Shown: positions 1 to 64,000 of the stretch, piece by piece
How the letters are laid out: every line of letters starts with the position of its first letter
Numbering within the stretch: position 1 is the first letter of the stretch
NCBI RefSeq assembly: GCF_024741135.1
Contig: NZ_JANSUY010000002.1
Span: forward strand, 124,001 to 188,000
From: Aquiflexum gelatinilyticum
GTDB taxonomy: Bacteria > Bacteroidota > Bacteroidia > Cytophagales > Cyclobacteriaceae
Direction of reading: 5' to 3'
DNA: 64,000 nt
Translations under genes and position numbers: made by a program
Notes under the pieces: model-generated
Database searches by the model: none
Told to the model about the DNA's origin: nothing
Seen by the model: only the letters and a program-made list of their open reading frames with translations

Positions 1-2
1 AG

Positions 3-1382
3 GAAGAAAGTGATTGGGGATTACCTGTCAATGTCAGTCTACCCAAAAAAGAAGCTGACATCGCCTACCTTTCTGTTGCTGAACTTTCTTCTTTGATCAA
101 AAGCAAAAAGCTGAGCTCGGAAAGGTTGACAAAAATCTACCTCGACAGGATCAAATTTTATTCAGATACCCTTCAGTGCCTTATTACCTTGATGGAAACT
201 GAGGCCATGCAAAAAGCCAAAGCCATGGATACTGAGCTTGCAAAAGGAATCTACCGCGGTCCGTTGCATGGAATTCCTTATGGTATCAAGGATTTGTTGG
301 CAGTAAAAGGTACCAAAACCACATGGGGCGCCATGCCTTACAAAGATCAAACGATCGATGAAACAGCCACAGTAGTAGAAAAACTCAATGAAGCAGGCGC
401 AGTCTTGGTGGGAAAATTTACCTTGGGTGCATTGGCCATGGGAGATGTTTGGTACGGAGGGGTGACCAAAAATCCTTGGAACATGAAGCAAGGTTCCAGC
501 GGTTCCTCGGCAGGTTCAGCATCCGCGGTGAGTGCGGGATTGGTTCCTTTTGCCATCGGAACAGAAACACTCGGAAGCATTGTCTCGCCATCCACAAGAA
601 ACGGCGTGACCGGATTGAGACCTACATATGGCCGGGTAAGCAAACATGGTGCGATGGCACTCAGCTGGAGCATGGACAAAATCGGCCCAATTTCCAGGTC
701 GGCTTTGGATAACGGGATTGTCCTTTCTGTCATTAATGGATTTGACCCCAAAGACAAAAGCACTATCGCCGCTGCATTTCAATACAACTCCAAAAATTCC
801 ATCAAAGACCTCAAAATCGGATATTTTGCTCCTTTTTTCGAAGGGACAAGAGCCAACATAGACAAGGATAAAAAAGTATTGGAAGACCTGAGGACGATGG
901 GATTGGAACTCCATCCTGTCGAACTCAAAACTTCTGTCGATCCAAGCAGTATGCTGATTTCCCTTTATGTGGAAGGTGCAGCGGCTTTTGATGATTTGAC
1001 AAGATTGAATCTTGATGACCAAATGGTCGCCCAACACCGCAATGCTTGGCCAAATCTCTTCCGTGCAGCACGTTTCATCCCGGCAGTCGAATACATCCAA
1101 GCCAACCGGTATCGCAGCATTTTGATCGAAGAGATGCACGCCTTGTTTCAGGAATATGATGTGATAGTCACTCCTTCCTTTGCAGGAAACCAGCTTCAGA
1201 TCACCAACCTGACTGGACATCCGGCCCTTTGTATGCCAAACGGTTTTGCTGAAAACGGGAGTCCGACTTCCATTACTTTTCTTGCCAATCTTTTTGACGA
1301 AGAAAAACTGATCATGCTGGGCAAAGCTTATCAGGAAAAAACCGATTGGCAGAAAAAGAGACCTGCCTTTTTTGATAAATAA
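3..1382 (+). CDS. Amidase signature family enzyme, 5' end outside window
   Basis: Amidase-signature hydrolase that cleaves a carboxamide or similar amide bond; the substrate cannot be read from sequence. The frame is open to the left edge from base 3, so the start codon lies outside the window. The Ser-cisSer-Lys triad is visible: Lys in GIPYGIKDL (near nt 280), the Gly/Ser-rich loop GSSGSSAGSA (near nt 495) and the nucleophile region GTETLGSIVS (near nt 560). The visible start of the protein (LSVAELSSLIKSKKLSSERL) matches the usual N-terminal helix of the family, although residues precede it, so a secretion signal or other leader may be missing from view. The stop is 17 nt before the next start, so the two are probably co-transcribed. 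Family assignment is firm; the physiological role is unknown. Confidence 0.9.
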   Translation, partial: EESDWGLPVNVSLPKKEADIAYLSVAELSSLIKSKKLSSERLTKIYLDRIKFYSDTLQCLITLMETEAMQKAKAMDTELAKGIYRGPLHGIPYGIKDLLAVKGTKTTWGAMPYKDQTIDETATVVEKLNEAGAVLVGKFTLGALAMGDVWYGGVTKNPWNMKQGSSGSSAGSASAVSAGLVPFAIGTETLGSIVSPSTRNGVTGLRPTYGRVSKHGAMALSWSMDKIGPISRSALDNGIVLSVINGFDPKDKSTIAAAFQYNSKNSIKDLKIGYFAPFFEGTRANIDKDKKVLEDLRTMGLELHPVELKTSVDPSSMLISLYVEGAAAFDDLTRLNLDDQMVAQHRNAWPNLFRAARFIPAVEYIQANRYRSILIEEMHALFQEYDVIVTPSFAGNQLQITNLTGHPALCMPNGFAENGSPTSITFLANLFDEEKLIMLGKAYQEKTDWQKKRPAFFDK

Positions 1383-1399
1383 TATTCCATCCAACCCCA

Positions 1400-2566
1400 A
1401 TGGAAAGAAATACTTACGATGTGGCGGTAATTGGTCTGGGAGCATTGGGTTCATCGACCCTGTGGCAACTTAGCAAATCAGGAAAAAAAATTCTTGGCAT
1501 CGACCAATTCTCCCCTCCACATACCATGGGTTCTTCCCACGGGGAAACCAGGATTACCAGACTTGCGGTCGGCGAAGGAATGGATTTTGTGCCCATTGTC
1601 AAGAGGTCCCATGAAATCTGGAAAGAACTTGAGTCCCAAACAGGGTCTACCATCATGACGACAACAGGCGGTTTGCTTTTTGACTCTGGAATCCAAAGTT
1701 GGGCGAAGCATGGCTCGGAAGGGTTTTTCGAAAGGACAGTGAAATTCGCACAAGAGGGAAACATACCCTATGAGGTTTTTGATGCCCAAGAACTCGGAAA
1801 CCGATATTCTGAATTCAATTTAGAAGAAAGCGGCAAAGTCTATTACGAGCCGAGTGCAGGATTTCTCCGGCCCGAGCTGGCGATTTCGACCCAACTCCAA
1901 CTTGCGGGACAAAACGGCGCAGTCATCAAAACCCACACAAAAGTATTGAGTATTTCTCCTTTGCCAGGTGGGGGTGTGCGAATCCAAACCAACCAAGGGA
2001 CATTCGAAGCGGCTCAGGCTGTGATCAGCGCCGGTCCTTGGGTCAAGGATTTCCTGCCTTCCTTTGTCAAGACTCAATTCAAAATCTGCAGACAGATCTT
2101 GCATTGGATTCCCAAAAAAGGAAAAGCATTTGAACTGGGAAAAACCCCCATTTTCATGTGGGGCTATGATTCGGGTCCGGAAGATTTTATCTATGGTTTT
2201 CCTTCTTTGGATGGCGCTACGATCAAAGTCGCCTCGGAATCCTTTGTAGAAAGAAACCATCCCGACACGATTTTGAGGGATGTTTCAGAAGCAGAATGTG
2301 AGGATTTTATCCAAAATAAAATCGCCAACCGATTTAACCACATCGAAAAAAAAGTAGTCCAATCCAAAGTCTGCATTTATACAGTCACCTCTGATTCCTA
2401 TTTTGTGGTGGATGAATTGCCTGATTTCCCGGAAGTTTTGGTGGCTTCAGCCTGCAGCGGTCATGGGTTCAAACACTCCGCCGGACTTGGAGAAGGCATT
2501 GCTGATAAAATCCTTGGGAAAAAGCCTAGGTTTGATTTGGAGGTTTTTGGTTTCCGGGATTATTAA
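1400..2566 (+). CDS. FAD-dependent sarcosine oxidase / N-methyltryptophan oxidase-like protein
   Basis: Monomeric flavoprotein amine oxidase of the DAO/MSOX family, predicted to oxidise an N-methyl or secondary amino acid with release of hydrogen peroxide. The N-terminus carries the dinucleotide-binding Gly motif (GLGALGSS, residues 12-19) and an acidic strand end (GIDQF). The segment KVCIYTVTSDSYFVVDE (Cys near residue 325) aligns with the Cys that binds FAD covalently in monomeric sarcosine oxidase, and SGHGFKHSAGLGEGIA matches the C-terminal FAD-binding region. The length of 388 aa is typical. It follows the amidase by 17 nt, which suggests a shared transcript and perhaps a short pathway for an N-alkylated amide or amino acid; that link is inference. 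Confidence 0.85.
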   Translation: MERNTYDVAVIGLGALGSSTLWQLSKSGKKILGIDQFSPPHTMGSSHGETRITRLAVGEGMDFVPIVKRSHEIWKELESQTGSTIMTTTGGLLFDSGIQSWAKHGSEGFFERTVKFAQEGNIPYEVFDAQELGNRYSEFNLEESGKVYYEPSAGFLRPELAISTQLQLAGQNGAVIKTHTKVLSISPLPGGGVRIQTNQGTFEAAQAVISAGPWVKDFLPSFVKTQFKICRQILHWIPKKGKAFELGKTPIFMWGYDSGPEDFIYGFPSLDGATIKVASESFVERNHPDTILRDVSEAECEDFIQNKIANRFNHIEKKVVQSKVCIYTVTSDSYFVVDELPDFPEVLVASACSGHGFKHSAGLGEGIADKILGKKPRFDLEVFGFRDY

Positions 2567-2724
2567 CTTAGGAGCATATATTTGTATGCTAATCTGGTCT
2601 TATCCATCATTTCAATTGTAAACAGATATTAATTGATATTGGATATTGATTGATATTGTTTTGGTCACAAGCCCCTTCATTTGCTTTGAGCGCCATGGTT
2701 TCCCTAGTTTATTTTGATTGTTCT

Positions 2725-3789
2725 TCATCTCGCATTCTTCTTTATCCAGTTATCCAAAACTGACGTAACTGAATACTTGACTCCTTTAAATCGGTCCGGA
2801 GGTGCGGTGTCCAAAGCTTTTCGGACTTCGAGGATCGCAGGATAAAAATCCATACCCTGTCCCGCAAGTTGCCCGTCAACCACACGGAGTAACCTTTCAA
2901 CCCCAAAATGATCAAAAGACCATTCCTGAAGGTTGTTTGAATCGGGTATTGCCGAACGGATATCAGCGGCCATCTGCAGGATACTGAGTCGGACCGGCTC
3001 GGTAAACAAAGCCGGATGGTCCACCATGTTGCCATCCAAAAAATCATAGGCATAATGGTAATTGTACTCAGACACCAGAATCCCGATCAATTCACTTTCC
3101 CAATCAGGCCTTGATTTGATTTTTTCAACTGCCGCCTCCCTGACTTCAGCTTCGTGAAACCTCCCAGTGAGCGGCAAAATCCCAAGGATACTTTGGGTAG
3201 AATCCAAACCTTCAATTTCCCTCATGTAAGTTTCATATTGTTCTTTGTCCTGTGTCTGGATTTGCGAAATTATTTCTTTTTGCTGCTTACTTTGGTAGAC
3301 AAGCCAATCAACCAACAGACCAACCGTAAAGACAAGACTAAACAAAAATCCTATGGAGAAAAAGATCCTTACCGGTGCAAAAATTGGCTCTTTTCCCAAA
3401 AAAAGCACCAGAAACGATGGAATGAAAATCAACAAAGGAAACCAAATCAGGGAATTCATATTGGCCAGCCAAGGGGAAAAACTCACTGCCTCGGTGATAT
3501 TGTCCCATTTTAGTGCGGCTGAAAAAAACACGGTAATTACAAATGCGATGCAAAGTATTACTGCCAAAAAATTTCTCCAAAATGGATCCGGAGTCAGCAT
3601 ACCAAAGACCCCAAGTCTGGACAAGTAGAAAAACAATCCAATGCTCCCTAAGGAAATCCCTAAACCGAAAAACGACAAACCCAATCCATATCCCATGGCA
3701 TTGTCACCTCCCATATTCGGCTTTGGATAATTCAAATACAACAGGCATAGGTAGAATACCAAAGTCAGAACAAAAGAAAATTTACCCAT
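2725..3789 (-). CDS. Polytopic membrane protein with soluble C-terminal domain
   Basis: I do not recognise a family. The 354-aa protein starts with four or five hydrophobic segments (about residues 5-20, 35-60, 70-90, 105-130 and 145-165). A charged Gln/Lys/Glu-rich linker that may be helical follows (about 168-195), then a soluble alpha-helical domain of roughly 160 residues. There is no signal peptidase site. It stands alone on the minus strand, convergent with the oxidase upstream and divergent from pckG. The start ATG at 3789 gives a normal first membrane segment. Existence as a gene is well supported by codon structure and membrane topology; function is unknown. Confidence 0.75.
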   Translation of the reverse strand: MGKFSFVLTLVFYLCLLYLNYPKPNMGGDNAMGYGLGLSFFGLGISLGSIGLFFYLSRLGVFGMLTPDPFWRNFLAVILCIAFVITVFFSAALKWDNITEAVSFSPWLANMNSLIWFPLLIFIPSFLVLFLGKEPIFAPVRIFFSIGFLFSLVFTVGLLVDWLVYQSKQQKEIISQIQTQDKEQYETYMREIEGLDSTQSILGILPLTGRFHEAEVREAAVEKIKSRPDWESELIGILVSEYNYHYAYDFLDGNMVDHPALFTEPVRLSILQMAADIRSAIPDSNNLQEWSFDHFGVERLLRVVDGQLAGQGMDFYPAILEVRKALDTAPPDRFKGVKYSVTSVLDNWIKKNAR

Positions 3790-4142
3790 AGTATTTTTGG
3801 TTTGAAGCTATTTTTTGAGAAGAAATTAAATTACATACAAAACAGGTTCAACATCAAGTGAGTAACGTCAGATGACAGATTTCATAATTACCTGAAAATG
3901 ACATCTATCATGATTTAGTAAAATTTTAATCACCTGACTTTAGGCTATTTTTCGCTCAGAAATGAATAATTTAGGGTTGTGGAAATCAGGTAAAATTTAA
4001 TCAAAAAATATAAAATTCTAAATAAAGAAAGAAATAGGCTTTTTGAATTGAGTGCCTGTATTTTTACAACAAAAAAAACTACGATTAACTTCTAAACCCA
4101 AATTTTAACTTTAAAAAAACAATCTGCTAAAATCAAGAAACT
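3790..4142. promoter_or_regulatory. AT-rich divergent intergenic region upstream of pckG
   Basis: This 353-bp stretch separates two divergent genes and has no credible reading frame. It is strongly A/T-rich and should hold the promoters for pckG and the membrane gene. Near 4050 there is a TATTTTTA sequence that resembles the Bacteroidota -7 box, but I do not find a -33 element at the proper distance. I see no repeats or hairpins of note. Confidence 0.4.
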
Positions 4143-5975
4143 ATGCTGACACAAATCAAAACTGAATTAAAGGACTGGGTGGATTCAATGACGGGCCACT
4201 TTGGTCCGGATCATGTCCATTGGTGTGATGGTTCCGAACAAGAGTATGATATACTTTGTCAAAAAATGGTGGATAAAGGAACCTTCATCAAACTCAATCC
4301 GGAGAAGAGACCGAATAGTTTTGCATGTTTTTCGGACCCAAGCGATGTGGCTAGGGTCGAAGACAAAACTTTTATCTGCAGCAGAAGAAAAGAAGATGCC
4401 GGACCGACCAACAATTGGATGAATCCGACTGAAATGAAGGAAATTTTGAACGGGCTTACTGCCGGAAGCATGAAAGGCAGGACAATGTATGTCATTCCTT
4501 TTTGCATGGGTCCTGTGGGTTCGCACCTTTCCAGATACGGTGTTCAGATTACAGACAGCGAATACGTGGTCGTCAACATGAGAATCATGACCAGAATGGG
4601 AGCACCTATCCTGAAGTACATTGACGAGCATTTTGTCAAATGTATCCATACGCTTGGTGCCCCTTTGGAGCCGGGTGCCAAGGACGTCAAGTGGCCCTGC
4701 AATCCTACTGTCAAATACATATCCCATTTTCCTGAAGAAAGACTCATCATTTCATATGGAAGCGGTTATGGCGGAAATGCCCTTTTGGGTAAGAAATGCT
4801 TTGCACTCAGAATCGCTTCCACCATGGGAAGAGAAGAAGGATGGCTCGCTGAGCACATGCTGATTCTTGGCGTGGAAAGTCCCCAAAAGGAAAAAAGCTA
4901 TATCGCGGCCGCGTTTCCAAGTGCCTGCGGTAAGACCAACTTTGCCATGATGATCCCTCCAAAAGAAATGGAAGGGTGGCGCATCACCACCATCGGCGAT
5001 GACATTGCATGGATTCACAAAGGAGAAAACGGAAGATTACACGCCATCAATCCCGAAGCAGGATACTTTGGCGTGGCTCCCGGCACCAACTACAAGACCA
5101 ACCCCAATGCAATGGAAAGCATCCGGGCAAACACAATTTTTACCAATGTCGCCATCACTGCTGACGGGGATGTATGGTGGGAAGGCATGACCAAAGAGAT
5201 GCCGGAAGGTCTCACTGACTGGCACGGCAAACCTTATGACAAAGCAAGCGGAAAACCTGCAGCACATCCCAATTCAAGATTTACCGCTCCTGCAAACCAA
5301 AATCCTGCAATAGATCCTGAATGGAACAATGCCGAAGGTGTGCCGATCACAGCATTCGTTTTTGGAGGAAGAAGAAGCACAACGGTGCCATTGGTATACC
5401 AAGCTTTCAACTGGAATTTTGGTGTCTATATGGCCGCGACAATGGGTTCAGAGACTACTGCGGCAGCTTTTGGAGAAGTAGGAAAAGTCAGGAGGGATCC
5501 ATTTGCGATGTTGCCATTTATGGGTTACCACATGGGGGATTATTTCAACCATTGGCTTCAGTTTGGCAGGGACTTGCAAAACGCTCCAAGAATCTTTGGT
5601 GTCAACTGGTTTAGAAAAGACGAGGAAGGCAACTTCATCTGGCCAGGATTTGGTGACAACATGCGTGTGCTCAAGTGGATTATCGGCCGATGCAAAGGAA
5701 GGATTTCTGCTGTCGAATGTCCGATTGGCTGGAGACCAAGATATAAGGACATGGACTGGGAAGGCATGCATGATTTCAGCAAAGAGGAATTTGACAAGAT
5801 CATGATGATCGAGCCGGAGCCTTGGAAGACTGAATTGCTTGGCCACAGTGAACTGTTCGAAAAAGCCTATGACAAAGTCCCGAAAGAGTTTTTCTTTATG
5901 AGGGAGTTGTTGCTTTCGGCCTTGTGGAGATCACCGGATAAAGTAGACCTAGCGTCTGAAAGAGGAGACCACTAG
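4143..5975 (+). CDS. pckG: Phosphoenolpyruvate carboxykinase (GTP)
   Basis: Converts oxaloacetate and GTP to phosphoenolpyruvate, CO2 and GDP, the entry step of gluconeogenesis; cytosolic. At 610 aa it has the standard length of the GTP-dependent class. The kinase-1 loop [13 protein letters not shown] (about residues 257-269) contains the hyper-reactive Cys of this class next to the Lys/Thr that bind nucleotide phosphates. The kinase-2 region GDDIAWI follows, with the Mn/GTP segment [25 protein letters not shown] is another conserved block. The gene stands alone, behind a long AT-rich leader and ahead of a strong terminator, so it is probably monocistronic. This is the GTP enzyme and not the ATP-dependent PckA. 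Confidence 0.97.
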
Positions 5976-5998
5976 TTTCTTCCATATCCTAACCAAAG

Positions 5999-6034
5999 AT
6001 CCCTGTAAGTTTAAACTTGCAGGGATTTTTTTTT
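5999..6034 (+). terminator. Rho-independent terminator of pckG
   Basis: A 12-bp stem (ATCCCTGTAAGT with ACTTGCAGGGAT, one T-G wobble) around a TTAA loop, followed by a run of nine T. It lies 23 nt after the pckG stop codon. Confidence 0.9.
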
Positions 6035-6112
6035 CAAGGAAAAATTTCCACCAATTTGTTAAAAGGTTTCTATGCGTGGATGTTAAACCAATTGTCTATT
6101 TTCATAGCCACT

Positions 6113-6200
6113 TTTTTTCTTGACAAAAAAAGTTGCCAAAAAAGTCAAGACGGCGAAATCCTATCCGCGCACAAGGCCAAGGCCGGCCCGGTTCGCCGTC
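6113..6200. repeat. GC-rich nested inverted repeat, REP-like intergenic element
   Basis: The region 5976-6332 contains no credible gene. Inside it are two successive inverted repeats: CTTGAC (6119-6124) with GTCAAG (6144-6149), and GACGGCGAA (6149-6157) with TTCGCCGTC (6192-6200). The second encloses a GC-rich loop holding GGCCAAGGCCGGCCC, in sharp contrast to the AT-rich flanks. This looks like a mobile or interspersed palindromic element and not a terminator, since no T run follows. A 117-codon open frame crosses the area, but it also runs through the pckG terminator and is judged accidental. Confidence 0.45.
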
Positions 6201-6332
6201 ATTCCTCACCGCCTTTACAAATAACATTCAGTTTAAATTTTAAAGATTCGAAAAAAAATTGCTCTAAAAAAGTATTGGACTTAAGGAGCTACATAATCTT
6301 TAAAATAAGGAAAGAACATCCTCCTCCAATCC

Positions 6333-7673
6333 TTACTTCCCCCAAAAATACCTATTCCCATATTGGATAAATGTCGGCCAATTTGGGACGACAGTATGGC
6401 CGCCGCTGTGCTGTCTGAAGGCGATTTCTCCTTTTAGAAGACCTGTTTCCTGTGGAGGAAAAACATTCGTTCCTAGATCATTTTTTCCCAAAAGCCGATA
6501 CACCGGTCCGGCATACACTCCCGCCAAAAACATTCCCTTTGCATCGATCCATTGTCCTTCGACTTCGGGCGAACCCACACTAATGAATACCGGCCTCGGC
6601 GCACAGAGCGCAATGAGTTGGTGGGCATCGACGGGAAGGTCATTAGGGCTGAGCGGTCCTGCATATTTGATAAAATTGGGTGCAAACCAATGGTATTCCG
6701 CAGAGGAAGCAAGGTTTTCTACCTGTTCTCCAAAAACGCGGCGAAGAATTTTAGCACCACCCGCACCTGAGGAACCGATAAAGCCGATTGCAAAACGCTC
6801 ATCATAAGCCATGGCTACTATTGCTGCTTTGCCATACCGGGACAAGCCTTCGATTACGACACGCTTTTCATCTACTTTTTTGTCAGTTTCAAAATAGTCA
6901 ATGGCCCGACTTGCTCCCCAAGCCCAAGCCCGAAGTGCACCCCAATCATCTGCTTTTCTAGGTTCGCCTTTGTTGACCAAGCCGATGATGCCGCCTCTCA
7001 GTCCGGCACCGTGGTCAGCCTGATAGCTAGTCGGTATGAGAATGGCATATCCCCAACCATTATCCAGAATCTGTTCTTGCCAAGGCTTACCGTCCTGAGG
7101 AGGTCGACGGAAATTGGCAGGAAAATTCCAACCGAATTCCAAAACCAAAGGAACCTTCCCATTCCCATTGGCAGGTGTGGTAATGGTCATTTCCAAGGTG
7201 ACCTCTATCGAAGGATACGATGAATTGTCCACAATGCCGAGCAACTCACGGACTTTGACTGGTGTGTTGCCGATGAGGCTGTCCTTTTCAGATTTTACTT
7301 TCCATGTCACCGCAGGCACATTTTCGGGAATCCGACCGTAGATTTCTCTGTCAAAAGCTTCTTTGATTTCAAGCCTACGTGATTCCCACTGTTCCGGAGT
7401 ATTGACTTTGGAACCATTATCGAAGACCAAAGGATCGGGAAGCGAGGTGTAGGCTGTCGCTTTAGATTCGTCAGCATTTGCGGCATTTGGCGCTTCCGGA
7501 TTGCCGGATGGTCCGGGACGGAGGGACTTGATGCCAAGCATGTCCATCATCAACTGATGGTCCTCCCGACTCAGTTTGGCAATGCTGTCCCTTGCCTGTT
7601 GTGACATCTGCGAAAAAGAAGGAACTGAAATCAGGATCAAAAACAGAAAAAGAAGCGGAAGGGAATGTCTCAT
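6333..7673 (-). CDS. Secreted CE15-like (glucuronoyl esterase-type) hydrolase
   Basis: Alpha/beta hydrolase resembling carbohydrate esterase family 15, whose members cleave esters between glucuronic acid and lignin alcohols. The nucleophile motif GLSRYGKAA matches the family's G-C-S-R-x-G-K pattern, with Leu in place of Cys. SSGAGG follows, and a late His (HSGGHTVVPNW) fits the triad. I place the start at the ATG at 7673, giving about 446 aa that begin with a clear signal peptide (MRHSLPLLFLFL, cleavage near SFSQ). The longer frame to 7721 would add a polar stretch ahead of the signal. Residues 20-75 form a linker that includes a Pro/Ala-rich part. The real substrate could be another carboxylic ester. 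It stands alone, facing away from the next gene. Confidence 0.75.
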   Translation of the reverse strand: MRHSLPLLFLFLILISVPSFSQMSQQARDSIAKLSREDHQLMMDMLGIKSLRPGPSGNPEAPNAANADESKATAYTSLPDPLVFDNGSKVNTPEQWESRRLEIKEAFDREIYGRIPENVPAVTWKVKSEKDSLIGNTPVKVRELLGIVDNSSYPSIEVTLEMTITTPANGNGKVPLVLEFGWNFPANFRRPPQDGKPWQEQILDNGWGYAILIPTSYQADHGAGLRGGIIGLVNKGEPRKADDWGALRAWAWGASRAIDYFETDKKVDEKRVVIEGLSRYGKAAIVAMAYDERFAIGFIGSSGAGGAKILRRVFGEQVENLASSAEYHWFAPNFIKYAGPLSPNDLPVDAHQLIALCAPRPVFISVGSPEVEGQWIDAKGMFLAGVYAGPVYRLLGKNDLGTNVFPPQETGLLKGEIAFRQHSGGHTVVPNWPTFIQYGNRYFWGK

Positions 7674-7713
7674 TTTTGGGTATTTATTATAAAATTTAAG
7701 CATGTCATCCTGC

Positions 7714-7910
7714 TTATTCAAGGGATGTTTGAAGAATGGTTGAATATGTTCCTTCGGGGGAGAGATGAATCAAAAATAAGCCTTTGCTGTAGATAGGACC
7801 TTGGTCATCTACCGCAAAGCAATATTCCATGCAATCACTCAGCGCTTCTAACTTGCCAACAGAATGATTGCACTTCCCAAAAAAATGGGTTAGTTTGGGT
7901 AATCAATTTG
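7714..7910 (-). pseudogene. Possible decayed 3' gene fragment upstream of the CE15-like gene
   Basis: The 323-bp gap 7722-8044 holds no complete gene. On the minus strand, about 65 codons are open and read like protein (for example NHSVGKLEALSDCMEY and GLFLIHLSPEGTYSTILQ), ending in TAA at 7714. The only ATG in frame is internal, leaving about 33 codons. It may be the tail of a lost gene, since it lies on the same strand just ahead of the esterase. No family is recognised, and a chance open frame cannot be excluded. Confidence 0.25.
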
Positions 7911-8044
7911 TCTATCAATCTTTTTCATATCCGGTTAAAGCTTTGTTTTCAAAGAAGAGACAACATTGATAGAATTACTCTTTTTCGAATTCTGTTAGGG
8001 CATTCGGAAAGCCTCCTATTAAAACCACAAAATTATTCCAGCTC

Positions 8045-8911
8045 ATGTACAAAAAACTTTTATTCCTCTCGATGGCTTTGATTATGATTGTATCTCAATC
8101 TAAGTCCCAAAGCATTTCTCCCGAAAACAGCCCTCCCCAAACAATTATCAAACAACTAAAAAACGACAAAGGCGCACCCTACGAACTCGCAATAACACTT
8201 CCTTCAGCTTACCAACCTGAGAAAGAATACAAAATCCTCTATTACCTTGATGCTTATTGGCTTCAGGATATGGTCAGAGGATGCTATCGCCTTAAAGCCA
8301 TGTCGAGCGAAATGGAGGAGGTGATTTTGGTGGGAATATTATCAGTAGGAAATGAAAAAGACTGGCACAAACAGCGGAATATGGATTACACGCCTTCCGT
8401 TTATGACTTAAGCTGGTTGAAATTAAAAATTGAGTTTGGCGGTATGTTCTTAGATGAAACCAACACAGGTGGTGCCGAGCATTTTATGCAGTTTCTGAAA
8501 AACCAAATTATCCCGACAATAGAAAAAGAATACAAAGTAGATGCTAAGACTAGGGGTATTTTGGGCCATTCATTCGGAGGCTTATTGGCTTTTTACTCTT
8601 TTGTGAATTACAATGATTTATTTGCCAATTACATCCTGCTTGCTCCAGCTATATGGTGGAATGATTCGGAAATATTTCAGGACAAAGCCTCCCTTCTGAG
8701 TCAAAAAGAAGCGAAGATGTTCATCGCAATGGGCACAGGAGAAATCAATATGTTGAAGATTCCTTTGGGAAAACTTACAGAAGAGTTGAAATCCAAAGAC
8801 AACGAAAAATTAGTAATGACATACAAGCAATATGAAAACGCCACCCACAATTCTGTTCTTCCCCAAGGGATTTATGATGGTATCGAACTTTTGTACAGCA
8901 AATCCAAATGA
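8045..8911 (+). CDS. Secreted alpha/beta hydrolase, esterase D / Fes-like family
   Basis: Serine esterase of the putative esterase group that includes ferric-enterobactin esterases and esterase D. The 288-aa protein begins with a signal peptide (MYKKLLFLSMALIMIVSQ, cleavage around SKSQS). It has a typical beta-strand start (YELAITLPSAYQPEKEYKIL) and the nucleophile elbow GHSFGG near residue 175. LLAPAIWWND follows, as is common in this family, and a late His in ENATHNSVLP completes the triad. The true substrate is unknown; siderophore or acyl-ester hydrolysis is possible. The next gene follows after 65 nt on the same strand. Confidence 0.8.
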   Translation: MYKKLLFLSMALIMIVSQSKSQSISPENSPPQTIIKQLKNDKGAPYELAITLPSAYQPEKEYKILYYLDAYWLQDMVRGCYRLKAMSSEMEEVILVGILSVGNEKDWHKQRNMDYTPSVYDLSWLKLKIEFGGMFLDETNTGGAEHFMQFLKNQIIPTIEKEYKVDAKTRGILGHSFGGLLAFYSFVNYNDLFANYILLAPAIWWNDSEIFQDKASLLSQKEAKMFIAMGTGEINMLKIPLGKLTEELKSKDNEKLVMTYKQYENATHNSVLPQGIYDGIELLYSKSK

Positions 8912-8976
8912 ATCGGAAAGGCACGATCTCCCACTCAAGTATCCGAATCAGACCATGTATTTAAATTTGAATAAAA

Positions 8977-9543
8977 ATGCTTAAAAAGATATTTTTCCCA
9001 TTGATGTCCATCTTCTTGGCTTATAATACCTATAAGCTTTTTATGGTATTCAGTTCCGTGTCCCAAGAAGAGTTTTCATTTTTGTTAAGCTTTATTTTGG
9101 CCATATTGCTCAACCTCTTCGTTACAGGAATCTTCGCATTTACAGGCTTTGCCTATCCAAGCAGCAGGTTGATGCCTGAATCCTACTACGTGGTCAAAAA
9201 TCCAAAAGCGATCACCAAAGCCTATCGTTATTTGGGAGTCAAATACTTCAGGTCATTTTTAATGTTGATCCATTGGGGCAAAGAAAAGAACCGGAAAAAA
9301 TACTTTAACGGCACCAAATCAGGCATCAAAGATTTTGACTTTCAGACCCGGCAATCGGAATTCGGACATTTAGCGGCATTTGTTGTGATTTCTCTTGCAT
9401 GCATTTGGCTCCTGCCGATGGGTCATGTACGGATAGCTTGGCTGACAATGGCATTGAATATTCCTTTCAATCTTTATCCCGTCATTTTGCAGCGGATACA
9501 TCGGGTGCAGATCCAAAGGTTGACAAAGTATATCAGCTACTGA
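8977..9543 (+). CDS. CrtO-like (glycosyl-diaponeurosporenoate acyltransferase family) membrane protein
   Basis: The 188-aa protein has four predicted membrane segments (about residues 5-22, 36-58, 128-146 and 150-170). The C-terminal half (SEFGHLAAFVVISLACIWLL, then NIPFNLYPVILQRIHRVQIQRL) resembles the acyltransferase family named after staphylococcal CrtO, which ends in a hydrophobic hairpin and a Q-R-x-x-R-x-x-R-x-x-x-L motif. The His in the EFGH segment is a plausible catalytic residue. No carotenoid genes are nearby, so an actual role in pigment acylation is unsupported; members in Bacteroidota may acylate another lipid. It follows the esterase on the same strand. Confidence 0.55.
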   Translation: MLKKIFFPLMSIFLAYNTYKLFMVFSSVSQEEFSFLLSFILAILLNLFVTGIFAFTGFAYPSSRLMPESYYVVKNPKAITKAYRYLGVKYFRSFLMLIHWGKEKNRKKYFNGTKSGIKDFDFQTRQSEFGHLAAFVVISLACIWLLPMGHVRIAWLTMALNIPFNLYPVILQRIHRVQIQRLTKYISY

Positions 9544-9721
9544 CCAAGGAATTTTTGAAACTTTTATAAACCGGTTTTTAACACAAATTTAAAAATCAGA
9601 ATCCTGATGAATACTTTCCGTAGGCACTGAATTACTCTTTTTCCCCTGTGGAATGTACTGAGGAAACCAAAAATCTCGATAAAATCCCCCGATTCTAAAA
9701 CCATACAGATGGCATAAGTCT

Positions 9722-9756
9722 ATTTTCCTTTAAAACTTTTTTGGACAAAGGAAAAT
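9722..9756. other. Inverted repeat in the 9544-9902 intergenic region
   Basis: The 359-bp gap before the copper-protein gene has no reading frame. It contains a perfect 10-bp inverted repeat (ATTTTCCTTT with AAAGGAAAAT) separated by 15 nt. No T run follows on either strand. It lies about 150 bp before the start of the Cys-rich gene and might be an operator or a weak hairpin. Nothing else stands out in the gap. Confidence 0.35.
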
Positions 9757-9902
9757 AACCGATTACCTAAACCTTTGCCTTTGTATAAAGGCTAAATGTG
9801 GGATATACATAACATGTTGTTTTATATCCGCAATGCTTACCGCTTCAATGATGGCCACCTTTAGGATTGCAATTATTCTTTTATTACGTAAACCACAATC
9901 AT

Positions 9903-10229
9903 ATGGAAAATTTAAAAAGCTGCATTGATGCTTGTTTGGCATGTCTGGTGACCTGCGAAAAATGCATCACCGACTGTATCAAAGAAAGCAATCTGGATTG
10001 CATTTCAATATGCCGAGACTGTGCTGACATCTGCGCATTGTGTGCAAGGTTTGATGCAAGGGGTTCTGCTTACGGATCTGGTCTCCACGCTTTGTGTGCA
10101 GAAATCTGCAGGGCCTGTGCTGCGGAATGTGAAAAACATGCCGCTCACCATGATAGTTGTAAAGTATGTGCAGAAGCCTGTAAAAAGTGTGCAGAGATCT
10201 GTGAACAAATGGACTCTGTGAAAGCCTGA
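9903..10229 (+). CDS. Cys-rich four-helix-bundle copper-binding protein (Csp/DUF326-like)
   Basis: A 108-aa protein with 20 cysteines, arranged as repeated C-x-x-C and C-x-x-x-C pairs along amphipathic helices (MENLKSCIDACLACLVTC, CEKCITDC, CISICRDCADICALCARF, CAEICRACAAEC, CKVCAEACKKCAEIC). This is the pattern of copper-storage proteins of the Csp/DUF326 type, in which Cys line the core of a four-helix bundle and bind many Cu(I) ions. No signal peptide or Tat motif is seen, so it should be cytosolic (Csp3-like). An upstream in-frame start would add an unlikely Phe/Tyr-rich leader, so I chose the ATG at 9903. A His cluster (KHAAHHD) sits between the last two helices. A Met-rich lipoprotein lies 4.4 kb downstream. 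Confidence 0.88.
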   Translation: MENLKSCIDACLACLVTCEKCITDCIKESNLDCISICRDCADICALCARFDARGSAYGSGLHALCAEICRACAAECEKHAAHHDSCKVCAEACKKCAEICEQMDSVKA

Positions 10230-10359
10230 TTTCAATTAAGCCGGAAAAGGGAGGACTATTGATGCTCTCTTTTTTTTGGTTTGAAAACTTCGAAATAAGG
10301 AGGCCAACCATTCTCCTCAAGACAATTTTTTTGAGCAAATTACACAAAAAATGCCAATC

Positions 10360-10491
10360 CTAGCCTAACAGTTTGAGCTGGGGCGACACATCATCATCAA
10401 AGCTTTCTTTTAGGTCTACTGCCATTTTTAATTTCTCCAATTCAGTTTTTGTAATGGAGGTAGGCTTACGAGACAGATAAGGAAGAGATTC
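10360..10491 (-). pseudogene. Possible remnant of a gene 3' end
   Basis: Between the copper gene and the aldehyde dehydrogenase, the minus strand is open for 43 codons after a TAA and ends in TAG at 10360. The translation looks protein-like (SLPYLSRKPTSITKTELEKL, then KMAVDLKESFDDDVSPQLKL), unlike random AT-rich sequence. It has only an internal ATG. I read it as the orphaned C-terminus of a lost gene; no family is recognised and chance is not ruled out. Confidence 0.3.
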
Positions 10492-10520
10492 TTATCCGAT
10501 TAATTTATAGACAAACCAAC

Positions 10521-11903
10521 ATGACTATTCAAACAACCAATCCTTTTACAAACAAGACAGTAAAGTCATTCAAAGAAATGACAGAGACGGCAGTGGAAGG
10601 AAAAGTAGCCAAAGCCCAAGAAGCTTTTACCCACTGGAAAGAAACCACTTACCAGCACCGGGCGGATTTGTTACACAAAGTTGCCACCCTCATGCGGGTC
10701 AAAAAATCAGAGCTTGCTCAAACCATCACCCTGGAAATGGGAAAAATCTTGTCACAGGCCGAAGGTGAAATCGACCTGAGTGCTGATATTTTTGATTATT
10801 ACGCGAATCACGGGGAGAAATTTCTTGCAGATAAAGTTCTTGATCCCGAATATGGAACAGCCCTTATCCGCAATAGTCCTATCGGGGTTTTGTTAGGTGT
10901 AATGCCCTGGAATTTTCCTTTCTATCAGGTAGCCCGCTTTGTCGCTCCCAATATCATGGTCGGCAATACTATTCTACTCAAGCACGCCTCTATCGTACCA
11001 CAATGTGCCGCTGCCCTGGAAGAACTTTTTGCAGAAGCAGAAGCCCCTGAGGGATTGTACACCAATCTCTTTATCTCAGGCAAACGTGCATCTGCACTTG
11101 TTTCTGACAAAAGAATCAAGGGAGTTTCCCTGACGGGAAGTGAAGAAGCCGGTGCAAGTATCGCCATAGAAGCAGGGAAATATTTGAAAAAGGTGGTCTT
11201 GGAGCTAGGTGGAAACGATGTTTTTATAATCCTGGAGGATGCCGATATGGATAAAACCGTTGAATGGGCAGTTGTCGGCAGGATGAACAACAACGGTCAA
11301 TGTTGTGTCGCCTCCAAGCGTTTCATTGCGGTAGAAGCAATTGCTGACACATTTATCAAAAAATTTAAGGACGCGCTATCAAAAATGAAAGTAGGTGATC
11401 CGATGGATCCCGACACAGAATTGGGTCCTTTAAGCAGTGAAGAAGCGGCAGTGGAATTGGCGGATCAGGTAAAACGCTCCGTTGACCAAGGGGCTAAAGT
11501 TCTGTTGGGAGGAAAACGTGCAGACCGAGAAGGTGCCTTTATGGAACCGACCATACTCACCAACCTGAAACCGGGTATTGCTGCCTACCACGAAGAATTA
11601 TTTGGCCCGGTGGCTTCCTTCTATGTGGTGAAAGACGAAGAGGCTGCCATCGCCCTTGCCAACGATTCTGATTTTGGTTTGGGGGCATCTGTATTTACCC
11701 AAGATATCGAGCGCGGGAAGCGGATCGCAGATCAGATTGATGCCGGAATGGTATTTATCAACCACCCTACCTGGACACAGGCTGACCTTCCTTTTGGCGG
11801 TACAAAACGTTCAGGATTTGGCCGTGAGCTTTCAGAATTGGGAATTCATGAATTTGTCAATAAGAAGCTCATCCGTGTAAGTGAGCTCAATGATCCATTT
11901 TAA
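10521..11903 (+). CDS. NAD(P)-dependent aldehyde dehydrogenase, succinate-semialdehyde dehydrogenase-like
   Basis: Oxidises an aldehyde to its acid with NAD(P)+. The 460-aa length and the short N-terminus (TTNPFTNKTVKSF) fit the compact succinate-semialdehyde dehydrogenase subgroup (Sad/GabD1-like). Conserved blocks are present: the cofactor loop MPWNFPFYQ, the general-base Glu in LELGGND, the nucleophile Cys in NNGQCCVASKRF (near residue 261), and EELFGPVASFY. The C-terminal PFGGTKRSGFGRELSELGI is complete. The next gene, an SDR, starts 51 nt later on the same strand, so this is probably the first gene of a redox cluster. The true substrate could be another semialdehyde or a stress-derived aldehyde. 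Confidence 0.88.
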   Translation: MTIQTTNPFTNKTVKSFKEMTETAVEGKVAKAQEAFTHWKETTYQHRADLLHKVATLMRVKKSELAQTITLEMGKILSQAEGEIDLSADIFDYYANHGEKFLADKVLDPEYGTALIRNSPIGVLLGVMPWNFPFYQVARFVAPNIMVGNTILLKHASIVPQCAAALEELFAEAEAPEGLYTNLFISGKRASALVSDKRIKGVSLTGSEEAGASIAIEAGKYLKKVVLELGGNDVFIILEDADMDKTVEWAVVGRMNNNGQCCVASKRFIAVEAIADTFIKKFKDALSKMKVGDPMDPDTELGPLSSEEAAVELADQVKRSVDQGAKVLLGGKRADREGAFMEPTILTNLKPGIAAYHEELFGPVASFYVVKDEEAAIALANDSDFGLGASVFTQDIERGKRIADQIDAGMVFINHPTWTQADLPFGGTKRSGFGRELSELGIHEFVNKKLIRVSELNDPF

Positions 11904-11954
11904 CATGAGGTTGCATCAAAACATAATTTCATTGAAACTAAAATTAATTATAAA

Positions 11955-12695
11955 ATGGAAATGAAAGGAAAAGTCATCATAATAACAGGAGCCTCTAGTG
12001 GTATAGGCAAAGCAACAGCCTTAAAACTATCTAAAAAGGGTGCTAAAGTAGTACTTTCTTCACGTAGAAAAGATGAACTGGAAGCGCTGAAGAAGTCCAT
12101 CGAAAAGGAAACTGGTGAGGCCTTGGTTGTCATTGCAGACGTTACCAAGAAGCCTGATATGGACAGGTTAGTTGCCAAAACACTCGAAGCTTATGGAACT
12201 GTAGACGCCTTAATTAACAATGCGGGGTTGATGCCTTTATCGTTTGTTGAGAAACTCAAAACCAACGAGTGGGAGAAAATGGTAGACGTAAATATAAAAG
12301 GCGTGTTGAATGGTGTCGCAGCTGTTCTTCCTACCCTTATAAAAAATAAAAGCGGTCATATTATCAATATTTCATCAACCGCAGCTTATAGTTATTTTCC
12401 GGGCGGTGCCGTTTATTGTGCCACAAAGGCCGCAGTGAAAATGTTTTCCGAAGGACTGCGACAGGAGTTAGCTCCAACGTATGGTATACGCGTGACCTCT
12501 ATAGAACCGGGAGTTGTAGCTACAAACCTACTGGATACCATAACTGATGAAGATATTTTAGGTAACCTTTCAGAAATGCAGAAGATGACTGCACTTGAAT
12601 CAGAGGATATAGCGGAAGCGATTTATTATGCCCTCAAGCAACCGCTTCGAGTGAATGTAAATGATGTGCATATCCTACCAACTGAGCAAAAGTAA
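11955..12695 (+). CDS. Short-chain dehydrogenase/reductase (classical SDR)
   Basis: A 246-aa NAD(P)-dependent oxidoreductase. The cofactor motif TGASSGIGKA lies at about residues 11-20, with SSRRKDE after it, which suggests NADPH preference. NNAG and the catalytic Ser-Tyr-Lys (SSTAAYSY, then YCATK) are present. It resembles the YdfG/serine 3-dehydrogenase-like group. The gene is visibly more AT-rich than neighbours such as the SDR at 15104. It lies 51 nt after the aldehyde dehydrogenase and ahead of further reductases, so a shared transcript is likely. Substrate unknown. Confidence 0.85.
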   Translation: MEMKGKVIIITGASSGIGKATALKLSKKGAKVVLSSRRKDELEALKKSIEKETGEALVVIADVTKKPDMDRLVAKTLEAYGTVDALINNAGLMPLSFVEKLKTNEWEKMVDVNIKGVLNGVAAVLPTLIKNKSGHIINISSTAAYSYFPGGAVYCATKAAVKMFSEGLRQELAPTYGIRVTSIEPGVVATNLLDTITDEDILGNLSEMQKMTALESEDIAEAIYYALKQPLRVNVNDVHILPTEQK

Positions 12696-12810
12696 GCTGC
12701 GCCAGCAGTTCTCATAGGTTGGGCACTTTGGTCGACTGGTGCATGGCAGTCATGGAGAATTTCTAAGAAATAAGCAGATAGGTAATCTAAAAATATTAAA
12801 ACCAAAAAAT

Positions 12811-13458
12811 ATGAAAGCCTTACCAATAGTAAGAAAAAATGTATTAGTGGCAGGTGCCAACGGAACTACAGGGAGAATCATCATCGATTTATTAAGAAGA
12901 TCAGAAGCCTATCAACCTATAGCGATGGTCAGAAAACAGGATCAAAAAGATTATTTTGAAAAGCAAGGCGTATCTACGGTACTTGCCGATTTAGAGCAAG
13001 ACCTAAACCACATAATGGAAAATGCGGATAAAGTAATTTTTGCGGCTGGATCAAAAGGTAAAAATATAATAGGTGTGGATCAGGAGGGCGCAAAAAGGCT
13101 AACAGATGCTGCTAAGGAGGCAGGACTTGAGAAGTTTGTCATGTTGAGCACCATGGGAGCAGATAATCCATCTGTGAATGACAAACTTGAAGATTATTTG
13201 AGAGCAAAGCAAAATGCAGATGATCACCTGCGTTCGAGTGGTATGAATTATAGTATTGTAAGACCCGGTCATTTGACAGACGAGGACGGAACAGGCAAAA
13301 TTCAACTCAATGAGAAACTGAAAATTCAGGGGAAGATTTCAAGAGCGGATGTGGCTAAAACATTGGTGGAAACCTTGGAAGATGGCGTTAAACAGAACCA
13401 GGTTTTCGAAATTATAAGTGGAGAAGTTCCAATAGAGAAAGCCGTTCACCAAAATTAA
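12811..13458 (+). CDS. NAD(P)-binding atypical SDR (YwnB/NmrA-like)
   Basis: A 215-aa Rossmann protein of the atypical SDR group, with the motif VLVAGANGTTGRIIIDLLRR near the N-terminus and VMLSTMGADNPS and YSIVRPGHLTDEDGTG further on. Such proteins (YwnB, YtfG-like, NmrA-like) bind NADPH and often act as redox sensors or reductases. I chose the ATG at 12811, because 24 extra codons upstream in the same frame read as non-coding. The next gene starts 6 nt after the stop, which argues for translational coupling. Substrate unknown. Confidence 0.8.
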   Translation: MKALPIVRKNVLVAGANGTTGRIIIDLLRRSEAYQPIAMVRKQDQKDYFEKQGVSTVLADLEQDLNHIMENADKVIFAAGSKGKNIIGVDQEGAKRLTDAAKEAGLEKFVMLSTMGADNPSVNDKLEDYLRAKQNADDHLRSSGMNYSIVRPGHLTDEDGTGKIQLNEKLKIQGKISRADVAKTLVETLEDGVKQNQVFEIISGEVPIEKAVHQN

Positions 13459-13463
13459 AAATC

Positions 13464-14461
13464 ATGAACAAGATTATCCTTTTGAACAAACGTCCTCATG
13501 GAAAACCAACGCTTCATGATTTTAAGATCAGTAGTGAAGAAATGCCGGCACCAAAAGATAGTGAGGTGCTATTAAAAACAGTGTATGTCTCGGTCGATCC
13601 CTATTTGCGAGGCAGAATGAATGACGCGAAATCTTATATCCCCCTGCATTTGAATTAAATAAACCCATTCAATCGGGAATTATCGCCGAGGTAATTGAAA
13701 GTAAACATGCCGATTTCAAAAAGGGTGATTTTGTTTCGAATAATTTGGATTGGAAGGAATATCAGATTTCTGATGGTAAAGACTTAGTCAAGGTGAATAA
13801 AACTGACGCCAAATTATCAAGCTATTTGGGAATATTAGGAATGACAGGGCTTACGGCTTATTTAGGCTTGATGGAAATAGGGTTACCTAAGAAAGGCGAA
13901 ACTCTTGTCGTTTCCGGAGCAGGAGGGGCAGTTGGGACAGTAGTGGGTCAAATTGGTAAATTGCACGGTTGCCGGGTAGTTGGCATTACCGGTTCGGATG
14001 AAAAAGTATCTCTACTTACATCAAAGTTTAATTTCGATCATGCCATCAATTATAAAACAGCAAAAAATTTAAAAGAGGCTATCAAAATTGCCTGCCCGAA
14101 TGGGGTAGATATCTACTTTGATAATGTCGGTGGAGAGATTTCCGACGCTGTTTTAGCAAACATAAATAAGTACGCCCGACTGCCTGTTTGTGGTGCTATA
14201 TCGCTCTACAATGAAACTGAGATTCAGTTGGGCCCCCGATTGCAACCCATCATCCTCACCAAAAGTGCTACCATGAGAGGATTTATTATTGGGGATTTAA
14301 AGGAAAAATTTCCGGCTGCCATCAAACAATTATCAGCGTGGCTAAAAGACGACAAAATCACGTTCAGCGAAACCCTTGTGAAAGGCTTCGATAATATTCC
14401 CCAGGCATTTATTGATTTGTTTGATGGAAAAAACAAAGGAAAAATGATTGTGGAAATATGA
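13464..14461 (+). pseudogene. Medium-chain (CurA/LTB4-reductase-like) NADP oxidoreductase, frameshifted
   Basis: Zinc-independent medium-chain reductase of the curcumin/prostaglandin-reductase group. The first part (MNKIILLNKRPHGKPTLHDF, VSVDPYLRGRM) ends at a stop at 13656. The second part (SGIIAEVIESKHADF, the cofactor loop GAGGAVGTVVGQIGK, DVYF-like IYFDNVGGEI, MRGFIIGD) continues in another frame. A single added C in the run CCCCC at 13640-13644 restores one continuous protein of about 332 aa, the normal family length. So it is either a recent pseudogene, a phase-variable homopolymer, or a sequencing error in a short run. The rest of both halves is intact. The ATGA at its end overlaps the next small frame. 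Confidence 0.8.
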
Positions 14462-14586
14462 AAAAACTGGAAAACAGAACAGTGTTTATCACGGGAGGTA
14501 ACTCAGGTTCTGTCGAGGGTGAACTGTCGTCCGTGGACAAGTATCCGAATAAGATAAAGTCACCTCCAGCCCAAAGTGCAACATAA
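14458..14586 (+). pseudogene. Truncated SDR 5' fragment fused to an unrelated tail
   Basis: Starts by an ATGA overlap with the preceding reductase and reads MKKLENRTVFITGGNSG, the classical beginning of an SDR up to the first Gly motif. After about nt 14508 the sequence changes to SVEGELSSVDKYPNKIKSPP and stops at 14586, giving only 42 codons. The remaining 200 or so residues of an SDR are absent. This looks like a deletion or recombination junction inside a former operon gene. Whether the tail belonged to another gene cannot be told. Confidence 0.6.
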
Positions 14587-14618
14587 CGAATACTCATAAA
14601 AAACTAAACACTAAAACT

Positions 14619-15023
14619 ATGAAAACACTACAAAAATTTGTTGGGCTTCTTGCCCTCACCGCGCTGTTTGCTTCATGTCAGTCTCCGAAGCAGGTTCTTT
14701 CAGAATCAGATTCCAGGATGGAGATTATGAACGACATAGCCAGCGACCATGATATGTCAAAAGAAATGATGCAGGCCATCATGTCCGGAGACCACGGCAA
14801 AATGCTGATGCATGAAAGGATGAATGTCATGATGGAGGACAAAAGTATGATGAAGAAAATGATGAAAGAAAATCCTGAAATGTCAAAACGCATGATGTCA
14901 GTAATGATGGAAACCGCCAAAGAAGACACCACCATGATGACGGACATGTGCAAGTCCATGATGAAAAACCCTGAAATGATGGAAATGATGAAAAAGATGA
15001 AAGAAAAGGAATCCAATCAATAA
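14619..15023 (+). CDS. Met-rich lipoprotein, possible metal-binding
   Basis: A 134-aa protein with a lipoprotein signal (MKTLQKFVGLLALTALFASC, lipobox ending at Cys20). The mature part is highly charged and contains about 30 methionines, mostly as MM pairs spaced 3-5 residues apart (NVMMEDKSMMKKMMKENPEM). It also has three His and one further Cys (DMCKSMM). Regularly spaced Met on amphipathic helices is the signature of Cu(I)/Ag(I)-binding periplasmic proteins, so a copper role is plausible, but no named family is recognised. It is anchored in a membrane facing the periplasm. It sits 33 nt after the SDR fragment, and an intact SDR follows. Confidence 0.75.
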   Translation: MKTLQKFVGLLALTALFASCQSPKQVLSESDSRMEIMNDIASDHDMSKEMMQAIMSGDHGKMLMHERMNVMMEDKSMMKKMMKENPEMSKRMMSVMMETAKEDTTMMTDMCKSMMKNPEMMEMMKKMKEKESNQ

Positions 15024-15103
15024 AACTGACAATCCAGTTGCCGCACATAGGTTTTAAGCAACTGGAAGTGAAAAAACATTGATTTTAATTTAAGCAATTT
15101 GAG

Positions 15104-15865
15104 ATGAAAAAATTAGAGAACAAGGTTGCGATCATTACCGGTGGTGCAGGAAGTATCGGCATGACCACAGCCAAGCTATTTTTGGAAGAAGGCGCAAAGG
15201 TCCTGTTGGTAGATTTGGAGGAAGAGCCTCTCAAAAAAGCGGTGAAAGAATTGGGAGGAAAAGCCGTGCAGTATTGTGTGGCGGATGTGACTAAATCTAC
15301 GGATGTCCAAAGGTACGTGGACACAGCAGTAAAAGCCTTTGGGAAAATCGATGTGTTTTTTAACAATGCAGGAATTGAGGGAACGGTAAAACCGATCATT
15401 GACTACCCGGAAGAAATGTTTGACAAAGTCATTGCCGTCAATGTGCGGGGTGTTTGGTTGGGAAATAAATACGTCTTGCCCCACATGAATGACGGCGGCA
15501 GTATCATCATCACCTCCTCGGTGGCAGGCTTGCTCGGCAGTCCCAATGTCAGTGCTTATATCATCAGCAAACATGCCGGCGTAGGCATTATGCGGGCGAC
15601 AGCGGTGGAAGCTGCTCCAAGAAAAATCCGCGTCAACAGTGTGCATCCTTCCCCGGTCGACAACCGCATGATGCGCTCGCTCGAAGAAGGATTTTCTCCG
15701 GGTCAGGGCGATGCGGTTAAGAAGCAACTCGAGCTGACCATCCCCCTTGGCCGGTATGCCAAACCCATCGAGATTGCAAAACTCGTCTTGTTTTTGGCAA
15801 GCGACGACAGTCAGTTTATCACAGGTACGACTCAGGTAATTGATGGCGGTATCAATGTCCAGTAG
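15104..15865 (+). CDS. Short-chain dehydrogenase/reductase (FabG-like SDR)
   Basis: A 253-aa classical SDR. It has the cofactor loop TGGAGSIGMTTA (residues 11-22), LVDLEEE with an acidic residue favouring NAD(H), and NNAGIEG. The catalytic Ser-Tyr-Lys is seen in SSVAGLLGS and YIISKHA, and the C-terminal TGTTQVIDGG is complete. It resembles cyclopentanol/sex-steroid-type dehydrogenases. Base use is more GC-rich than in the SDR at 11955, so the two were probably acquired separately. It ends 52 nt before a striking 21-bp tandem array. Substrate unknown. Confidence 0.85.
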   Translation: MKKLENKVAIITGGAGSIGMTTAKLFLEEGAKVLLVDLEEEPLKKAVKELGGKAVQYCVADVTKSTDVQRYVDTAVKAFGKIDVFFNNAGIEGTVKPIIDYPEEMFDKVIAVNVRGVWLGNKYVLPHMNDGGSIIITSSVAGLLGSPNVSAYIISKHAGVGIMRATAVEAAPRKIRVNSVHPSPVDNRMMRSLEEGFSPGQGDAVKKQLELTIPLGRYAKPIEIAKLVLFLASDDSQFITGTTQVIDGGINVQ

Positions 15866-15916
15866 AAATTTATAGCGTTTTACCCTTTTTTGATTCAAAG
15901 GCTATTTTTTAATATC

Positions 15917-16378
15917 CCTGAGTACTAAGGGAAATATGTTGTCTACCTTCCGAAGTATGACGCGGACCTTCGGAAGGTACTCGAGTACTCTCCGAAGCTA
16001 GTCAGGAATTCAAATTTACTACATTTTGAATCTTTTTTACTTCACAGGTATTTAATTTTAATTCATAGAAATTCTTTTTCATTACTCGTCTATTGATTTT
16101 GAATACAGATCGATTCTTTTTTAAAACCTGCGAACTCAATTTTAATTCAGCTGAACTCTTTTTTATTTCATGAGTATTCAATTTCAAAACAGCGGAAGTC
16201 TTTTTGATTCAAAATGTTTTCTTTTAGAATACCTGAGTATTCTAAATCATCAGACAGGTATTCTTATTTGTTAGCTGTGTATTCTTTGGAAATACATGAG
16301 TACTCTCGGAAATATGACGAGTACCTTCTGAGGGTACTGAAGTATGCTTTTTAGATACTGCGGTATGTAATGAAGTCT
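15917..16378. repeat. 22-unit degenerate tandem array, exact 21-bp period
   Basis: The 718-bp gap 15866-16583 is mostly this array. Cutting the sequence every 21 bp from 15917 gives 22 units without one insertion or deletion. The consensus begins CATGAGTATTC and continues with a T-rich half, TTTTTGAATA. The core GAGTAYTC is (near) palindromic, and exactly so (GAGTACTC) in units 4 and 19. Units 2-4 and 19-20 are GC-richer (CTTCCGAAG type); the central units carry T tracts. Two weaker units may precede it (15875, 15896). The last 205 bp before the next gene are plain AT-rich sequence. On the minus strand one frame reads as heptads such as V-F-P-K-N-T-Q and K-K-S-S-A-E-L, but it is broken by four stops, so I treat the array as non-coding. 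Confidence 0.9.
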
Positions 16379-16583
16379 CCTCTATTACTTATGAATTTTA
16401 TTTTAAAACTTCAAATCAATGATTGACCTGATGAGTGGATTGATTTTTTAAGTAAAAGGGAGTAAGTTTAGGTAATTGAAAAGTGAAAACAATATTTTGA
16501 TACAAGTCAGATTTGAGGAAGGAAAAACAAAATTATTAATATGCTATTGTTATTGCTCATTGTAAAACGACAAAAAACAAAGA

Positions 16584-17444
16584 ATGAAATTCGGTAAGAC
16601 AATAAAAATATTCCTTATTGACGGCGATCCAAATGGAAGAATGAGTTGTGAACTTTCTAATTGGTCGGGTAAAGCCTACAAAATTCCAAGAATAAAAGTG
16701 AAAGATTGTTCAGACCGTGACGACTTGACAAGTACAGGGGTTTATCTTCTTTTTGGAAAGGATGATGAAGGAAAAGATCAAGTTTACATTGGAGAAGCAG
16801 AATCAATTTTAAAAAGACTAAACCAACAATTGACTTCTAAGGATTTTTGGAATGAAACGATAGTTTTTATAAGTAAAGACGAAAATCTTAACAAAGCCCA
16901 TATAAAATATTTAGAAAACAGACTGCACGAAATTGCCAAATCTGCAAATCGCTATAAGGTTGATAACTCAATTATCCCTACTCAATCTTCAATTTCTGAA
17001 TCCGACAGAGCAGAGATGGAAGAATTTATAGAGTATATAAAAATGCTTGTAAATACATTAGGGCATAAAGTATTTGACGAGAAACGAGAGTTTAAACCAA
17101 AACAAAAACAAGAAACATTTTTTATCAAAGCAGCCAGAGGAGCCGATGGACAAGGGGAACCTACTTCAGATGGGTTTGTTGTTTTCAAAAACTCAAAAGC
17201 AGCAGCTTCAATTGTTAATTCCATGACCTCTAACTATATCGCCTTTCGACAAAAACTTATTTCACAAGGTATTTTAGTGGACAAAGGAGAATATTTTGAA
17301 TTTTCTGACGATTACATTTTCAGTAGTCCTTCAACTGCAGCAGTAATGGTAATGGGAAGAAATGCAAACGGACTTACTGAATGGAAAAACAAAAACGGCA
17401 AAACTCTTAAAGATTTTGAAACAAATGACAAAATCACCCTGTAG
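16584..17444 (+). CDS. GIY-YIG nuclease with C-terminal DUF4357-like domain
   Basis: A 286-aa protein. After a short N-terminal strand domain, residues 50-80 hold the GIY-YIG signature (TGVYLLFGKDD, then QVYIGEAESILKRL), and the central part reads HIKYLENRLHEIAKSANRYK with a conserved Glu/Asn pair. The C-terminus (ISQGILVDKGEYFEFSDDYI, SSPSTAAVMVMGRNANGLTE) matches the DUF4357 domain often joined to restriction-like or GIY-YIG proteins. Such proteins are presumed DNA nucleases and are often found among defence or mobile genes. Base composition is clearly more AT-rich than that of uvrC next door, which suggests transfer. It follows the 21-bp array and is convergent with uvrC. The biological role is unknown. 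Confidence 0.82.
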   Translation: MKFGKTIKIFLIDGDPNGRMSCELSNWSGKAYKIPRIKVKDCSDRDDLTSTGVYLLFGKDDEGKDQVYIGEAESILKRLNQQLTSKDFWNETIVFISKDENLNKAHIKYLENRLHEIAKSANRYKVDNSIIPTQSSISESDRAEMEEFIEYIKMLVNTLGHKVFDEKREFKPKQKQETFFIKAARGADGQGEPTSDGFVVFKNSKAAASIVNSMTSNYIAFRQKLISQGILVDKGEYFEFSDDYIFSSPSTAAVMVMGRNANGLTEWKNKNGKTLKDFETNDKITL

Positions 17445-17504
17445 GAATTCTTCGATTTTACTGTTTTAAGGAGATTCAGGTTCTAAAACCTACAGATCTT
17501 TTTT

Positions 17505-19319
17505 TTACCCGACCCCCTTCTCCCCATCCCCCCTCACCGCCAAATAAACCTTCTCCGCTTTGTCTTTGCCAACGACTTCGGCAAGGGCATTGATATCGGC
17601 TTCCTGTATTTTTTTGAAGGAGCGGAAGTGCTTCAGGAGTTTGTTGGCAGTGTTTTCGCCAATGCCTTCGATGTCGGTCAGCTTGGTGTTGAAGGCATTC
17701 TTGCTCCGGACCTGACGGTGAAAGGTGATCGCAAAGCGGTGTGCCTCATCCCGGATCTTTTGGATCAGCCGCAGGGATTCGGATTTTTTGTCGATATGCA
17801 GCGGGTAGTTGTCTTCGGGAAAGTAGATTTCCTCCAGCCTTTTGGCGATACCGATGATCGGCACCTGACCATAGATGCCAAGTTCCTTCAGTGCCTCCAC
17901 AGCGGAAGAAAGCTGTCCCTTTCCCCCATCGACTACGATCAGGTTGGGAAGTGGTTTTGCATCTTCCAGGATCCTGTGATACCTTCTGCCTACGATTTCC
18001 TTCATACTCGCAAAGTCATTGGGTCCGGTGACGGTCTTGATATGGAAGTGGCGGTATTCCTTGTTGGCAGGCTTTCCGTTGATAAAGGAGACCATGCTCG
18101 CCACGGGATTGGTGCCTTGGATATTGGAGTTGTCAAAGCACTCGATGTGCATTGGAAGTTCCTTGAGAGAAAGGTCAGATTGCAGCTGCCGGAGCACGCG
18201 GTTCTTTTTATCCTGCACTTCACCGGAGGCGAGGAGTTTTTCCTTTTTGTAGTACTTGGCGTTTTTGAGGGAGAGTTCGACGAGTTTCTTTTTGTCACCG
18301 ATTTTGGGGACTGCAAAGTTCAGGCCTTCAAATTCCTCTTCGAGAGGAATATTGGCGATGATTTCCAGAGACTCGGAGTTGAATTGATCCCGTAGGCGGA
18401 TGATGGCCGTCAGAAGCAGTTCCCCGTCCGTTTCATCCAGTTTCTTTTTGAGTTCGACGGTTTTGGTGAGGATGACGGCGCCGTTTTTGATTTTGAGGAA
18501 GTTGACATAGGCAGATTTCTCGTCCGACTCTATCCCAAAGACGTCGAGGTCGTGGATGGCCGGATTGGCTACCATGGATTTGGCTTGGTATTTTTCGAGA
18601 AGTTCGAGTTTGTTTTTGAAATAGTGCGCCCTTTCAAAAGCCAGGCTTTCGGCAGCCTCCTGCATTTTCTTTTTGAAGTGGATCTTGGGAACTCCCAGAT
18701 TTCCTTTGAGGATATGCTTGGCCTGTTCGATCTCCTTCATGTAATCGGATTCCACTTGAAGTCCTTCACAGGGCCCGAGGCAATTGCCGATATGGTACTC
18801 GAGGCAGACTTTGTACTTCTTTTCTTTGATCTTGGGTGGACTCAGGTCGAGGCGGCAGGTACGGATGGTAAAGATGCTGCGGATAAGTTCGAGGACATTG
18901 TTCATCCCCTTGACACTGGCAAAAGGTCCGAAGTACGTTCCCCTTCCGGTGATCATTCTCCGGGTGGGAAATAAGCGGGGAAAAGGCTCATTGGTGAGCA
19001 AGAGGTAAGGATAGGTCTTGTCATCCTTGAGCATGATGTTGTACTTGGGCTGGATCTTTTTGATCAGGTTATTTTCCAGCAGCAGGGCATCAAACTCTGT
19101 GTCGACGATGGTGATTTCGATCTTTCGGATCTCCTTGACCATCCTTTTGGTTTTGTAATTGATGCCGAGGGTTTTGACAAAATAGCTAGCCACTCTTTTC
19201 TTCAGGCTCTTGGCTTTACCAACATAGATGAGTTCATTTTCGGCATTGAAATACTTGTACACTCCCGGCAGATCCGGAAGGGAATGGTAGTCTTCGACGC
19301 TGTAAGAGGATGCCTGCAT
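17505..19319 (-). CDS. uvrC: UvrABC excinuclease subunit C
   Basis: Makes both incisions around a DNA lesion in nucleotide-excision repair, together with UvrA and UvrB. The full-length 604-aa protein shows all domains in order. These are the N-terminal GIY-YIG nuclease (LPGVYKYFNAENELIYVGKA, residues 17-36), a Cys cluster (CRLDLSPP, CLEYHIGNCLGPCEG), the UVR helix (EAAESLAFERAHYFKNKL), the RNase H-like nuclease (HIECFDNSNIQG) and the C-terminal helix-hairpin-helix pair (DIEGIGENTANKLLKHF). A TATATTTG -7 box ends only five bases before the ATG, so the mRNA should be almost leaderless. Codons are GC-rich, which creates long antisense open frames with no meaning. Confidence 0.97.
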   Translation of the reverse strand: MQASSYSVEDYHSLPDLPGVYKYFNAENELIYVGKAKSLKKRVASYFVKTLGINYKTKRMVKEIRKIEITIVDTEFDALLLENNLIKKIQPKYNIMLKDDKTYPYLLLTNEPFPRLFPTRRMITGRGTYFGPFASVKGMNNVLELIRSIFTIRTCRLDLSPPKIKEKKYKVCLEYHIGNCLGPCEGLQVESDYMKEIEQAKHILKGNLGVPKIHFKKKMQEAAESLAFERAHYFKNKLELLEKYQAKSMVANPAIHDLDVFGIESDEKSAYVNFLKIKNGAVILTKTVELKKKLDETDGELLLTAIIRLRDQFNSESLEIIANIPLEEEFEGLNFAVPKIGDKKKLVELSLKNAKYYKKEKLLASGEVQDKKNRVLRQLQSDLSLKELPMHIECFDNSNIQGTNPVASMVSFINGKPANKEYRHFHIKTVTGPNDFASMKEIVGRRYHRILEDAKPLPNLIVVDGGKGQLSSAVEALKELGIYGQVPIIGIAKRLEEIYFPEDNYPLHIDKKSESLRLIQKIRDEAHRFAITFHRQVRSKNAFNTKLTDIEGIGENTANKLLKHFRSFKKIQEADINALAEVVGKDKAEKVYLAVRGDGEKGVG

Positions 19320-19324
19320 GGGTG

Positions 19325-19332
19325 CAAATATA
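19325..19332 (-). promoter_or_regulatory. Candidate -7 box of uvrC, nearly leaderless start
   Basis: Minus-strand TATATTTG matches the Bacteroidota -7 consensus TAnnTTTG exactly. The uvrC ATG follows after CACCC, so transcription should begin at or within a few bases of the start codon. No convincing -33 element is seen, because a terminator hairpin occupies that space. Confidence 0.5.
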
Positions 19333-19358
19333 AAAAAAACAGCCCTGTGAAAGGCTGT
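19332..19358 (-). terminator. Terminator on minus strand, abutting the uvrC promoter
   Basis: Read on the minus strand, ACAGCC pairs with GGCTGT around a 7-8 nt loop and is followed by eight T. It should end transcripts arriving from the penicillin-binding-protein gene and isolate uvrC. Its T run merges with the uvrC -7 box. Confidence 0.8.
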
Positions 19359-19396
19359 CTTGAGGTCTTGGTTTTGGTTTTCTTTACAGTTTTAAT

Positions 19397-19422
19397 TGTC
19401 CATAGTCCACGGTCGACAGTCC
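19397..19422. repeat. Left copy of GGACTGTCGAC-type repeat (inverted)
   Basis: This is the reverse complement of the repeat next to the PBP1A stop codon; read on the minus strand it gives GGACTGTCGACCGTGGACTA. Together with the right copy it brackets a 235-bp segment in inverted orientation. Confidence 0.6.
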
Positions 19423-19505
19423 AAAGCCACTGCAAAGGATTTTCAATCCCTATTTTTTTCCAATTCAATGCTTATGTATTTCCAAAATACAAAGCTCAAT
19501 ATTTC

Positions 19506-19573
19506 AACCCCTTTTGGGTTTGTATGTTTATAAACATCCGTTTGTCTATAAATATGCGACTCCTTCGGAGTCG
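19506..19573. repeat. Triple-palindrome intergenic element
   Basis: Three palindromes follow one another: AACCC-ctttt-GGGTT (19506-19520), the perfect ATGTTTATAAACAT (19524-19537) and CGACTCC-ttc-GGAGTCG (19557-19573). The rest of the gap 19320-19718 has no gene. The arrangement between two gene ends, flanked by inverted GGACTGTCGAC repeats, suggests an interspersed REP- or MITE-like element and not a simple terminator. Confidence 0.6.
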
Positions 19574-19658
19574 AACATTTTTAAACCAAACAATTTAAAG
19601 AGAACATGCATAAACCGCTTTTCCATTGGTTATATGCTTGAAGTTCATTTAAGCCTGC

Positions 19659-19714
19659 TATGGACTGTCGACTGTGGACTGTCGACTTTCAGCTATGGAC
19701 TGTGGTCTGTCGAC
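19659..19714. repeat. Right copy of GGACTGTCGAC-type direct repeats
   Basis: Contains TATGGACTGTCGAC, TGTGGACTGTCGAC, TATGGACTGTGG and TCTGTCGAC in close succession, a degenerate tandem of about 14 bp per unit, ending five bases before the PBP1A stop codon. It is inverted relative to the copy at 19397. Confidence 0.65.
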
Positions 19715-19718
19715 TTTT

Positions 19719-21995
19719 TTAAAAATCATTCTTCTTCTGGTCGTAATCAAAATCTGTAAACCGGCTGTTTTCCAATTCGTATTTGTCACAATCGATCTCG
19801 ATGCTAAGTGGTCTTTCAGGTCTTGGGAAGGGGCCTTTGGTATAGCCCAAAGACTGGTCTGCATAGACTTTTGCCATGAACTTGACCCAAATCGGTCTCG
19901 CTGTCTGACCACCTTGGCCGCTGACCCAACTTCTGAAGTGGATCGCCCTGTCGTCACCACCGACCCAAGCACCGGACACAAGGTCCTTGCTCATGCCTAT
20001 GTACCAACCGTCAGAAGCGTTTTGTGTTGTCCCGGTCTTGCCGGCAAGTTCATTGCCATCTCCTCTGATTGTCCAAGAAACACCCTGAGACGTTCCTCTT
20101 GATTCCTCAAAACCTCCACGGAGCATGTATACCATCAAGTAAGCGTGTTCTTCGCTCATGGCAGGTTTTTTCTTAGGGGTAAATTGCTGTAAAAGGTTAC
20201 CGTTTTTATCCTCAATCCTGTCAATGTAAAAAGGTGTAATATGCTCTCCCTTGTTTACAAAAGTGCCCATGGCGCCTACCATTTCATATACCGACACATC
20301 GGATGTGCCTAAGGAAAGTGCAGGGACTTCTTCAAGGTCTGATGTGATACCAAGGCGGTGGGCGGTTTCGACGACGACTTTTGGCCCCAGTTTCTTCATC
20401 ATAAATGCCGTAACCGAGTTGATAGACTGCGCCATCGCAAGACGGATTGTCATCTTTTCGTAGGAGAATTTTCCATCAGCGTTGTTTGGACTCCATGTAG
20501 GTTGCCCCGGGGTGTTGATTTCCACAGGCTGATCTACTACAGTGTAGCAGGGACTGTAGCCGTTTTCGATAGCTGCAGCATAGACAAAAGCCTTGAAGGT
20601 TGATCCCGGCTGTCTTTTGCTTTGCTTCACATGGTCAAATTTGAAATATTTGTGGTTGATGCCGCCCACCCAAGCCTTGATATGCCCGGTATGCGGATCC
20701 ATGGATACAAATCCGGTCTGAAGGTGTTTCTTGTAATGACTCATTGAATCCATGGTACTCATCAGGGTATCGATTTCTCCCTTTTCCCATGAGAAAACCT
20801 TCATTTTCTTTTTCTCATTCAGTTTGATGTCAATGGAGTCGGCTCCGGCGCCATATCTTTTGACAAGATTGCGGTAAGCATCAGTCCGCTTGACGGCAGT
20901 TTCCAAAAAGTCCGGAATTACCCTTCCATCACTGTCAATCCAAGGAGCCCGGGTACCCATTTCCTTCTCAAACTTTTTCTGCAACTCACGCATGTGTTCG
21001 TCGACAGCTTCTTCTGCATACTGTTGCATGCGGCTGTCAATGGTGGTGTAGATTCTTAAGCCATCCCCAAACAAATCATAAGGAGTGCCATCAGATTTGA
21101 GGTTTTCTTTTGACCATTTGATCAGGTCTGCTTTGATTACTTCTCTGAAGTAGGTCGCCAAACCTTGGTTTTGGTTGCCGACTCGATAATCCAATTCGAT
21201 AGGGAGTTTAGATAGGGAATCATATTCCGTCTCTGTCAGGTACTCGTACTTTTCCATCTGTCCCAAAACAGTATTCCTTCTTCTCAAGGAATTATCAGGA
21301 TTAAAGACAGGGCTATAATAGGAAGGTGCTTTGAACAGGCCGACTAAAGTGGCTGATTCCTGGATATTGAGGTCGATTGGCTCTTTGTTGAAGAAGGTTT
21401 TTGCGGCGGTTTTTATCCCGTAGGCATTGCTGCCAAATTCAGAAGTATTGAGATACAAAGTCAGAATTTCTTCTTTGGTATAGGACTTTTCCAGCTTGGC
21501 TGCTACGATCCATTCTTTGGTTTTGATGATCAGCATCCTCAATCCGGGGATCCTGCTCAATATTCCCTGAGATTCAAGGTTTCTTGTTTTGAAAAGGTTT
21601 TTGGCAGTCTGCTGACTGAGTGTACTTCCTCCTCCTGCTCCCTGTTGCAGGATGATGGACTTAAATAATACCCGGCCCATGCTGAGAAAATCAATGCCCG
21701 AATGGTCATTAAAACGGATATCCTCTGTTGCAATCAAGGCATTGACCAAATTTGGGGAAAGGTCTGTGTAGGCAACAGGACTTCTGTTTTCCCTAAAATA
21801 ATTTCCCAATAATACCCCGTCCGAAGAATACAATTCTGAGGCAAGTTCACTTTGGGGATTTTCCAGTTCTTTGAAATCGGGCAACTCGCCGAAAAGTCCG
21901 AGGAAATTTCCGCTTACTGCCCAGACAAACAAAACGAAACCCAAGAGTCCCGCTGCAAAAACCATCCAGATATATTTAATTATTTTTTGGGTCAT
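19719..21995 (-). CDS. Bifunctional penicillin-binding protein 1A (transglycosylase/transpeptidase)
   Basis: Polymerises glycan strands and cross-links peptidoglycan in the periplasm. At 758 aa it has an N-terminal membrane anchor (about residues 8-30). The family-51 glycosyltransferase follows (ATEDIRFNDHSGID with the catalytic Glu, GGGSTLSQQTAKNLF, about residues 60-240). The penicillin-binding transpeptidase shows SxxK in RQPGSTFKAF near residue 465, SxN in AQSINSV and KTG in AGKTGTTQNASDGW near residue 652. The C-terminus is short and acidic, and ends right beside a repeat cluster. It starts 30 nt after the porW-like gene on the same strand, so the two are probably co-transcribed. Confidence 0.95.
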   Translation of the reverse strand: MTQKIIKYIWMVFAAGLLGFVLFVWAVSGNFLGLFGELPDFKELENPQSELASELYSSDGVLLGNYFRENRSPVAYTDLSPNLVNALIATEDIRFNDHSGIDFLSMGRVLFKSIILQQGAGGGSTLSQQTAKNLFKTRNLESQGILSRIPGLRMLIIKTKEWIVAAKLEKSYTKEEILTLYLNTSEFGSNAYGIKTAAKTFFNKEPIDLNIQESATLVGLFKAPSYYSPVFNPDNSLRRRNTVLGQMEKYEYLTETEYDSLSKLPIELDYRVGNQNQGLATYFREVIKADLIKWSKENLKSDGTPYDLFGDGLRIYTTIDSRMQQYAEEAVDEHMRELQKKFEKEMGTRAPWIDSDGRVIPDFLETAVKRTDAYRNLVKRYGAGADSIDIKLNEKKKMKVFSWEKGEIDTLMSTMDSMSHYKKHLQTGFVSMDPHTGHIKAWVGGINHKYFKFDHVKQSKRQPGSTFKAFVYAAAIENGYSPCYTVVDQPVEINTPGQPTWSPNNADGKFSYEKMTIRLAMAQSINSVTAFMMKKLGPKVVVETAHRLGITSDLEEVPALSLGTSDVSVYEMVGAMGTFVNKGEHITPFYIDRIEDKNGNLLQQFTPKKKPAMSEEHAYLMVYMLRGGFEESRGTSQGVSWTIRGDGNELAGKTGTTQNASDGWYIGMSKDLVSGAWVGGDDRAIHFRSWVSGQGGQTARPIWVKFMAKVYADQSLGYTKGPFPRPERPLSIEIDCDKYELENSRFTDFDYDQKKNDF

Positions 21996-22024
21996 CTATG
22001 ATTTGGTATTGAATCAGTGATAGA

Positions 22025-24658
22025 TTAATAATAGGTATTGTTGTAGAAACTTCTGTATTCGTCGAGGTTCTTTCTTTTGTTCAGTTCTTGGAAGTTTTCA
22101 ATCGAAATCAGAAAACAATTGGCTTTGTCCTCATCCGTCATAGAGGCATTGTCGAATCCCTCTAGGAATTTCTCCCTATACTCAATTCCTTTTTGGGCAG
22201 AGATAAATGGACTTACAATGAATATCGTATTTTCCCTGCTTAAGTTCATGTTTCCTGTTCGCAGCCTTGAACCCTGGAAGTTCTCATTATGGAATTTTTC
22301 AAGGTCAGCAAGGAGATTTTTGGACTCCCCTGATTTATCTGCATCCAAAACGATTACAAATATATGTGTTTGGTTAGGATTATTTTTGTAAGGTGACTCG
22401 GGTTCCGCTTCGGCTTCTTCTGCCACGCCTTCTTCGGCAATGGTTTCTTCCTCAGTTTGGGTTTCTGTTTCTTCAGATACTTCAGCTTCAGCTTGCTCTT
22501 CATCTACTTTAAAAGTACCAAGCATTTTTCTTGCCATTTCTGCAAGACCCTCATCTTCGGTAGTCTGTATATAATTTTCCAGCCTTTCCTGAAATCTCGA
22601 TATTTCTTCAGTCTTGCCGGTGATCATGATGTCCAAAAGCAGCAGTCTGTCGGTGTTGGCTGTCAGGGGATGCGCTTCGAGTGTGGACCTTACGAGTGCC
22701 TTGGCGTCTGCATATTGACCGTTGTAGTATAACTCGTAGGCTTGCTTATAGCTGCGTGAAGACTCCAAGAAAGCCACATTGCCTGATGCCTGATCAGGAT
22801 TATTAACCGACATAGTAAAGGGTGAATCAGGAAATTCCCTGTTGAGCCGCTGGGCAAAAATGTCAGTATTGCCTCCTGTTTCTTTGTTTGCTAGGTAAAG
22901 GATGTAATATGCCTCCGGTTTTTTGATGGTATTCGGATATTTGGTGATCAGGCTCTCGAGGTTTTCGATACTGATAGGTGGGTTTTTCAAATCAAAAAAC
23001 AGGATTTTACCTAACTCAAAGTAGGAGCGCTCCAATTCCAGTTTCATTTCTTTGATTTGATCCGGATTGCTTGGGATTTTGGACAATAACTCTTCCTTTG
23101 AAGGTATCTGGGACAAGATTGGGTTTTCTTCCGTATTGACCGAATCAGATGGCGTAGCAGTCACCTCTACGGGTCTGGTGGATGAGGTTTGAAAATTTTG
23201 GCTAGTTCTTCTCCAATTATCCTGCAAAGGTCTATTCCCCCAATTCCTGTTGAAGTCGATGGATCCTTGCTGGATGGCAAGAGAATTATCAAAATAAAAA
23301 GATTCTCCACTGCCTCCTCTGCCACCAAATGCCAACAGGTTATCAAAAATGCCAGTAGCTTTTTTATCCTCTAGGGCTGCTGCCTCACTCAGCAAGCGCT
23401 CTTCTTCTTGTTTGATGAAATTTTCTGCTATCAGTGTCTGTGCTTCAAGACTCAAGTCAGCAAGTAACAGCAGGCTGTCATTTTTGGTGACGATATCATA
23501 ATGGAACACATATTTGTCCAGGATCTCTTTTCTGTCTGTGATGTCATCAAAAAGTGGATCCGTGGGACGGAAATTTGCCAAAGCACTGTCGAGGTAAAAC
23601 TTTGCCGCCCTGAAATCATTTTTTTTGTCAAAATTGATCATGGCAAGTTTTTCATAGATGTAGCCTTTTTGGATGGGATTTTGGCTTTCTTCTTTGGCCG
23701 CTCTGATCAAAAGTTTCTCGGCGGCTTCAACTTCTCCCTGCTTCAACTCAAAATTTGCTTTTTCAAAAAGGATGACATCTTTCAGGTCCTTGTTTTTGCT
23801 GTCTTTGTAGAGCCCATCAAAATAATTCCTGACTTTGTCTATATCCTTGGTTTGATTCAGTTCTGCTACTTGCTGGGCATAAAGCTGTGCAAAGAATGCC
23901 CTTTCATAAGGGGGATTACCCTTGCCGGATTTCAAGTAATAATCATAGGCCAAAGCATCGATACCTTCTCTTTGGTAGAGTTGGCCAAGAATGAAATTGA
24001 TCCGGGATTTTTCTTTTTTATCCTTGGTATAAATGAGGGATTTATCCAAGGCTCCGATTTTTCCATTCAGTTCCCCTCTTTTGTGATAGTAATAAGCGAG
24101 GGTTTTGTAGAGTTGGAATTTATTTTCAGCACTGATCCCGGATTCTTTGGATAGAAAATCGATCACATAGGCGGCATCGTCAAAATTATCCAAGTCAGTA
24201 AACAGCCTCATCAGCTGGATCAGACTTTTATGGCGGATGTCTTTTTTCTTGCCGTTGACATTGAGGTATTTGAAGGTATTGGAAGCATCGTCGAATTTGG
24301 CTTCATAATAATCGGCCATTCCGATCAAAAAATAGCTTGGACCTACCCATTTTGAAATTCTGTGCCAATCGACTGCTTTGGAGGAAAAGGACCTCACCTC
24401 CTCAAGCAATTCTTCATTTGAATCAATAAATGCACTGTCAATCGTATAAAATACAGGAAGTACCTGACTGAAATCTTCCCTGTGGTTATTGGCAATACCG
24501 GTTTCAAGCTCCCGGATTTTGGCATCAGCATAATAATAGGCGTTGTATTTGGCCGTTGTATTATGAAACAACCTGTTGGTGAATGTATTCTTTTCAGAAG
24601 AACATGACAGTAGTCCCAAAGAAAAAAGAAACAAAATAAAGAAAATGAATTTATTCAT
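22025..24658 (-). CDS. porW: Type IX secretion / gliding lipoprotein PorW/SprE-like, TPR protein
   Basis: An 877-aa tetratricopeptide-repeat lipoprotein resembling PorW (Porphyromonas) / SprE (Flavobacterium), which is needed for type IX secretion and gliding. The lipobox LGLLSC places the acylated Cys at residue 19. The N-terminal FTNRLFHNTTAKYNAYYYAD is typical of this family. Helical repeats fill residues 60-400 and 530-680, and a disordered Asn/Gly/Arg part with NRNWGNRPLQDNWRR lies between them. A Glu/Thr-rich acidic linker (about 700-750) precedes a C-terminal domain (HIFVIVLDADKSGESKNLL). It is divergent from the M23 peptidase gene and probably heads a transcript with PBP1A. The family is clear; the exact symbol is by analogy. 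Confidence 0.85.
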   Translation of the reverse strand: MNKFIFFILFLFSLGLLSCSSEKNTFTNRLFHNTTAKYNAYYYADAKIRELETGIANNHREDFSQVLPVFYTIDSAFIDSNEELLEEVRSFSSKAVDWHRISKWVGPSYFLIGMADYYEAKFDDASNTFKYLNVNGKKKDIRHKSLIQLMRLFTDLDNFDDAAYVIDFLSKESGISAENKFQLYKTLAYYYHKRGELNGKIGALDKSLIYTKDKKEKSRINFILGQLYQREGIDALAYDYYLKSGKGNPPYERAFFAQLYAQQVAELNQTKDIDKVRNYFDGLYKDSKNKDLKDVILFEKANFELKQGEVEAAEKLLIRAAKEESQNPIQKGYIYEKLAMINFDKKNDFRAAKFYLDSALANFRPTDPLFDDITDRKEILDKYVFHYDIVTKNDSLLLLADLSLEAQTLIAENFIKQEEERLLSEAAALEDKKATGIFDNLLAFGGRGGSGESFYFDNSLAIQQGSIDFNRNWGNRPLQDNWRRTSQNFQTSSTRPVEVTATPSDSVNTEENPILSQIPSKEELLSKIPSNPDQIKEMKLELERSYFELGKILFFDLKNPPISIENLESLITKYPNTIKKPEAYYILYLANKETGGNTDIFAQRLNREFPDSPFTMSVNNPDQASGNVAFLESSRSYKQAYELYYNGQYADAKALVRSTLEAHPLTANTDRLLLLDIMITGKTEEISRFQERLENYIQTTEDEGLAEMARKMLGTFKVDEEQAEAEVSEETETQTEEETIAEEGVAEEAEAEPESPYKNNPNQTHIFVIVLDADKSGESKNLLADLEKFHNENFQGSRLRTGNMNLSRENTIFIVSPFISAQKGIEYREKFLEGFDNASMTDEDKANCFLISIENFQELNKRKNLDEYRSFYNNTYY

Positions 24659-24764
24659 GTTGCGCCAAAGGCTTAGAACGTCGAAATTACTTGAATTGGT
24701 GTAAATTAATAAACGCTTCGGAATAATATTATATTTTTACGGCTTTCATACAAAAGATAGAAGA

Positions 24765-25637
24765 TTGAGCTTAAGAGCTAAAATAAGAAACTGGCTGACA
24801 GAGAAGTATCTCATTGTCATTCGAAAAAAGCAGGATTTTTCTGTTTTGGGATCTTTCAATGTTTCATTTTCAAGGATTATTATCATGGGCGTTCTTTCCC
24901 TTTCCGTGATTTTTTTTATTTCCTTGGTATTGACTAGGACTATATTGAGGCAGTGGTTTGATCCCGTATACATGGAAACCGAAAACACCGCCAAAATCCT
25001 GATGTTATCGGATATTGTCGATTCTCTATCTGTGGCCGTCAGTCAGAAAGATGCCTACCTTGCCAATATCCAAGGGATCATCAGTGGGAATGGGGTGCTT
25101 GGCAAAGAGTCTTTGGCAGATTCTATAGCCAACAAACCCGATTCTGGCAGTTCCAAGCCGGCTGCTTTCAAGCCTAGTGAAGCAACACTGAGTATTCTTG
25201 ATGAATTTAACAGCGCCCCTGTAGAATACTCCAATCCAATGGATATTTCGGGAAGTTCATTTGCCGAGGCATTTTTCTTTTCTCCTATCAAAGGTGTGTT
25301 GACGGCTGTTTTTGCACCTCAGGAAGACCATTTTGGAGTGGATATTGTGGCAAAAGAAAATGAACCAGTCAAAGCCATTGCAGACGGAACCGTCATTTTG
25401 GCCTCGTGGACATTGGATACAGGATACATCCTAAGTATCCAACATTCAAATGAATTGATTTCTATATATAAACATAATTCGGTAATATTGAAAAAAGTAG
25501 GGGAAATTGTCCGTGCCGGAGAAATCATCTCGATCATCGGAAATACCGGAGAACTTACCACCGGGCAGCACCTTCATTTCGAATTATGGTATAAAGGTTC
25601 ACCCCTCAATCCTCAGGAATTTATTACTTTTGATTAG
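24765..25637 (+). CDS. M23 (LytM) peptidoglycan endopeptidase, membrane-anchored
   Basis: Zinc metallopeptidase that cuts peptidoglycan cross-bridges or activates amidases in the periplasm. The 290-aa protein has one N-terminal membrane segment (about residues 42-62), a spacer, and a C-terminal LytM domain. That domain has both metal motifs intact, HFGVD near residue 189 and GQHLHFELW near residue 267, so it should be active. The start is TTG at 24765; the first ATG lies inside the membrane segment, and the residues before it (IRNWLTEKYLIVIRK) are the usual start for this group. The bactofilin gene begins 2 nt after its stop, which argues for coupled expression. Confidence 0.9.
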   Translation: MSLRAKIRNWLTEKYLIVIRKKQDFSVLGSFNVSFSRIIIMGVLSLSVIFFISLVLTRTILRQWFDPVYMETENTAKILMLSDIVDSLSVAVSQKDAYLANIQGIISGNGVLGKESLADSIANKPDSGSSKPAAFKPSEATLSILDEFNSAPVEYSNPMDISGSSFAEAFFFSPIKGVLTAVFAPQEDHFGVDIVAKENEPVKAIADGTVILASWTLDTGYILSIQHSNELISIYKHNSVILKKVGEIVRAGEIISIIGNTGELTTGQHLHFELWYKGSPLNPQEFITFD

Positions 25638-25639
25638 CT

Positions 25640-26068
25640 ATGTTCAACAACAAGACAGAAGAAAAAAAATCGGTAGCCGACATGGTCAGTTCTACAAACG
25701 TTATTTCCAGGGAAACAAAAATCACCGGAGATATCTCTGCAGCAGGTAATATTAGGATTGAAGGTCAGCTTGAAGGCTTGGTTGAGTCCAAGACCAAAAT
25801 AGTGGTAGGTGACTCTGCTTTGATCAAAGGAAACATCACTGCCCCTGAGGCTGAAATTTCGGGAAAAATAGACGGTGAAGTGTTTATCTCAGGTACCCTT
25901 TACCTTACCAAGACAGCAATTATCAACGGCAATATCACCACGCAGAAACTCATTGTGGAAAATGGCGCTGTTTTCAATGGAAAATGCCAAATGGTAGCCA
26001 AAGGGATGGTCGTATCCAAAAACACAGATGCCGAAGATAAACCCCAAAAACAGTTACAGTCCATCTGA
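25640..26068 (+). CDS. Bactofilin (polymer-forming cytoskeletal protein)
   Basis: A 142-aa bactofilin, a protein that polymerises into filaments through a right-handed beta-helix without nucleotide. The core (about residues 20-120) shows the repeating hydrophobic/Gly pattern: ISRETKITGDISAAGNIRIE, GQLEGLVESK, GNITAPEAEISGKIDGEVFI, GNITTQKLIVENGAVFNG. Short flexible ends flank it, as usual. Bactofilins often recruit M23 peptidases to set cell shape, and the M23 gene lies directly upstream. Its last 41 nt overlap the start of the next gene (AtpZ-like) in another frame, so cytoskeletal and ATP-synthase genes may share a transcript. Confidence 0.92.
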   Translation: MFNNKTEEKKSVADMVSSTNVISRETKITGDISAAGNIRIEGQLEGLVESKTKIVVGDSALIKGNITAPEAEISGKIDGEVFISGTLYLTKTAIINGNITTQKLIVENGAVFNGKCQMVAKGMVVSKNTDAEDKPQKQLQSI

Positions 26069-26288
26069 TCCGCCTACCTATCTGAAATATATAGGCCTTT
26101 CTTTTCAACTTTTTGCAATTATTGGTGCGGGGACATGGTTTGGCTGGTATCTGCAGCAAAAAAGTGCCATAAAATTTCCTGTTTGGATATTGCTGTTTTG
26201 CCTGGTATCGGTGGTTATTTCTTTTTACCACCTATACGTGAACCTCAAAAACGATGATAAATCCGAAGGAAACCGTAAAAATAATTAG
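26028..26288 (+). CDS. AtpZ/AtpI-like ATP synthase accessory protein
   Basis: An 86-aa protein with two membrane segments (about residues 18-40 and 48-68), of the AtpZ/AtpI type found at the head of F-ATPase operons. The first helix has the Gly pattern SFQLFAIIGAGTWFGWYL, typical of AtpZ. AtpZ/AtpI proteins help assemble the c-ring or carry Mg/Ca. It overlaps the bactofilin end by 41 nt and ends 24 nt before the next membrane gene. Confidence 0.8.
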   Translation: MPKINPKNSYSPSDPPTYLKYIGLSFQLFAIIGAGTWFGWYLQQKSAIKFPVWILLFCLVSVVISFYHLYVNLKNDDKSEGNRKNN

Positions 26289-26312
26289 CTTTGCGGGCTC
26301 AAATCGGTTTCT

Positions 26313-26699
26313 ATGAAGGCCATCAAAATTCTAACAGTAAAGCTGCTCCTTTTTTCACTTCTAATTGGGGGTATATTTTACGTCTTGCAGGAGTATATCA
26401 AACCCGAGTGGGTACATGAAAGCCTTTGGACGATTCTATCGTTTTTCGTTTTATTGACTTGGCTGACCGGAATGTTTACCCATTATCTGTTAGAGATCAG
26501 CAAAGAAAATTCTGTCAATATCTTGTTGGGAGCAATAGGTATTCGGTTTTTGGCAAGTGCCGGTTTCGTTGCGATCATGCTGTTCCTCAGAGTTGAGAAT
26601 TTAATTCTGTTTGTGGTCAATTTCTTTATCATTTATTTCTTTTACTTATTGTTTGATATCTACACGCTTCTAGCTAATTTGCGCCCAAATTCGAAGTAG
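26313..26699 (+). CDS. Small membrane protein in the ATP synthase operon
   Basis: A 128-aa, very hydrophobic protein with four predicted membrane helices (about residues 8-26, 38-58, 68-90 and 93-118). It sits where other bacteria encode AtpI-like proteins or subunit-a assembly factors, between AtpZ and subunit a. I see no sequence motif to name it. The position is its main clue: it may assist assembly of the F0 sector. Confidence 0.7.
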   Translation: MKAIKILTVKLLLFSLLIGGIFYVLQEYIKPEWVHESLWTILSFFVLLTWLTGMFTHYLLEISKENSVNILLGAIGIRFLASAGFVAIMLFLRVENLILFVVNFFIIYFFYLLFDIYTLLANLRPNSK

Positions 26700-26717
26700 G
26701 TACTAAAAAATCATTTG

Positions 26718-27743
26718 ATGGTCCGTAAATTTCTTTGCCTAAGTATTTTATTGTCAATATTTTGGCTAGGTTTTTCAAATTCTGTACAAGCAGCCGGGGA
26801 CGGTGAAAGTAAGACAGGATTTATCCTTCCGCATGTTATGGACAATTATGAGTGGCACTTTGCCACTATCGGCCATACCCATGTCACCCTTCCGCTGCCG
26901 GTAATCATTTATTCCCCGGATCAGGGTTTGGAATTCTTTTTATCATCGAATTTTCAGAACCATGAAACCCATAAATTCGGAAAAGATTATGGTGTAAACG
27001 GTTATTATATTGACGAAAATTACAAGCTGCATGCAGCAGATGAGTCTAGGACCTTCTATGATTTTTCGATCACAAAAAATGTAATGATGATGTTCATTGT
27101 CATTGCTGTTTTACTTTTTCTAATGCTCAATTCCGCAAAATTTTATAAAAGAAATCCTGGAACTGCACCAAAAGGTATCGCTTCTTTTATAGAGCCTATT
27201 GTCATATTTGTTAGAGACGAAATCGCACTTCCGAATATCGGCCACAAAAAATACCTGAAATTCACCCCATACCTATTGACGTTGTTTTTCTTCATTTGGG
27301 TTGGAAACATCCTCGGCCTCTTCCCTGAAGCAGCCAATTTCACAGGAAACATCGCTTTGACATTTACGCTTGCCATATTCACATTTATCATTACCAATGT
27401 CAATGGAAATAAGGACTATTGGAAGCACGTATTTGCTACTCCGGGGGTACCTGTTCCATTATTGTTGATCATCGTTCCGGTCGAAATCATCGGTCTGTTC
27501 ACCAAGCCTTTTGCCTTGATGGTCCGATTGTTTGTGGCGATTACAGCAGGTCACATTGTAATCCTGAGTTTCATCGCTTTGATATTTGTATTCGAATCAA
27601 TGGCAGTAGGCGTGGCAAGTACTATCATGGTTGTATTTATCAACTTTATTGAAATCTTGGTAGCAACCATTCAGGCTTATGTATTTACCCTCTTCTCAGC
27701 CATGTACATTGGCTTGGCGGTGGCAGAACATGACCATCATTAA
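26718..27743 (+). CDS. atpB: F0F1 ATP synthase subunit a
   Basis: Forms the proton half-channels of F0 next to the c-ring. From the ATG at 26718 the protein has about 341 aa; a TTG just ahead is ignored. A signal-like N-terminus (LSILLSIFWLGFSNSVQA) and a periplasmic insert with several His precede the five-helix core, a long form known in Bacteroidota. The essential Arg lies in FALMVRLFVAITAGHIV, and the last helix reads IQAYVFTLFSAMYIGLA. The protein ends in a His-rich tail (AEHDHH). Confidence 0.96.
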   Translation: MVRKFLCLSILLSIFWLGFSNSVQAAGDGESKTGFILPHVMDNYEWHFATIGHTHVTLPLPVIIYSPDQGLEFFLSSNFQNHETHKFGKDYGVNGYYIDENYKLHAADESRTFYDFSITKNVMMMFIVIAVLLFLMLNSAKFYKRNPGTAPKGIASFIEPIVIFVRDEIALPNIGHKKYLKFTPYLLTLFFFIWVGNILGLFPEAANFTGNIALTFTLAIFTFIITNVNGNKDYWKHVFATPGVPVPLLLIIVPVEIIGLFTKPFALMVRLFVAITAGHIVILSFIALIFVFESMAVGVASTIMVVFINFIEILVATIQAYVFTLFSAMYIGLAVAEHDHH

Positions 27744-27781
27744 TCAGTAATTACTTTGTTCAATTTATAAATCAAACACGT

Positions 27782-28036
27782 ATGTTAACTTCAATCTTAT
27801 TAACTGCCGGATTTGCACTTATGGGTGCTGGTATCGGTGCTGGAATTGTTGCAATTGGCGCAGGTCTAGGTATCGGTAGAATCGGTGGACAAGCCATGGA
27901 GGGCATTGCCCGTCAGCCTGAAGCAGCTGGAAAAATCCAGACTGCCATGTTGATCATCGCGGCTCTTATTGAGGTGGTTTCCTTGTTTGCGGTAGTAGTT
28001 TGTCTACTTATTGCTTTGGGAGAATACACTTTCTAA
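27782..28036 (+). CDS. atpE: F0F1 ATP synthase subunit c
   Basis: An 84-aa hairpin proteolipid that forms the rotor ring. Helix 1 is Gly-rich (GAGIGAGIVAIGAGLGIG), the polar loop carries GRIGGQAMEGIARQPEA, and helix 2 has the proton-binding Glu in AALIEVVSLFAVV (near residue 62). No second Glu/Gln ligand of the Na+ type stands out next to it, so proton coupling is more likely. A strong hairpin follows the gene. Confidence 0.97.
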   Translation: MLTSILLTAGFALMGAGIGAGIVAIGAGLGIGRIGGQAMEGIARQPEAAGKIQTAMLIIAALIEVVSLFAVVVCLLIALGEYTF

Positions 28037-28045
28037 AAAAGTTTG

Positions 28046-28068
28046 GGGATTGGCGCTAGGCCAATCCC
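28046..28068 (+). other. Strong hairpin between atpE and atpF
   Basis: A perfect 9-bp stem (GGGATTGGC with GCCAATCCC) around a 5-nt loop lies 10 nt after the atpE stop. Only short T tracts follow. It may be an mRNA-stabilising end or partial attenuator that gives the higher atpE dosage needed for the c-ring. Confidence 0.7.
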
Positions 28069-28119
28069 TTCCTTTTGATTAATTGAACAAGTTTTGTTAT
28101 TCATATAAATTAACATCAT

Positions 28120-28614
28120 ATGGGACTTATTACACCTGGATTGGGATTGATATTCTGGTCAGCACTTGGATTTTTGATCGTATTATTTCTTCTCACAAAA
28201 TATGCATGGAAGCCCATACTCGCTGCATTGGACGAAAGGGAAAAAAGCATTGATGATGCACTTAAGTCAGCTGAAATAGCCAGAAACGAAATGGCTAACC
28301 TAAAGGCTGAAAACGAGAGAATCATCCATGAAGCCAAAATTGAGAGAGACACCATGCTCCACAAAGCATCGGAGGCAGCCAAGCAAATGATTGATGAGGC
28401 CAAAGAAAAAGCACATCTTGAAGGAGCAAAAATGATCGAGAATGCTAAGGCAACTATAGAAACCGAAAAGCAGGCAGCTATCGAAGATATCAAAGTACAG
28501 GTAGGAATCCTCTCCTTGGCAGTGGCGGAAAAATTATTGAAGAAAAATTTCTCCGAAGATGCTGCCCAACAAAAGTTGGTTGAAGAATTGGTAAAAGACA
28601 TCAAGCTAAACTAA
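28120..28614 (+). CDS. atpF: F0F1 ATP synthase subunit b
   Basis: A 164-aa peripheral-stalk subunit. It has one N-terminal membrane helix (LGLIFWSALGFLIVLFLLTK), then KYAWKPILAALDERE, the usual junction. A long Ala/Glu/Lys-rich coiled coil (about residues 40-130) and a short C-terminal part that contacts delta follow. It ends 1 nt before atpH. Confidence 0.96.
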   Translation: MGLITPGLGLIFWSALGFLIVLFLLTKYAWKPILAALDEREKSIDDALKSAEIARNEMANLKAENERIIHEAKIERDTMLHKASEAAKQMIDEAKEKAHLEGAKMIENAKATIETEKQAAIEDIKVQVGILSLAVAEKLLKKNFSEDAAQQKLVEELVKDIKLN

Positions 28615-28615
28615 T

Positions 28616-29176
28616 ATGTCAAACATAAAAGTTGCCTCCCGATATGCAAGTTCTCTTCTCGACCTTTCGGTGGAGAAGAATGCGCTTGAGGCAGTTATCG
28701 GAGACATGAAAATGCTGCTTTCAATTGCAGAGCAGAATAGAGACCTTGGACTTACATTAAAAAGTCCAATCGTCACCTATGACAAGAAATTCAATATCCT
28801 TAAGGCATTGTTTGGCAAAACTGCCAATGAAATCACAATGAGCTTTTTTGATCTCGTTACACGCAAAAACAGGTCAAATGTATTGATTCCCACTGCACAG
28901 GAATTTCTCAGGCAATATAATGAATACAAAGGCATACAGGTAGCTGAGGTTACTGTGACTCTGCCTTTGACAGAAAAACTGAAAAAAGAAATCATTGAAA
29001 TTGTAAAAGAGATCTCTGGACTTCAAAAAGTTGAGCTTGTTGAGAAAATCGACAAAAGCCTTATCGGAGGATTTGTTCTCAAAGTCAATGATAAGTTATG
29101 GGATGATTCTATCAGCGGAAAACTGAGAAAAGCAAGGATGAAATTTGCCCAAAGGTATTTCGTGAAACTATTTTAA
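28616..29176 (+). CDS. atpH: F0F1 ATP synthase subunit delta
   Basis: A 186-aa subunit that joins the peripheral stalk to the top of F1. It has the N-terminal helical domain ([20 protein letters not shown]) and the C-terminal strand-rich part with [17 protein letters not shown], the family's diagnostic motif. It starts 1 nt after the atpF stop and ends 29 nt before atpA, so it belongs to the same operon. Confidence 0.96.
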
Positions 29177-29205
29177 AATCAAAGAAAACATTTAATAAAA
29201 ATATA

Positions 29206-30786
29206 ATGGCACAAATAAGACCTGATGAAGTTTCGGCTATTTTGAGAGAGCAACTCTCAAACGCCAAGACTGATACTGAACTTGAAGAAGTGGGAACCGT
29301 CCTCCAAGTAGGTGATGGGGTAGCCCGGATTTATGGACTAACCAAAGCTCAGGCCGGTGAATTATTGGAATTTGACAACGGTCTTAAGGCAATGGTCCTC
29401 AACCTAGAGGAAGACAATGTCGGTGCTGTACTTTTCGGTGATTCCAAACTTGTCAAAGAAGGTGACAATGTAAAAAGAACCAAAAAGATCGCCTCAATTA
29501 AAGTTGGCGATGGCATGTTGGGCCGTGTAGTAGATACTTTGGGTAATCCTATCGATGGCAAAGGTCCATTGACAGGGGAACTTTATGAAATGCCTTTGGA
29601 GCGTAAAGCGCCGGGTGTAATCTACCGTCAGCCAGTAAACGAACCGCTTCAGACAGGTATCAAGGCTATTGACTCCATGATTCCAATCGGAAGAGGTCAG
29701 CGTGAATTGATCATCGGTGACCGTCAGACAGGAAAGACCGCTGTGGCTATCGATACAATTCTAAACCAAAAAGAATATTACGAAAAAGGAGAACCTGTAT
29801 ATTGTATCTATGTGGCGATCGGACAGAAAGCCTCTACTGTAGCAGGTATTGTTTCAGCTCTGGAAAAAGGCGGAGCACTTCCATATTCAGTGGTGGTATC
29901 TGCCGCAGCTTCTGATCCTGCTCCGATGCAGTTCTTTGCTCCATTTACAGGTGCATGTATCGGTGAGTTTATCAGAGATACCGGGCGTCCTGCATTGATT
30001 ATTTATGATGATTTGTCTAAGCAGGCTGTAGCTTACAGGGAAGTATCTTTGCTTCTTAGAAGACCTCCGGGACGTGAAGCATATCCAGGTGATGTATTCT
30101 ACCTTCACTCCAGACTTCTTGAGAGAGCTGCCAAAATCAACAACTCTGATCAGATTGCACGTCAGATGAACGACCTTCCCGAATCCATCAAGCATTTGGT
30201 GAAAGGTGGCGGTTCATTGACAGCACTTCCGATCATCGAAACACAGGCAGGTGACGTGTCTGCTTATATCCCTACCAACGTGATCTCGATCACGGATGGA
30301 CAGATTTTCTTGGAATCCAACCTATTCAACTCCGGTATCCGTCCTGCGATCAACGTAGGTATCTCGGTATCAAGGGTGGGTGGTAACGCACAGATCAAAT
30401 CCATGAAAAAAGTTGCAGGTACATTGAAGCTCGACCAAGCTCAATTCCGTGAATTGGAAGCCTTCTCTAAATTTGGATCCGACCTTGATGCAAGTACCAA
30501 AAGAACCATCGAGAGGGGTAGAAGAAACCAGGAAATCCTGAAGCAACCACAATATGCACCGGTTCCTGTTGAACTTCAGGTAGCAATCATTTATGTGTCT
30601 ACCAAAGGATTTATGGATTCTATCGCTCCTGAAAATGCAAGACAGTTTGAAAGAGAATTCTACAACCTGTTGAAGAGCAGCCATCCTGAAGCATTGGAAC
30701 TCATCCTGAAAAATGACATTGATGCTGCAGGTAAAATCCTTGAGCGTGCAGCAAAAGATTTGTCTGCAAAATTTGCAAAATTATAA
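29206..30786 (+). CDS. atpA: F0F1 ATP synthase subunit alpha
   Basis: A 526-aa non-catalytic nucleotide-binding subunit of F1. The Walker A loop is [15 protein letters not shown] and the Walker B region is [17 protein letters not shown]. The signature [14 protein letters not shown] and the arginine finger within it are intact. Codons are more conservative and evenly used than in neighbouring accessory genes, as expected for a highly expressed gene. A stem-loop separates it from atpG. Confidence 0.98.
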
Positions 30787-30800
30787 TTGATTAAATAAGG

Positions 30801-30831
30801 GCAGGAAGTAATCACGTTGTTTACTTCCTGC
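30801..30831 (+). other. Strong hairpin between atpA and atpG
   Basis: An 11-bp perfect stem (GCAGGAAGTAA with TTACTTCCTGC) with a 9-nt loop, followed by TTTC and, later, TTTCTTTTTTC. It lies 14 nt after atpA. It could act as a partial terminator or processing site that lowers gamma, which is needed at one third of the alpha level. Confidence 0.7.
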
Positions 30832-30863
30832 TTTCAAACTTTCTTTTTTCACAGAAGAATAAT

Positions 30864-31742
30864 ATGGCCAATCTTAAGGAAGTAAAGCAAAGGATCACCT
30901 CAGTCAGCTCCACACAGCAGATCACCAAGGCCATGAAAATGGTCGCTGCAGCCAAGCTTAGAAGGGCTCAGGATAGGATCATCAAAATGCGTCCCTACTC
31001 CCAAAAATTAACCTCCATTTTGAATGAAGTAGTTTCGGCAATGGGTGGAGAATTGGAAATTGCATATGCAGAGCAAAGACAAGTGCAGAATGTCCTGATC
31101 GTACCGATGACTTCTGATAAGGGTTTGTGCGGCGCCTTTAACTCCAATATCATGAAGGCTACCGTTAGCCTAATCGACAAAGAATACAAATCAAAAAATG
31201 TCACCATTCTTCCTTTGGGAAAGAAAGCCTTTGAATATTTTACCAGAAGATCTTATACCACCAAAACCGATTTCTACGAAATTTTTGCTGATGTCAAATA
31301 TGACGAAGTAAGGGTCATAGCAGAATATGCGATGAATGGTTTTCTATCAAAACAATTTGATAAAGTTGTTTTGGTGTACAACCATTTTAGAAACGTAGCC
31401 ACCCAAGATATTCAGGTGGAACAGTTTCTTCCAATGGGAGGGGTGAAAGATTTGACTACCAAAGATAAACCAACTTCAACGGATTATATTTTGGAGCCTT
31501 CAAAAGAATATGTCATTAGGGATTTGGTTCCTACGGCATTGAAAACACAGTTTTACAAGGCTGTCTTAGATAGCAATGCCTCTGAACATGGTGCAAGGAT
31601 GACTTCTATGGACAAAGCAACCGAAAACGCCAATGAGTTATTAAAGGAATTGAAGTTGATGTACAATAGAAACCGTCAGGCAGCCATTACAAATGAAATC
31701 CTTGAAATCGTAGCAGGTGCAAACGCGCTTGAAGGAAGTTAA
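30864..31742 (+). CDS. atpG: F0F1 ATP synthase subunit gamma
   Basis: A 292-aa central-stalk subunit. It has the conserved N-terminal helix (LKEVKQRITSVSSTQQITKA, MKMVAAAKLRRAQ) and the C-terminal helix (MTSMDKATENANELLKEL, NRNRQAAITNEILEIV). The central Rossmann-like part begins SDKGLCGAFNSNI. It is the last gene of the operon and is followed by a strong terminator; atpD and atpC are not found next to it. Confidence 0.97.
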   Translation: MANLKEVKQRITSVSSTQQITKAMKMVAAAKLRRAQDRIIKMRPYSQKLTSILNEVVSAMGGELEIAYAEQRQVQNVLIVPMTSDKGLCGAFNSNIMKATVSLIDKEYKSKNVTILPLGKKAFEYFTRRSYTTKTDFYEIFADVKYDEVRVIAEYAMNGFLSKQFDKVVLVYNHFRNVATQDIQVEQFLPMGGVKDLTTKDKPTSTDYILEPSKEYVIRDLVPTALKTQFYKAVLDSNASEHGARMTSMDKATENANELLKELKLMYNRNRQAAITNEILEIVAGANALEGS

Positions 31743-31768
31743 AATAGCTAACAATAATACCCATATTG

Positions 31769-31794
31769 AAGCCACCAAATAGGTGGCTTTTTTT
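31769..31794 (+). terminator. Terminator of the atp operon
   Basis: AAGCCACC pairs with GGTGGCTT around a 5-nt loop, followed by seven T including the stem end. It lies 27 nt after atpG and 5 nt before the convergent gene's stop. Confidence 0.9.
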
Positions 31795-31798
31795 ATTT

Positions 31799-32392
31799 CT
31801 ATACTTTCTTCTTTTTTAAGGGAATCAATGCTGAGACCTCATCTTGATATCGCTTGTACTTTGATCCATAGATTTCAATAAGTTTCTTTTCTTCAAAGTA
31901 AATCCCAAAGGGCAGGTACATGACCAACATGCCAAAATGAACTGCCGAACTCAGTGTTGGCTCAAAAAAGAAAAAACCCAAGAAGATGAGCAAAGTGCCG
32001 GAGTAAATCGGATGTCTGACATAAGAATGGATCCCAGAGGAGACAAATTCTTCAATTTGGACCAAATCATCGTGCGGATTTATTCCAATAAACTCTGATT
32101 TACTGAAAGCCTTAAAAGACTTCACCACGATGATGGTACCAAAACTCGCAAGCATATAGCCAATATAAGTTAGGGCAGAGGTTTTGACAAGAAGGTCAGT
32201 TTGGTCAAAGGAAGTACCAAAAGCCAGGATACCAAAAATAAATACTGTAGAAAAAACAGAATACAGCAATCGGTACCATATGTAAAGCCTTCCCATCCAT
32301 CCTTTGATTTTTCTTTTTATATTCAGGCTTGCAAGCAGAGAATGAAGATAATAAAACAAAACCCAAAGGATAACCAAAATCAGATAAGGCAT
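31799..32392 (-). CDS. Isoprenylcysteine/phospholipid methyltransferase-like membrane protein
   Basis: A protein of about 197 aa with five membrane segments. The C-terminal half has the ICMT/PEMT-like SAM-binding pattern: GIHSYVRHPIYSGTLLIFLG (R-H-P-x-Y), and later YFEEKKLIEIYGSKYKRY with the E-E and Y-x-x-Y residues. This family methylates isoprenoid, thiol or phospholipid substrates at the membrane. I take the ATG at 32392 (MPYLILVILW) as the start; the longer frame adds a polar N-terminus. It stands alone and is convergent with the atp operon. Confidence 0.75.
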   Translation of the reverse strand: MPYLILVILWVLFYYLHSLLASLNIKRKIKGWMGRLYIWYRLLYSVFSTVFIFGILAFGTSFDQTDLLVKTSALTYIGYMLASFGTIIVVKSFKAFSKSEFIGINPHDDLVQIEEFVSSGIHSYVRHPIYSGTLLIFLGFFFFEPTLSSAVHFGMLVMYLPFGIYFEEKKLIEIYGSKYKRYQDEVSALIPLKKKKV

Positions 32393-32536
32393 GACATCAA
32401 CTTTTTTTACGAATATCCCATTTCTATTGACAAAAAGAAACATCTTCCCGGCAGGGTATAAAGAATTGTATGAATCAAAACATCAATTTCATATTTGTCA
32501 AAACAAATAACCATTGGGCAATAAAATCCTGATTTC

Positions 32537-33748
32537 ATGAAGATAGGTTTAATCAAAGAGGGAAAAGTGCCAACTGACAGAAGGGTCCCTTTTACCCCAA
32601 AACAGCTGTCATATTTATCCGAATTATACAGAGATTCACTTTCATTTTATGTCGAGTCCAGTCCGTTGAGGTGCTTTTCTGATGATGAATATATTCAGGA
32701 AGGAATTGAAGTGGTAGATGATATTTCATTTTGCGATTTACTGATGGGGGTCAAAGAAGTGCCTGTTTCACAATTGATTCCCAATAAATCGTATATCTTC
32801 TTTTCCCATACCATTAAAGAACAACCCCATAACAGAAAACTACTTCAGTCAATCCTGGAAAAAAACATCACCTTAATGGACTACGAAGTCCTAAAAGATG
32901 AAAATGGAAACCGAACAGTTGCTTTTGGACATTGGGCAGGAATCGTAGGAGCATACAATGGCTTGTGGACATACGGCAAAAAATCAGGGCTCTTTGATTT
33001 AAAAAGGGCTTTGGACTGCTTTGATAAGGAAGAACTGGAACAAGAATTGGTCAAAGTGGTATTGCCCCCCATAAAAATAGTAGTGACAGGAACAGGGAGA
33101 GTTGGAAAAGGAGTAGTAGAGGTCTTGGAACACATAGGAATAAAGGAGGTCGGGACCAAGGAATTGTTATTGCAATATTTTGACGAACCGGTATTTACTG
33201 TGCTTTCCACAGAGGAATATTATAGGAGAAAGACTGATGGAGGGTATGAGAGGCAAGAGTTTTATTCCCATCCTGAAAAATACGAAAGCCATTTTTTGAA
33301 ATATACCGAAGTGAGCGACATCCTGATGGCTGCTGCATATTGGGATCCAAAGGCGCCAAAGCTATTTAAAATGGAGGATATCAGCTCAGAGGAATTCAGT
33401 ATCTCGGTAATTGCAGACATTACCTGTGACATTGATGGATCTATCCCGACCACTATAAAAACAAGCAGCATCCTAAATCCAATCTATGATATCGACAGGG
33501 AAAGCTTTGAAGTGTTGCCGGCGTTTGGAAAACAGACTAGCATCTCGGTCATGGCCATCGACAATTTACCTACTGAACTCCCAAGAAATGCTTCCGAGGA
33601 TTTTGGAAGCCAACTTATCCAACACTTGATTCCAGAATTATTGAAGGAAGAATCAAAGACCTTGGACAAAGCCACTATTGCTAAGGAAGGAGACCTGACA
33701 ATTGAATTTATTTTTTTGAATGATTATGTAAATGCACCAGAAGATTGA
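32537..33748 (+). CDS. NAD(P)-dependent dehydrogenase with AlaDH/PNT-like N-terminus (saccharopine dehydrogenase-like)
   Basis: A 403-aa oxidoreductase. The first part (KIGLIKEGKVPTDRRVPFTP) is the alanine-dehydrogenase/transhydrogenase N-terminal fold as found in lysine-forming saccharopine dehydrogenases and N5-carboxyethylornithine synthases. A conserved GHWAGIVGAYNGL follows. The Rossmann loop VTGTGRVGKGVVEVLEH is at about residues 181-197, and ADITCDIDGSIPTT near residue 298 is also typical of saccharopine dehydrogenases. The role is probably amino-acid metabolism, but the exact reaction is not clear. The next gene, deoC, starts 4 nt after its stop. Confidence 0.78.
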   Translation: MKIGLIKEGKVPTDRRVPFTPKQLSYLSELYRDSLSFYVESSPLRCFSDDEYIQEGIEVVDDISFCDLLMGVKEVPVSQLIPNKSYIFFSHTIKEQPHNRKLLQSILEKNITLMDYEVLKDENGNRTVAFGHWAGIVGAYNGLWTYGKKSGLFDLKRALDCFDKEELEQELVKVVLPPIKIVVTGTGRVGKGVVEVLEHIGIKEVGTKELLLQYFDEPVFTVLSTEEYYRRKTDGGYERQEFYSHPEKYESHFLKYTEVSDILMAAAYWDPKAPKLFKMEDISSEEFSISVIADITCDIDGSIPTTIKTSSILNPIYDIDRESFEVLPAFGKQTSISVMAIDNLPTELPRNASEDFGSQLIQHLIPELLKEESKTLDKATIAKEGDLTIEFIFLNDYVNAPED

Positions 33749-33752
33749 GCAA

Positions 33753-34415
33753 ATGAGCAACATTAAGATTGAAAAATATATAGAACAAACTGTTTTAAAA
33801 GCCCAAACAGTGGATGCTGACATAGAAAACATTGTCAAAGAAGCCAAGGAATTTGGGTTTGTAGGCGTATGTGTACCTCCTTTTTGGGTAAAAAAGGCAA
33901 AAAGGGAAATTGGTGATGCTGACATCCAATTGGTCTCTGTTGTGGGTTTTCCTCTCGGGTATAACCTTACCGAAACAAAAATAATTGAAACCGAGCAGCT
34001 CATAAAAATGGGGGCAGATGAAATCGATGTAGTTTGGTCTCTCACAGCCTTCAAAGCAGGAATGAACTGGCCAAAGATAGAACTTGCAAAACTCTCACAA
34101 CTATGTCATGAACAAGAAAGGATATTGAAAGTAATCTTGGAAACAGCTTATCTCAGCGATTCGGAGATCATTCAAGCCTGTGAAATATGTGCAGATGCCG
34201 GCGTAGATTATGTAAAAACCTCCACAGGATTCGCACCGGAAGGAGCCAAAGAAAACCATATCAAGCTAATGCGGGAAAATCTTCCCAGTACAGTTGGAAT
34301 AAAAGCTAGCGGGGGCATCAAAACCTTAGAGCAGGCTTTGGGTTTGATCCGGGCAGGTGCTGACAGAATAGGAACTAGCTCCGGGGTTCAGATCGTCAAA
34401 TCAGCAATGGAATAA
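33753..34415 (+). CDS. deoC: Deoxyribose-phosphate aldolase
   Basis: Class I aldolase that splits 2-deoxyribose 5-phosphate into glyceraldehyde 3-phosphate and acetaldehyde, in deoxynucleoside catabolism. The protein has about 220 aa from the ATG at 33753. The Schiff-base Lys lies in VDYVKTSTGFAPEGA, the proton-relay Lys in GIKASGGIKT, and the Asp in ADEIDVVW. The N-terminal motif reads YIEQTVLKA instead of the common I-D-H-T-L-L-K. Two earlier in-frame starts (33732, 33738) overlap the upstream gene and are less likely. Translational coupling with the dehydrogenase is likely. Confidence 0.93.
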   Translation: MSNIKIEKYIEQTVLKAQTVDADIENIVKEAKEFGFVGVCVPPFWVKKAKREIGDADIQLVSVVGFPLGYNLTETKIIETEQLIKMGADEIDVVWSLTAFKAGMNWPKIELAKLSQLCHEQERILKVILETAYLSDSEIIQACEICADAGVDYVKTSTGFAPEGAKENHIKLMRENLPSTVGIKASGGIKTLEQALGLIRAGADRIGTSSGVQIVKSAME

Positions 34416-34419
34416 TTTT

Positions 34420-35604
34420 TTATTGTCCAGCTTCAGATGAGATTTCTGTTTGGGGTGGCAGACTTGAGTTTTGATCATGACTTGCCTTACCCTCATCCTT
34501 ATTCAGGTAAATCAAAATAAAGGGAATGATGAAAAAAGTAAGCAGGATATAAGCAAATCCAACAAATTTCCTTTTGACGGACTGATCTCCCAGAAAAGTC
34601 GCCAGTTTCACAGGAATGTTCCTAAGCCCTGGAAAAGGTAAAAACACCAGCGCTCCAAAAAAATTGAACAGAATGTGGACAATAGCTATGCTGATCGCTG
34701 CCTCAGTCTTATAAAGCGAGGCAATGACAGCTGTAATAGTAGTGCCAAGGTTCGCCCCAATAATAAAAGGAAAAACCTTTGATAAAGATACTTTCCTGTT
34801 TGCCACTGCAGGAACAATCAATGAAGTGGTAACAGTGCTTGATTGGACTGCTGCGGTAAAAAACAAACCATACAAGAACGACACATATGGAAATTTGAAC
34901 ATCTGTCGGCTCACTTTTTCAAAATTGGTTGAAATAAAAGTCCTAAATACAGTGTCTGAAAGGAATTTTATAGAAAAAAATACCAGAATTATCGACAAGA
35001 TCAAACCCATAATCGGACTGTTGAGGAAGTCTACCAGCCATGAAGTCAATGGTCTGGTAAACAACACATTGTAAGTATACTCGCCTACAAATTCAGTATT
35101 GGCATCAAAAAAAGTATTGGTGATAAACGCTGCCGATCTGCTCAAAAACCCAAGGTAAATTTCCAAAGGGAATAAAATCATTACGGTGAGGATATTAAAA
35201 ATATCATGCACGACACCCGCTGTCAGTGCTCTCTTGAATTCACCCTTCTTCATGATGTATGAGAAAGCCACGAGGGTACTTGTCAAAGTGGTTCCGATAT
35301 TGGCTCCCATCACCATAGGAACCGCCTGCATCAAAGTCAGGTTGCCCGAGGCGACCACGGCTACAATCATGGATGTCACCATTGAACTGCTTTGAACCAA
35401 TGCTGTAATCAGCAATCCTACAAAAAGTCCTACAAATGGATTATTGGTCGCCTGAAAAAGTTCTTCAGCCAAGTTATTGTTTAACTTGACCATAGACATG
35501 GTCAGCAAATCAATAGAAAACATGAAAAGAACAAATGCCAACAGCATTTGAAAAATTATCAATCCCTTGTTGGACTTCTGACTAGCTTCCTTGAGTTCGG
35601 CCAT
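34420..35604 (-). CDS. Na+/phosphate cotransporter family protein (NptA/YjbB-like)
   Basis: A 394-aa membrane transporter with two inverted repeats, each carrying the family's QSSS/QSST motif: VQSSSMVTSMIVAVVASGNL followed by GANIGTTLTS, and VQSSTVTTSLIVPAVANRKV followed by GANLGTTITA. These line the Na+/Pi site. About eight membrane helices are visible and the N- and C-termini are polar. No PhoU domain is attached, unlike longer relatives. It is convergent with deoC (5-bp gap) and divergent from a PiT-like gene. A hairpin lies just ahead of the ATG. Confidence 0.9.
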   Translation of the reverse strand: MAELKEASQKSNKGLIIFQMLLAFVLFMFSIDLLTMSMVKLNNNLAEELFQATNNPFVGLFVGLLITALVQSSSMVTSMIVAVVASGNLTLMQAVPMVMGANIGTTLTSTLVAFSYIMKKGEFKRALTAGVVHDIFNILTVMILFPLEIYLGFLSRSAAFITNTFFDANTEFVGEYTYNVLFTRPLTSWLVDFLNSPIMGLILSIILVFFSIKFLSDTVFRTFISTNFEKVSRQMFKFPYVSFLYGLFFTAAVQSSTVTTSLIVPAVANRKVSLSKVFPFIIGANLGTTITAVIASLYKTEAAISIAIVHILFNFFGALVFLPFPGLRNIPVKLATFLGDQSVKRKFVGFAYILLTFFIIPFILIYLNKDEGKASHDQNSSLPPQTEISSEAGQ

Positions 35605-35612
35605 TTATATAA

Positions 35613-35631
35613 AACCCCTCATTAAGGGGTT
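35613..35631 (-). promoter_or_regulatory. Hairpin directly upstream of the Na+/Pi transporter start
   Basis: On the minus strand AACCCCT pairs with AGGGGTT around a 5-nt loop, ending eight bases before the ATG at 35604. It could mask the ribosome-binding region. As Bacteroidota starts depend on open mRNA more than on Shine-Dalgarno pairing, this may affect translation. It could alternatively be a weak terminator. Confidence 0.45.
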
Positions 35632-35871
35632 AATTCCCTTTAATTTAGGTGCAAAATAAAAGTAAAGCAAATTAATAAAGCGGGATTTAGGATGAATATT
35701 TTGTTAACATTAAATTTTTGAGAATCAAACCTTAGCCATTGGAAAAAAACACAGCTCATTTTGTTCTTTTGTCCTAAATAGGGTAATTTGAGTCTGAAAT
35801 ATGGCCCATTTTAAAAATTTAAAGGTGATATTCGATTTTTAAGTGAAGTTTGCCTTAACAATTTGTTAATA

Positions 35872-35900
35872 TTGACTGCCAATAAACTTCTTTAAATTTG
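35872..35900 (+). promoter_or_regulatory. Candidate sigma-ABfr-type promoter of the PiT-like gene
   Basis: TTG at 35872-35874, an 18-nt spacer, and TAAATTTG at 35893-35900, an exact match to the Bacteroidota -7 box TAnnTTTG. The ATG follows 33 nt later. The rest of the 328-bp gap 35605-35932 is AT-rich and should also carry the promoter of the divergent Na+/Pi gene. Confidence 0.6.
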
Positions 35901-35932
35901 CACCGGAAAAAAATCTTTCACCCATATCCAAC

Positions 35933-37063
35933 ATGGCCAAGCTTAAAGACCAAAATATAAATCAGGATGCCCTATCCAAAGCAGCCTATTCACTTTTTGA
36001 TTTTACTAAGAAAGAAAGAACATTTTTAGTCACGATCTGCATTTTGGTTTCAATAGCAGGTATTATTTCTCCTTATACTTATTGGGCAATGTGGTTTGGT
36101 TTTATCTTGGCGGCCTATTCTGCGATAGCCAACGACAGTATTCAGACCATCGGTACATTTATTGCGTCCAACCAAAATCGAAAATGGTATTGGCTTTGGC
36201 TATTTATGGGATTGATTTTTTTAGGAACAGTTACCTTCAGTTGGTTTACCTACAATGGAGATGTAAGTTACCAGCGATTAATGGTACCGGGATTGGAAAA
36301 AGCCCCGGAAAGTTTTGTCTTCCTCCAACTCGCAGCACCGATCGTACTTTTGGTAATGACCAGGTTGAGGATGCCCGTTTCCACTACTTTCTTGTTATTA
36401 AATGTTTTTACCTATAAGGCTGGCACAATCGTAGATGTGATGAAAAAATCCTTTATTGGATATATTCTTGCATTTACTTTGGCAATTATAGTGTGGTTTA
36501 TACTTGAAAAATTTGTAGAAACCTACCTGAAAGGAAAACCTAAGCCATATTGGGATGTCTTACAATGGATTACCTCAGGTATACTTTGGGGAGTTTGGAT
36601 CATGCAAGATGCTGCCAACATTGCTGTTTTTCTTCCAAGGAGTCTGAATGTTTGGGAATTCGTAGCTTTTGCTGGTTTTATTTTCATAGGACTGGGATTC
36701 TTGTTTTACATGAAGGGTGACAGGATTCAATCTGTAGTCAATGAAAAAACCAGGGTTACTGATGTAAGGGCAGCCACCTTAGTGGACCTAGTGTATGCTA
36801 TTATCTTATTCTATTTTAAAATGGCCAACAATATCCCGATGAGTACAACCTGGGTTTTCATTGGATTATTGGGAGGTAGAGAAATTGCCATTGCTTTGGC
36901 AAAATCCAAAAAACTCGAAAAAAGGAAATTGAATATCGTGCAGGCCTTGTACCTGACCAGAAAAGACCTTACCAAAGCAACCATAGGCCTGATTGTTTCA
37001 TTGGTCATGGCATTGATCATCAATGAGGGTGTAAGAAATGAGGTGTTTGATTACTTCAGGTAA
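35933..37063 (+). CDS. Divergent PiT-family inorganic phosphate transporter-like protein
   Basis: A 376-aa polytopic protein with about nine helices. It shows two PiT-like signatures in inverted-repeat positions: AIANDSIQTIGTFIASN (about residues 63-79, compare G-A-N-D in PiT) with RMPVSTTFLLLN after it, and NNIPMSTTWVFIGLLGGREI near residue 300. The P-V/M-S-T-T element is shared with PHO4/PiT permeases. It is more divergent than usual members and lacks a second clear G-A-N-D, so the substrate is inferred. It is divergent from a Na+/Pi cotransporter gene, which supports a phosphate role, and is followed by a terminator. Confidence 0.7.
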   Translation: MAKLKDQNINQDALSKAAYSLFDFTKKERTFLVTICILVSIAGIISPYTYWAMWFGFILAAYSAIANDSIQTIGTFIASNQNRKWYWLWLFMGLIFLGTVTFSWFTYNGDVSYQRLMVPGLEKAPESFVFLQLAAPIVLLVMTRLRMPVSTTFLLLNVFTYKAGTIVDVMKKSFIGYILAFTLAIIVWFILEKFVETYLKGKPKPYWDVLQWITSGILWGVWIMQDAANIAVFLPRSLNVWEFVAFAGFIFIGLGFLFYMKGDRIQSVVNEKTRVTDVRAATLVDLVYAIILFYFKMANNIPMSTTWVFIGLLGGREIAIALAKSKKLEKRKLNIVQALYLTRKDLTKATIGLIVSLVMALIINEGVRNEVFDYFR

Positions 37064-37081
37064 ATAAATCATATCCTAAAG

Positions 37082-37118
37082 AATGGCGTAGGTTTTGAAA
37101 AAAATCTACGCCATTTTT
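37082..37118 (+). terminator. Terminator of the PiT-like gene
   Basis: A 10-bp perfect stem (AATGGCGTAG with CTACGCCATT), a 14-nt loop and a T run. It overlaps an upstream in-frame start codon of tadA, which shows that tadA must start later. Confidence 0.85.
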
Positions 37119-37139
37119 ATTTTTGAACAAAACTTTAAA

Positions 37140-37583
37140 ATGGAATTATACACGGACGCATACTTTATGAATGAAGCAATGAAACTCGCCCAGATTGCTT
37201 TTGAGGATGGTGAGATTCCTGTCGGGGCTATCATTGTGTGCAGGAATAAAATTATTGCCAAAGCTTATAACCAAACCGAAAAACTCACGGATGTGACTGC
37301 CCATGCAGAAATCCTGGCCATTACTTCTGCAGCAAATGCCTTAGGCGCAAAATACCTGACAGAATGCCAAATGTATGTAACCCTCGAGCCTTGTGCGATG
37401 TGTGCAGGAGCCTCATTTTGGGCTCAATTAGGTGAAATTCACTACGGAGCTTCTGATCCAAAAAGAGGATTTTCAAGGTTAACAGAAAACCTCCTCCATC
37501 CCAAAACAAAAGTTACAAGTGGTTTGATGGCCGAAGAATCCAAAGCGCTTTTGGATAAATTCTTCAAAAAATTAAGAAATTGA
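37140..37583 (+). CDS. tadA: tRNA-specific adenosine deaminase
   Basis: Zinc enzyme that deaminates the wobble adenosine 34 of tRNA-Arg(ACG) to inosine. From the ATG at 37140 it has 147 aa. Zinc and proton-shuttle residues are present in TAHAEILAI (His55, Glu57) and PCAMCAG (Cys85, Cys88). GEIPVGAIIV and the C-terminal FFKKLR helix are typical. An earlier start at 37095 would lie inside the preceding terminator. A nearby general purine deaminase such as guanine deaminase is less likely given the KRGFSRL and DPKRG segment. Confidence 0.9.
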   Translation: MELYTDAYFMNEAMKLAQIAFEDGEIPVGAIIVCRNKIIAKAYNQTEKLTDVTAHAEILAITSAANALGAKYLTECQMYVTLEPCAMCAGASFWAQLGEIHYGASDPKRGFSRLTENLLHPKTKVTSGLMAEESKALLDKFFKKLRN

Positions 37584-37688
37584 TTGATTTTAGGGCTTTT
37601 TAGAACCTTTTTAAATTCAATTTGGTTGAACTTAGGTACGAGACAATAGAATTTCATTATTTATGTTTAACCATAAACCTTTATAAAA

Positions 37689-38294
37689 ATGGCTTTTGAA
37701 CTTCCAAAACTTCCTTATGATTTCAATGCGCTTGAGCCGCATATCGACACCAAAACCATGGAAATCCACCATGGCAAGCACCACAATGCTTATGTTACAA
37801 ACCTTAACAATGCCATTGCAGGAACTGACCTGGAAAACAAGAGCATCGAAGAATTGATGAAAGTAGCGGGTAGCAACGCTGCTGTAAGAAACAACGGTGG
37901 CGGACATTACAACCACAGCTTATTTTGGACAATCATGAAACCAAACGGCGGTGGAAATCCAACAGGCGAAATCGGTGCTGCCATTGATGCAAAATTCGGT
38001 TCTTTTGAAAAATTCAAGGAGGAGTTTGCAAAAGCAGCGGCTACTCGTTTTGGATCGGGATGGGCTTGGCTTTGTGTAGATACCAAAAAGGAACTTTGTG
38101 TATGTTCATCTCCAAATCAGGACAACCCATTGATGGATGTTTCTGAGTGTCCGGGAACTCCAATCCTAGGTCTTGATGTATGGGAACATGCTTACTACCT
38201 GAATTACCAAAACAGAAGACCTGATTATGTGTCTGCTTTCTGGAATGTGATCAACTGGGAAGAAGTGGCAAAAAGATATGCAGCTGCGAAGTAA
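37689..38294 (+). CDS. Superoxide dismutase [Fe/Mn]
   Basis: Converts superoxide to oxygen and hydrogen peroxide in the cytosol. The 201-aa protein has all four metal ligands: His27 ([13 protein letters not shown]), the His of HYNHSLFW, and Asp and His in [28 protein letters not shown] is present. The residues around GGGNPTGEI and the absence of a signal peptide suggest a cambialistic or Mn enzyme, but Fe versus Mn cannot be decided safely by eye. Single gene with its own terminator. Confidence 0.96.
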
Positions 38295-38318
38295 TTGATA
38301 CTTTAAACAACAATATAA

Positions 38319-38351
38319 AAGCCTTGGAACTAAGTCTCCAAGGCTTTTTTT
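38319..38351 (+). terminator. Terminator of the superoxide dismutase gene
   Basis: AAGCCTTGGA pairs with TCCAAGGCTT around a short loop, followed by seven T. It lies 25 nt after the stop codon. Confidence 0.9.
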
Positions 38352-38513
38352 GTACTCCTATCGAACGTTCTTTGTGTTCGGTAATGTACAGACATTAAAA
38401 TCCCATTTACATTTAATCAGTTGTTTTTCAGCTGTTTATAAATTTTTTATTTATTGGCATTCATTTTTCAATAGGGATGGTACAGCATTAGAAAACTAAA
38501 CCAACCTATTACC

Positions 38514-40949
38514 ATGAAAATTTCAATTCAGATTTTTACAGTCCTCTTTTTCTTCTTTTTAGGATTAAGCAACCTCGCGGCAAAAGATGTCGCTTTGATA
38601 ACCGGACAGGTAAAAGACCAAAAAGGAGAGTCACTGCCATTTGTCAATGTTGCACTTGTAGAAGCTCAGACAGGAACCTTGATCACAGGAGCTGTCACAA
38701 GCGACTCAGGTGAATTTCTGATCGAAACTGCCAGATCCGGAAAAGTCCATCTTGTGGTATCTTCCATAGGTTTTGAAACATTCAAATCAGAAGAGTTTGA
38801 AATCAAGGTGGGATCCAACAAAGAATTTGGAGCAATCTCACTCAAGGAAGAAGCAGGAAACCTTGAAGAAGTAACAGTAAGGTCTACAAGACCGGATATC
38901 ATCGTCGAAGCAGACAAAACCACCATCAATGTCGAAGGCACTGTCATGGCAGATGGAAATACAGCCTTGGATGTGATCGGAAGATCTCCAGGTGTGTATG
39001 TCGACGAAAATGATAACATCAACCTCAACGGACGTCCTGGAGTGACTGTCATGATCAATGACCGACAGACCTATATGTCGGCCAATGACCTTGCCAACTT
39101 TCTCCGATCCATGCCAGCGGACAACATCAAAAGCATAGAAATCATCAACAACCCTACTTCAAAATTTGATGCGGAAGGAACTGCAGGTGTGATCAATATC
39201 AGGTTAAAGAAAAATAACCTAGACGGCATGTTTGGAAATATTCAGACCGGGGGCATGTACAATGGCATTTTCGGACCAAATGCAGGGATCGCATTGAATG
39301 TCAAAAAAGGAAAATGGACCAATACCGCCAACTTAAATTACAATGAATTCAATTTCTTGAACGATATCAATATCAACAGAAACTTCCAGTTGGAAGAAGG
39401 TGTATCAAACTTTGACCAAAGCAGCAAGATCACTACAATCAACAAAAGCTTGTTTTTTACCGGTGGGACAGATTATGAAATCAATGACAAACACAGCGTA
39501 GGAATCAATATCCAGGCTTCTGATTACAATGGTGAAAATGACGGCAAGTCATTTACCGAAATCAACAATCCGGGAACTGATGACCTCTTCTTTCTAAGAT
39601 CAAACAATGACGGCGAAAGCAATAACAAAAGAATTTTTGGAAACTTCCATTATGTAGGACTTTTGGATACACTCGGGACAAAATTCACTACTGACGTGGA
39701 TTATACCAAAATGAAATCAAATTCCCAGTCATTGCTTTCAAACAATAGATGGATCAATGACAATGAGCCAACTGCTGCCAGAGACTATATCTTGACGCTC
39801 AATGACATGGATTATACCATTTTCACTGCCAAAGTCGACTTTACCAAACCACTTGGAAAAGGTAGGGTTTTGGAAACAGGGCTTAAAGGAAGCTGGGTAA
39901 AATCAGACAACAACCTAGACCTCAGTAAAGCCATCGAAGAGGAGCCTTTTGAGCAGGACCCAAATTCTAACAAGTTTATCTATGAAGAAAATGTCCTTGC
40001 CGCTTACGCTACTTACAAAAGCAAATTTTCGGATAAAGTGAGCTATCAGGCAGGTTTGAGAACAGAATATTCGGACATCACCGGAAACTCCGTTACTCTT
40101 GATCAAGTAAACAAACAAAACTACATCAACCTGTTCCCAAGTTTCTTTGTGCAGCAGGAAGTCAGCAAAAACTATCAAATCATCTACAATGCCAATAGAA
40201 GGATCAATAGACCAAATTATCGCTTGCTGAACCCTTTTATTTTCTACATTGATCCATTGACTACAGAGCAGGGAAATCCTTACCTCAAGCCACAATATTC
40301 CAACAACCTAGAGATGAATCATGTCATCAAAGGTCAGTATCAGTTTACTTTGGGATATTCGTTGACCACCGATGTGTTTCAGCAAATATTCACTCAGGAT
40401 GAGGAAACCAGAACCACAACAACCTACACAGCCAATTTGGATAAATCCCAAAACTGGAATTTCAGGGCAATGATTCCTGTGGAAATAAGAAAATGGTGGA
40501 ATACCAGCAATATGGTCCAAGTCAACAATGCCCGTTGGAAATCCATGATCGGTGACGCTTTGTTGGATGTGTCTCAGACTTCACTGACTCTCAGAACCCA
40601 ACACACCTTCAACCTGCCTGCGGGATTCAGGGGTGAATTGATGGCGATGTACATTGGCCCCTCCCAATATGGTCAAGCTGCCATCAAGGGATTTGGTTGG
40701 GTAGATGCCGGAATCTCAAAAAACCTGATGAAAGACAAGCTGAGCATCACGGTAAATGGAACTGACCTTTTCAGAAGTCAAATCATCAAGGCAGCAGTGG
40801 TATTTGACAATATAGACACAAGCTTCCAGCAATATAGAAGCAATCAGGGTGTAAGGTTCACCTTGAGGTACAAGTTTGCCAAAGGAGAAAATTTCAAAAT
40901 CTCCAACAGAAGCGGAAGTACAGAAGAAAGAAACAGGTTGGACAATTAA
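38514..40949 (+). CDS. Outer-membrane beta-barrel receptor with carboxypeptidase-like domain (TonB-receptor-like)
   Basis: An 811-aa outer-membrane protein. After a signal peptide (about 23 residues) comes a CarboxypepD-like beta domain (about residues 27-110: ITGQVKDQKGESLPFVNVAL). A plug-like domain follows (LEEVTVRSTRPDIIVE; NINLNGRPGVTVMINDRQTY; IEIINNPTSKFDAEGTAGVI), then a C-terminal barrel with alternating aromatic strands ending FTLRYKFAKG. This order is that of the OMP_b-brl_3 group of TonB-dependent receptors common in Bacteroidota. No SusD-like partner, sigma or anti-sigma gene is adjacent, so the ligand is unknown. It has its own terminator. Confidence 0.88.
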   Translation: MKISIQIFTVLFFFFLGLSNLAAKDVALITGQVKDQKGESLPFVNVALVEAQTGTLITGAVTSDSGEFLIETARSGKVHLVVSSIGFETFKSEEFEIKVGSNKEFGAISLKEEAGNLEEVTVRSTRPDIIVEADKTTINVEGTVMADGNTALDVIGRSPGVYVDENDNINLNGRPGVTVMINDRQTYMSANDLANFLRSMPADNIKSIEIINNPTSKFDAEGTAGVINIRLKKNNLDGMFGNIQTGGMYNGIFGPNAGIALNVKKGKWTNTANLNYNEFNFLNDININRNFQLEEGVSNFDQSSKITTINKSLFFTGGTDYEINDKHSVGINIQASDYNGENDGKSFTEINNPGTDDLFFLRSNNDGESNNKRIFGNFHYVGLLDTLGTKFTTDVDYTKMKSNSQSLLSNNRWINDNEPTAARDYILTLNDMDYTIFTAKVDFTKPLGKGRVLETGLKGSWVKSDNNLDLSKAIEEEPFEQDPNSNKFIYEENVLAAYATYKSKFSDKVSYQAGLRTEYSDITGNSVTLDQVNKQNYINLFPSFFVQQEVSKNYQIIYNANRRINRPNYRLLNPFIFYIDPLTTEQGNPYLKPQYSNNLEMNHVIKGQYQFTLGYSLTTDVFQQIFTQDEETRTTTTYTANLDKSQNWNFRAMIPVEIRKWWNTSNMVQVNNARWKSMIGDALLDVSQTSLTLRTQHTFNLPAGFRGELMAMYIGPSQYGQAAIKGFGWVDAGISKNLMKDKLSITVNGTDLFRSQIIKAAVVFDNIDTSFQQYRSNQGVRFTLRYKFAKGENFKISNRSGSTEERNRLDN

Positions 40950-40957
40950 ATATGCCT

Positions 40958-40989
40958 AAACCCTATACCGATTTTGGTATAGGGTTTTT
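40958..40989 (+). terminator. Terminator of the outer-membrane receptor gene
   Basis: A 12-bp stem (AAACCCTATACC with GGTATAGGGTTT) around GATTTT, followed by T. It starts 8 nt after the stop. Confidence 0.9.
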
Positions 40990-41056
40990 GGGCAAAAGTA
41001 AATTTCTTACTGTAATTTAAGGTCTTAACCAATTTTATTTAAAAACATCAATCCTC

Positions 41057-42373
41057 ATGGCAAAATTATTTTCAACCCTGATCGCAATCTTTTTTTTCCA
41101 CAGCCTGATTGCACAAAACTTCGAAAAAGCCAAACTCGACCAATATTTTGAGACTTTGGCTGAAAATCAGAAATTAATGGGCTCTGTCACCCTCTCCCAT
41201 GAGGGGAAGGTTATCTACCAAAATGCCTTTGGTTATGCGGATATCGAAGCCAATATTCCTGCTTCTTCTGCCACGAAATACAGGGTAGGATCGATCACAA
41301 AAATGTTTACTTCTGCCCTTATTCTGAAGGCGGTGGAAGAAGGAAAAATCAGCCTTGACCAAAAAATCGACAGGTTCTTTCCGGAAATAGAAAATGCCTC
41401 TGACATCAGCATCAGCCAATTGATGAACCACAGAAGTGGAATCCACAGCTTCACCTCAAATCCTGATTATCTCCAGTGGAACACCCAAAATAAGTCGAGA
41501 AAAGGACTTTATGACATCATCAAGGAAGGCGGCAGCGATTTTGAACCAGACTCCAAAGCGGATTATAGCAATTCCAATTATGTATTGCTCACATGGATCC
41601 TCGAAGATGTTTACATGCAGTCCTATCCAATGTTATTGAAAAAACACATCACCGATCCATTGAAATTAGCCAATACCTATGTGGGACAGAAAACAACCAC
41701 TGCCTCCAAGGAATCCTATTCTTACAAATTTGTAGGGAAATGGGAAAAAGAAACAGAAACGGACATGTCCATTCCCTTGGGAGCGGGAGCAATTGTCTCC
41801 ACTACCGAGGACCTAACCAAATTTATCGAAGGACTTTTTGCCGGGAAAATCATATCCCCTGCCAGTCTTGCATTAATGAAGGAGATGAGGGATAATTATG
41901 GTAGAGGCATGTTTGCCATTCCCTTTTATGACAAAGTATCTTATGGCCACACAGGAGGTATAGACGAATTCAAGTCCATGTTGGGATATTTTCAGGACGA
42001 AAAACTTGCTTTCGCCATGGCAGTCAACGGATCCAACATAGACCCAAACCAAGCTGCCATTGCGGTATTGAGTGCGTATTTTGGAAAAGAATATACTATT
42101 CCCACCTTTTCGGCAAATCCCCTCAAGACTGAAGATCTGGATGTGTATCTCGGTGTGTATGGAAGTACATCTTTCCCATTGGAAGTGACTATCACCAAAG
42201 AAAATACCACATTGATCGGTCAGGCTACCGGACAACCCAAATTTTCCCTAGAATACAAAGAGGAACATGTTTTCATATTTACCCCGGCAGGATTGACATT
42301 GGAATTCAATCCCGAAACCAAGGAAATGACCCTGAAGCAGGGAGCAGGAAATTTCGTCCTTAGCAAAAAATAA
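41057..42373 (+). CDS. Secreted serine hydrolase, class C beta-lactamase/esterase-like
   Basis: A 438-aa protein with a signal peptide (LFSTLIAIFFFHSLIAQ). The serine-beta-lactamase fold has S79-x-x-K82 in GSITKMFTSA, a Tyr-Ser-Asn motif (ADYSNSNYVLL, near residue 173), and HTGG (YGHTGGID), the class C/DD-peptidase equivalent of KTG. A C-terminal beta domain (about residues 345-438) follows, as in many Bacteroidota members. Such enzymes may be D-amino-acid peptidases or esterases; real beta-lactamase activity is uncertain. Confidence 0.85.
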   Translation: MAKLFSTLIAIFFFHSLIAQNFEKAKLDQYFETLAENQKLMGSVTLSHEGKVIYQNAFGYADIEANIPASSATKYRVGSITKMFTSALILKAVEEGKISLDQKIDRFFPEIENASDISISQLMNHRSGIHSFTSNPDYLQWNTQNKSRKGLYDIIKEGGSDFEPDSKADYSNSNYVLLTWILEDVYMQSYPMLLKKHITDPLKLANTYVGQKTTTASKESYSYKFVGKWEKETETDMSIPLGAGAIVSTTEDLTKFIEGLFAGKIISPASLALMKEMRDNYGRGMFAIPFYDKVSYGHTGGIDEFKSMLGYFQDEKLAFAMAVNGSNIDPNQAAIAVLSAYFGKEYTIPTFSANPLKTEDLDVYLGVYGSTSFPLEVTITKENTTLIGQATGQPKFSLEYKEEHVFIFTPAGLTLEFNPETKEMTLKQGAGNFVLSKK

Positions 42374-42408
42374 AGAATCTAAAAGTGAAACGGTTTGCAA
42401 CTTGAAAG

Positions 42409-42433
42409 GAGGCTTTAATAAAAGCCTCTTTTT
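42409..42433 (+). terminator. Terminator between convergent genes
   Basis: GAGGCTTT pairs with AAAGCCTC around a 4-nt loop, then a run of T that reaches into the stop codon of the convergent gene. It lies 36 nt after the serine-hydrolase stop. Confidence 0.8.
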
Positions 42434-44138
42434 ACTTTAAGATATAAGTAAGTCCAATATTGAGGACGAGATTTCCCCTGTCGAGACCCGGCACAAAGTA
42501 TATATCAGGCTGGTTTTCCAAATACCATTTATAATTCCAGGTATTGACATATTGAAAATTTCCTTGCGCCAAGAGATTACCAAATCTCCACTCTGTGACA
42601 AGGGAAGGCACCAAGTCCACATATTTGGTGCGCCAATCCTTGGAAGCCTCAAACCTGAAATTGTAAAAGTCATTGTTATAGACTATCCTTTCCATATGAA
42701 AGGCGATTTTGCTGAAATCCCTTACCCATCCCAATTCTACCCAATTGACATTGGCAGCAGGCCCATATCCAATCCCCAACACCTGTCCCTGATGGGTATA
42801 ACCATGCCTGACATGGTTATGAATGTACCAAGTGTCCAGATTTCGGATGCTTTCCCTGATCGTCTGACCTGACTGGGTCATTTCCGAACTGATCTGGATA
42901 AACTGCCTGTCTCTTTTCAATGGGATCAAAGTTGAGAATCCAAGTGTAAACGCCCTGTTTCTCTCTGGAGTAATGAGAAAATCGGCAGTCCTTATACTGT
43001 TGCCGTTGGTTCCGTATTCTCCGTAAAACTCAAAATGACCTTCTGAACTCAACCATCTAAAAAACCCTGAACTGAACTGCTGTCTGCGGTCTCTTGTAGG
43101 ATTGTGGACTGCATAGAATCCTTTTTCTCCATTGAACACAGGAAGATAATCAGCAAAAGTCTCCATGTCTGCCCTGTACATATGGTTTACAGAACCATAA
43201 CCCAGTGACAAACCTGGCAACCACTTAGGCTGATAGGTAAAAATCAAGCCGGAGATATACCTGTCACCATTTTCCCTTTTTGGAACCAAAACAGGATTTT
43301 GTTGGAAAACATAATCTGAATGAGGAGAGGGGTAATTGGTGCTTTTTAGAAAACCTGAAATTAACTGCCCTTCAAAATGTCCGATTTTGGTTTTTATCGG
43401 CTTCTGGGTGTTGAGGGTAAAGTGTAAAAAGCCGGGAGCATTGTTGCTCATTAGCAATGAACTCCTTTTGCCGGGTCCCCACCACAGGTTTTCAGTCGAA
43501 ATACCGAGGGACATTCCTTTGTGGTTGAACCTGAGACTGGATTGTCCGAGGTTAAGGCTATTGAGGGGTTCGGTCCCAAACCGCTCCGGCATGTCAATCC
43601 TATTCATATATTCAAAGTAATAAAGAATAGTAGACTGGTGCTCTATAGGAAATCCTAGGTAATCTTTGTTTTGGGCTAGGAAAAATTCCGGCTGAAGCTG
43701 AAGGCTGAATTTTCCATATTCAAGATACGCCCCGATGCTGAAAATATTCTGCATGCCCCGATTAGGAATCATGGCACCATCATTCAGGCCAAATGCATAA
43801 TTCGAAGCATATTGAAACCTGTTGGTGACAGGCATTATGAAGAATTTCAGCTTTTTTTCCTCATCCAAAAATCCATAGTATGGAGAGGTATCTATATCAA
43901 TAAAAGTACTGTCAAGGTCAAAACCCACTTCCCGGTCAAAAGCATGGACAGGAAGGATTGGCCTGATCATAAAACTGCTCAGGTCATTTAATTTACCCTC
44001 AAGCTGCATCCTGCGCATGTAGTCCTCCAGGACAGGCGTGCCAACCGCCACTGATTGGGACAAAGAAACCTCCACAAAAAGGAGCAACTGAAGAATAACC
44101 AAACCTAACCTGAGAGATGTTTTCATCGCTGTTTTCAT
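42432..44138 (-). CDS. Capsule assembly Wzi-like outer-membrane protein
   Basis: A 568-aa protein with an N-terminal signal peptide. A helical stretch (LEDYMRRMQLEGKLNDLSSF) precedes a long series of aromatic-rich amphipathic strands (SLRFNHKGMSLGISTENLWW, GPGKRSSLLMSNNAPGFLHF). This fits the Wzi family of outer-membrane barrels that anchor capsule polysaccharide. No capsule synthesis genes are in view, so its role here may be surface-glycan display in general. Two starts are possible (ATG 44138 or 44126). The upstream lipoprotein ends 4 nt earlier, so they form an operon. Confidence 0.75.
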   Translation of the reverse strand: MKTAMKTSLRLGLVILQLLLFVEVSLSQSVAVGTPVLEDYMRRMQLEGKLNDLSSFMIRPILPVHAFDREVGFDLDSTFIDIDTSPYYGFLDEEKKLKFFIMPVTNRFQYASNYAFGLNDGAMIPNRGMQNIFSIGAYLEYGKFSLQLQPEFFLAQNKDYLGFPIEHQSTILYYFEYMNRIDMPERFGTEPLNSLNLGQSSLRFNHKGMSLGISTENLWWGPGKRSSLLMSNNAPGFLHFTLNTQKPIKTKIGHFEGQLISGFLKSTNYPSPHSDYVFQQNPVLVPKRENGDRYISGLIFTYQPKWLPGLSLGYGSVNHMYRADMETFADYLPVFNGEKGFYAVHNPTRDRRQQFSSGFFRWLSSEGHFEFYGEYGTNGNSIRTADFLITPERNRAFTLGFSTLIPLKRDRQFIQISSEMTQSGQTIRESIRNLDTWYIHNHVRHGYTHQGQVLGIGYGPAANVNWVELGWVRDFSKIAFHMERIVYNNDFYNFRFEASKDWRTKYVDLVPSLVTEWRFGNLLAQGNFQYVNTWNYKWYLENQPDIYFVPGLDRGNLVLNIGLTYILK

Positions 44139-44142
44139 ATGA

Positions 44143-44820
44143 TCACATCACAAATAAGGTTGACACTTCTATTTTGCCCAAAGACCAGCTTTCGTCACAC
44201 TTGGGATTTGGGCTATTTGTCTGCAGCAGCTGATCCCCCAAAGTAACCTTTACTTTTTGATCTGTATGCTTGACCAATTTTGAAATCCTATAAACAGTGG
44301 TGTTGTTGGGCTGATTGGCGAGATGACAAAGTCCCGGAATATTGGTACGGATTGCTCCTTCTTTTGGAAAATTCTGTCTGAAATAATCGGCCGGGTAAGA
44401 TTGTCTTGGGCAAAAAGTCGATTCACAGGGTGTATTAGAAAAAGTCGTACGCATCACTTCTTCTCCTTCCACTTTCATGTACCAAAAATCAGGGCCGCCA
44501 ATGGCATTATCCGGATTGCCGTCCCATGAATCATGGATCCAAATCTCTACAGTCACTTTGACAATGTTATGCTTCGGCAATTGCTGCAGTGTCAGGGAAA
44601 CTTCCTCATTGTTGTAATTTCCTAAAAGGGTATCCCTTTGGAAAACCAAAAGTCTTCCATTTTCAAAATTGGTCAAATCAGATTTTGAAAAATCATTGGA
44701 ATAAACCTCATCCACACCCTCACAGTCACAAACCGTATCCTGCTGACATGAACCGAGTCCAAGCGAAATAATCAAAAGCGTGAAAAAAAAGGGTAAAGAC
44801 AGGTTAATCTTGGGAAGCAT
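44143..44820 (-). CDS. Lipoprotein of unknown function, upstream of the Wzi-like gene
   Basis: A lipoprotein of about 225 aa from the ATG at 44820 (LLIISLGLGSC lipobox, then QQDTVCDCEG with two further Cys). The mature part looks like a beta-sandwich: VTVEIWIHDSWDGNPDNAIG, then GPDFWYMKVEGEEVMRTTFS, and a Cys pair (CESTFC). The S-W-D-G-N and P-D-F-W-x-x-K-V segments recall carbohydrate-binding-like repeats in secreted Bacteroidota proteins, but I cannot name a family. Co-transcribed with the Wzi-like gene (4-nt gap), so it may bind glycan at the surface. Confidence 0.7.
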   Translation of the reverse strand: MLPKINLSLPFFFTLLIISLGLGSCQQDTVCDCEGVDEVYSNDFSKSDLTNFENGRLLVFQRDTLLGNYNNEEVSLTLQQLPKHNIVKVTVEIWIHDSWDGNPDNAIGGPDFWYMKVEGEEVMRTTFSNTPCESTFCPRQSYPADYFRQNFPKEGAIRTNIPGLCHLANQPNNTTVYRISKLVKHTDQKVKVTLGDQLLQTNSPNPKCDESWSLGKIEVSTLFVM

Positions 44821-44962
44821 ACAATTGAAGAGTATTTTTTGCAAAACCACTGTATAGTGGAACTTACAGGTGACAATCGGATTACAAATAAATGAATTTT
44901 TGATGGAATAAGAACCTTTTGAAAGGGTAAAATCAGCGAATTATAAATGATTGAAAAAGTAA

Positions 44963-45763
44963 TTAAAACTCAACCAAAAGCTGAGCCAACTCATCTGGCA
45001 TAGAAAAAAAAGGAGAATGCCCAGATTTCAATTTTACTGTTTTCTCACATTTGACTCTAGTAGGCAACAATGATTTGTCCAAATCCTTACTTTCTGTACA
45101 CAGAATAAAATATTTTGGAATGTTACCAAAAACTTCTTCAGTCACCTTTACAGGAGTTCCCAATGGAGCAAATGATTGGCGACTTAAATGTTTATGGGCA
45201 TAATCTTTATCTGATTGGGTGCAGTCATGATAAAACAGAATATCTGCTATTTCCGGTTTGAAAGTGGAGGTCTTTCCATTTTTACTTACAATCAAGCCAT
45301 TTCCTATTGTCATCCTTGAACTGTCCTTTGGTAAGCTAGCTTCAATTAATCCGGCCAAGGAACTTACTGATTCCCCGTTTTGGGGCAAGAACGCATCGAT
45401 ATAGATAAGTTTGGCTACTTTGACTTTTCCAAGGATTTCTGCCGCTTGCGAAATGACAGTTCCTCCCATTGAATGGCCGACCAAAATCACTTCACCTTCT
45501 ATATTATTGGCAGTTTTTGTAACCTTTTCTACGTAATCTGAAAAAATTACCGAATCAGCATAATTGGTGTCATTACCATGGCTTGGGAGGTCTATCGCCA
45601 TCACTTTGTAACCCTTACCTTCCATCAAAGGGATTATCTTGTACCAACACCAAGCCCCATGCCAGGCTCCGTGGACCAAAACATAGGTTTTGTCTTTGGA
45701 TTGACCTTGAACAGAAGTAATACCCAAGAACAACATGAGGATAAAAAAAACCGGTTTTTTCAT
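44963..45763 (-). CDS. Secreted alpha/beta hydrolase (methylesterase-like)
   Basis: A 266-aa protein with a signal peptide (MKKPVFFILMLFLGITSVQG). It has an oxyanion loop VLVHGAWHGAWCWYKI, the nucleophile elbow LVGHSMGGTV and a catalytic His in LKSGHSPFFSMPDELA. The pattern H-G-A-W-H-G-A-W resembles plant-type methyl-esterase and hydroxynitrile-lyase relatives and bacterial salicylate esterase-like proteins. Substrate unknown. It stands alone on the minus strand, divergent from the BioF-like gene. Confidence 0.82.
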   Translation of the reverse strand: MKKPVFFILMLFLGITSVQGQSKDKTYVLVHGAWHGAWCWYKIIPLMEGKGYKVMAIDLPSHGNDTNYADSVIFSDYVEKVTKTANNIEGEVILVGHSMGGTVISQAAEILGKVKVAKLIYIDAFLPQNGESVSSLAGLIEASLPKDSSRMTIGNGLIVSKNGKTSTFKPEIADILFYHDCTQSDKDYAHKHLSRQSFAPLGTPVKVTEEVFGNIPKYFILCTESKDLDKSLLPTRVKCEKTVKLKSGHSPFFSMPDELAQLLVEF

Positions 45764-45984
45764 TTTTTTCCTAAGTCAAAAGATTGAGGTAACTTCTATT
45801 CTAAATACAGGAATTAATCAGCAATTCGCAAAGTTAGTGTTTCAAAATTTTTATTTTGAAAATAAAATTTGGACAAAAAATGAAACTTACTTATTAGAAA
45901 TTGATAAGGATAAACAGGCCTAATTGGAAATTGTCCTAGATTAGTGACTCAGAAAAAATATCCTCCGCATCTCCGCATCGTTGA

Positions 45985-47064
45985 ATGCCAACTCAATTTG
46001 ACCAAACAATGAATCCTCTTGACCTCCACTCCAAAATCGGAAGAACCGTCGTCCAAGATGGCAGGGAGTTTTTGTTTTTTAGCGGTACGGCCTATCTGGG
46101 TATGGGAGGGGTGGAAGCATTCGAAAAACTGGTCATCGAAGGAATCTCCAAATACGGAATCAGCCACGGCCTCAGCCGGGTCAATAATGTCCGATTGTCT
46201 GTCTACGAGCAGTTTGAGGTGTTTTTTGCAGAAAAGGCAAAGGCTGAAAAATCCCTGGTTTGGAGCAGCGGTTTTTTGGCCGGAACTGCCGCCATCTCGT
46301 ATTTAAAGAAAGATGCCCATCAGATTTTTATTGCCCCTGATACACATCCGGCTGTTTTGGCTGAGGGACTTCACCCTTTCCCAAACCCAAGTTTTGGTTA
46401 TTGGATCGACTATGTCAAAGAAACCTGCGAGAATCTTCCCACCTCCAAGATCCTGTTTTTGGCCAATGCCGTTGATCCGCTGAAGCCTGCTGTCCATGAT
46501 TTTGATTGGATCAGGGAATTGCCATCACGGCACCATTATACTTTACTCATCGACGACAGCCATGCTTTTGGGATTTTGGGTGAGGATATCTTTGGAACGT
46601 ATAGCCAATGGAAAAATCTTCCTGTCAATTTGGTCATTTCTGGTTCCTTGGGAAAAGGACTTTCGCTACCAGCCGGAATCATTTTGGCAGATGAAAAAAC
46701 CATTTCAGGAATCTCCCAAATGTCTATTTTCCGTACTTCCTCGCCACCGACGCCGGGATTTTTGCAGGCATTTCTTCAGGGACAGCATCTTTTTGAAGCG
46801 CAGCGCACAAAATCCAAATCCAACCTCAGCCTCTTCAAAAGTTTATTGGGAGAACAATCCGAATTCCTTCAATCCAGCGATTTCCCTGTTTTCTCCTTTC
46901 CCGATCAAAGTTGGGTTACCGAGCTTGAAGAGTCAGGTATCATCGTTTCCTCTTTTCCCTATCCAAAGCCCACCGATCCCTTTGCAAACAGGATCGTGAT
47001 TTCGGGCTGTCACGAAGAGTCGGATATCCTGATCCTCTACAAGGCCATTACAAGCCTTATCTGA
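45985..47064 (+). CDS. PLP-dependent alpha-oxoamine synthase, BioF-like
   Basis: A 359-aa fold-type I PLP enzyme resembling 8-amino-7-oxononanoate synthase. It has YLGMGGVEAFEKLVIEGISK and GISHGLSRVNNVRLSVYEQF near the N-terminus. LLIDDSHAFGILGED holds the PLP-ring Asp and His, and the PLP Lys is in VISGSLGKGLSLPAGI (near residue 223). It is about 25-30 residues shorter than standard BioF, and the common S-G-T-R segment is altered, so the acyl-CoA or amino-acid partner could differ. No other biotin genes are next to it. Biotin synthesis is therefore possible but not established. Confidence 0.75.
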   Translation: MPTQFDQTMNPLDLHSKIGRTVVQDGREFLFFSGTAYLGMGGVEAFEKLVIEGISKYGISHGLSRVNNVRLSVYEQFEVFFAEKAKAEKSLVWSSGFLAGTAAISYLKKDAHQIFIAPDTHPAVLAEGLHPFPNPSFGYWIDYVKETCENLPTSKILFLANAVDPLKPAVHDFDWIRELPSRHHYTLLIDDSHAFGILGEDIFGTYSQWKNLPVNLVISGSLGKGLSLPAGIILADEKTISGISQMSIFRTSSPPTPGFLQAFLQGQHLFEAQRTKSKSNLSLFKSLLGEQSEFLQSSDFPVFSFPDQSWVTELEESGIIVSSFPYPKPTDPFANRIVISGCHEESDILILYKAITSLI

Positions 47065-47133
47065 AGATTTTTGAACCTGTTGTTTGGGTAAAAAAATGAA
47101 TATGGCTTACTTGAAGTCAAATAGCAAAATTTG

Positions 47134-48378
47134 ATGCGCATGTTACAAAAACCTGTTTTCCTTTTCCTGATTGGAATTCTGCTGATTTCCTGTTCCCAAA
47201 AAGAGCCTGTTCCATTTGCGGATATTCCGGAAAGCTATCCTGTTCTCTGGCAGGTTTTCGAGCATCCCGAGACCTACAAAACTCAGATTCTGTACACACA
47301 GATCGACAGGGATTCCTTGGGAAATCCTGTTTTCAGGGATTTCAATGTGGGTCTCGATGATCAGGTTTATTTTTATCCTGCCAGCACGGTCAAGCTTCCT
47401 GTTGCGATTTTGGCTTTGGAATGGTTGGCTGAGCAAAATCTACCCGGACTTACTGCAAATACCATCATGCTTACCGATTCGGTCAGGCCTTCTCAGCTTC
47501 CCGCTTTGGTTGACAGTTCGGCAGAAAATAACCTGCCGAGCATCGCCCAATACATCAAAAAAATCCTCCTTGTCAGCGACAATGATGCGTATAACAGGTT
47601 GTACGAACTCTTGGGACAAGATTATATCAATACAAAGCTTAAGGAAAAGGGGCTGAACAATACAATGATCAACCACCGGCTTAGCATGCCGATTAGCGAG
47701 GCCGAAAACAGACATTTCAATCCAATTCGTTTTGTGGACAGCGTTGGGAATATTTTGATGGAAATCCCGGCAAGGGAAACATCAGAAATCTACGCCAACA
47801 CGGACCATCCAAACATCGGAAAGGCTTACTACAGTAATGGCGAACTGGTAAATACGCCGATGGATTTTACGTTCAAGAATAAGTTTGCGCTTTCGGACCT
47901 TCACGGTGTCGTCCAAAGGATAATTTTCCCTGAAAATTTTTCTCCTGAGCAAAGATTCCAGATCAGCGAAAAAGACAGGGAATTTGTCCTGAAATATATG
48001 TCCATGTTGCCGCTAGAAAGTGACTATCCCAAATACGAATTGCCGGAATTTTACGACAGCTACTCGAAATTTTTCAAATTCGGAACCGATAAAAACCCCA
48101 TTCCTGAGCGCTTCAGGATTTTCAACAAAACAGGGAATGCTTACGGTCACTTATTGGACGGTACTTATTTTGTGGATTATGAGACGGGAACAGAGTTTTT
48201 TGTATCTGCGGTGATTTATACCAATGCCGACGAAACCCTCAATGACGATGTCTATGAGTACGATTCCATTGGCTTTCCGTTTTTTGCGGAATTGGGGGAA
48301 TATTTATACCAACTGGAATTGAAAAGAAAAAAGGAAAGGAAGCCCGATCTTTCAGAATTCCGGTTTACTTATAAATAA
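47134..48378 (+). CDS. Class A beta-lactamase-like serine hydrolase, lipoprotein
   Basis: A 414-aa lipoprotein (LIGILLISC lipobox). All three class A motifs are visible: S-x-x-K in YPASTVKLPVAI (Ser84, Lys87), SDN in LVSDNDAYNRL (near residue 148) and KTG in NKTGNAYG (near residue 332). The distances between motifs are much longer than in true class A enzymes (about 260 aa total), so it belongs to the enlarged beta-lactamase2-like family of unknown substrate. It may be a peptidase or esterase. The start could also be the ATG at 47140. It follows the BioF-like gene by 69 nt. Confidence 0.8.
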   Translation: MRMLQKPVFLFLIGILLISCSQKEPVPFADIPESYPVLWQVFEHPETYKTQILYTQIDRDSLGNPVFRDFNVGLDDQVYFYPASTVKLPVAILALEWLAEQNLPGLTANTIMLTDSVRPSQLPALVDSSAENNLPSIAQYIKKILLVSDNDAYNRLYELLGQDYINTKLKEKGLNNTMINHRLSMPISEAENRHFNPIRFVDSVGNILMEIPARETSEIYANTDHPNIGKAYYSNGELVNTPMDFTFKNKFALSDLHGVVQRIIFPENFSPEQRFQISEKDREFVLKYMSMLPLESDYPKYELPEFYDSYSKFFKFGTDKNPIPERFRIFNKTGNAYGHLLDGTYFVDYETGTEFFVSAVIYTNADETLNDDVYEYDSIGFPFFAELGEYLYQLELKRKKERKPDLSEFRFTYK

Positions 48379-48520
48379 ATCTTCTCCCGCAGATATCGCT
48401 GACCTTCGCAGAAGGAAGGTTCAAAACATTTGATTTTTCACCCATGGCTTGTTTTCACTGCCATAAAAAACATTTTTGAATCAGAAAGTCGTGAGGACAC
48501 TGACTTTGGTACTTCAACAT

Positions 48521-48545
48521 AAAAAAAGCCAACATATTGTTGGCT
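48521..48545 (-). terminator. Terminator of the HisA-like gene
   Basis: On the minus strand AGCCAACA pairs with TGTTGGCT and is followed by seven T. It lies 26 nt beyond the HisA-like stop. Just upstream on the plus strand, at 48382-48420, is a CGCAGAT..CGCAGAAG motif of a type often seen as intergenic repeats; nothing else fills 48379-48571. Confidence 0.85.
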
Positions 48546-48571
48546 AGGGCAATGCAAACATTTGGTTCGTC

Positions 48572-49315
48572 TTATGTATTCTCGGACATGAACTTGTCTA
48601 GGTCTTTGAGGGTAATCAGGCCTTCGTAATATGCCCTCCCAAAAACTGCAGCAGTCACTCCCATGTCTTTGAGCTTCTTGAAGTCATCAATATTTCGGAC
48701 ACCCCCACTGGCTGCAAGATGGACTTTTGGAAATTTCTCTAATATTCTTTTATACAATTCAAAATTAGGCCCTTCCATCACCCCATCTCTGGTGACATCT
48801 GAAACCTTCAGGTATTTTAAGCCCCTATCGTAGAAATTTTCTATATGGTCAAAAAGGTCAATCTCAGTTTTCTTCAACCATCCCCTTGTTTTGATTTTCA
48901 TATGTTCAGGATTGGTATCGGCTGCCAAAATGATTTTTTCACGACCATATGTTACCAACCACTGCGCAAACCTTTCCGGGTAAGATGCGGCCACGGATGC
49001 CGCCGTGATGGTTTTTGCGCCATATTCAAAGCACTTCAACAAATCCCCATCTGTTGAAATCCCTCCTGTAAAATCTACAATCAGGTTGGTATAGCCTGCT
49101 ATGGCCTCAAGTATATGGTAATTTTTAGGTTCTCCCCTGCGTGCACCATCCAAGTCCACCAAGTGCAGCCACTTGATGCCATGGTCTTCAAAAGCTTGGG
49201 CAATCTCCAATGGGTTATTGGAAATTACTTCCTCCGTGGCAAAATCCCCTCTTTTGAGGCGGACGCATTTGCCATTGATGATCCAAATTGAGGGGATGAT
49301 GTCAAAATCAGTCAT
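48572..49315 (-). CDS. HisA-like (ProFAR isomerase family) TIM-barrel protein lacking the first catalytic Asp
   Basis: A 247-aa (beta/alpha)8 protein clearly related to HisA, the enzyme of histidine synthesis that isomerises ProFAR. It has NGKCVRLKRGD, the phosphate loops DFTGGISTDGD and LAASGGVRNI, GRAYYEG and the second acid Asp133 in LAADTNPE. However, the N-terminal motif that is P-A-I-D in HisA, with Asp as general base, reads P-S-I-W here (Trp11). SDVTRDGV has Ser where Thr is usual. It lies alone, away from any other his gene, with its own terminator. I infer a paralogue with altered or lost isomerase activity; a true HisA with unusual chemistry is less likely. Confidence 0.8.
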   Translation of the reverse strand: MTDFDIIPSIWIINGKCVRLKRGDFATEEVISNNPLEIAQAFEDHGIKWLHLVDLDGARRGEPKNYHILEAIAGYTNLIVDFTGGISTDGDLLKCFEYGAKTITAASVAASYPERFAQWLVTYGREKIILAADTNPEHMKIKTRGWLKKTEIDLFDHIENFYDRGLKYLKVSDVTRDGVMEGPNFELYKRILEKFPKVHLAASGGVRNIDDFKKLKDMGVTAAVFGRAYYEGLITLKDLDKFMSENT

Positions 49316-49483
49316 AGCTCCAATAGGTTTGAATTGGGAAATTGTTGAAAACCCTGTCAGGCAAAGTCCAAAACTTAATACCTTATCAGGATTTTAAAGA
49401 TAATACAAGAAAGCAGAATTTGACAATAGCCTCAAAAACTTTACCTATTTTTAAACCATGGAAAAGAAGGGCAGACAAGTCTC

Positions 49484-50518
49484 TCAGTAGACTAGCCTAG
49501 CTATTTTTCCTTTGGCCCCTGAAGCCCAAATGGAAGTGGTGGTATGGTCAATTTTGACAGCATGAAATCCCTCTTCTGAAAATCTCTCCCAATCATCTCC
49601 CCGGTTGGTGGAAAAATCCGACCCATTTGGCCCTACTGTAATCAGCCATCCAAATCTGGCATAAAATTCAACTCCTGATCTATAGCCACTTGGAAGTTTT
49701 CCGGAAATCAGATTCCATGTTTTTCCTTTGTCCAAAGAGACCATGCAATTGTTATAGCTCGAATCCGCTTGGGTGTAATCTCCACCCACAGCTACAATAC
49801 CATCTGGGTCAATCCTGACCATGGAGAAAATCCCTTGGGAATCCTCCTCCTGTAAAATAGGCGTATTGTACTTGTCCCAATGAAATCCATTGTCAGCGGA
49901 ATGGTAGATTTTACTGTCCTTACCCGCACTTGCAAACCAGATATTGTCTTCGTCTGCCAAAATCCCCGAACCACTTGCCGCAAAGGATCCGCCTCCTACA
50001 GGTCCGGGTGGAGAAAGTTCCATCCATTGCCAGGTCTCGCCAAGGTCTTTGGTCTCGAGGACCATCCATTTTTCCTCCACGACATCCCCGATGGCATATC
50101 CAGTATTTTTATAAAAAACCATCCCATCCAAAAAGGCCTCTTCGGGACCCTGGTATTTTTTCACCCAAGTCATACCTCCATCTATGGTTTTGTAAATGAC
50201 GGCAGGCTGACCTGAGGCCATGGCTACGGCAGTATTGGCATCAATGCCCTCAATATCCCGGAAATCTACTGAATCCAAGCCATCGATGATTCCCGATTCC
50301 CAAGTTTGGCCGCCATCTAAAGTTCTCAGCCAAGTACCTCCCGAGCCACTTGCCCATACAATCTGCTCTGTAATCGGGGACAGACCACGCAAAGAAGCTG
50401 TTGATTGGGTTTCCATTATTTTCCAACCCAAGGGTTTTTCAGGAATGACGATTCGCTTGGCCTTGCCACAGCTTACAAGCAGCAGGAAGAGCAAAAAAAA
50501 GGAGATGTGTATTTTCAT
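49484..50518 (-). CDS. Ycf48/BNR-type beta-propeller lipoprotein
   Basis: A lipoprotein of about 344 aa from the ATG at 50518 (MKIHISFFLLFLLLVSC lipobox). It contains several BNR/sialidase-type repeats, each ending in an S/T-x-D-x-G-x-T-W-like box: RTLDGGQTWES, KTIDGGMTWVK, ETKDLGETWQW, HSADNGFHWDK, SLDKGKTWNL and STNRGDDWERF. This resembles Ycf48/HCF136-like propellers and BNR proteins; no enzyme residues of a sialidase are evident. Such proteins may be assembly or binding factors at the outer surface. It stands alone; the 11 codons ahead of the chosen start do not resemble a signal. Confidence 0.82.
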   Translation of the reverse strand: MKIHISFFLLFLLLVSCGKAKRIVIPEKPLGWKIMETQSTASLRGLSPITEQIVWASGSGGTWLRTLDGGQTWESGIIDGLDSVDFRDIEGIDANTAVAMASGQPAVIYKTIDGGMTWVKKYQGPEEAFLDGMVFYKNTGYAIGDVVEEKWMVLETKDLGETWQWMELSPPGPVGGGSFAASGSGILADEDNIWFASAGKDSKIYHSADNGFHWDKYNTPILQEEDSQGIFSMVRIDPDGIVAVGGDYTQADSSYNNCMVSLDKGKTWNLISGKLPSGYRSGVEFYARFGWLITVGPNGSDFSTNRGDDWERFSEEGFHAVKIDHTTTSIWASGAKGKIARLVY

Positions 50519-50621
50519 AGTCGTGGTTATATTTTTAGTAATATCTCGCAAAAAATGTTTGTAAATAGGTTTTTTGTCGGATCAGAGGTACAACAGAATT
50601 TTCCTCTATTTGATTTCATTT

Positions 50622-51062
50622 CTACAAACTGATGCCTTTGGCCATTAGACCTGCCAAAATCGGAATGATGAATAAAAGCAGCAGTTCAAACCTGACCATC
50701 CAGAATATTGATTTGGGAATGTGGATCAATTCCTCAGGATCTCCTTTTCTGTTTTTGATAAAAAAAATTGTAGGATAGGCGGAAAGCAAACCAATGAGGA
50801 CGAAAAAGCCTAGCTTGATATTGAAAATGGGATTTTTGCTGTAAAATTCAGTAGGCTTGCCATATCCTCCCAGCCATAGCATCATTCCCGCAGCCAAAAG
50901 TACCAATACCCCTAGACCGTAAATTCCGTCAATTTTAGAAAGACGGTCGATTTCTGATCGCGTCAGGGATTTTTTGAGCAGTAAATGCTCTGAAACTAGT
51001 GTGCCCACAATGGTGAAAATACTGATAAAGTGAACGTAGCGGAGGAGGATTTCTGTGGACAT
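50622..51062 (-). CDS. DUF2214 family membrane protein
   Basis: A 146-aa protein with four membrane helices (about residues 4-24, 44-64, 80-100 and 120-140). The pattern LLRYVHFISIFTIVGTLVSE, with the His in the first helix, then SKIDGIYGLGVLVLLAAGMM, matches the DUF2214 family. Function is unknown; the conserved His may bind haem or metal. It begins 12 nt after the stop of the upstream sugar-isomerase-like gene, so both are probably one operon. Confidence 0.78.
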   Translation of the reverse strand: MSTEILLRYVHFISIFTIVGTLVSEHLLLKKSLTRSEIDRLSKIDGIYGLGVLVLLAAGMMLWLGGYGKPTEFYSKNPIFNIKLGFFVLIGLLSAYPTIFFIKNRKGDPEELIHIPKSIFWMVRFELLLLFIIPILAGLMAKGISL

Positions 51063-51074
51063 ATGAAATGGGTA

Positions 51075-52013
51075 TCAGGATAAGGCTTTTCTTAAATCTC
51101 CCAACAATTCAGGGACTTTGGTCATGGCATTATAGGGAACATTTGGATCGGGATCGGGAAGGGTTTCGATCGGAACATACCCACGGTAATTGGAATTCCG
51201 GATGATGGCCACGAGCTTGTTTATGTCGATCTTTCCTCCCTTTCGGTCACTTAGTAATTCCTTCACCTGCCAATTGACCGCATAAGGAATTACCCGTGCG
51301 ATATCTGCATAAGGGTCAGGAGTCAGAAAAAACCCGGTGTCTACGATTGTCCCGAGCCAATCCGAATCCACCATATCCAGGATTTTGATGCCTTCATCAG
51401 CGCTTTTGAGCATGTCACCATGGTTTTGGACACCGATCATCACACCAAACTGCTTCCCGTATTCGGCACATTCGGCCAAAGCCTCTGCCATCCAAACAGA
51501 CGTTTCATCCCAGGTATGTTCCTTGGGCTGCACACCGGCAAAAACCCGTAACACCGGCGCTCCCATCTCTGCAGCAACCTCAATCCAAACTTTGGCCAAG
51601 GCGACATCAGCACTTCTTTTGACTTTATCCGCAGTTGCAAAATCATTGCGGATGCCTGTTCCGCTGATTCCAAGACCGAGTTGGAAAGCACGTTGCTTGA
51701 ATTCATTGATAAATTTTCTTTCAGGTCTGTTGGGATATCCGGGAAAAAAATATCCTGTAGGATCTACCGCATCAAATTCCAATCGGGCACATTCTTCCAG
51801 CATGTCAAAGAGACTCATGCCTCCGGCTTCTCCTTTTTGGTATTTGTAGAGCTGCACATAGTAGGACCATGCATTCAGGCCTACTTTGATTTTGGAGGAA
51901 GGAGATTTATCGAAATTCTGGCTTGGGGCACCAAAAACATCCTGAAGCGGCAAAACTCCCAAACCCAATCCAAGGGGAAGTGCTAATTTGAGAAAATTGC
52001 GGCGATCGGTCAT
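51075..52013 (-). CDS. Sugar phosphate isomerase/epimerase-like TIM-barrel protein, Tat substrate
   Basis: A 312-aa protein with a twin-arginine signal (DRRNFLKLALPLGLGLGVLP), so it folds before export to the periplasm. The body is a xylose-isomerase-like TIM barrel (AP_endonuc_2): LEFDAVDPTGYFFPG, APVLRVFAGVQPKE, GVQNHGDMLKS with a metal-type His, DWLGTIVDTGFFLTPDPY and YVPIETLPDPDPNV with Glu. Such exported members are common in Bacteroidota and may act on keto-sugars or inositols. The DUF2214 gene follows. Substrate unknown. Confidence 0.85.
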   Translation of the reverse strand: MTDRRNFLKLALPLGLGLGVLPLQDVFGAPSQNFDKSPSSKIKVGLNAWSYYVQLYKYQKGEAGGMSLFDMLEECARLEFDAVDPTGYFFPGYPNRPERKFINEFKQRAFQLGLGISGTGIRNDFATADKVKRSADVALAKVWIEVAAEMGAPVLRVFAGVQPKEHTWDETSVWMAEALAECAEYGKQFGVMIGVQNHGDMLKSADEGIKILDMVDSDWLGTIVDTGFFLTPDPYADIARVIPYAVNWQVKELLSDRKGGKIDINKLVAIIRNSNYRGYVPIETLPDPDPNVPYNAMTKVPELLGDLRKALS

Positions 52014-52127
52014 AATTCAATGGTCTGGAAAGTAAATCAAGGTACTTATAAAATTGCTAAAATTCCATGAACCAGATAAACCTTGAAAAGATACTCATTG
52101 ACATTGAATTAAAGGGTTGATTTTTTT

Positions 52128-52784
52128 TTACTGAATAGCCCAAATTAACAAATCCAAGGTATCACAGTCTTTTTTATCCTTTTCGGTTTTTTGACCGGTA
52201 TTCTGCATGATGTCTATGATTTTATATTTTTGTTTGGATTCCTGAATGTCTATGTACAAATCTTCGATACAATCTGAATATTTTTTTAATTTATCAAAGT
52301 ATTTACTGTTAAGATTTCTTTTAATTACCTCGTCTTCATTATTCATATTTCTATTCAAAACAGTTGAATTAAATATCATAGCATATGTATCAGGAAATGT
52401 TTTCAAAGTTTCAAAAACGAGAAGCAAATTCAGTTTACTATATGGAGCAGTATTAAAGAATAAATCTTGGTGAGTATTATTCATTTCTTCCGAGTAACTG
52501 TTTATTTGGCTTTCATAAATTGATTTTAAAGTGAAAATCATTTTAAAATCATCTTTATCAATTTCTTGTAGTATCGTTTTTTTCAAACCAAAATATTTAG
52601 GAATAATTCGATTATTTAGATCTGCATAAAACTCTATTCTCATTTCCACATCCAATTTGAAAATCGAATCAATGTTCGGAGTATGGTGCTTTTCATCCAA
52701 AACGAAACTTTCACTTTCACATTCTTGGGAAAAAGCATTCAATCCCTTTAATAGCAAGAGAATAATAAGAAGTATTTTTTTCAT
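52128..52784 (-). CDS. Secreted protein of unknown function, AT-rich
   Basis: From the ATG at 52784, a protein of about 218 aa with a signal peptide (MKKILLIILLLLKGLNAFSQ). The mature part is rich in Asp, Lys, Asn and Ile and is probably alpha-helical. A Cys right after the signal (ECESE) and two later Cys might form a disulphide. No motif is recognised. Its base composition is markedly more AT-rich than that of the flanking genes, which suggests separate acquisition. It is flanked by the Tat-exported isomerase-like gene and, divergently, by the GMC oxidoreductase. Confidence 0.65.
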   Translation of the reverse strand: MKKILLIILLLLKGLNAFSQECESESFVLDEKHHTPNIDSIFKLDVEMRIEFYADLNNRIIPKYFGLKKTILQEIDKDDFKMIFTLKSIYESQINSYSEEMNNTHQDLFFNTAPYSKLNLLLVFETLKTFPDTYAMIFNSTVLNRNMNNEDEVIKRNLNSKYFDKLKKYSDCIEDLYIDIQESKQKYKIIDIMQNTGQKTEKDKKDCDTLDLLIWAIQ

Positions 52785-52999
52785 GTTTGTATTCATTTTC
52801 AACTAAACTAAAGCCAATTACCTAAACTTCCAATTTTTTCTTTTGATCAAAAATTCACTCAACAATACCCTACATAAATCTGCTCTATCTGTTTGAGTCG
52901 ATTATCCATAATGTTGCCTTCCAAGTAAAATCCTTAAAACTCTTTCCCCCTTTTCCTGATAAATCCCTATATTTTACCCTTCTAAATAAACCTATTGTA

Positions 53000-54706
53000 A
53001 TGGCCAATTTTAATATCGATGCAAAAAAGGAGATGACCTACGATGCGATTGTCATCGGATCGGGAATCAGCGGGGGATGGGCTGCCAAGGAACTCTGCGA
53101 AAAGGGACTGAAGACCCTTGTCCTGGAGCGGGGCAGGATCGTCGAACATGTCGTGGATTACCCCACCATGACCTTGGATCCTTGGGATACCGAACTCCGC
53201 GGAGGACTCACTCCCGAGCAGCGGGATATTCATCCCAAAGGAAACAGGTCAGGATTTATCGGCGAGATGAACCATCATTTCCATGCCAACGACCTCGAAA
53301 ACCCCTATACCGAAGTCAAACCATTTCTTTGGATCCGCGCCCATCAGATGGGCGGAAGGTCCCTGCTTTGGGGAAAACAGACTTACCGATGGTCTGACCT
53401 GGACTTCGAAGCCAATATGAAAGATGGTCATGGGGTAGATTGGCCGATCCGATACAAGGATATTGAATCTTGGTACACTTATGTAGAAAAGTTTGCCGGT
53501 ATCAGTGGGGAAGCACTTGGATTGCCACAATTGCCTGACAGTCATTTTCTGCCTCCGATGGAGCTTAACTGTGTTGAAAAACACGTAAGAGAAAGAATAG
53601 AAAAGGAATTTTCAGGAAGAAATATGATTATCGGAAGGGTGGCCCACCTGACCGAACCGCTTAACGGACGTGGCAAATGCCAGTTCAGAAACCGATGCGA
53701 TCGTGGATGTCCGTACGGCGCTTATTTCAGCAGCAATGCCGTGACTTTGCCTGCTGCAAATGCCACAGGAAACTTGACCATTAGGCCGTTTTCCATTGTA
53801 CAGGAATTGATCTATGACAAGGAAAAAGGAAGGGCCACCGGTGTCAGGATCATCGATTCCGAAACAAGCGAAGTCATTGAATACAATGCCAAAATCATTT
53901 TCAGTAATGCCTCCACGCTGAGCAGCACACAGATATTGTTGAATTCTGTTTCTGACCGTTTCCCTAATGGACTCGGCAATGACAGCGGGGAATTGGGACA
54001 CAACCTCATGGACCATACCTACAGGGTTGGCGCAATGGGTAATGTGGAGGGTTTTGACGACCAATACTACAAAGGCCGCAGACCAAACGGCATCTATATC
54101 CCACGCTATGTCAATCTGGATGAAAAAACCAAAACCGACAAATTCGTTAGGGGATTTGGTTATCAAGGAGGAGGAGGCAGAGGCAACTGGGGAGCAGGTG
54201 CCAATGTGGAGGACTTTGGTGCAGACTTCAAAGACAGCATGATGAAACCCGGACCTTGGGAATTCTTCATTACGGGTTTTGCAGAATGTCTTCCTTACCA
54301 TGAAAACAAAGTGTACCTCAACAAAGACGTCCTCGACAAATGGGGTCAGCCGACCTTGTCGATAGATGCAGAATGGGGTGCAAATGAACTTGCCATCAAT
54401 GCCCAAATGAGGATAGATGCCAAGGATATGCTCGAGCGCGCAGGATTGACCAACATCACCGACTTTGACAACAAACATGAAATGGGATACGGCATCCACG
54501 AGATGGGTACCGCACGCATGGGACACGATCCAAAGACTTCGGTCCTTAATGGAAATAACCAAGTACATGATTGCAAAAACGTGTTTGTGACCGATGGCGC
54601 CTGCATGACTTCCTCCTCATGCGTCAATCCATCTCTTACCTATATGGCACTCACTGCCCGGGCAGCAAACTTTGCCGTCGATGAACTCAAAAAAAATAAC
54701 CTCTAA
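53000..54706 (+). CDS. GMC-family FAD oxidoreductase
   Basis: A 568-aa flavoenzyme of the glucose-methanol-choline family, probably the large subunit of a membrane-linked sugar or alcohol dehydrogenase. The FAD motif is VIGSGISGGWAAKELCEKG (Gly20, 22, 25), with LERGR after it. RAHQMGGRSLLWGKQTYRW is the GMC signature 1-like block. There is a Cys group CQFRNRCDRGCPYGAYF that may hold a cofactor or structural metal. The C-terminal HEMGTARMG and CVNPSLTYMALTARA carry the His and Asn of the active site. The next gene encodes its likely small subunit, 4 nt away. Confidence 0.92.
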   Translation: MANFNIDAKKEMTYDAIVIGSGISGGWAAKELCEKGLKTLVLERGRIVEHVVDYPTMTLDPWDTELRGGLTPEQRDIHPKGNRSGFIGEMNHHFHANDLENPYTEVKPFLWIRAHQMGGRSLLWGKQTYRWSDLDFEANMKDGHGVDWPIRYKDIESWYTYVEKFAGISGEALGLPQLPDSHFLPPMELNCVEKHVRERIEKEFSGRNMIIGRVAHLTEPLNGRGKCQFRNRCDRGCPYGAYFSSNAVTLPAANATGNLTIRPFSIVQELIYDKEKGRATGVRIIDSETSEVIEYNAKIIFSNASTLSSTQILLNSVSDRFPNGLGNDSGELGHNLMDHTYRVGAMGNVEGFDDQYYKGRRPNGIYIPRYVNLDEKTKTDKFVRGFGYQGGGGRGNWGAGANVEDFGADFKDSMMKPGPWEFFITGFAECLPYHENKVYLNKDVLDKWGQPTLSIDAEWGANELAINAQMRIDAKDMLERAGLTNITDFDNKHEMGYGIHEMGTARMGHDPKTSVLNGNNQVHDCKNVFVTDGACMTSSSCVNPSLTYMALTARAANFAVDELKKNNL

Positions 54707-54710
54707 TGCC

Positions 54711-55304
54711 ATGAACAGACGAGACGCACTTAGAAAAACAGCACTTTTGGCGGGATCAGCCGCCGCAGCGCCGACACTCCTTTCCCTGCTTCAGTCCTGC
54801 GCAAAGCAGGACAGACTCACTTGGCAACCGGTCTTTTTGAATGAAGATCAGGCGAGGTTTATCTCCGCATTTGTGGATACTATCCTGCCAAAAACCGAAA
54901 CACCCGGCGCTTTGGATGTAAAGACCGATGTTTTTATGGATTTGGTTTGGGCAAAGACCTACAACAAAGAAGCCCAAGACAAAGTCGTGGAGGATATTGA
55001 AAAATTCAATGCTGACTGCAAGTCCACCTATGGCGATGTCTTTGCCAACCTGAGTCCGGAAGACAAAACCGCCTGCCTCAAAGCCGCAGAAGCAAGTTCC
55101 CCGAAGTTCAATCCAAAAGTATGGGGAACGGCCGTCGGGAATCAGGAACCGGTAGGTTTCTACCGCTCGCTAAAGTCCATGGCCATGTGGGGATACTTCT
55201 CTTCAGAGGAAATCGGCAAAAACGTACTCAGCTACGATCCCATCCCGGGTGAATTCCTTGGATGTATTCCCCTCTCCGATGTCGGAAATACCTGGAGTCT
55301 ATAA
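54711..55304 (+). CDS. Gluconate 2-dehydrogenase subunit 3-like protein, Tat substrate
   Basis: A 197-aa protein with a twin-arginine signal (MNRRDALRKTALLAGSAAAA) and the gluconate 2-dehydrogenase subunit 3 fold (NEDQARFISAFVDTILPKTE, TPGALDVKTDVFMDLVW). A Cys at the end of the signal (LLQSCAKQ) might be lipidated. It is the usual partner of a GMC flavoprotein and would carry the complex to the periplasm by hitch-hiking, since the GMC protein has no signal of its own. The start at 54711 lies 4 nt after the GMC stop; earlier in-frame starts overlap it. No cytochrome subunit is adjacent. Confidence 0.88.
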   Translation: MNRRDALRKTALLAGSAAAAPTLLSLLQSCAKQDRLTWQPVFLNEDQARFISAFVDTILPKTETPGALDVKTDVFMDLVWAKTYNKEAQDKVVEDIEKFNADCKSTYGDVFANLSPEDKTACLKAAEASSPKFNPKVWGTAVGNQEPVGFYRSLKSMAMWGYFSSEEIGKNVLSYDPIPGEFLGCIPLSDVGNTWSL

Positions 55305-55335
55305 AAAGAAAAACCGTCGAAAGGCGGTTTTTTTT
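55283..55335 (+). terminator. Terminator of the GMC operon (copy 1 of 3)
   Basis: AAACCGTC pairs with GGCGGTTT around a short loop and is followed by eight T, right after the stop of the subunit-3 gene. The stretch from the last codons through the hairpin recurs in degenerate form at 56001-56052 and 57207-57253. Confidence 0.85.
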
Positions 55336-55363
55336 GCTTCAGAAAGATTGATCGAAATCGGAG

Positions 55364-55867
55364 TTATTTTTCCCATTCAGTTATTCCATCCACCTTCCTG
55401 ACTAAATTTATCTCGAAACCTTTTATTATTCCATGCTCTATGGGAGTTCCCATTAAGCTGATTTCAACCTTTTTGTTTTCACTCAAGAGATCATTACGGT
55501 TATAATCCTGTATAAGTTGATAGTCTTTTTCATCAAGAAAAACCCTTAAAATTTTTGAATCTAATTTTAAATAGAAGTTTGGTTTATCTATTAATTCCTC
55601 ACGTTTTAATAGCTCCACAAATTCAATAAGCCTTTTTTCATTATCCGGAATGATAGCTTTTGATTTCATTTTTTTAATCATTGCTTCAAAATTCTGAATG
55701 GATGAATCCGGAACATTGTAATACCCTCGAATGTCAACCACCTTAAAAAACAAATCCCCTGTATAGGTTTTCAATTCTTCATTCTCATATTTTTCTGAGA
55801 AAAGTTTGTAGTCACAAGAAGAAAAAATAAAAATCAATAAAACGAAAATTGGAAGCGAATTTTTCAT
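55364..55867 (-). CDS. Small lipoprotein of unknown function
   Basis: A 167-aa lipoprotein (MKNSLPIFVLLIFIFSSC lipobox, Cys18). The mature part is rich in Lys, Glu, Asn and Ile, with helical and strand segments and no motif that I recognise (GDLFFKVVDIRGYYNVPDSS; ISLMGTPIEHGIIKGFEINL). AT-rich. It is inserted between copies 1 and 2 of the duplicated terminator, which suggests a later arrival. Divergent or isolated; no operon partner. Confidence 0.6.
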   Translation of the reverse strand: MKNSLPIFVLLIFIFSSCDYKLFSEKYENEELKTYTGDLFFKVVDIRGYYNVPDSSIQNFEAMIKKMKSKAIIPDNEKRLIEFVELLKREELIDKPNFYLKLDSKILRVFLDEKDYQLIQDYNRNDLLSENKKVEISLMGTPIEHGIIKGFEINLVRKVDGITEWEK

Positions 55868-56000
55868 TTCTATTTTGTTTGTGGTAAAAAAATTTTGCCT
55901 TGAATAGTGAAATTAGTTTAAAATAATGAAGGTTCCTAAAATGCAGCTTTTGATAGGGGAAATTTTTCCAACCAAGAAAAGAAATGATGTGCTTCAGAAT

Positions 56001-56052
56001 GTGGGGAATACCTCAAGTAGATAAAAAAGAAAACTGTCGAGGTGGTTTTTTG
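56001..56052 (+). repeat. Degenerate duplicate of the GMC-operon terminator (copy 2 of 3)
   Basis: GGGAATACCTCAAGTAGATA is followed by AAAACTGTCGAGGTGGTTTTTT, given here in parts: AAAACTGTC, GAG, GTGGTTTTTT. It matches copy 1 in the gene-end sequence (AATACCTGGAGTCTATA) and in the hairpin, with substitutions that are partly compensatory. No gene precedes it on this strand. Confidence 0.65.
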
Positions 56053-56118
56053 TGGGGAGTGTTTTTAGGCAAAGGGACTTTAAATTTGTGAGGAATTGGC
56101 TTTAAATTAAGATTTCAT

Positions 56119-56277
56119 GGCTACGCCCCCTGGTCTATCAGAATTGTTCTGATTTGAAACCATTGGGAAATTCATCAAAAGGGAAGATGAATAGCAGGGC
56201 TTCCGATTTTTTCAAGGGAGTAGCCCTGCCATCTTCGTAGAACAAATTTTTGAAGGAAAACAACCTAGGGCGTAGCC
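56119..56277. repeat. REP-like element with nested inverted repeats
   Basis: The gap 55868-56309 has no convincing gene. Outer arms GGCTACGCCC (56119-56128) and GGGCGTAGCC (56268-56277) enclose inner arms CAGGGCT (56195-56201) and AGCCCTG (56222-56228). A minus-strand open frame of 64 codons crosses it (SGLRPRLFSFKNLFYEDGRA), but its codons coincide with the palindromes, so I regard it as part of an interspersed element. Confidence 0.45.
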
Positions 56278-56309
56278 CTGATATCTTATTTCTTTCGTTT
56301 TTCGTACAT

Positions 56310-56909
56310 TTAATTTTCCATAATATGACCATATAATTCTGCCACCATCAAGCCATTTTTCAGATGCAATTTTTCACCGGTTTCGTTTTGTAACTCTAAA
56401 TTTTCAATTTTTACCCATACAACCATGCGCTTTTGGTTGTCTTCTTTGATGATTTCTTCAGTTTTCAATATTTCTATTTTTTGATTAGAAGCTGAATTGA
56501 AATAATAAATGCCGTCTTTTCGTATATAAAACTGAAATTGATTGTCGGAATGACCTAGTTGTTTTTGACCTTTACTCAAAACACTTTTAACCTCATTTGG
56601 GTCGGAAGTATCCATTTTCGGAAGAGTGAACGAAAACTTATTTGAAGTATCATCACTTGAAAGTTCAAAATTTAAAATTCTCAAAGGTTCTTTAGTGCCG
56701 CTAACCCCATTTGCATTGCAATATCCTATTATCATTTGATACTCCTGAAATCCATATCTCCAATTTATAGATTGGGAATTTAAGTTTGCGCTTAAGCTTG
56801 GAGTACTATTGGCTAAAGATAGCGTGTAATTTGGTTCTCTATCCTCCATTTCATTTTCGGTGCAGCCCATTAGTGAAATTGTGAGTATTAAAATTATAAG
56901 CTGTTTCAT
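56310..56909 (-). CDS. Lipoprotein of unknown function
   Basis: About 199 aa from the ATG at 56909 (MKQLIILILTISLMGC lipobox). The mature protein is rich in Ser, Asn and Thr at the start (YTLSLANSTPSLSANLNSQS) and strand-rich later (FQFYIRKDGIYYFNSASN; MVVWVKIENLELQNETGEKL). No family recognised. AT-rich. A duplicated 67-bp element lies about 215 bp ahead of its start, as one also does ahead of the lipoprotein at 61215. The frame continues upstream to 56975, but that part lacks signal features. Confidence 0.6.
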   Translation of the reverse strand: MKQLIILILTISLMGCTENEMEDREPNYTLSLANSTPSLSANLNSQSINWRYGFQEYQMIIGYCNANGVSGTKEPLRILNFELSSDDTSNKFSFTLPKMDTSDPNEVKSVLSKGQKQLGHSDNQFQFYIRKDGIYYFNSASNQKIEILKTEEIIKEDNQKRMVVWVKIENLELQNETGEKLHLKNGLMVAELYGHIMEN

Positions 56910-57121
56910 AGTGTCCTGTTTTAGGATTAAATAATTGGAATACCTTGTCGTAAAAGGATAAAGATCGAATATCAAATTTTAAATTGTTTAATTTTTCCTA
57001 TCAGCTTATGAAGTCAACTTTTTAAGTAGAGATAATTCGCCAAGGCTTGGTTTTGAGTAACTCTTCTACTTGGAATTTGAAACGTCAAAAAAAGCTCTAT
57101 AGTTAATGATGTTTTTCAATT

Positions 57122-57188
57122 CTTTAAACATAGTATCTTTTAGTTAAATATCCAATCCTACAATATGGGTAATTTTTGGATTTGAAAT
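57122..57188. repeat. 67-bp interspersed element, copy A
   Basis: Matches 61742-61808 over 67 bp without gaps; the best core is TTTTAGTTAA-n-TATCCAATCC, and the copies end GATTTGAAAT / GATTTGGAAA. A partial third copy lies at 57349-57378 (CTAAACCTAATCTCTTTTAG then TTAAATAAC). The gap 56976-57481 otherwise holds terminator copy 3 and the sigma-factor promoter. Confidence 0.65.
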
Positions 57189-57206
57189 CTGCTCTAAAAC
57201 TTGGGT

Positions 57207-57253
57207 TTCTCCTGGAGTCTAAATAGAAGAAAAACCGTCGAAAGGCGGTTTTA
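57207..57253 (+). repeat. Duplicate of the GMC-operon terminator (copy 3 of 3)
   Basis: CTCCTGGAGTCTAAATAGAA is followed by the hairpin AAAACCGTCGAAAGGCGGTTTT, given here in parts: AAAACCGTC, GAAA, GGCGGTTTT. The hairpin is identical to copy 1, but only a short T run remains, and no gene precedes it. Confidence 0.7.
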
Positions 57254-57433
57254 ATTAGTGAAGCTACCGAACGTTAATCAATCACACTTTTTGATATCCT
57301 TTCAAATCGGTCATGTATCAATAAATTTTGGGGTATTTTGCACCTACCTAAACCTAATCTCTTTTAGTTAAATAACAGTATCACTTATTTTTTCTCTTTT
57401 TTGGATCAGGATTGTAAAAAAAAATTGAAAGCT

Positions 57434-57465
57434 TGTAAGGTTGCAGGTGTTTTTTACATCTTATA
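57434..57465 (+). promoter_or_regulatory. Candidate ECF-type promoter ahead of the sigma-factor gene
   Basis: TGTAAGGTT at 57434-57442 resembles the -35 element read by Bacteroidota ECF sigma factors, with a CATCTTATA-like -10 about 15 bp later, and the ATG 17 nt beyond. This would fit autoregulation. It is a visual match only. Confidence 0.35.
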
Positions 57466-57481
57466 ATAAAATTAAAGGCAA

Positions 57482-57979
57482 ATGTCCAAGTCTGTCAGTT
57501 TTGAGAAGGCCTATCAAGAATGCTATCCTTCAATCCGTAGATTATGCAGAAGTTATGCTGCTGACCCCGAGGAAGCTGAAGACCTTATACAGGAAACTTT
57601 TATCAGTGCTTGGGAAAATTGGCACAGATTCAGGCAAGAATCGCGCGTAAGTACATGGATCTATCGAATCGCTGTCAACGTCTGCTTGACTTATTTACGT
57701 AAATCCCGTAAAAAGCCGGTTTCCCGTTTGGAAAACAGTCCTGAATCTGAAGTAATATCCAATCCTGAAGATGGGACCGAGGAGCAAATTCAGCATCTAT
57801 ATCACTGCATCGGTCAACTGCGTCCCGCGGACAGAATCCTTATCACATTGGTATTGGAAGAGTTACCTTATCTCGAAATATCGGCGATTACGGGGATTAA
57901 AGAGAACACGATTGCAGTCAGAATTCATAGAATCAAAAAAGAATTAACAGAAATATATCAACGTCATGAAAGAATTTAA
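57482..57979 (+). CDS. ECF-type RNA polymerase sigma factor
   Basis: A 165-aa extracytoplasmic-function sigma factor. Region 2 (ECYPSIRRLCRSYAADPEEA, EDLIQETFISAWENW, STWIYRIAVNVCLTYLRKSR) and region 4 (LRPADRILITLVLEELPYLE, ISAITGIKENTIAVRIHRIK) are complete. Region 4 is the helix-turn-helix that reads the -35 element. Its last 14 nt overlap the next gene, a membrane protein, which is the usual place for a cognate anti-sigma factor. No FecR-like or TonB-receptor partner is adjacent, so this is not the standard Bacteroidota nutrient-sensing set. Confidence 0.93.
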   Translation: MSKSVSFEKAYQECYPSIRRLCRSYAADPEEAEDLIQETFISAWENWHRFRQESRVSTWIYRIAVNVCLTYLRKSRKKPVSRLENSPESEVISNPEDGTEEQIQHLYHCIGQLRPADRILITLVLEELPYLEISAITGIKENTIAVRIHRIKKELTEIYQRHERI

Positions 57980-58598
57980 CACCCTTGCTGCCATCTGGAA
58001 ACTGCAGCCTGTTCAAAAAGAACCGAAAGAATTCAAAAAAATCCGATCTGTTCGGTCATTGCTCAAAAAAAGAGCATTCTGGAGTTGTGCCGGCCTGATT
58101 TCCTTAATCATTTGGATTGGCTGGATCGGATTGGTTTCTCCAAAAAATCAAGTAACAGGATTTTCATTGGCTTCCATTGTTTTGATAATGTTGATCTTGT
58201 TGATTCAGGCCGCCTTCAGTGCCTTCAGTTACTTTCAACTTGCCCAAATGCATGAAGATGGAAAACCTTCTGAAGAGCTGCAAAAATGGAATGCTTATTA
58301 TAAACATCGGACTTCATATCTCAAGAATGTTTCGCCCCTGTTTTTTTTCCTTCTAAATGGTGCATTTTTGCTCTATCTACCGGAAGTTTTGAAAAGCTAT
58401 CCGAATGACTATTATAAAGTCGGATTTTCGTTAATTTATTTACTCTGCATGGGTCTGGCTTGGTTTGGTCCGGCAAAAGTCTACCTAAAAAAAGAATTGG
58501 ATAATTTGGAAGAGATTTCCTCGAATTTGAAGACCATTTTTCAACAGTGGTATTCACTTCTTGAGGGTACTTCATCAGTGGACGACTCGAATTTCTGA
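57966..58598 (+). CDS. Membrane protein overlapping the ECF sigma gene, possible anti-sigma factor
   Basis: A 210-aa protein. The N-terminal 35 residues are cytosolic and basic (LQPVQKEPKEFKKIRSVRSL), then come four membrane helices (about residues 37-55, 64-84, 115-130 and 142-160) and a charged C-terminal helix (LKKELDNLEEISSNLKTIFQ). Its start overlaps the sigma gene by 14 nt, so the two are translated together, and it may hold the sigma factor at the membrane. No zinc-binding anti-sigma motif (H-x-x-x-C-x-x-C) is present. The role is inferred from position only. Confidence 0.7.
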   Translation: MKEFNTLAAIWKLQPVQKEPKEFKKIRSVRSLLKKRAFWSCAGLISLIIWIGWIGLVSPKNQVTGFSLASIVLIMLILLIQAAFSAFSYFQLAQMHEDGKPSEELQKWNAYYKHRTSYLKNVSPLFFFLLNGAFLLYLPEVLKSYPNDYYKVGFSLIYLLCMGLAWFGPAKVYLKKELDNLEEISSNLKTIFQQWYSLLEGTSSVDDSNF

Positions 58599-58990
58599 TA
58601 CCGGGAAAATGGCTTTCAGGGAATAGCAAAAACCACAAGTATAAAGAGGGAAATAATGTGGGAAGGTTTATATGTTTAACATAACGTACTAGCCGATTGG
58701 AAGCTTGTTCCTTTTTCTCAAAGGATTTATGATTAATTCTTTGTAAAAAAAACCTCTGGCATACCCCAACATTTTTTTTGAATTATAAAAACCCAAATCT
58801 TTTCAGCTATTTAATATACCCCTAAGGAGGTTCCCAAATTTATATCGAATCTCTGTTTGACAATTTAAAATTGTGGGATTATCTCCCCCAAAAATTTGAT
58901 TTCCAATTTTAGGACACATTTTCGGTGAAGCTAAGACGCTAAACAAAACCCTCCCAAAATCTCCAAAGGGTCATCAGGATCATACAATAC
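58599..58990. other. Intergenic region without recognised features
   Basis: This 392-bp AT-rich gap between the sigma operon and the fragment on the opposite strand contains no reading frame that looks coding. There is one perfect short palindrome (CAATTTAAAATTG near 58860), with no T run. I see nothing else in it. Confidence 0.4.
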
Positions 58991-59270
58991 CTACACCTTG
59001 GACCCTCCCTTCATCGCATGACTATACAAGACAAGAAGCTTCTCGGTAATCCATTCTTTCTTTTCAATCAAAAACCTGACGACAAGGAAATAATGACCCT
59101 TACCTCTGTAAATTACACTTGATTCTTTGACATTCTGGAAGAGTATACCTTTAGCTTTTTGCCATTCGAAAGAAGGTAATCGTTTTTTTGCCAAAAGTAA
59201 ACCCCCAAAATAATTAGCACTGCCGAAACTGCCGAGAGGATAATTTCTGTTACCTTATATTTTATGTTTA
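58991..59270 (-). pseudogene. Frameshifted small membrane protein remnant (DUF3592-like)
   Basis: On the minus strand, an upstream frame encodes a membrane helix (VTEIILSAVSAVLIILGVYF, then WQK). Another frame takes over with PSFEWQKAKGILFQNVKESS and HYFLVVRFLIEKKEWITEKL to a stop at 58991. One extra base in the T7 run at 59183-59189 (plus strand) would join them as one protein of about 90 aa. The pattern helix, then W-x-K-A-x-G-I, then strands resembles DUF3592. No good start codon is visible, so it is probably decayed. Confidence 0.4.
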
Positions 59271-59334
59271 GTCCAGTTTTTAAAATGTAAAGTCCCTTGC
59301 ATCTTTCCCCAAAACACCTTTTTCCTTGAAGGCA

Positions 59335-60483
59335 TTACAGGTTCCGATATTTTTTTAAGGTTTCAGACCATTTTATTTCCAATTCTTGCTCCGATAATTT
59401 TGTAATAAGGCAAATGGTTATGACCAGATTTTTATATTCCATTGTATCTGCCATCAACAATTGCAGTAAACCCTGATCTCCACTATGGCCATGGACAAGT
59501 TCACAAATCGCAGCACCGGCAGGATATGCTGTTTGGTATCCATTGTACCTTTCGGATTGGGATATCACAGACTTGAAATTTATTGTTTCTGAATGCTCTT
59601 CCAGATCAACGGCCAATTTGTTCATAAGGCTTTCATATTCTTCCTTATTCTCTTTCGTTCCGAGGAACTGTGCAAGCCCCTCCTCAACCACAAAATTCCT
59701 TTTGGGATTCGAAGGCAGCAGTTTGTGAATAAACTCATGAGGGTAAAATTCATTCCCCTTTGCAGTCAGAATCATTCCTTCTCTGGCTTTTCCGGAGGTT
59801 ATTCCGACGAAATAATAATCAAAGTTCTCAAGCAATCCCATGTCATCCATACTGCTTGTGATGTAATACTTAAATTCCCCATCATAACCGGGATTAAATC
59901 TTCGGATAATCTCCTCGCAAAAACTTTTTGCCCGATCGGCTTCCTGTATATCAAATTCATGTGTAGGAGGAAATATATAGTCAATGCAACCAAGTTTTTT
60001 GGAGCTCCAGCCTTTTGATAATTCGACAATCAGGTTTTCCAAAACCCAGGATTCACCTTCTTTAACGGCATTCAGTTTTTGAATACACCAAACTTTGGAT
60101 CCTGCATACTTGGGGTCGGTCGTTGCTGAAGAAAATAAAACCCTGATCTGATATTTATCCCCAATCGGTTCTACTGACAGTACAAAAGGTGAAAAATATT
60201 GGAATAAGGTATTGGCATCCATTCCCCCCTGAAAAATACTTATTCTGCTAAAGTCAAAGTCTTTGTAAAGGGCCTTTTCCTTTTTGTTCCAATAAGGATT
60301 GTCGTAAACCGAGTCCGGTTTGGACCTATAATAGTTCTCATAGAGCTTGATTATTGCGTTTATTTCTTCGGATGTCTTGTCCACCCTGGAACTTATCAAT
60401 AGGCTTATTGGATCAGTATTGTCTTGCGCAAAAAGGGGGTAGAATCCGCTAAGAAAAATAATTGTCAGTAGGATGTTTTTCAT
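59335..60483 (-). CDS. Secreted putative HEXXH metallopeptidase of unknown family
   Basis: A 382-aa protein with a signal peptide (MKNILLTIIFLSGFYPLFAQ). The N-terminal half is a helix- and strand-rich region, with FQYFSPFVLSVEPIGDKYQI and VWCIQKLNAVKEGESWVLEN. The C-terminal half carries His249-Glu-Phe-Ile-His253 (EFYPHEFIHKLLP) and, 14 residues later, FVVEEGLAQFLGT with a Glu that could be the third zinc ligand. This is the arrangement of gluzincin peptidases. Catalytic residues seem intact. I do not recognise a named family. No neighbour suggests a substrate; it has no obvious operon. Confidence 0.7.
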   Translation of the reverse strand: MKNILLTIIFLSGFYPLFAQDNTDPISLLISSRVDKTSEEINAIIKLYENYYRSKPDSVYDNPYWNKKEKALYKDFDFSRISIFQGGMDANTLFQYFSPFVLSVEPIGDKYQIRVLFSSATTDPKYAGSKVWCIQKLNAVKEGESWVLENLIVELSKGWSSKKLGCIDYIFPPTHEFDIQEADRAKSFCEEIIRRFNPGYDGEFKYYITSSMDDMGLLENFDYYFVGITSGKAREGMILTAKGNEFYPHEFIHKLLPSNPKRNFVVEEGLAQFLGTKENKEEYESLMNKLAVDLEEHSETINFKSVISQSERYNGYQTAYPAGAAICELVHGHSGDQGLLQLLMADTMEYKNLVITICLITKLSEQELEIKWSETLKKYRNL

Positions 60484-60759
60484 TGGTCGATAAAATAAAT
60501 GTAATGTCCTCCCCTGCTAAGATAACCCCAAAATTCAATTCCATTGAACGCCGGCATTGCCATGGGTATTTGCAGGTTGTCTTTCATACCATAAAAATTT
60601 GGAGTTGAAGGTACCCGTATTAGATGGGGATTTGGAATAATGTTTTTAAGATTGGCAAACCAAGCAATTTATTAACACTAACCAATCTGATAATAATGAA
60701 ACTGATAGAGGCACAAGCTTCAATTAACCAATGAACTTGTTATTTTCACATCCACTATT

Positions 60760-61113
60760 TTAGCGCTTTTGACTTTGATTTTCAGGGTCTTCTCCTTTTG
60801 AAAATATGTTTTTGTCCCACTTTCGGAATTCATAATATCGACTTTTCGGTTCCCCTGTCCAACCATTGATTCCTTTTTTCTTTGGTAAATAATAACCGTG
60901 AACATATAACAATGGAATAATAAAGAGTGATAGCAATGTCATTGATACTGTCCTTCCAAAGTAAGCTGAAACTCCACATACAATAATAAGGGTCATCAGG
61001 TATTTTCCAACTCTACGAATTTTAGGTGTCTGTTCTTCAAAATGACCCATAAGTATATTACCCAAGGCATAAATTATACTTACAATTGCAATTTCAAACC
61101 AAAGTGATTCCAT
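60760..61113 (-). CDS. Small membrane protein of unknown function
   Basis: About 117 aa from the ATG at 61113 (MESLWFEIAIVSIIYALGNI). It has three hydrophobic segments (about residues 5-22, 37-53 and 60-78), then a polar basic C-terminus (KKKGINGWTGEPKSRYYEFR). No motif is recognised. The gap 60484-60759 between it and the metallopeptidase contains nothing notable. The preceding lipoprotein gene is on the same strand 100 bp away. Confidence 0.6.
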   Translation of the reverse strand: MESLWFEIAIVSIIYALGNILMGHFEEQTPKIRRVGKYLMTLIIVCGVSAYFGRTVSMTLLSLFIIPLLYVHGYYLPKKKGINGWTGEPKSRYYEFRKWDKNIFSKGEDPENQSQKR

Positions 61114-61214
61114 TTTCAACATATTAGTGAGACTTTATTTGTGTTGAATTTTTTAAATGGTTGTCAGTATTCCAAAGCCCCATGTTTTCTTTGGTGCCGA
61201 AATGAGGCCCTTCT

Positions 61215-61640
61215 TTAGTCTACAATTCCGCTTATTTGTTGAAAAACAAATTCAGTTGTCAGGCTGTCTTGTTTGATTTCAAACTTTAAATCTTCAAGTT
61301 CAGCACCACTATAACCTCTTCCTTTATTTTTTATAATTCCTTCAATTCCTTTATCCATGCCCTTTAAAGTAATGATGATTTTGGCGCAAAGACCGTCACC
61401 TTGGATGTGGGCATGAATGTATTGAGAATTATTTTTTTCTTGATAAGAATCCATCCAATATGTCAGTTTAGACTTGTCGACTTTTGCCAATTGATTAACT
61501 ATTTCATCTTTATATTCCTTAGCGTCAGGTGAATAATTCTCGAAAATGGTGTTTGTATTTTTACATTCAGTTTTATCACAAGAAGCAACTACAGTTAAAA
61601 ACCCAAAAGCGATAAGGGTTTGGAAAACAATTTTTGTCAT
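61215..61640 (-). CDS. Small lipoprotein of unknown function
   Basis: A 141-aa lipoprotein (MTKIVFQTLIAFGFLTVVAS then Cys21). The mature part has a second Cys (TECKNT) and a third (GDGLCAKIIITLKGMDKGIE), and ends in a strand-rich region (LEDLKFEIKQDSLTTEFVFQ). Family not recognised. AT-rich. A 67-bp duplicated element lies about 100 bp ahead of its start. Confidence 0.65.
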   Translation of the reverse strand: MTKIVFQTLIAFGFLTVVASCDKTECKNTNTIFENYSPDAKEYKDEIVNQLAKVDKSKLTYWMDSYQEKNNSQYIHAHIQGDGLCAKIIITLKGMDKGIEGIIKNKGRGYSGAELEDLKFEIKQDSLTTEFVFQQISGIVD

Positions 61641-61741
61641 AATAAAAATTTTTAAAATAATGACTGATGGTACATCAAGATTTCTTGTTCACAAATATCC
61701 AAATCATTCTATACTTAACAATACTTCTCTCTTTCTCCAAC

Positions 61742-61808
61742 CTTTAAACTTAGTTTTTTTTAGTTAATTATCCAATCCTCCTTTCAGACTAATTGTTGAT
61801 TTGGAAAT
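61742..61808. repeat. 67-bp interspersed element, copy B
   Basis: Ungapped match to copy A at 57122-57188 (for example CTTTAAAC, TTTTAGTTAA, TATCCAATCC, GATTTG). Both copies lie in the same orientation, upstream of a minus-strand lipoprotein gene. Confidence 0.65.
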
Positions 61809-61850
61809 TACTGTCCCAATCCTGCAGGAATTCTATAAATCCGAACAATT

Positions 61851-61884
61851 CAAAAAAATAACCCCCCCGATGGCTCAGGAGGGT
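61851..61884 (-). terminator. Terminator of the AAA/VWA operon
   Basis: On the minus strand ACCCTCC pairs with GGGGGGT (one wobble) around a 10-nt loop and is followed by ATTTTTTT. It lies 34 nt after the AAA gene stop. Confidence 0.75.
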
Positions 61885-61917
61885 CTTTTCATTGATTAGC
61901 TGTGTGTATTGGAATAA

Positions 61918-63438
61918 TTAATTGTCTTCATCAAAATCCTCGTCCCCGGGTGTCCCCATGTCAAACATCGAGCTGAACAGGTCCTTGAACTGCATCCCGG
62001 TGTCGAGCATTTTTTTGCTGAGTTGGCTGTATTCTGCCAATCCATGAAGTGCAAATTCCATGAAGAATTCCTTTTCTCTTTCGGGTAATGCTTTAACCTG
62101 TTTAGTCACGATGCTTTCGAGACCCGGAACCTGATGCAGGAGTGTCTTGTATTCTTTGTCGCTTTGCGAAGCCAATAAATCAAGGGTATTTCCTTCTCCA
62201 AACCATGATAGCGGCAGGGTGTATAAGTTGTTTGCCTTTTCTTTTTTCTTCAGTTCAGGAGATGGGAAGAAGTCTGTAAAGAGTGTGCGGATGGCTTTGC
62301 CGATCAGGGTATATGCTACCAGACCAGCGCCCTCTTGTTCTCCTTCATAGACGAGTTCCACCTTTCCTGTGATGGCCGGAATGACGCCAATCAGGTCCGA
62401 AATTCGGACAACCGTATTTTCCTCATTATTCATATAAATCCTTCTTTCGGCAGCGGAAATGAGGTTTTCATAAGCCGAGATAGTCAGTCGGGCTGATACA
62501 CCGCTTTTCTCATCCACATATTCACTCTTTCTCGCCTCCACGGCAATCTGCTCGATGAGGTCTTTCATCAGCACCGGCACATGGATTTTGTCCAAGGGCT
62601 TTCCGTCCAGTTTTGCTTCCTGGGCTGTGATTCTTTTGCCGATTTCAATGCTCTTGGGATAATGCGTGATGATCTGACTTTCGATCCTATCCTTCAGCGG
62701 CGTGACGATAGAACCTCGGTTGGTGTAGTCCTCCGGATTGGCGGTAAATACAAACTGAATATCCAGCGGCAATCTCAATTTGAAACCACGGATTTGGATA
62801 TCGCCTTCTTGGAGGATGTTGAAAAGCGCCACCTGTATCCTTGCCTGAAGATCCGGAAGTTCGTTGATGACGAAGATAGAACGGTGGGAGCGGGGTACTA
62901 ATCCGTAATGGATGACGCGCTCGTCGTTGTAAGAAAGCTTCATCGTTGCGGCTTTGATAGGATCGACATCCCCGATAAGGTCAGCTACCGATACGTCAGG
63001 CGTTGCAAGCTTTTCGGTGTATCGGTCATCCCTATGCCACCATGTGATGGGTGTATGGTCGCCTTTGTGCTGTATGAGTTCTTTTGAAAAAGTCGTCAGC
63101 GGAGCAAAGGGATCATCATTGAGTTCGGAGCCTTCCACCACAGGAATGTACTCGTCCAACAAGTGCGTCATCTGTCTCGCAATCCTGGTTTTGGCTTGAC
63201 CGCGGAGACCGAGGAGGTTGATATTGTGACGGGAAAGGATGGCCCGCTCGATGTCAGGAATGACTGTATCTTCATATCCCCAAATGCCTTCGAATACGTT
63301 CTCCTTGTTTTTGATCTTGTGGATCAGGTTTTGGCGGAGTTCTTCTTTGATGGATTTGGATTGGTATCCGGCGGCTTTGAGTTCGCCTAGGGTTTTTATC
63401 TTCAAAAGGTCTTTTCCTGCTAGTTTGCTGTAATCCAT
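61918..63438 (-). CDS. AAA+ ATPase of the MoxR / magnesium-chelatase-like group
   Basis: A 506-aa AAA+ protein. The nucleotide loop is LLGLRGQAKTRIARQM (G-x-x-G-x-A-K-T, about residues 75-90). The Walker B position reads IFVINELPDLQARIQVALFN, with Asn-Glu instead of Asp-Glu. FTANPEDYTNRGSIVTPLKD is sensor 1 plus the arginine-finger region. Proteins of this kind work with VWA-domain partners as metal-insertion or remodelling pairs (MoxR-VWA, BchI-BchD). The C-terminus ends in an acidic tail (DEDFDEDN). The VWA gene lies directly upstream, with three bases between, so they are one operon. Confidence 0.88.
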   Translation of the reverse strand: MDYSKLAGKDLLKIKTLGELKAAGYQSKSIKEELRQNLIHKIKNKENVFEGIWGYEDTVIPDIERAILSRHNINLLGLRGQAKTRIARQMTHLLDEYIPVVEGSELNDDPFAPLTTFSKELIQHKGDHTPITWWHRDDRYTEKLATPDVSVADLIGDVDPIKAATMKLSYNDERVIHYGLVPRSHRSIFVINELPDLQARIQVALFNILQEGDIQIRGFKLRLPLDIQFVFTANPEDYTNRGSIVTPLKDRIESQIITHYPKSIEIGKRITAQEAKLDGKPLDKIHVPVLMKDLIEQIAVEARKSEYVDEKSGVSARLTISAYENLISAAERRIYMNNEENTVVRISDLIGVIPAITGKVELVYEGEQEGAGLVAYTLIGKAIRTLFTDFFPSPELKKKEKANNLYTLPLSWFGEGNTLDLLASQSDKEYKTLLHQVPGLESIVTKQVKALPEREKEFFMEFALHGLAEYSQLSKKMLDTGMQFKDLFSSMFDMGTPGDEDFDEDN

Positions 63439-63441
63439 GTG

Positions 63442-64000
63442 TTAAAATTTTTTGGTTCGGTTTCTTTTATAATCTTCAAAAATCAGGTCTCCAAGACCTT
63501 TGAGGCTACTGTAATAGGCATTTCCGTTGTTGACTTTGGTAAATTCCTTGACAAATTCCTTCAGGTAAGGATCCGAAGCAATCATAAATGTGGTGACAGG
63601 AATCTTCAGTTTGCGGCATTGTGCGGCAAGCTTGAGCGTTTCATTGAGGATCTTGCTGTCGATGCCAAAGGCATTTTTATAGTATTTGATCCCGACTTTG
63701 AGACAGGTGGGTTTACCGTCGGTAATCATGAAAATCTGCTTGTTCGGATTTTTCCTCTTTCTCAATAAATCCATCGCCAACTCCAGTCCTGCGACGGTAT
63801 TGGTGTGGTAGGGCCCGACCTGAAGGTAAGGCAAATCCTTGATTTCAATCTGCCAGGCATCATTTCCAAATACTATGATATCTAGGGTATCTTTTGGATA
63901 TCGGGTTTTAATGAGTTCGGCAAGTGCCATGGCGACTTTTTTAGCCGGCGTGATTCTGTCCTCACCATACAAAATCATCGAATGCGAGATGTCAATCATC
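63442..64000 (-). CDS. VWA-domain protein, 5' part outside window
   Basis: At least 185 aa of a von Willebrand factor A domain protein. The MIDAS motif D-I-S-H-S-M (MIDISHSMILYGEDRITPAK) is intact, with the conserved Thr in HTNTVAGLELAMDLL and Asp in IFMITDGKPTCLK. The frame is open to the right edge, and the first Met seen is inside the MIDAS strand, so the start lies beyond the window. It precedes the AAA+ gene by three bases. This pairing suggests a chelatase-like or MoxR/VWA assembly system. The metal or target is unknown. Confidence 0.85.
   Translation of the reverse strand, partial: MIDISHSMILYGEDRITPAKKVAMALAELIKTRYPKDTLDIIVFGNDAWQIEIKDLPYLQVGPYHTNTVAGLELAMDLLRKRKNPNKQIFMITDGKPTCLKVGIKYYKNAFGIDSKILNETLKLAAQCRKLKIPVTTFMIASDPYLKEFVKEFTKVNNGNAYYSSLKGLGDLIFEDYKRNRTKKF

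Follow-up and report, generated by a model that had tools for sequence, protein, structure and literature searches.

Array A combines strong divergence with an exact 21-bp period

How can the units of a tandem array differ at more than half of their positions and still remain exactly in phase? This question is raised by array A, which lies in the analyzed window, a 64,000-nucleotide stretch of the Aquiflexum gelatinilyticum genome. The array and its surroundings comprise the following features.

15104..15865, plus strand: short-chain dehydrogenase gene (PF13561), the upstream neighbor, ending 52 bp before array A
15917..16378, plus strand: array A, consensus about tgnGTATTCTtTTTaAtTACA, with two dyad centers per unit
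15944..15979, no strand assigned: 12-bp inverted repeat within GC-rich units; core TTC-CG-GAA, placed 5′ on the T strand
16002..16187, minus strand: 61-aa heptad-like frame, not a gene, stopped before and after
16584..17444, plus strand: DUF4357 gene, the downstream neighbor, with PDC-S14 as best PADLOC match

Array A (15,917–16,378, plus strand) is composed of 22 units of 21 bp with zero insertions or deletions, and its units differ pairwise by 55% on average (range 19–90%). Its identities at lags of 21, 42, 63 and 84 bp are 0.517, 0.526, 0.499 and 0.455, as compared to a maximum of 0.377 at lags 10–99 in 1000 dinucleotide shuffles, and the best lag-21 stretch in the rest of the window reaches 0.361. 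The lag identities and the mean unit difference confirm the initial annotation, which had recognized 22 in-phase units differing at more than half of their positions. Tandem Repeats Finder left the array unlisted even at a score of 30. The 12-bp inverted repeat that had been noticed in the GC-rich units was located, with its arms at 15,944–15,955 and 15,968–15,979.

Both neighboring genes lie outside the element, since the short-chain dehydrogenase gene is missing at the locus of the congener Aquiflexum sp. TKW24L (G003), and other genes take the place of the DUF4357 gene in this congener and in Cognataquiflexum nitidum (G002). The gene behind array A reads like a putative type I methylase in the congener (L046 3992-6205) and like a putative large helicase-like protein in C. 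nitidum (L047 67-4038). Elsewhere in the window, an oxidoreductase-like gene occupies two frames at 13464–14461 (64 + 238 aa) and is a single 331-aa ORF in the congener, and about eight copies of a GACTGTC-like 7-bp tandem repeat, akin to heptanucleotide repeats and separate from the 21-bp family, lie at 19661–19715.

Homologous arrays exchange letters and keep their length

A profile model of the array A dialect (R1) detected two arrays in the A. gelatinilyticum genome, array A and a second one, array B (G000:C2 ~163,121–163,490), together with both orthologs in the congener. Between the two species, array A has 72 substitutions and 0 indels over 462 bp, and array B has 51 substitutions and 0 indels over 315 bp, with a further difference resembling one unit near one end. 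In the flanks of array A, indels number 1 over 52 bp and 2 over 82 bp, and the 95-bp gene-side flank of array B carries none. Beside array B, about 11.7 kb (L055 ~1372–13115), with an 886-aa ORF that looks like a putative type III restriction subunit, is replaced by about 390 bp in the congener.

The 14 best-scoring homologous array pairs, which are not mutually independent, are gapped by 21 or 42 bp or have no gap; one of them is gapped 5+8+8, with a sum of 21. Larger BLAST gap totals were obtained for the ortholog pairs L082/L091, L083/L087 and L084/L092. In a phase test of 47 arrays selected by periodicity (739 units), 13 of 645 three-unit stretches were off phase, mostly at array ends, and 40 arrays were entirely in phase; L100 has a true 1-bp break. 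These comparisons show that the spacing of the 21-bp arrays is under constraint, in agreement with the earlier proposal that the spacing itself is selected.

Changes in copy number, which had been named as evidence against such a constraint, do occur (15 versus 16–18 units, and 22 versus about 6 in C. nitidum), but as whole units, save for one slip in the gene-less C. nitidum. In this species, about 6 units of array A are left, with the slip, and the L091 array is short. The idea that arrays lose step once the gene is lost was rejected: it came from C. nitidum alone and is contradicted by Aquiflexum lacus (G005), which lacks the gene and has arrays in phase.

Array A is a member of a dispersed family, often with a palindromic cap

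The initial annotation had suspected a widespread element family. This is borne out by 12 array places in the A. gelatinilyticum genome and by the repeats found in Bacteroidota and Spirochaetota. The 12 places are arrays A and B, the array at C54:50.1k, which adjoins a paralog of the gene described below, and nine found with model R2, among them the weak array at C55:155.8k.

Several arrays of the family carry a GC-rich palindromic cap. The pattern of such a palindrome, taken from beside an array of Cognataquiflexum aquatile (G004), matched 9 of 59 relatives. Seventeen stretches were taken, 16 at cap-pattern matches (G000–G005, which include Cognataquiflexum rubidum as G001, and G011, Marinoscillum furvescens) and one at an R1 match in G071, and all 17 contained a 21-bp array. 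Across 84,980 species genomes, the cap pattern yielded 53 stretches. Within the range 12–63, the strongest period was 21, 42 or 63 in 48 of these, three of them scoring below 0.50; two Aquimarina stretches had a top period of 44 or 22. The cap, itself partly in phase, raises these periodicity scores. By title, the cap stretches include Aquiflexum, Cognataquiflexum, Algoriphagus, Cyclobacterium, Hymenobacter, Maribellus, Sunxiuqinia, Carboxylicivirga and Aquimarina, and two Spirochaetaceae MAGs also contributed. The periodicity scan detected no array in the Arthrobacter and Proteobacteria cap stretches.

The GC-rich units of array A at 15944..15979 probably represent a degenerate form of this cap, since both their position and their sequence (TTC-CG-GAA core, 5′ end, T strand) agree with it. 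A constant cap position, 5′ on the T strand, did not hold up in the wider set, where 25 of 34 arrays agree when scored by a crude rule. By our reading, 20 loci could be ordered, and in 14 of them the cap stands at the gene-distal end.

For the following analyses, 50 arrays were listed from 75 rows; those below about 180 bp or weak, mostly not array-like, were dropped, as were L047, L050 and L093. Unit sequence differs greatly among the loci. The gaps holding 45 of the 50 arrays (five have uncalled neighbors) are 17 convergent, 25 tandem and 3 divergent.

Array A does not encode a protein

Stop codons number 4–18 per frame in all six frames of array A and 5–17 in the congener homolog. The nonsynonymous ratios against the congener are 0.88–1.11 for array A and 0.91–1.08 for array B over six frames, none of which is enriched in silent changes. 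Since all six frames are stopped and silent changes are not in excess, array A is non-coding, as the initial annotation had held, and a protein-coding heptad repeat was set aside for it on the basis of at least 4 stops in each frame and the ratios above. The annotation had read minus-strand heptads broken by four stops, and the best of the six frames indeed has 4. The 61-aa frame at 16002..16187 (minus strand) has its stops elsewhere in the congener and likewise shows no excess of silent changes.

It is very improbable that the 21-bp unit encodes seven-residue repeats of a small protein, at present or in the recent past. Of 50 arrays, 30 have one or more frames that are open throughout, compared with 14.3 predicted from column-shuffled units, an expectation that is probably too low because the shuffle breaks within-unit correlations, and some Maribellus pairs have ratios of 0.6–0.8 in two frames. 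However, more than one frame is open in 18 arrays, and openness therefore follows composition; the stops and ratios of arrays A and B also argue against coding.

The arrays are linked to the 3′ side of one protein gene

A gene of a protein family of about 157 residues is present in 16 of the 53 cap stretches and at the B locus. Among 50 loci collected by the protein only (one per genome, a few excepted), an array lies 3′ of the gene in 31 (25 at 21/42/63 bp and 6 at 43/44 bp), the 5′ side is periodic in 2 (one at 21 and one at 22 bp), and 19 have no array at the threshold. In the Bacteroidota draw (L155–L183), 14 of 29 loci have periods of 21/42/63 and 6 have 43/44; 7 of 11 have periods of 21/42/63 in the Spirochaetota draw (L214–L225 without L216), as do 4 of 10 in relatives outside the genus (L229–L237 and L241). 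In the wider set of 69 loci, which includes genomes picked for the cap, the array is 3′ in 52 and 5′ in 2. The first periodic stretch begins a median of 83.5 bp past the end of the coding sequence (62 loci), and a terminator-like site occurs in the first 220 nt behind the gene in 30 of the 69 loci and before the gene in 5. The arrays are thus linked to the 3′ side of this gene.

Six gene-linked arrays (L161, L167, L170, L173, L176 and L178) have a period of 43 or 44 bp, uniform within each array. Some copies of the gene have 7/14-bp repeats nearby (L188 5′ flank, L205 5′ flank and L206), and the Spirochaetota array in the 3′ flank of the L223 gene is flanked by two long, GC-rich inverted repeats with similar sequences. 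In G044, from another family of the order, L050 2201-2435 has a 42-bp unit of another dialect, and the gene copy of this genome has a stop.

Array and gene also tend to occur in the same genomes. The gene was found in 16 of 19 chosen cap genomes (G805, G809 and G811 lack it), elsewhere in the genome in 6 of 9 with a gene-less cap stretch, and in five of seven relatives with confirmed arrays, the other two being C. nitidum and A. lacus. It occurs in 31 of 395 Bacteroidota genomes and in 8 of 198 genomes of the phylum of the Spirochaetaceae MAG (center included). A. gelatinilyticum has five paralogs, four of which have an array behind their 3′ end.

One alternative is a neutral satellite, in which slippage and conversion keep functionless arrays in step and the gene merely stands where arrays arise. 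Whole-unit gains and losses, the gene-less arrays of C. nitidum and A. lacus and the large differences in unit sequence among loci are consistent with it. Nevertheless, we consider it unlikely: slippage accounts neither for the absence of small indels in the diverged units of arrays A and B nor for the recurrent 3′ association with a single gene family across two phyla.

The linked protein is helical and acidic

The linked protein family is without a name or known fold and spans two phyla, Bacteroidota and Spirochaetota. Searches with 1 to 5 members each, and one Pfam search with all 23, gave no above-cutoff matches in Pfam, NCBIfam, PADLOC, PHROGs or PDB sequences. A Nop domain was absent among the Pfam matches of the 23 members at E≤1, and three members had no PADLOC defence match at E≤1. 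The AlphaFold2 model is helical, with a 55-residue helix (mean pLDDT 89.9, pTM 0.70), and has no fold match at E≤0.001 in the PDB or among viral models; the PDB structure search returned no DNA-binding fold. The proteins are acidic, with pI values of 4.3–7.8 and 21 of 23 below 6.3. At the sensitivity used, the gene was absent from plasmids (searched with one member protein), phages and viral contigs, and these searches gave no support for a phage- or plasmid-borne mobile element.

Each unit contains two dyads

In array A, complementarity is 0.52 and 0.47 at two centers half a unit apart, as compared to an all-center median of 0.28. The core described earlier as near-palindromic is therefore dyad-like. 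The dyads are imperfect. Two dyad centers per unit were found in all 50 arrays, at 0.32–0.63 (the first center being chosen as the maximum) versus medians of 0.21–0.28. When the phase was set without selection, within-unit pairing covariation was 0.015 ± 0.0075 and 0.013 ± 0.0085, a marginal effect that was positive in 27 and 22 of 41 arrays. Strong hairpin covariation was discarded: the first estimate was biased by the choice of the best phase and shrank to marginal once the cap fixed the dyad phase. Since pairing beyond the consensus is marginal, the symmetry resides in the sites and not in matched arms.

These data bear on a rather unlikely alternative, in which a transcript of the array, as hairpins or cut into pieces, would cooperate with the linked protein in the manner of TIGR-Tas or of type III toxin-antitoxin systems. 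Such an RNA would suit the combination of a single small helical protein gene with a tandem dyad array and the terminator-like site often ahead of the array (30 of 69 3′ flanks versus 5 of 69 5′ flanks); TIGR arrays likewise occur before or behind a single gene and can contain palindromes (PMC12045711). However, covariation is marginal once the phase is fixed, and hairpin loops would tolerate indels. A guide-like or spacer block (at least 8 adjacent uninformative columns) was present in none of 47 arrays, and a guide array was set aside. A known RNA family was set aside, as Rfam gave no match at the gathering score in 20 loci; on the window region it returned solely a chance-level mir-581 match (E 0.61).

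It had also been proposed that the T tracts, recurring at two-turn intervals, curve the DNA, and such bending could be the selected property. Array A has 0.68 A/T tracts of at least 4 per unit, as this proposal would expect. In 10 of 50 arrays, the GC-rich L099 and L162 arrays among them, the tract count falls below 0.3 per unit while the period is kept. A-tract curvature was therefore set aside as a general principle, and as an explanation of the family it is improbable. Taken together, the earlier interpretation holds for the spacing constraint, the non-coding nature, the dyad-like core and the widespread family, but not for curvature as a general principle; array B, the cap and the linked gene were absent from it.

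Array A may be an orphan protein-binding site

We tentatively propose that array A is a spacing-locked nucleoprotein site, an orphan copy of the dialect that stands beside one paralog, with a probability of about 0.4 for this reading as a whole. In its home form, the element would consist of a gene for a helical protein of about 157 residues, often a terminator, and then the array, often with a GC-rich palindromic cap. The 21-bp unit presents two dyads, i.e. one per 10.5 bp, or one helical turn. The constraint would act on the DNA, because dyads one turn apart share a face of the helix, along which a bound protein can stack. A protein reading the dyads on one helix face is the best-supported part of what we infer; this reader may be the product of the linked gene or one of its partners.

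The choice of paralog follows from the array dialects, which were correlated among nine arrays of the A. gelatinilyticum genome. Orphan array A correlates with gene-linked array B at r 0.84 and with the other seven at ≤0.48. Similarly, L081 matches gene-linked L084 at 0.96, and L080a and L080b match L083 at 0.83 and 0.79. Array A would thus be a distant site for the B-locus paralog, because the array adjacent to that gene has the same dialect. L085 of C. rubidum has, by eye, a B-like dialect, yet its neighbor is another gene, and BLAST found no flank shared by L085 and B. A shared dialect may be explained by copying or common descent as well as by recognition. The patch could serve as an anchoring or boundary site in the space behind genes.

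Several observations stand against a nucleoprotein site. The linked protein is acidic, and its model matches no DNA-binding fold; arrays exist without the gene in C. nitidum and A. lacus, and 19 of 50 gene loci have no array. The 43/44-bp lineages fit 10.5 bp per dyad less exactly, and orphan L082 matches no gene-linked dialect well (≤0.56). An addressing system, in which each paralog would assemble along its own dialect and thereby tie distant loci such as A and the B locus together, the spacing being preserved by the need for all dyads to point to the same helix side, is quite unlikely.

Comparison with known systems

TIGR-Tas has a single small gene preceded or followed by a tandem array, and its repeats are conserved inside each locus but vary from one locus to another (PMC12045711); the present element resembles it in both respects. 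TIGR arrays, which are processed to 36-nt RNA, have units of 36 nt with 9-nt spacers, in contrast to the 21/42-bp units here. The present arrays further differ in the lack of a variable spacer block (0 of 47), and their linked gene in the lack of Nop matches (E≤1, 23 members), of PDB fold matches (E≤0.001), and of matches in viral contigs, plasmids and phages.

The REP/BIME palindromes, with GTAG and CGTC super-families (PMC3733652) and a RAYT transposase, are likewise dispersed intergenic palindromic elements with few copies in divergent gaps (3 here, with 12 places in the A. gelatinilyticum genome). The present arrays differ in being long and in phase (10–36 units) and in their linkage to a non-transposase gene, whose protein has no Pfam family above the cutoff.

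In parC/ParR and iteron/Rep systems, too, a small protein gene adjoins tandem sites spaced close to the helical repeat. The present arrays share the tandem sites, the helical spacing and the small gene, and may share binding by the product of that gene; unlike those systems, which are carried on plasmids with a motor or Rep gene, they are chromosomal, with several paralogs, orphan arrays, a 3′ array position and an acidic helical protein, and a plasmid search with one member protein gave zero matches. Type III toxin-antitoxin systems have tandem repeats beside the gene for a protein of about 170 residues, with the repeats 5′ of the toxin gene. They are alike in placing tandem repeats next to a small protein gene, whereas the array here is 3′, the repeats are shorter, and Rfam and PADLOC gave zero matches. 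The STRR/LTRR repeats of cyanobacteria are degenerate, tandem and intergenic as well, but with 7-bp or 37-bp units instead of 21 bp, and we know of no gene linked to them, unlike here. A search of the open full-text literature, a scope outside which most subscription journals fall, found no description of such an array/gene element.

The letters of these arrays drift freely while their length is locked, and a single nameless protein family is linked to them, so that what reads the arrays is directly testable, in array-bearing species that are culturable Cyclobacteriaceae. If RNA is involved, the element would constitute a new protein-RNA pair; if the linked protein reads the arrays, it would represent a new kind of bacterial sequence-addressed nucleoprotein.
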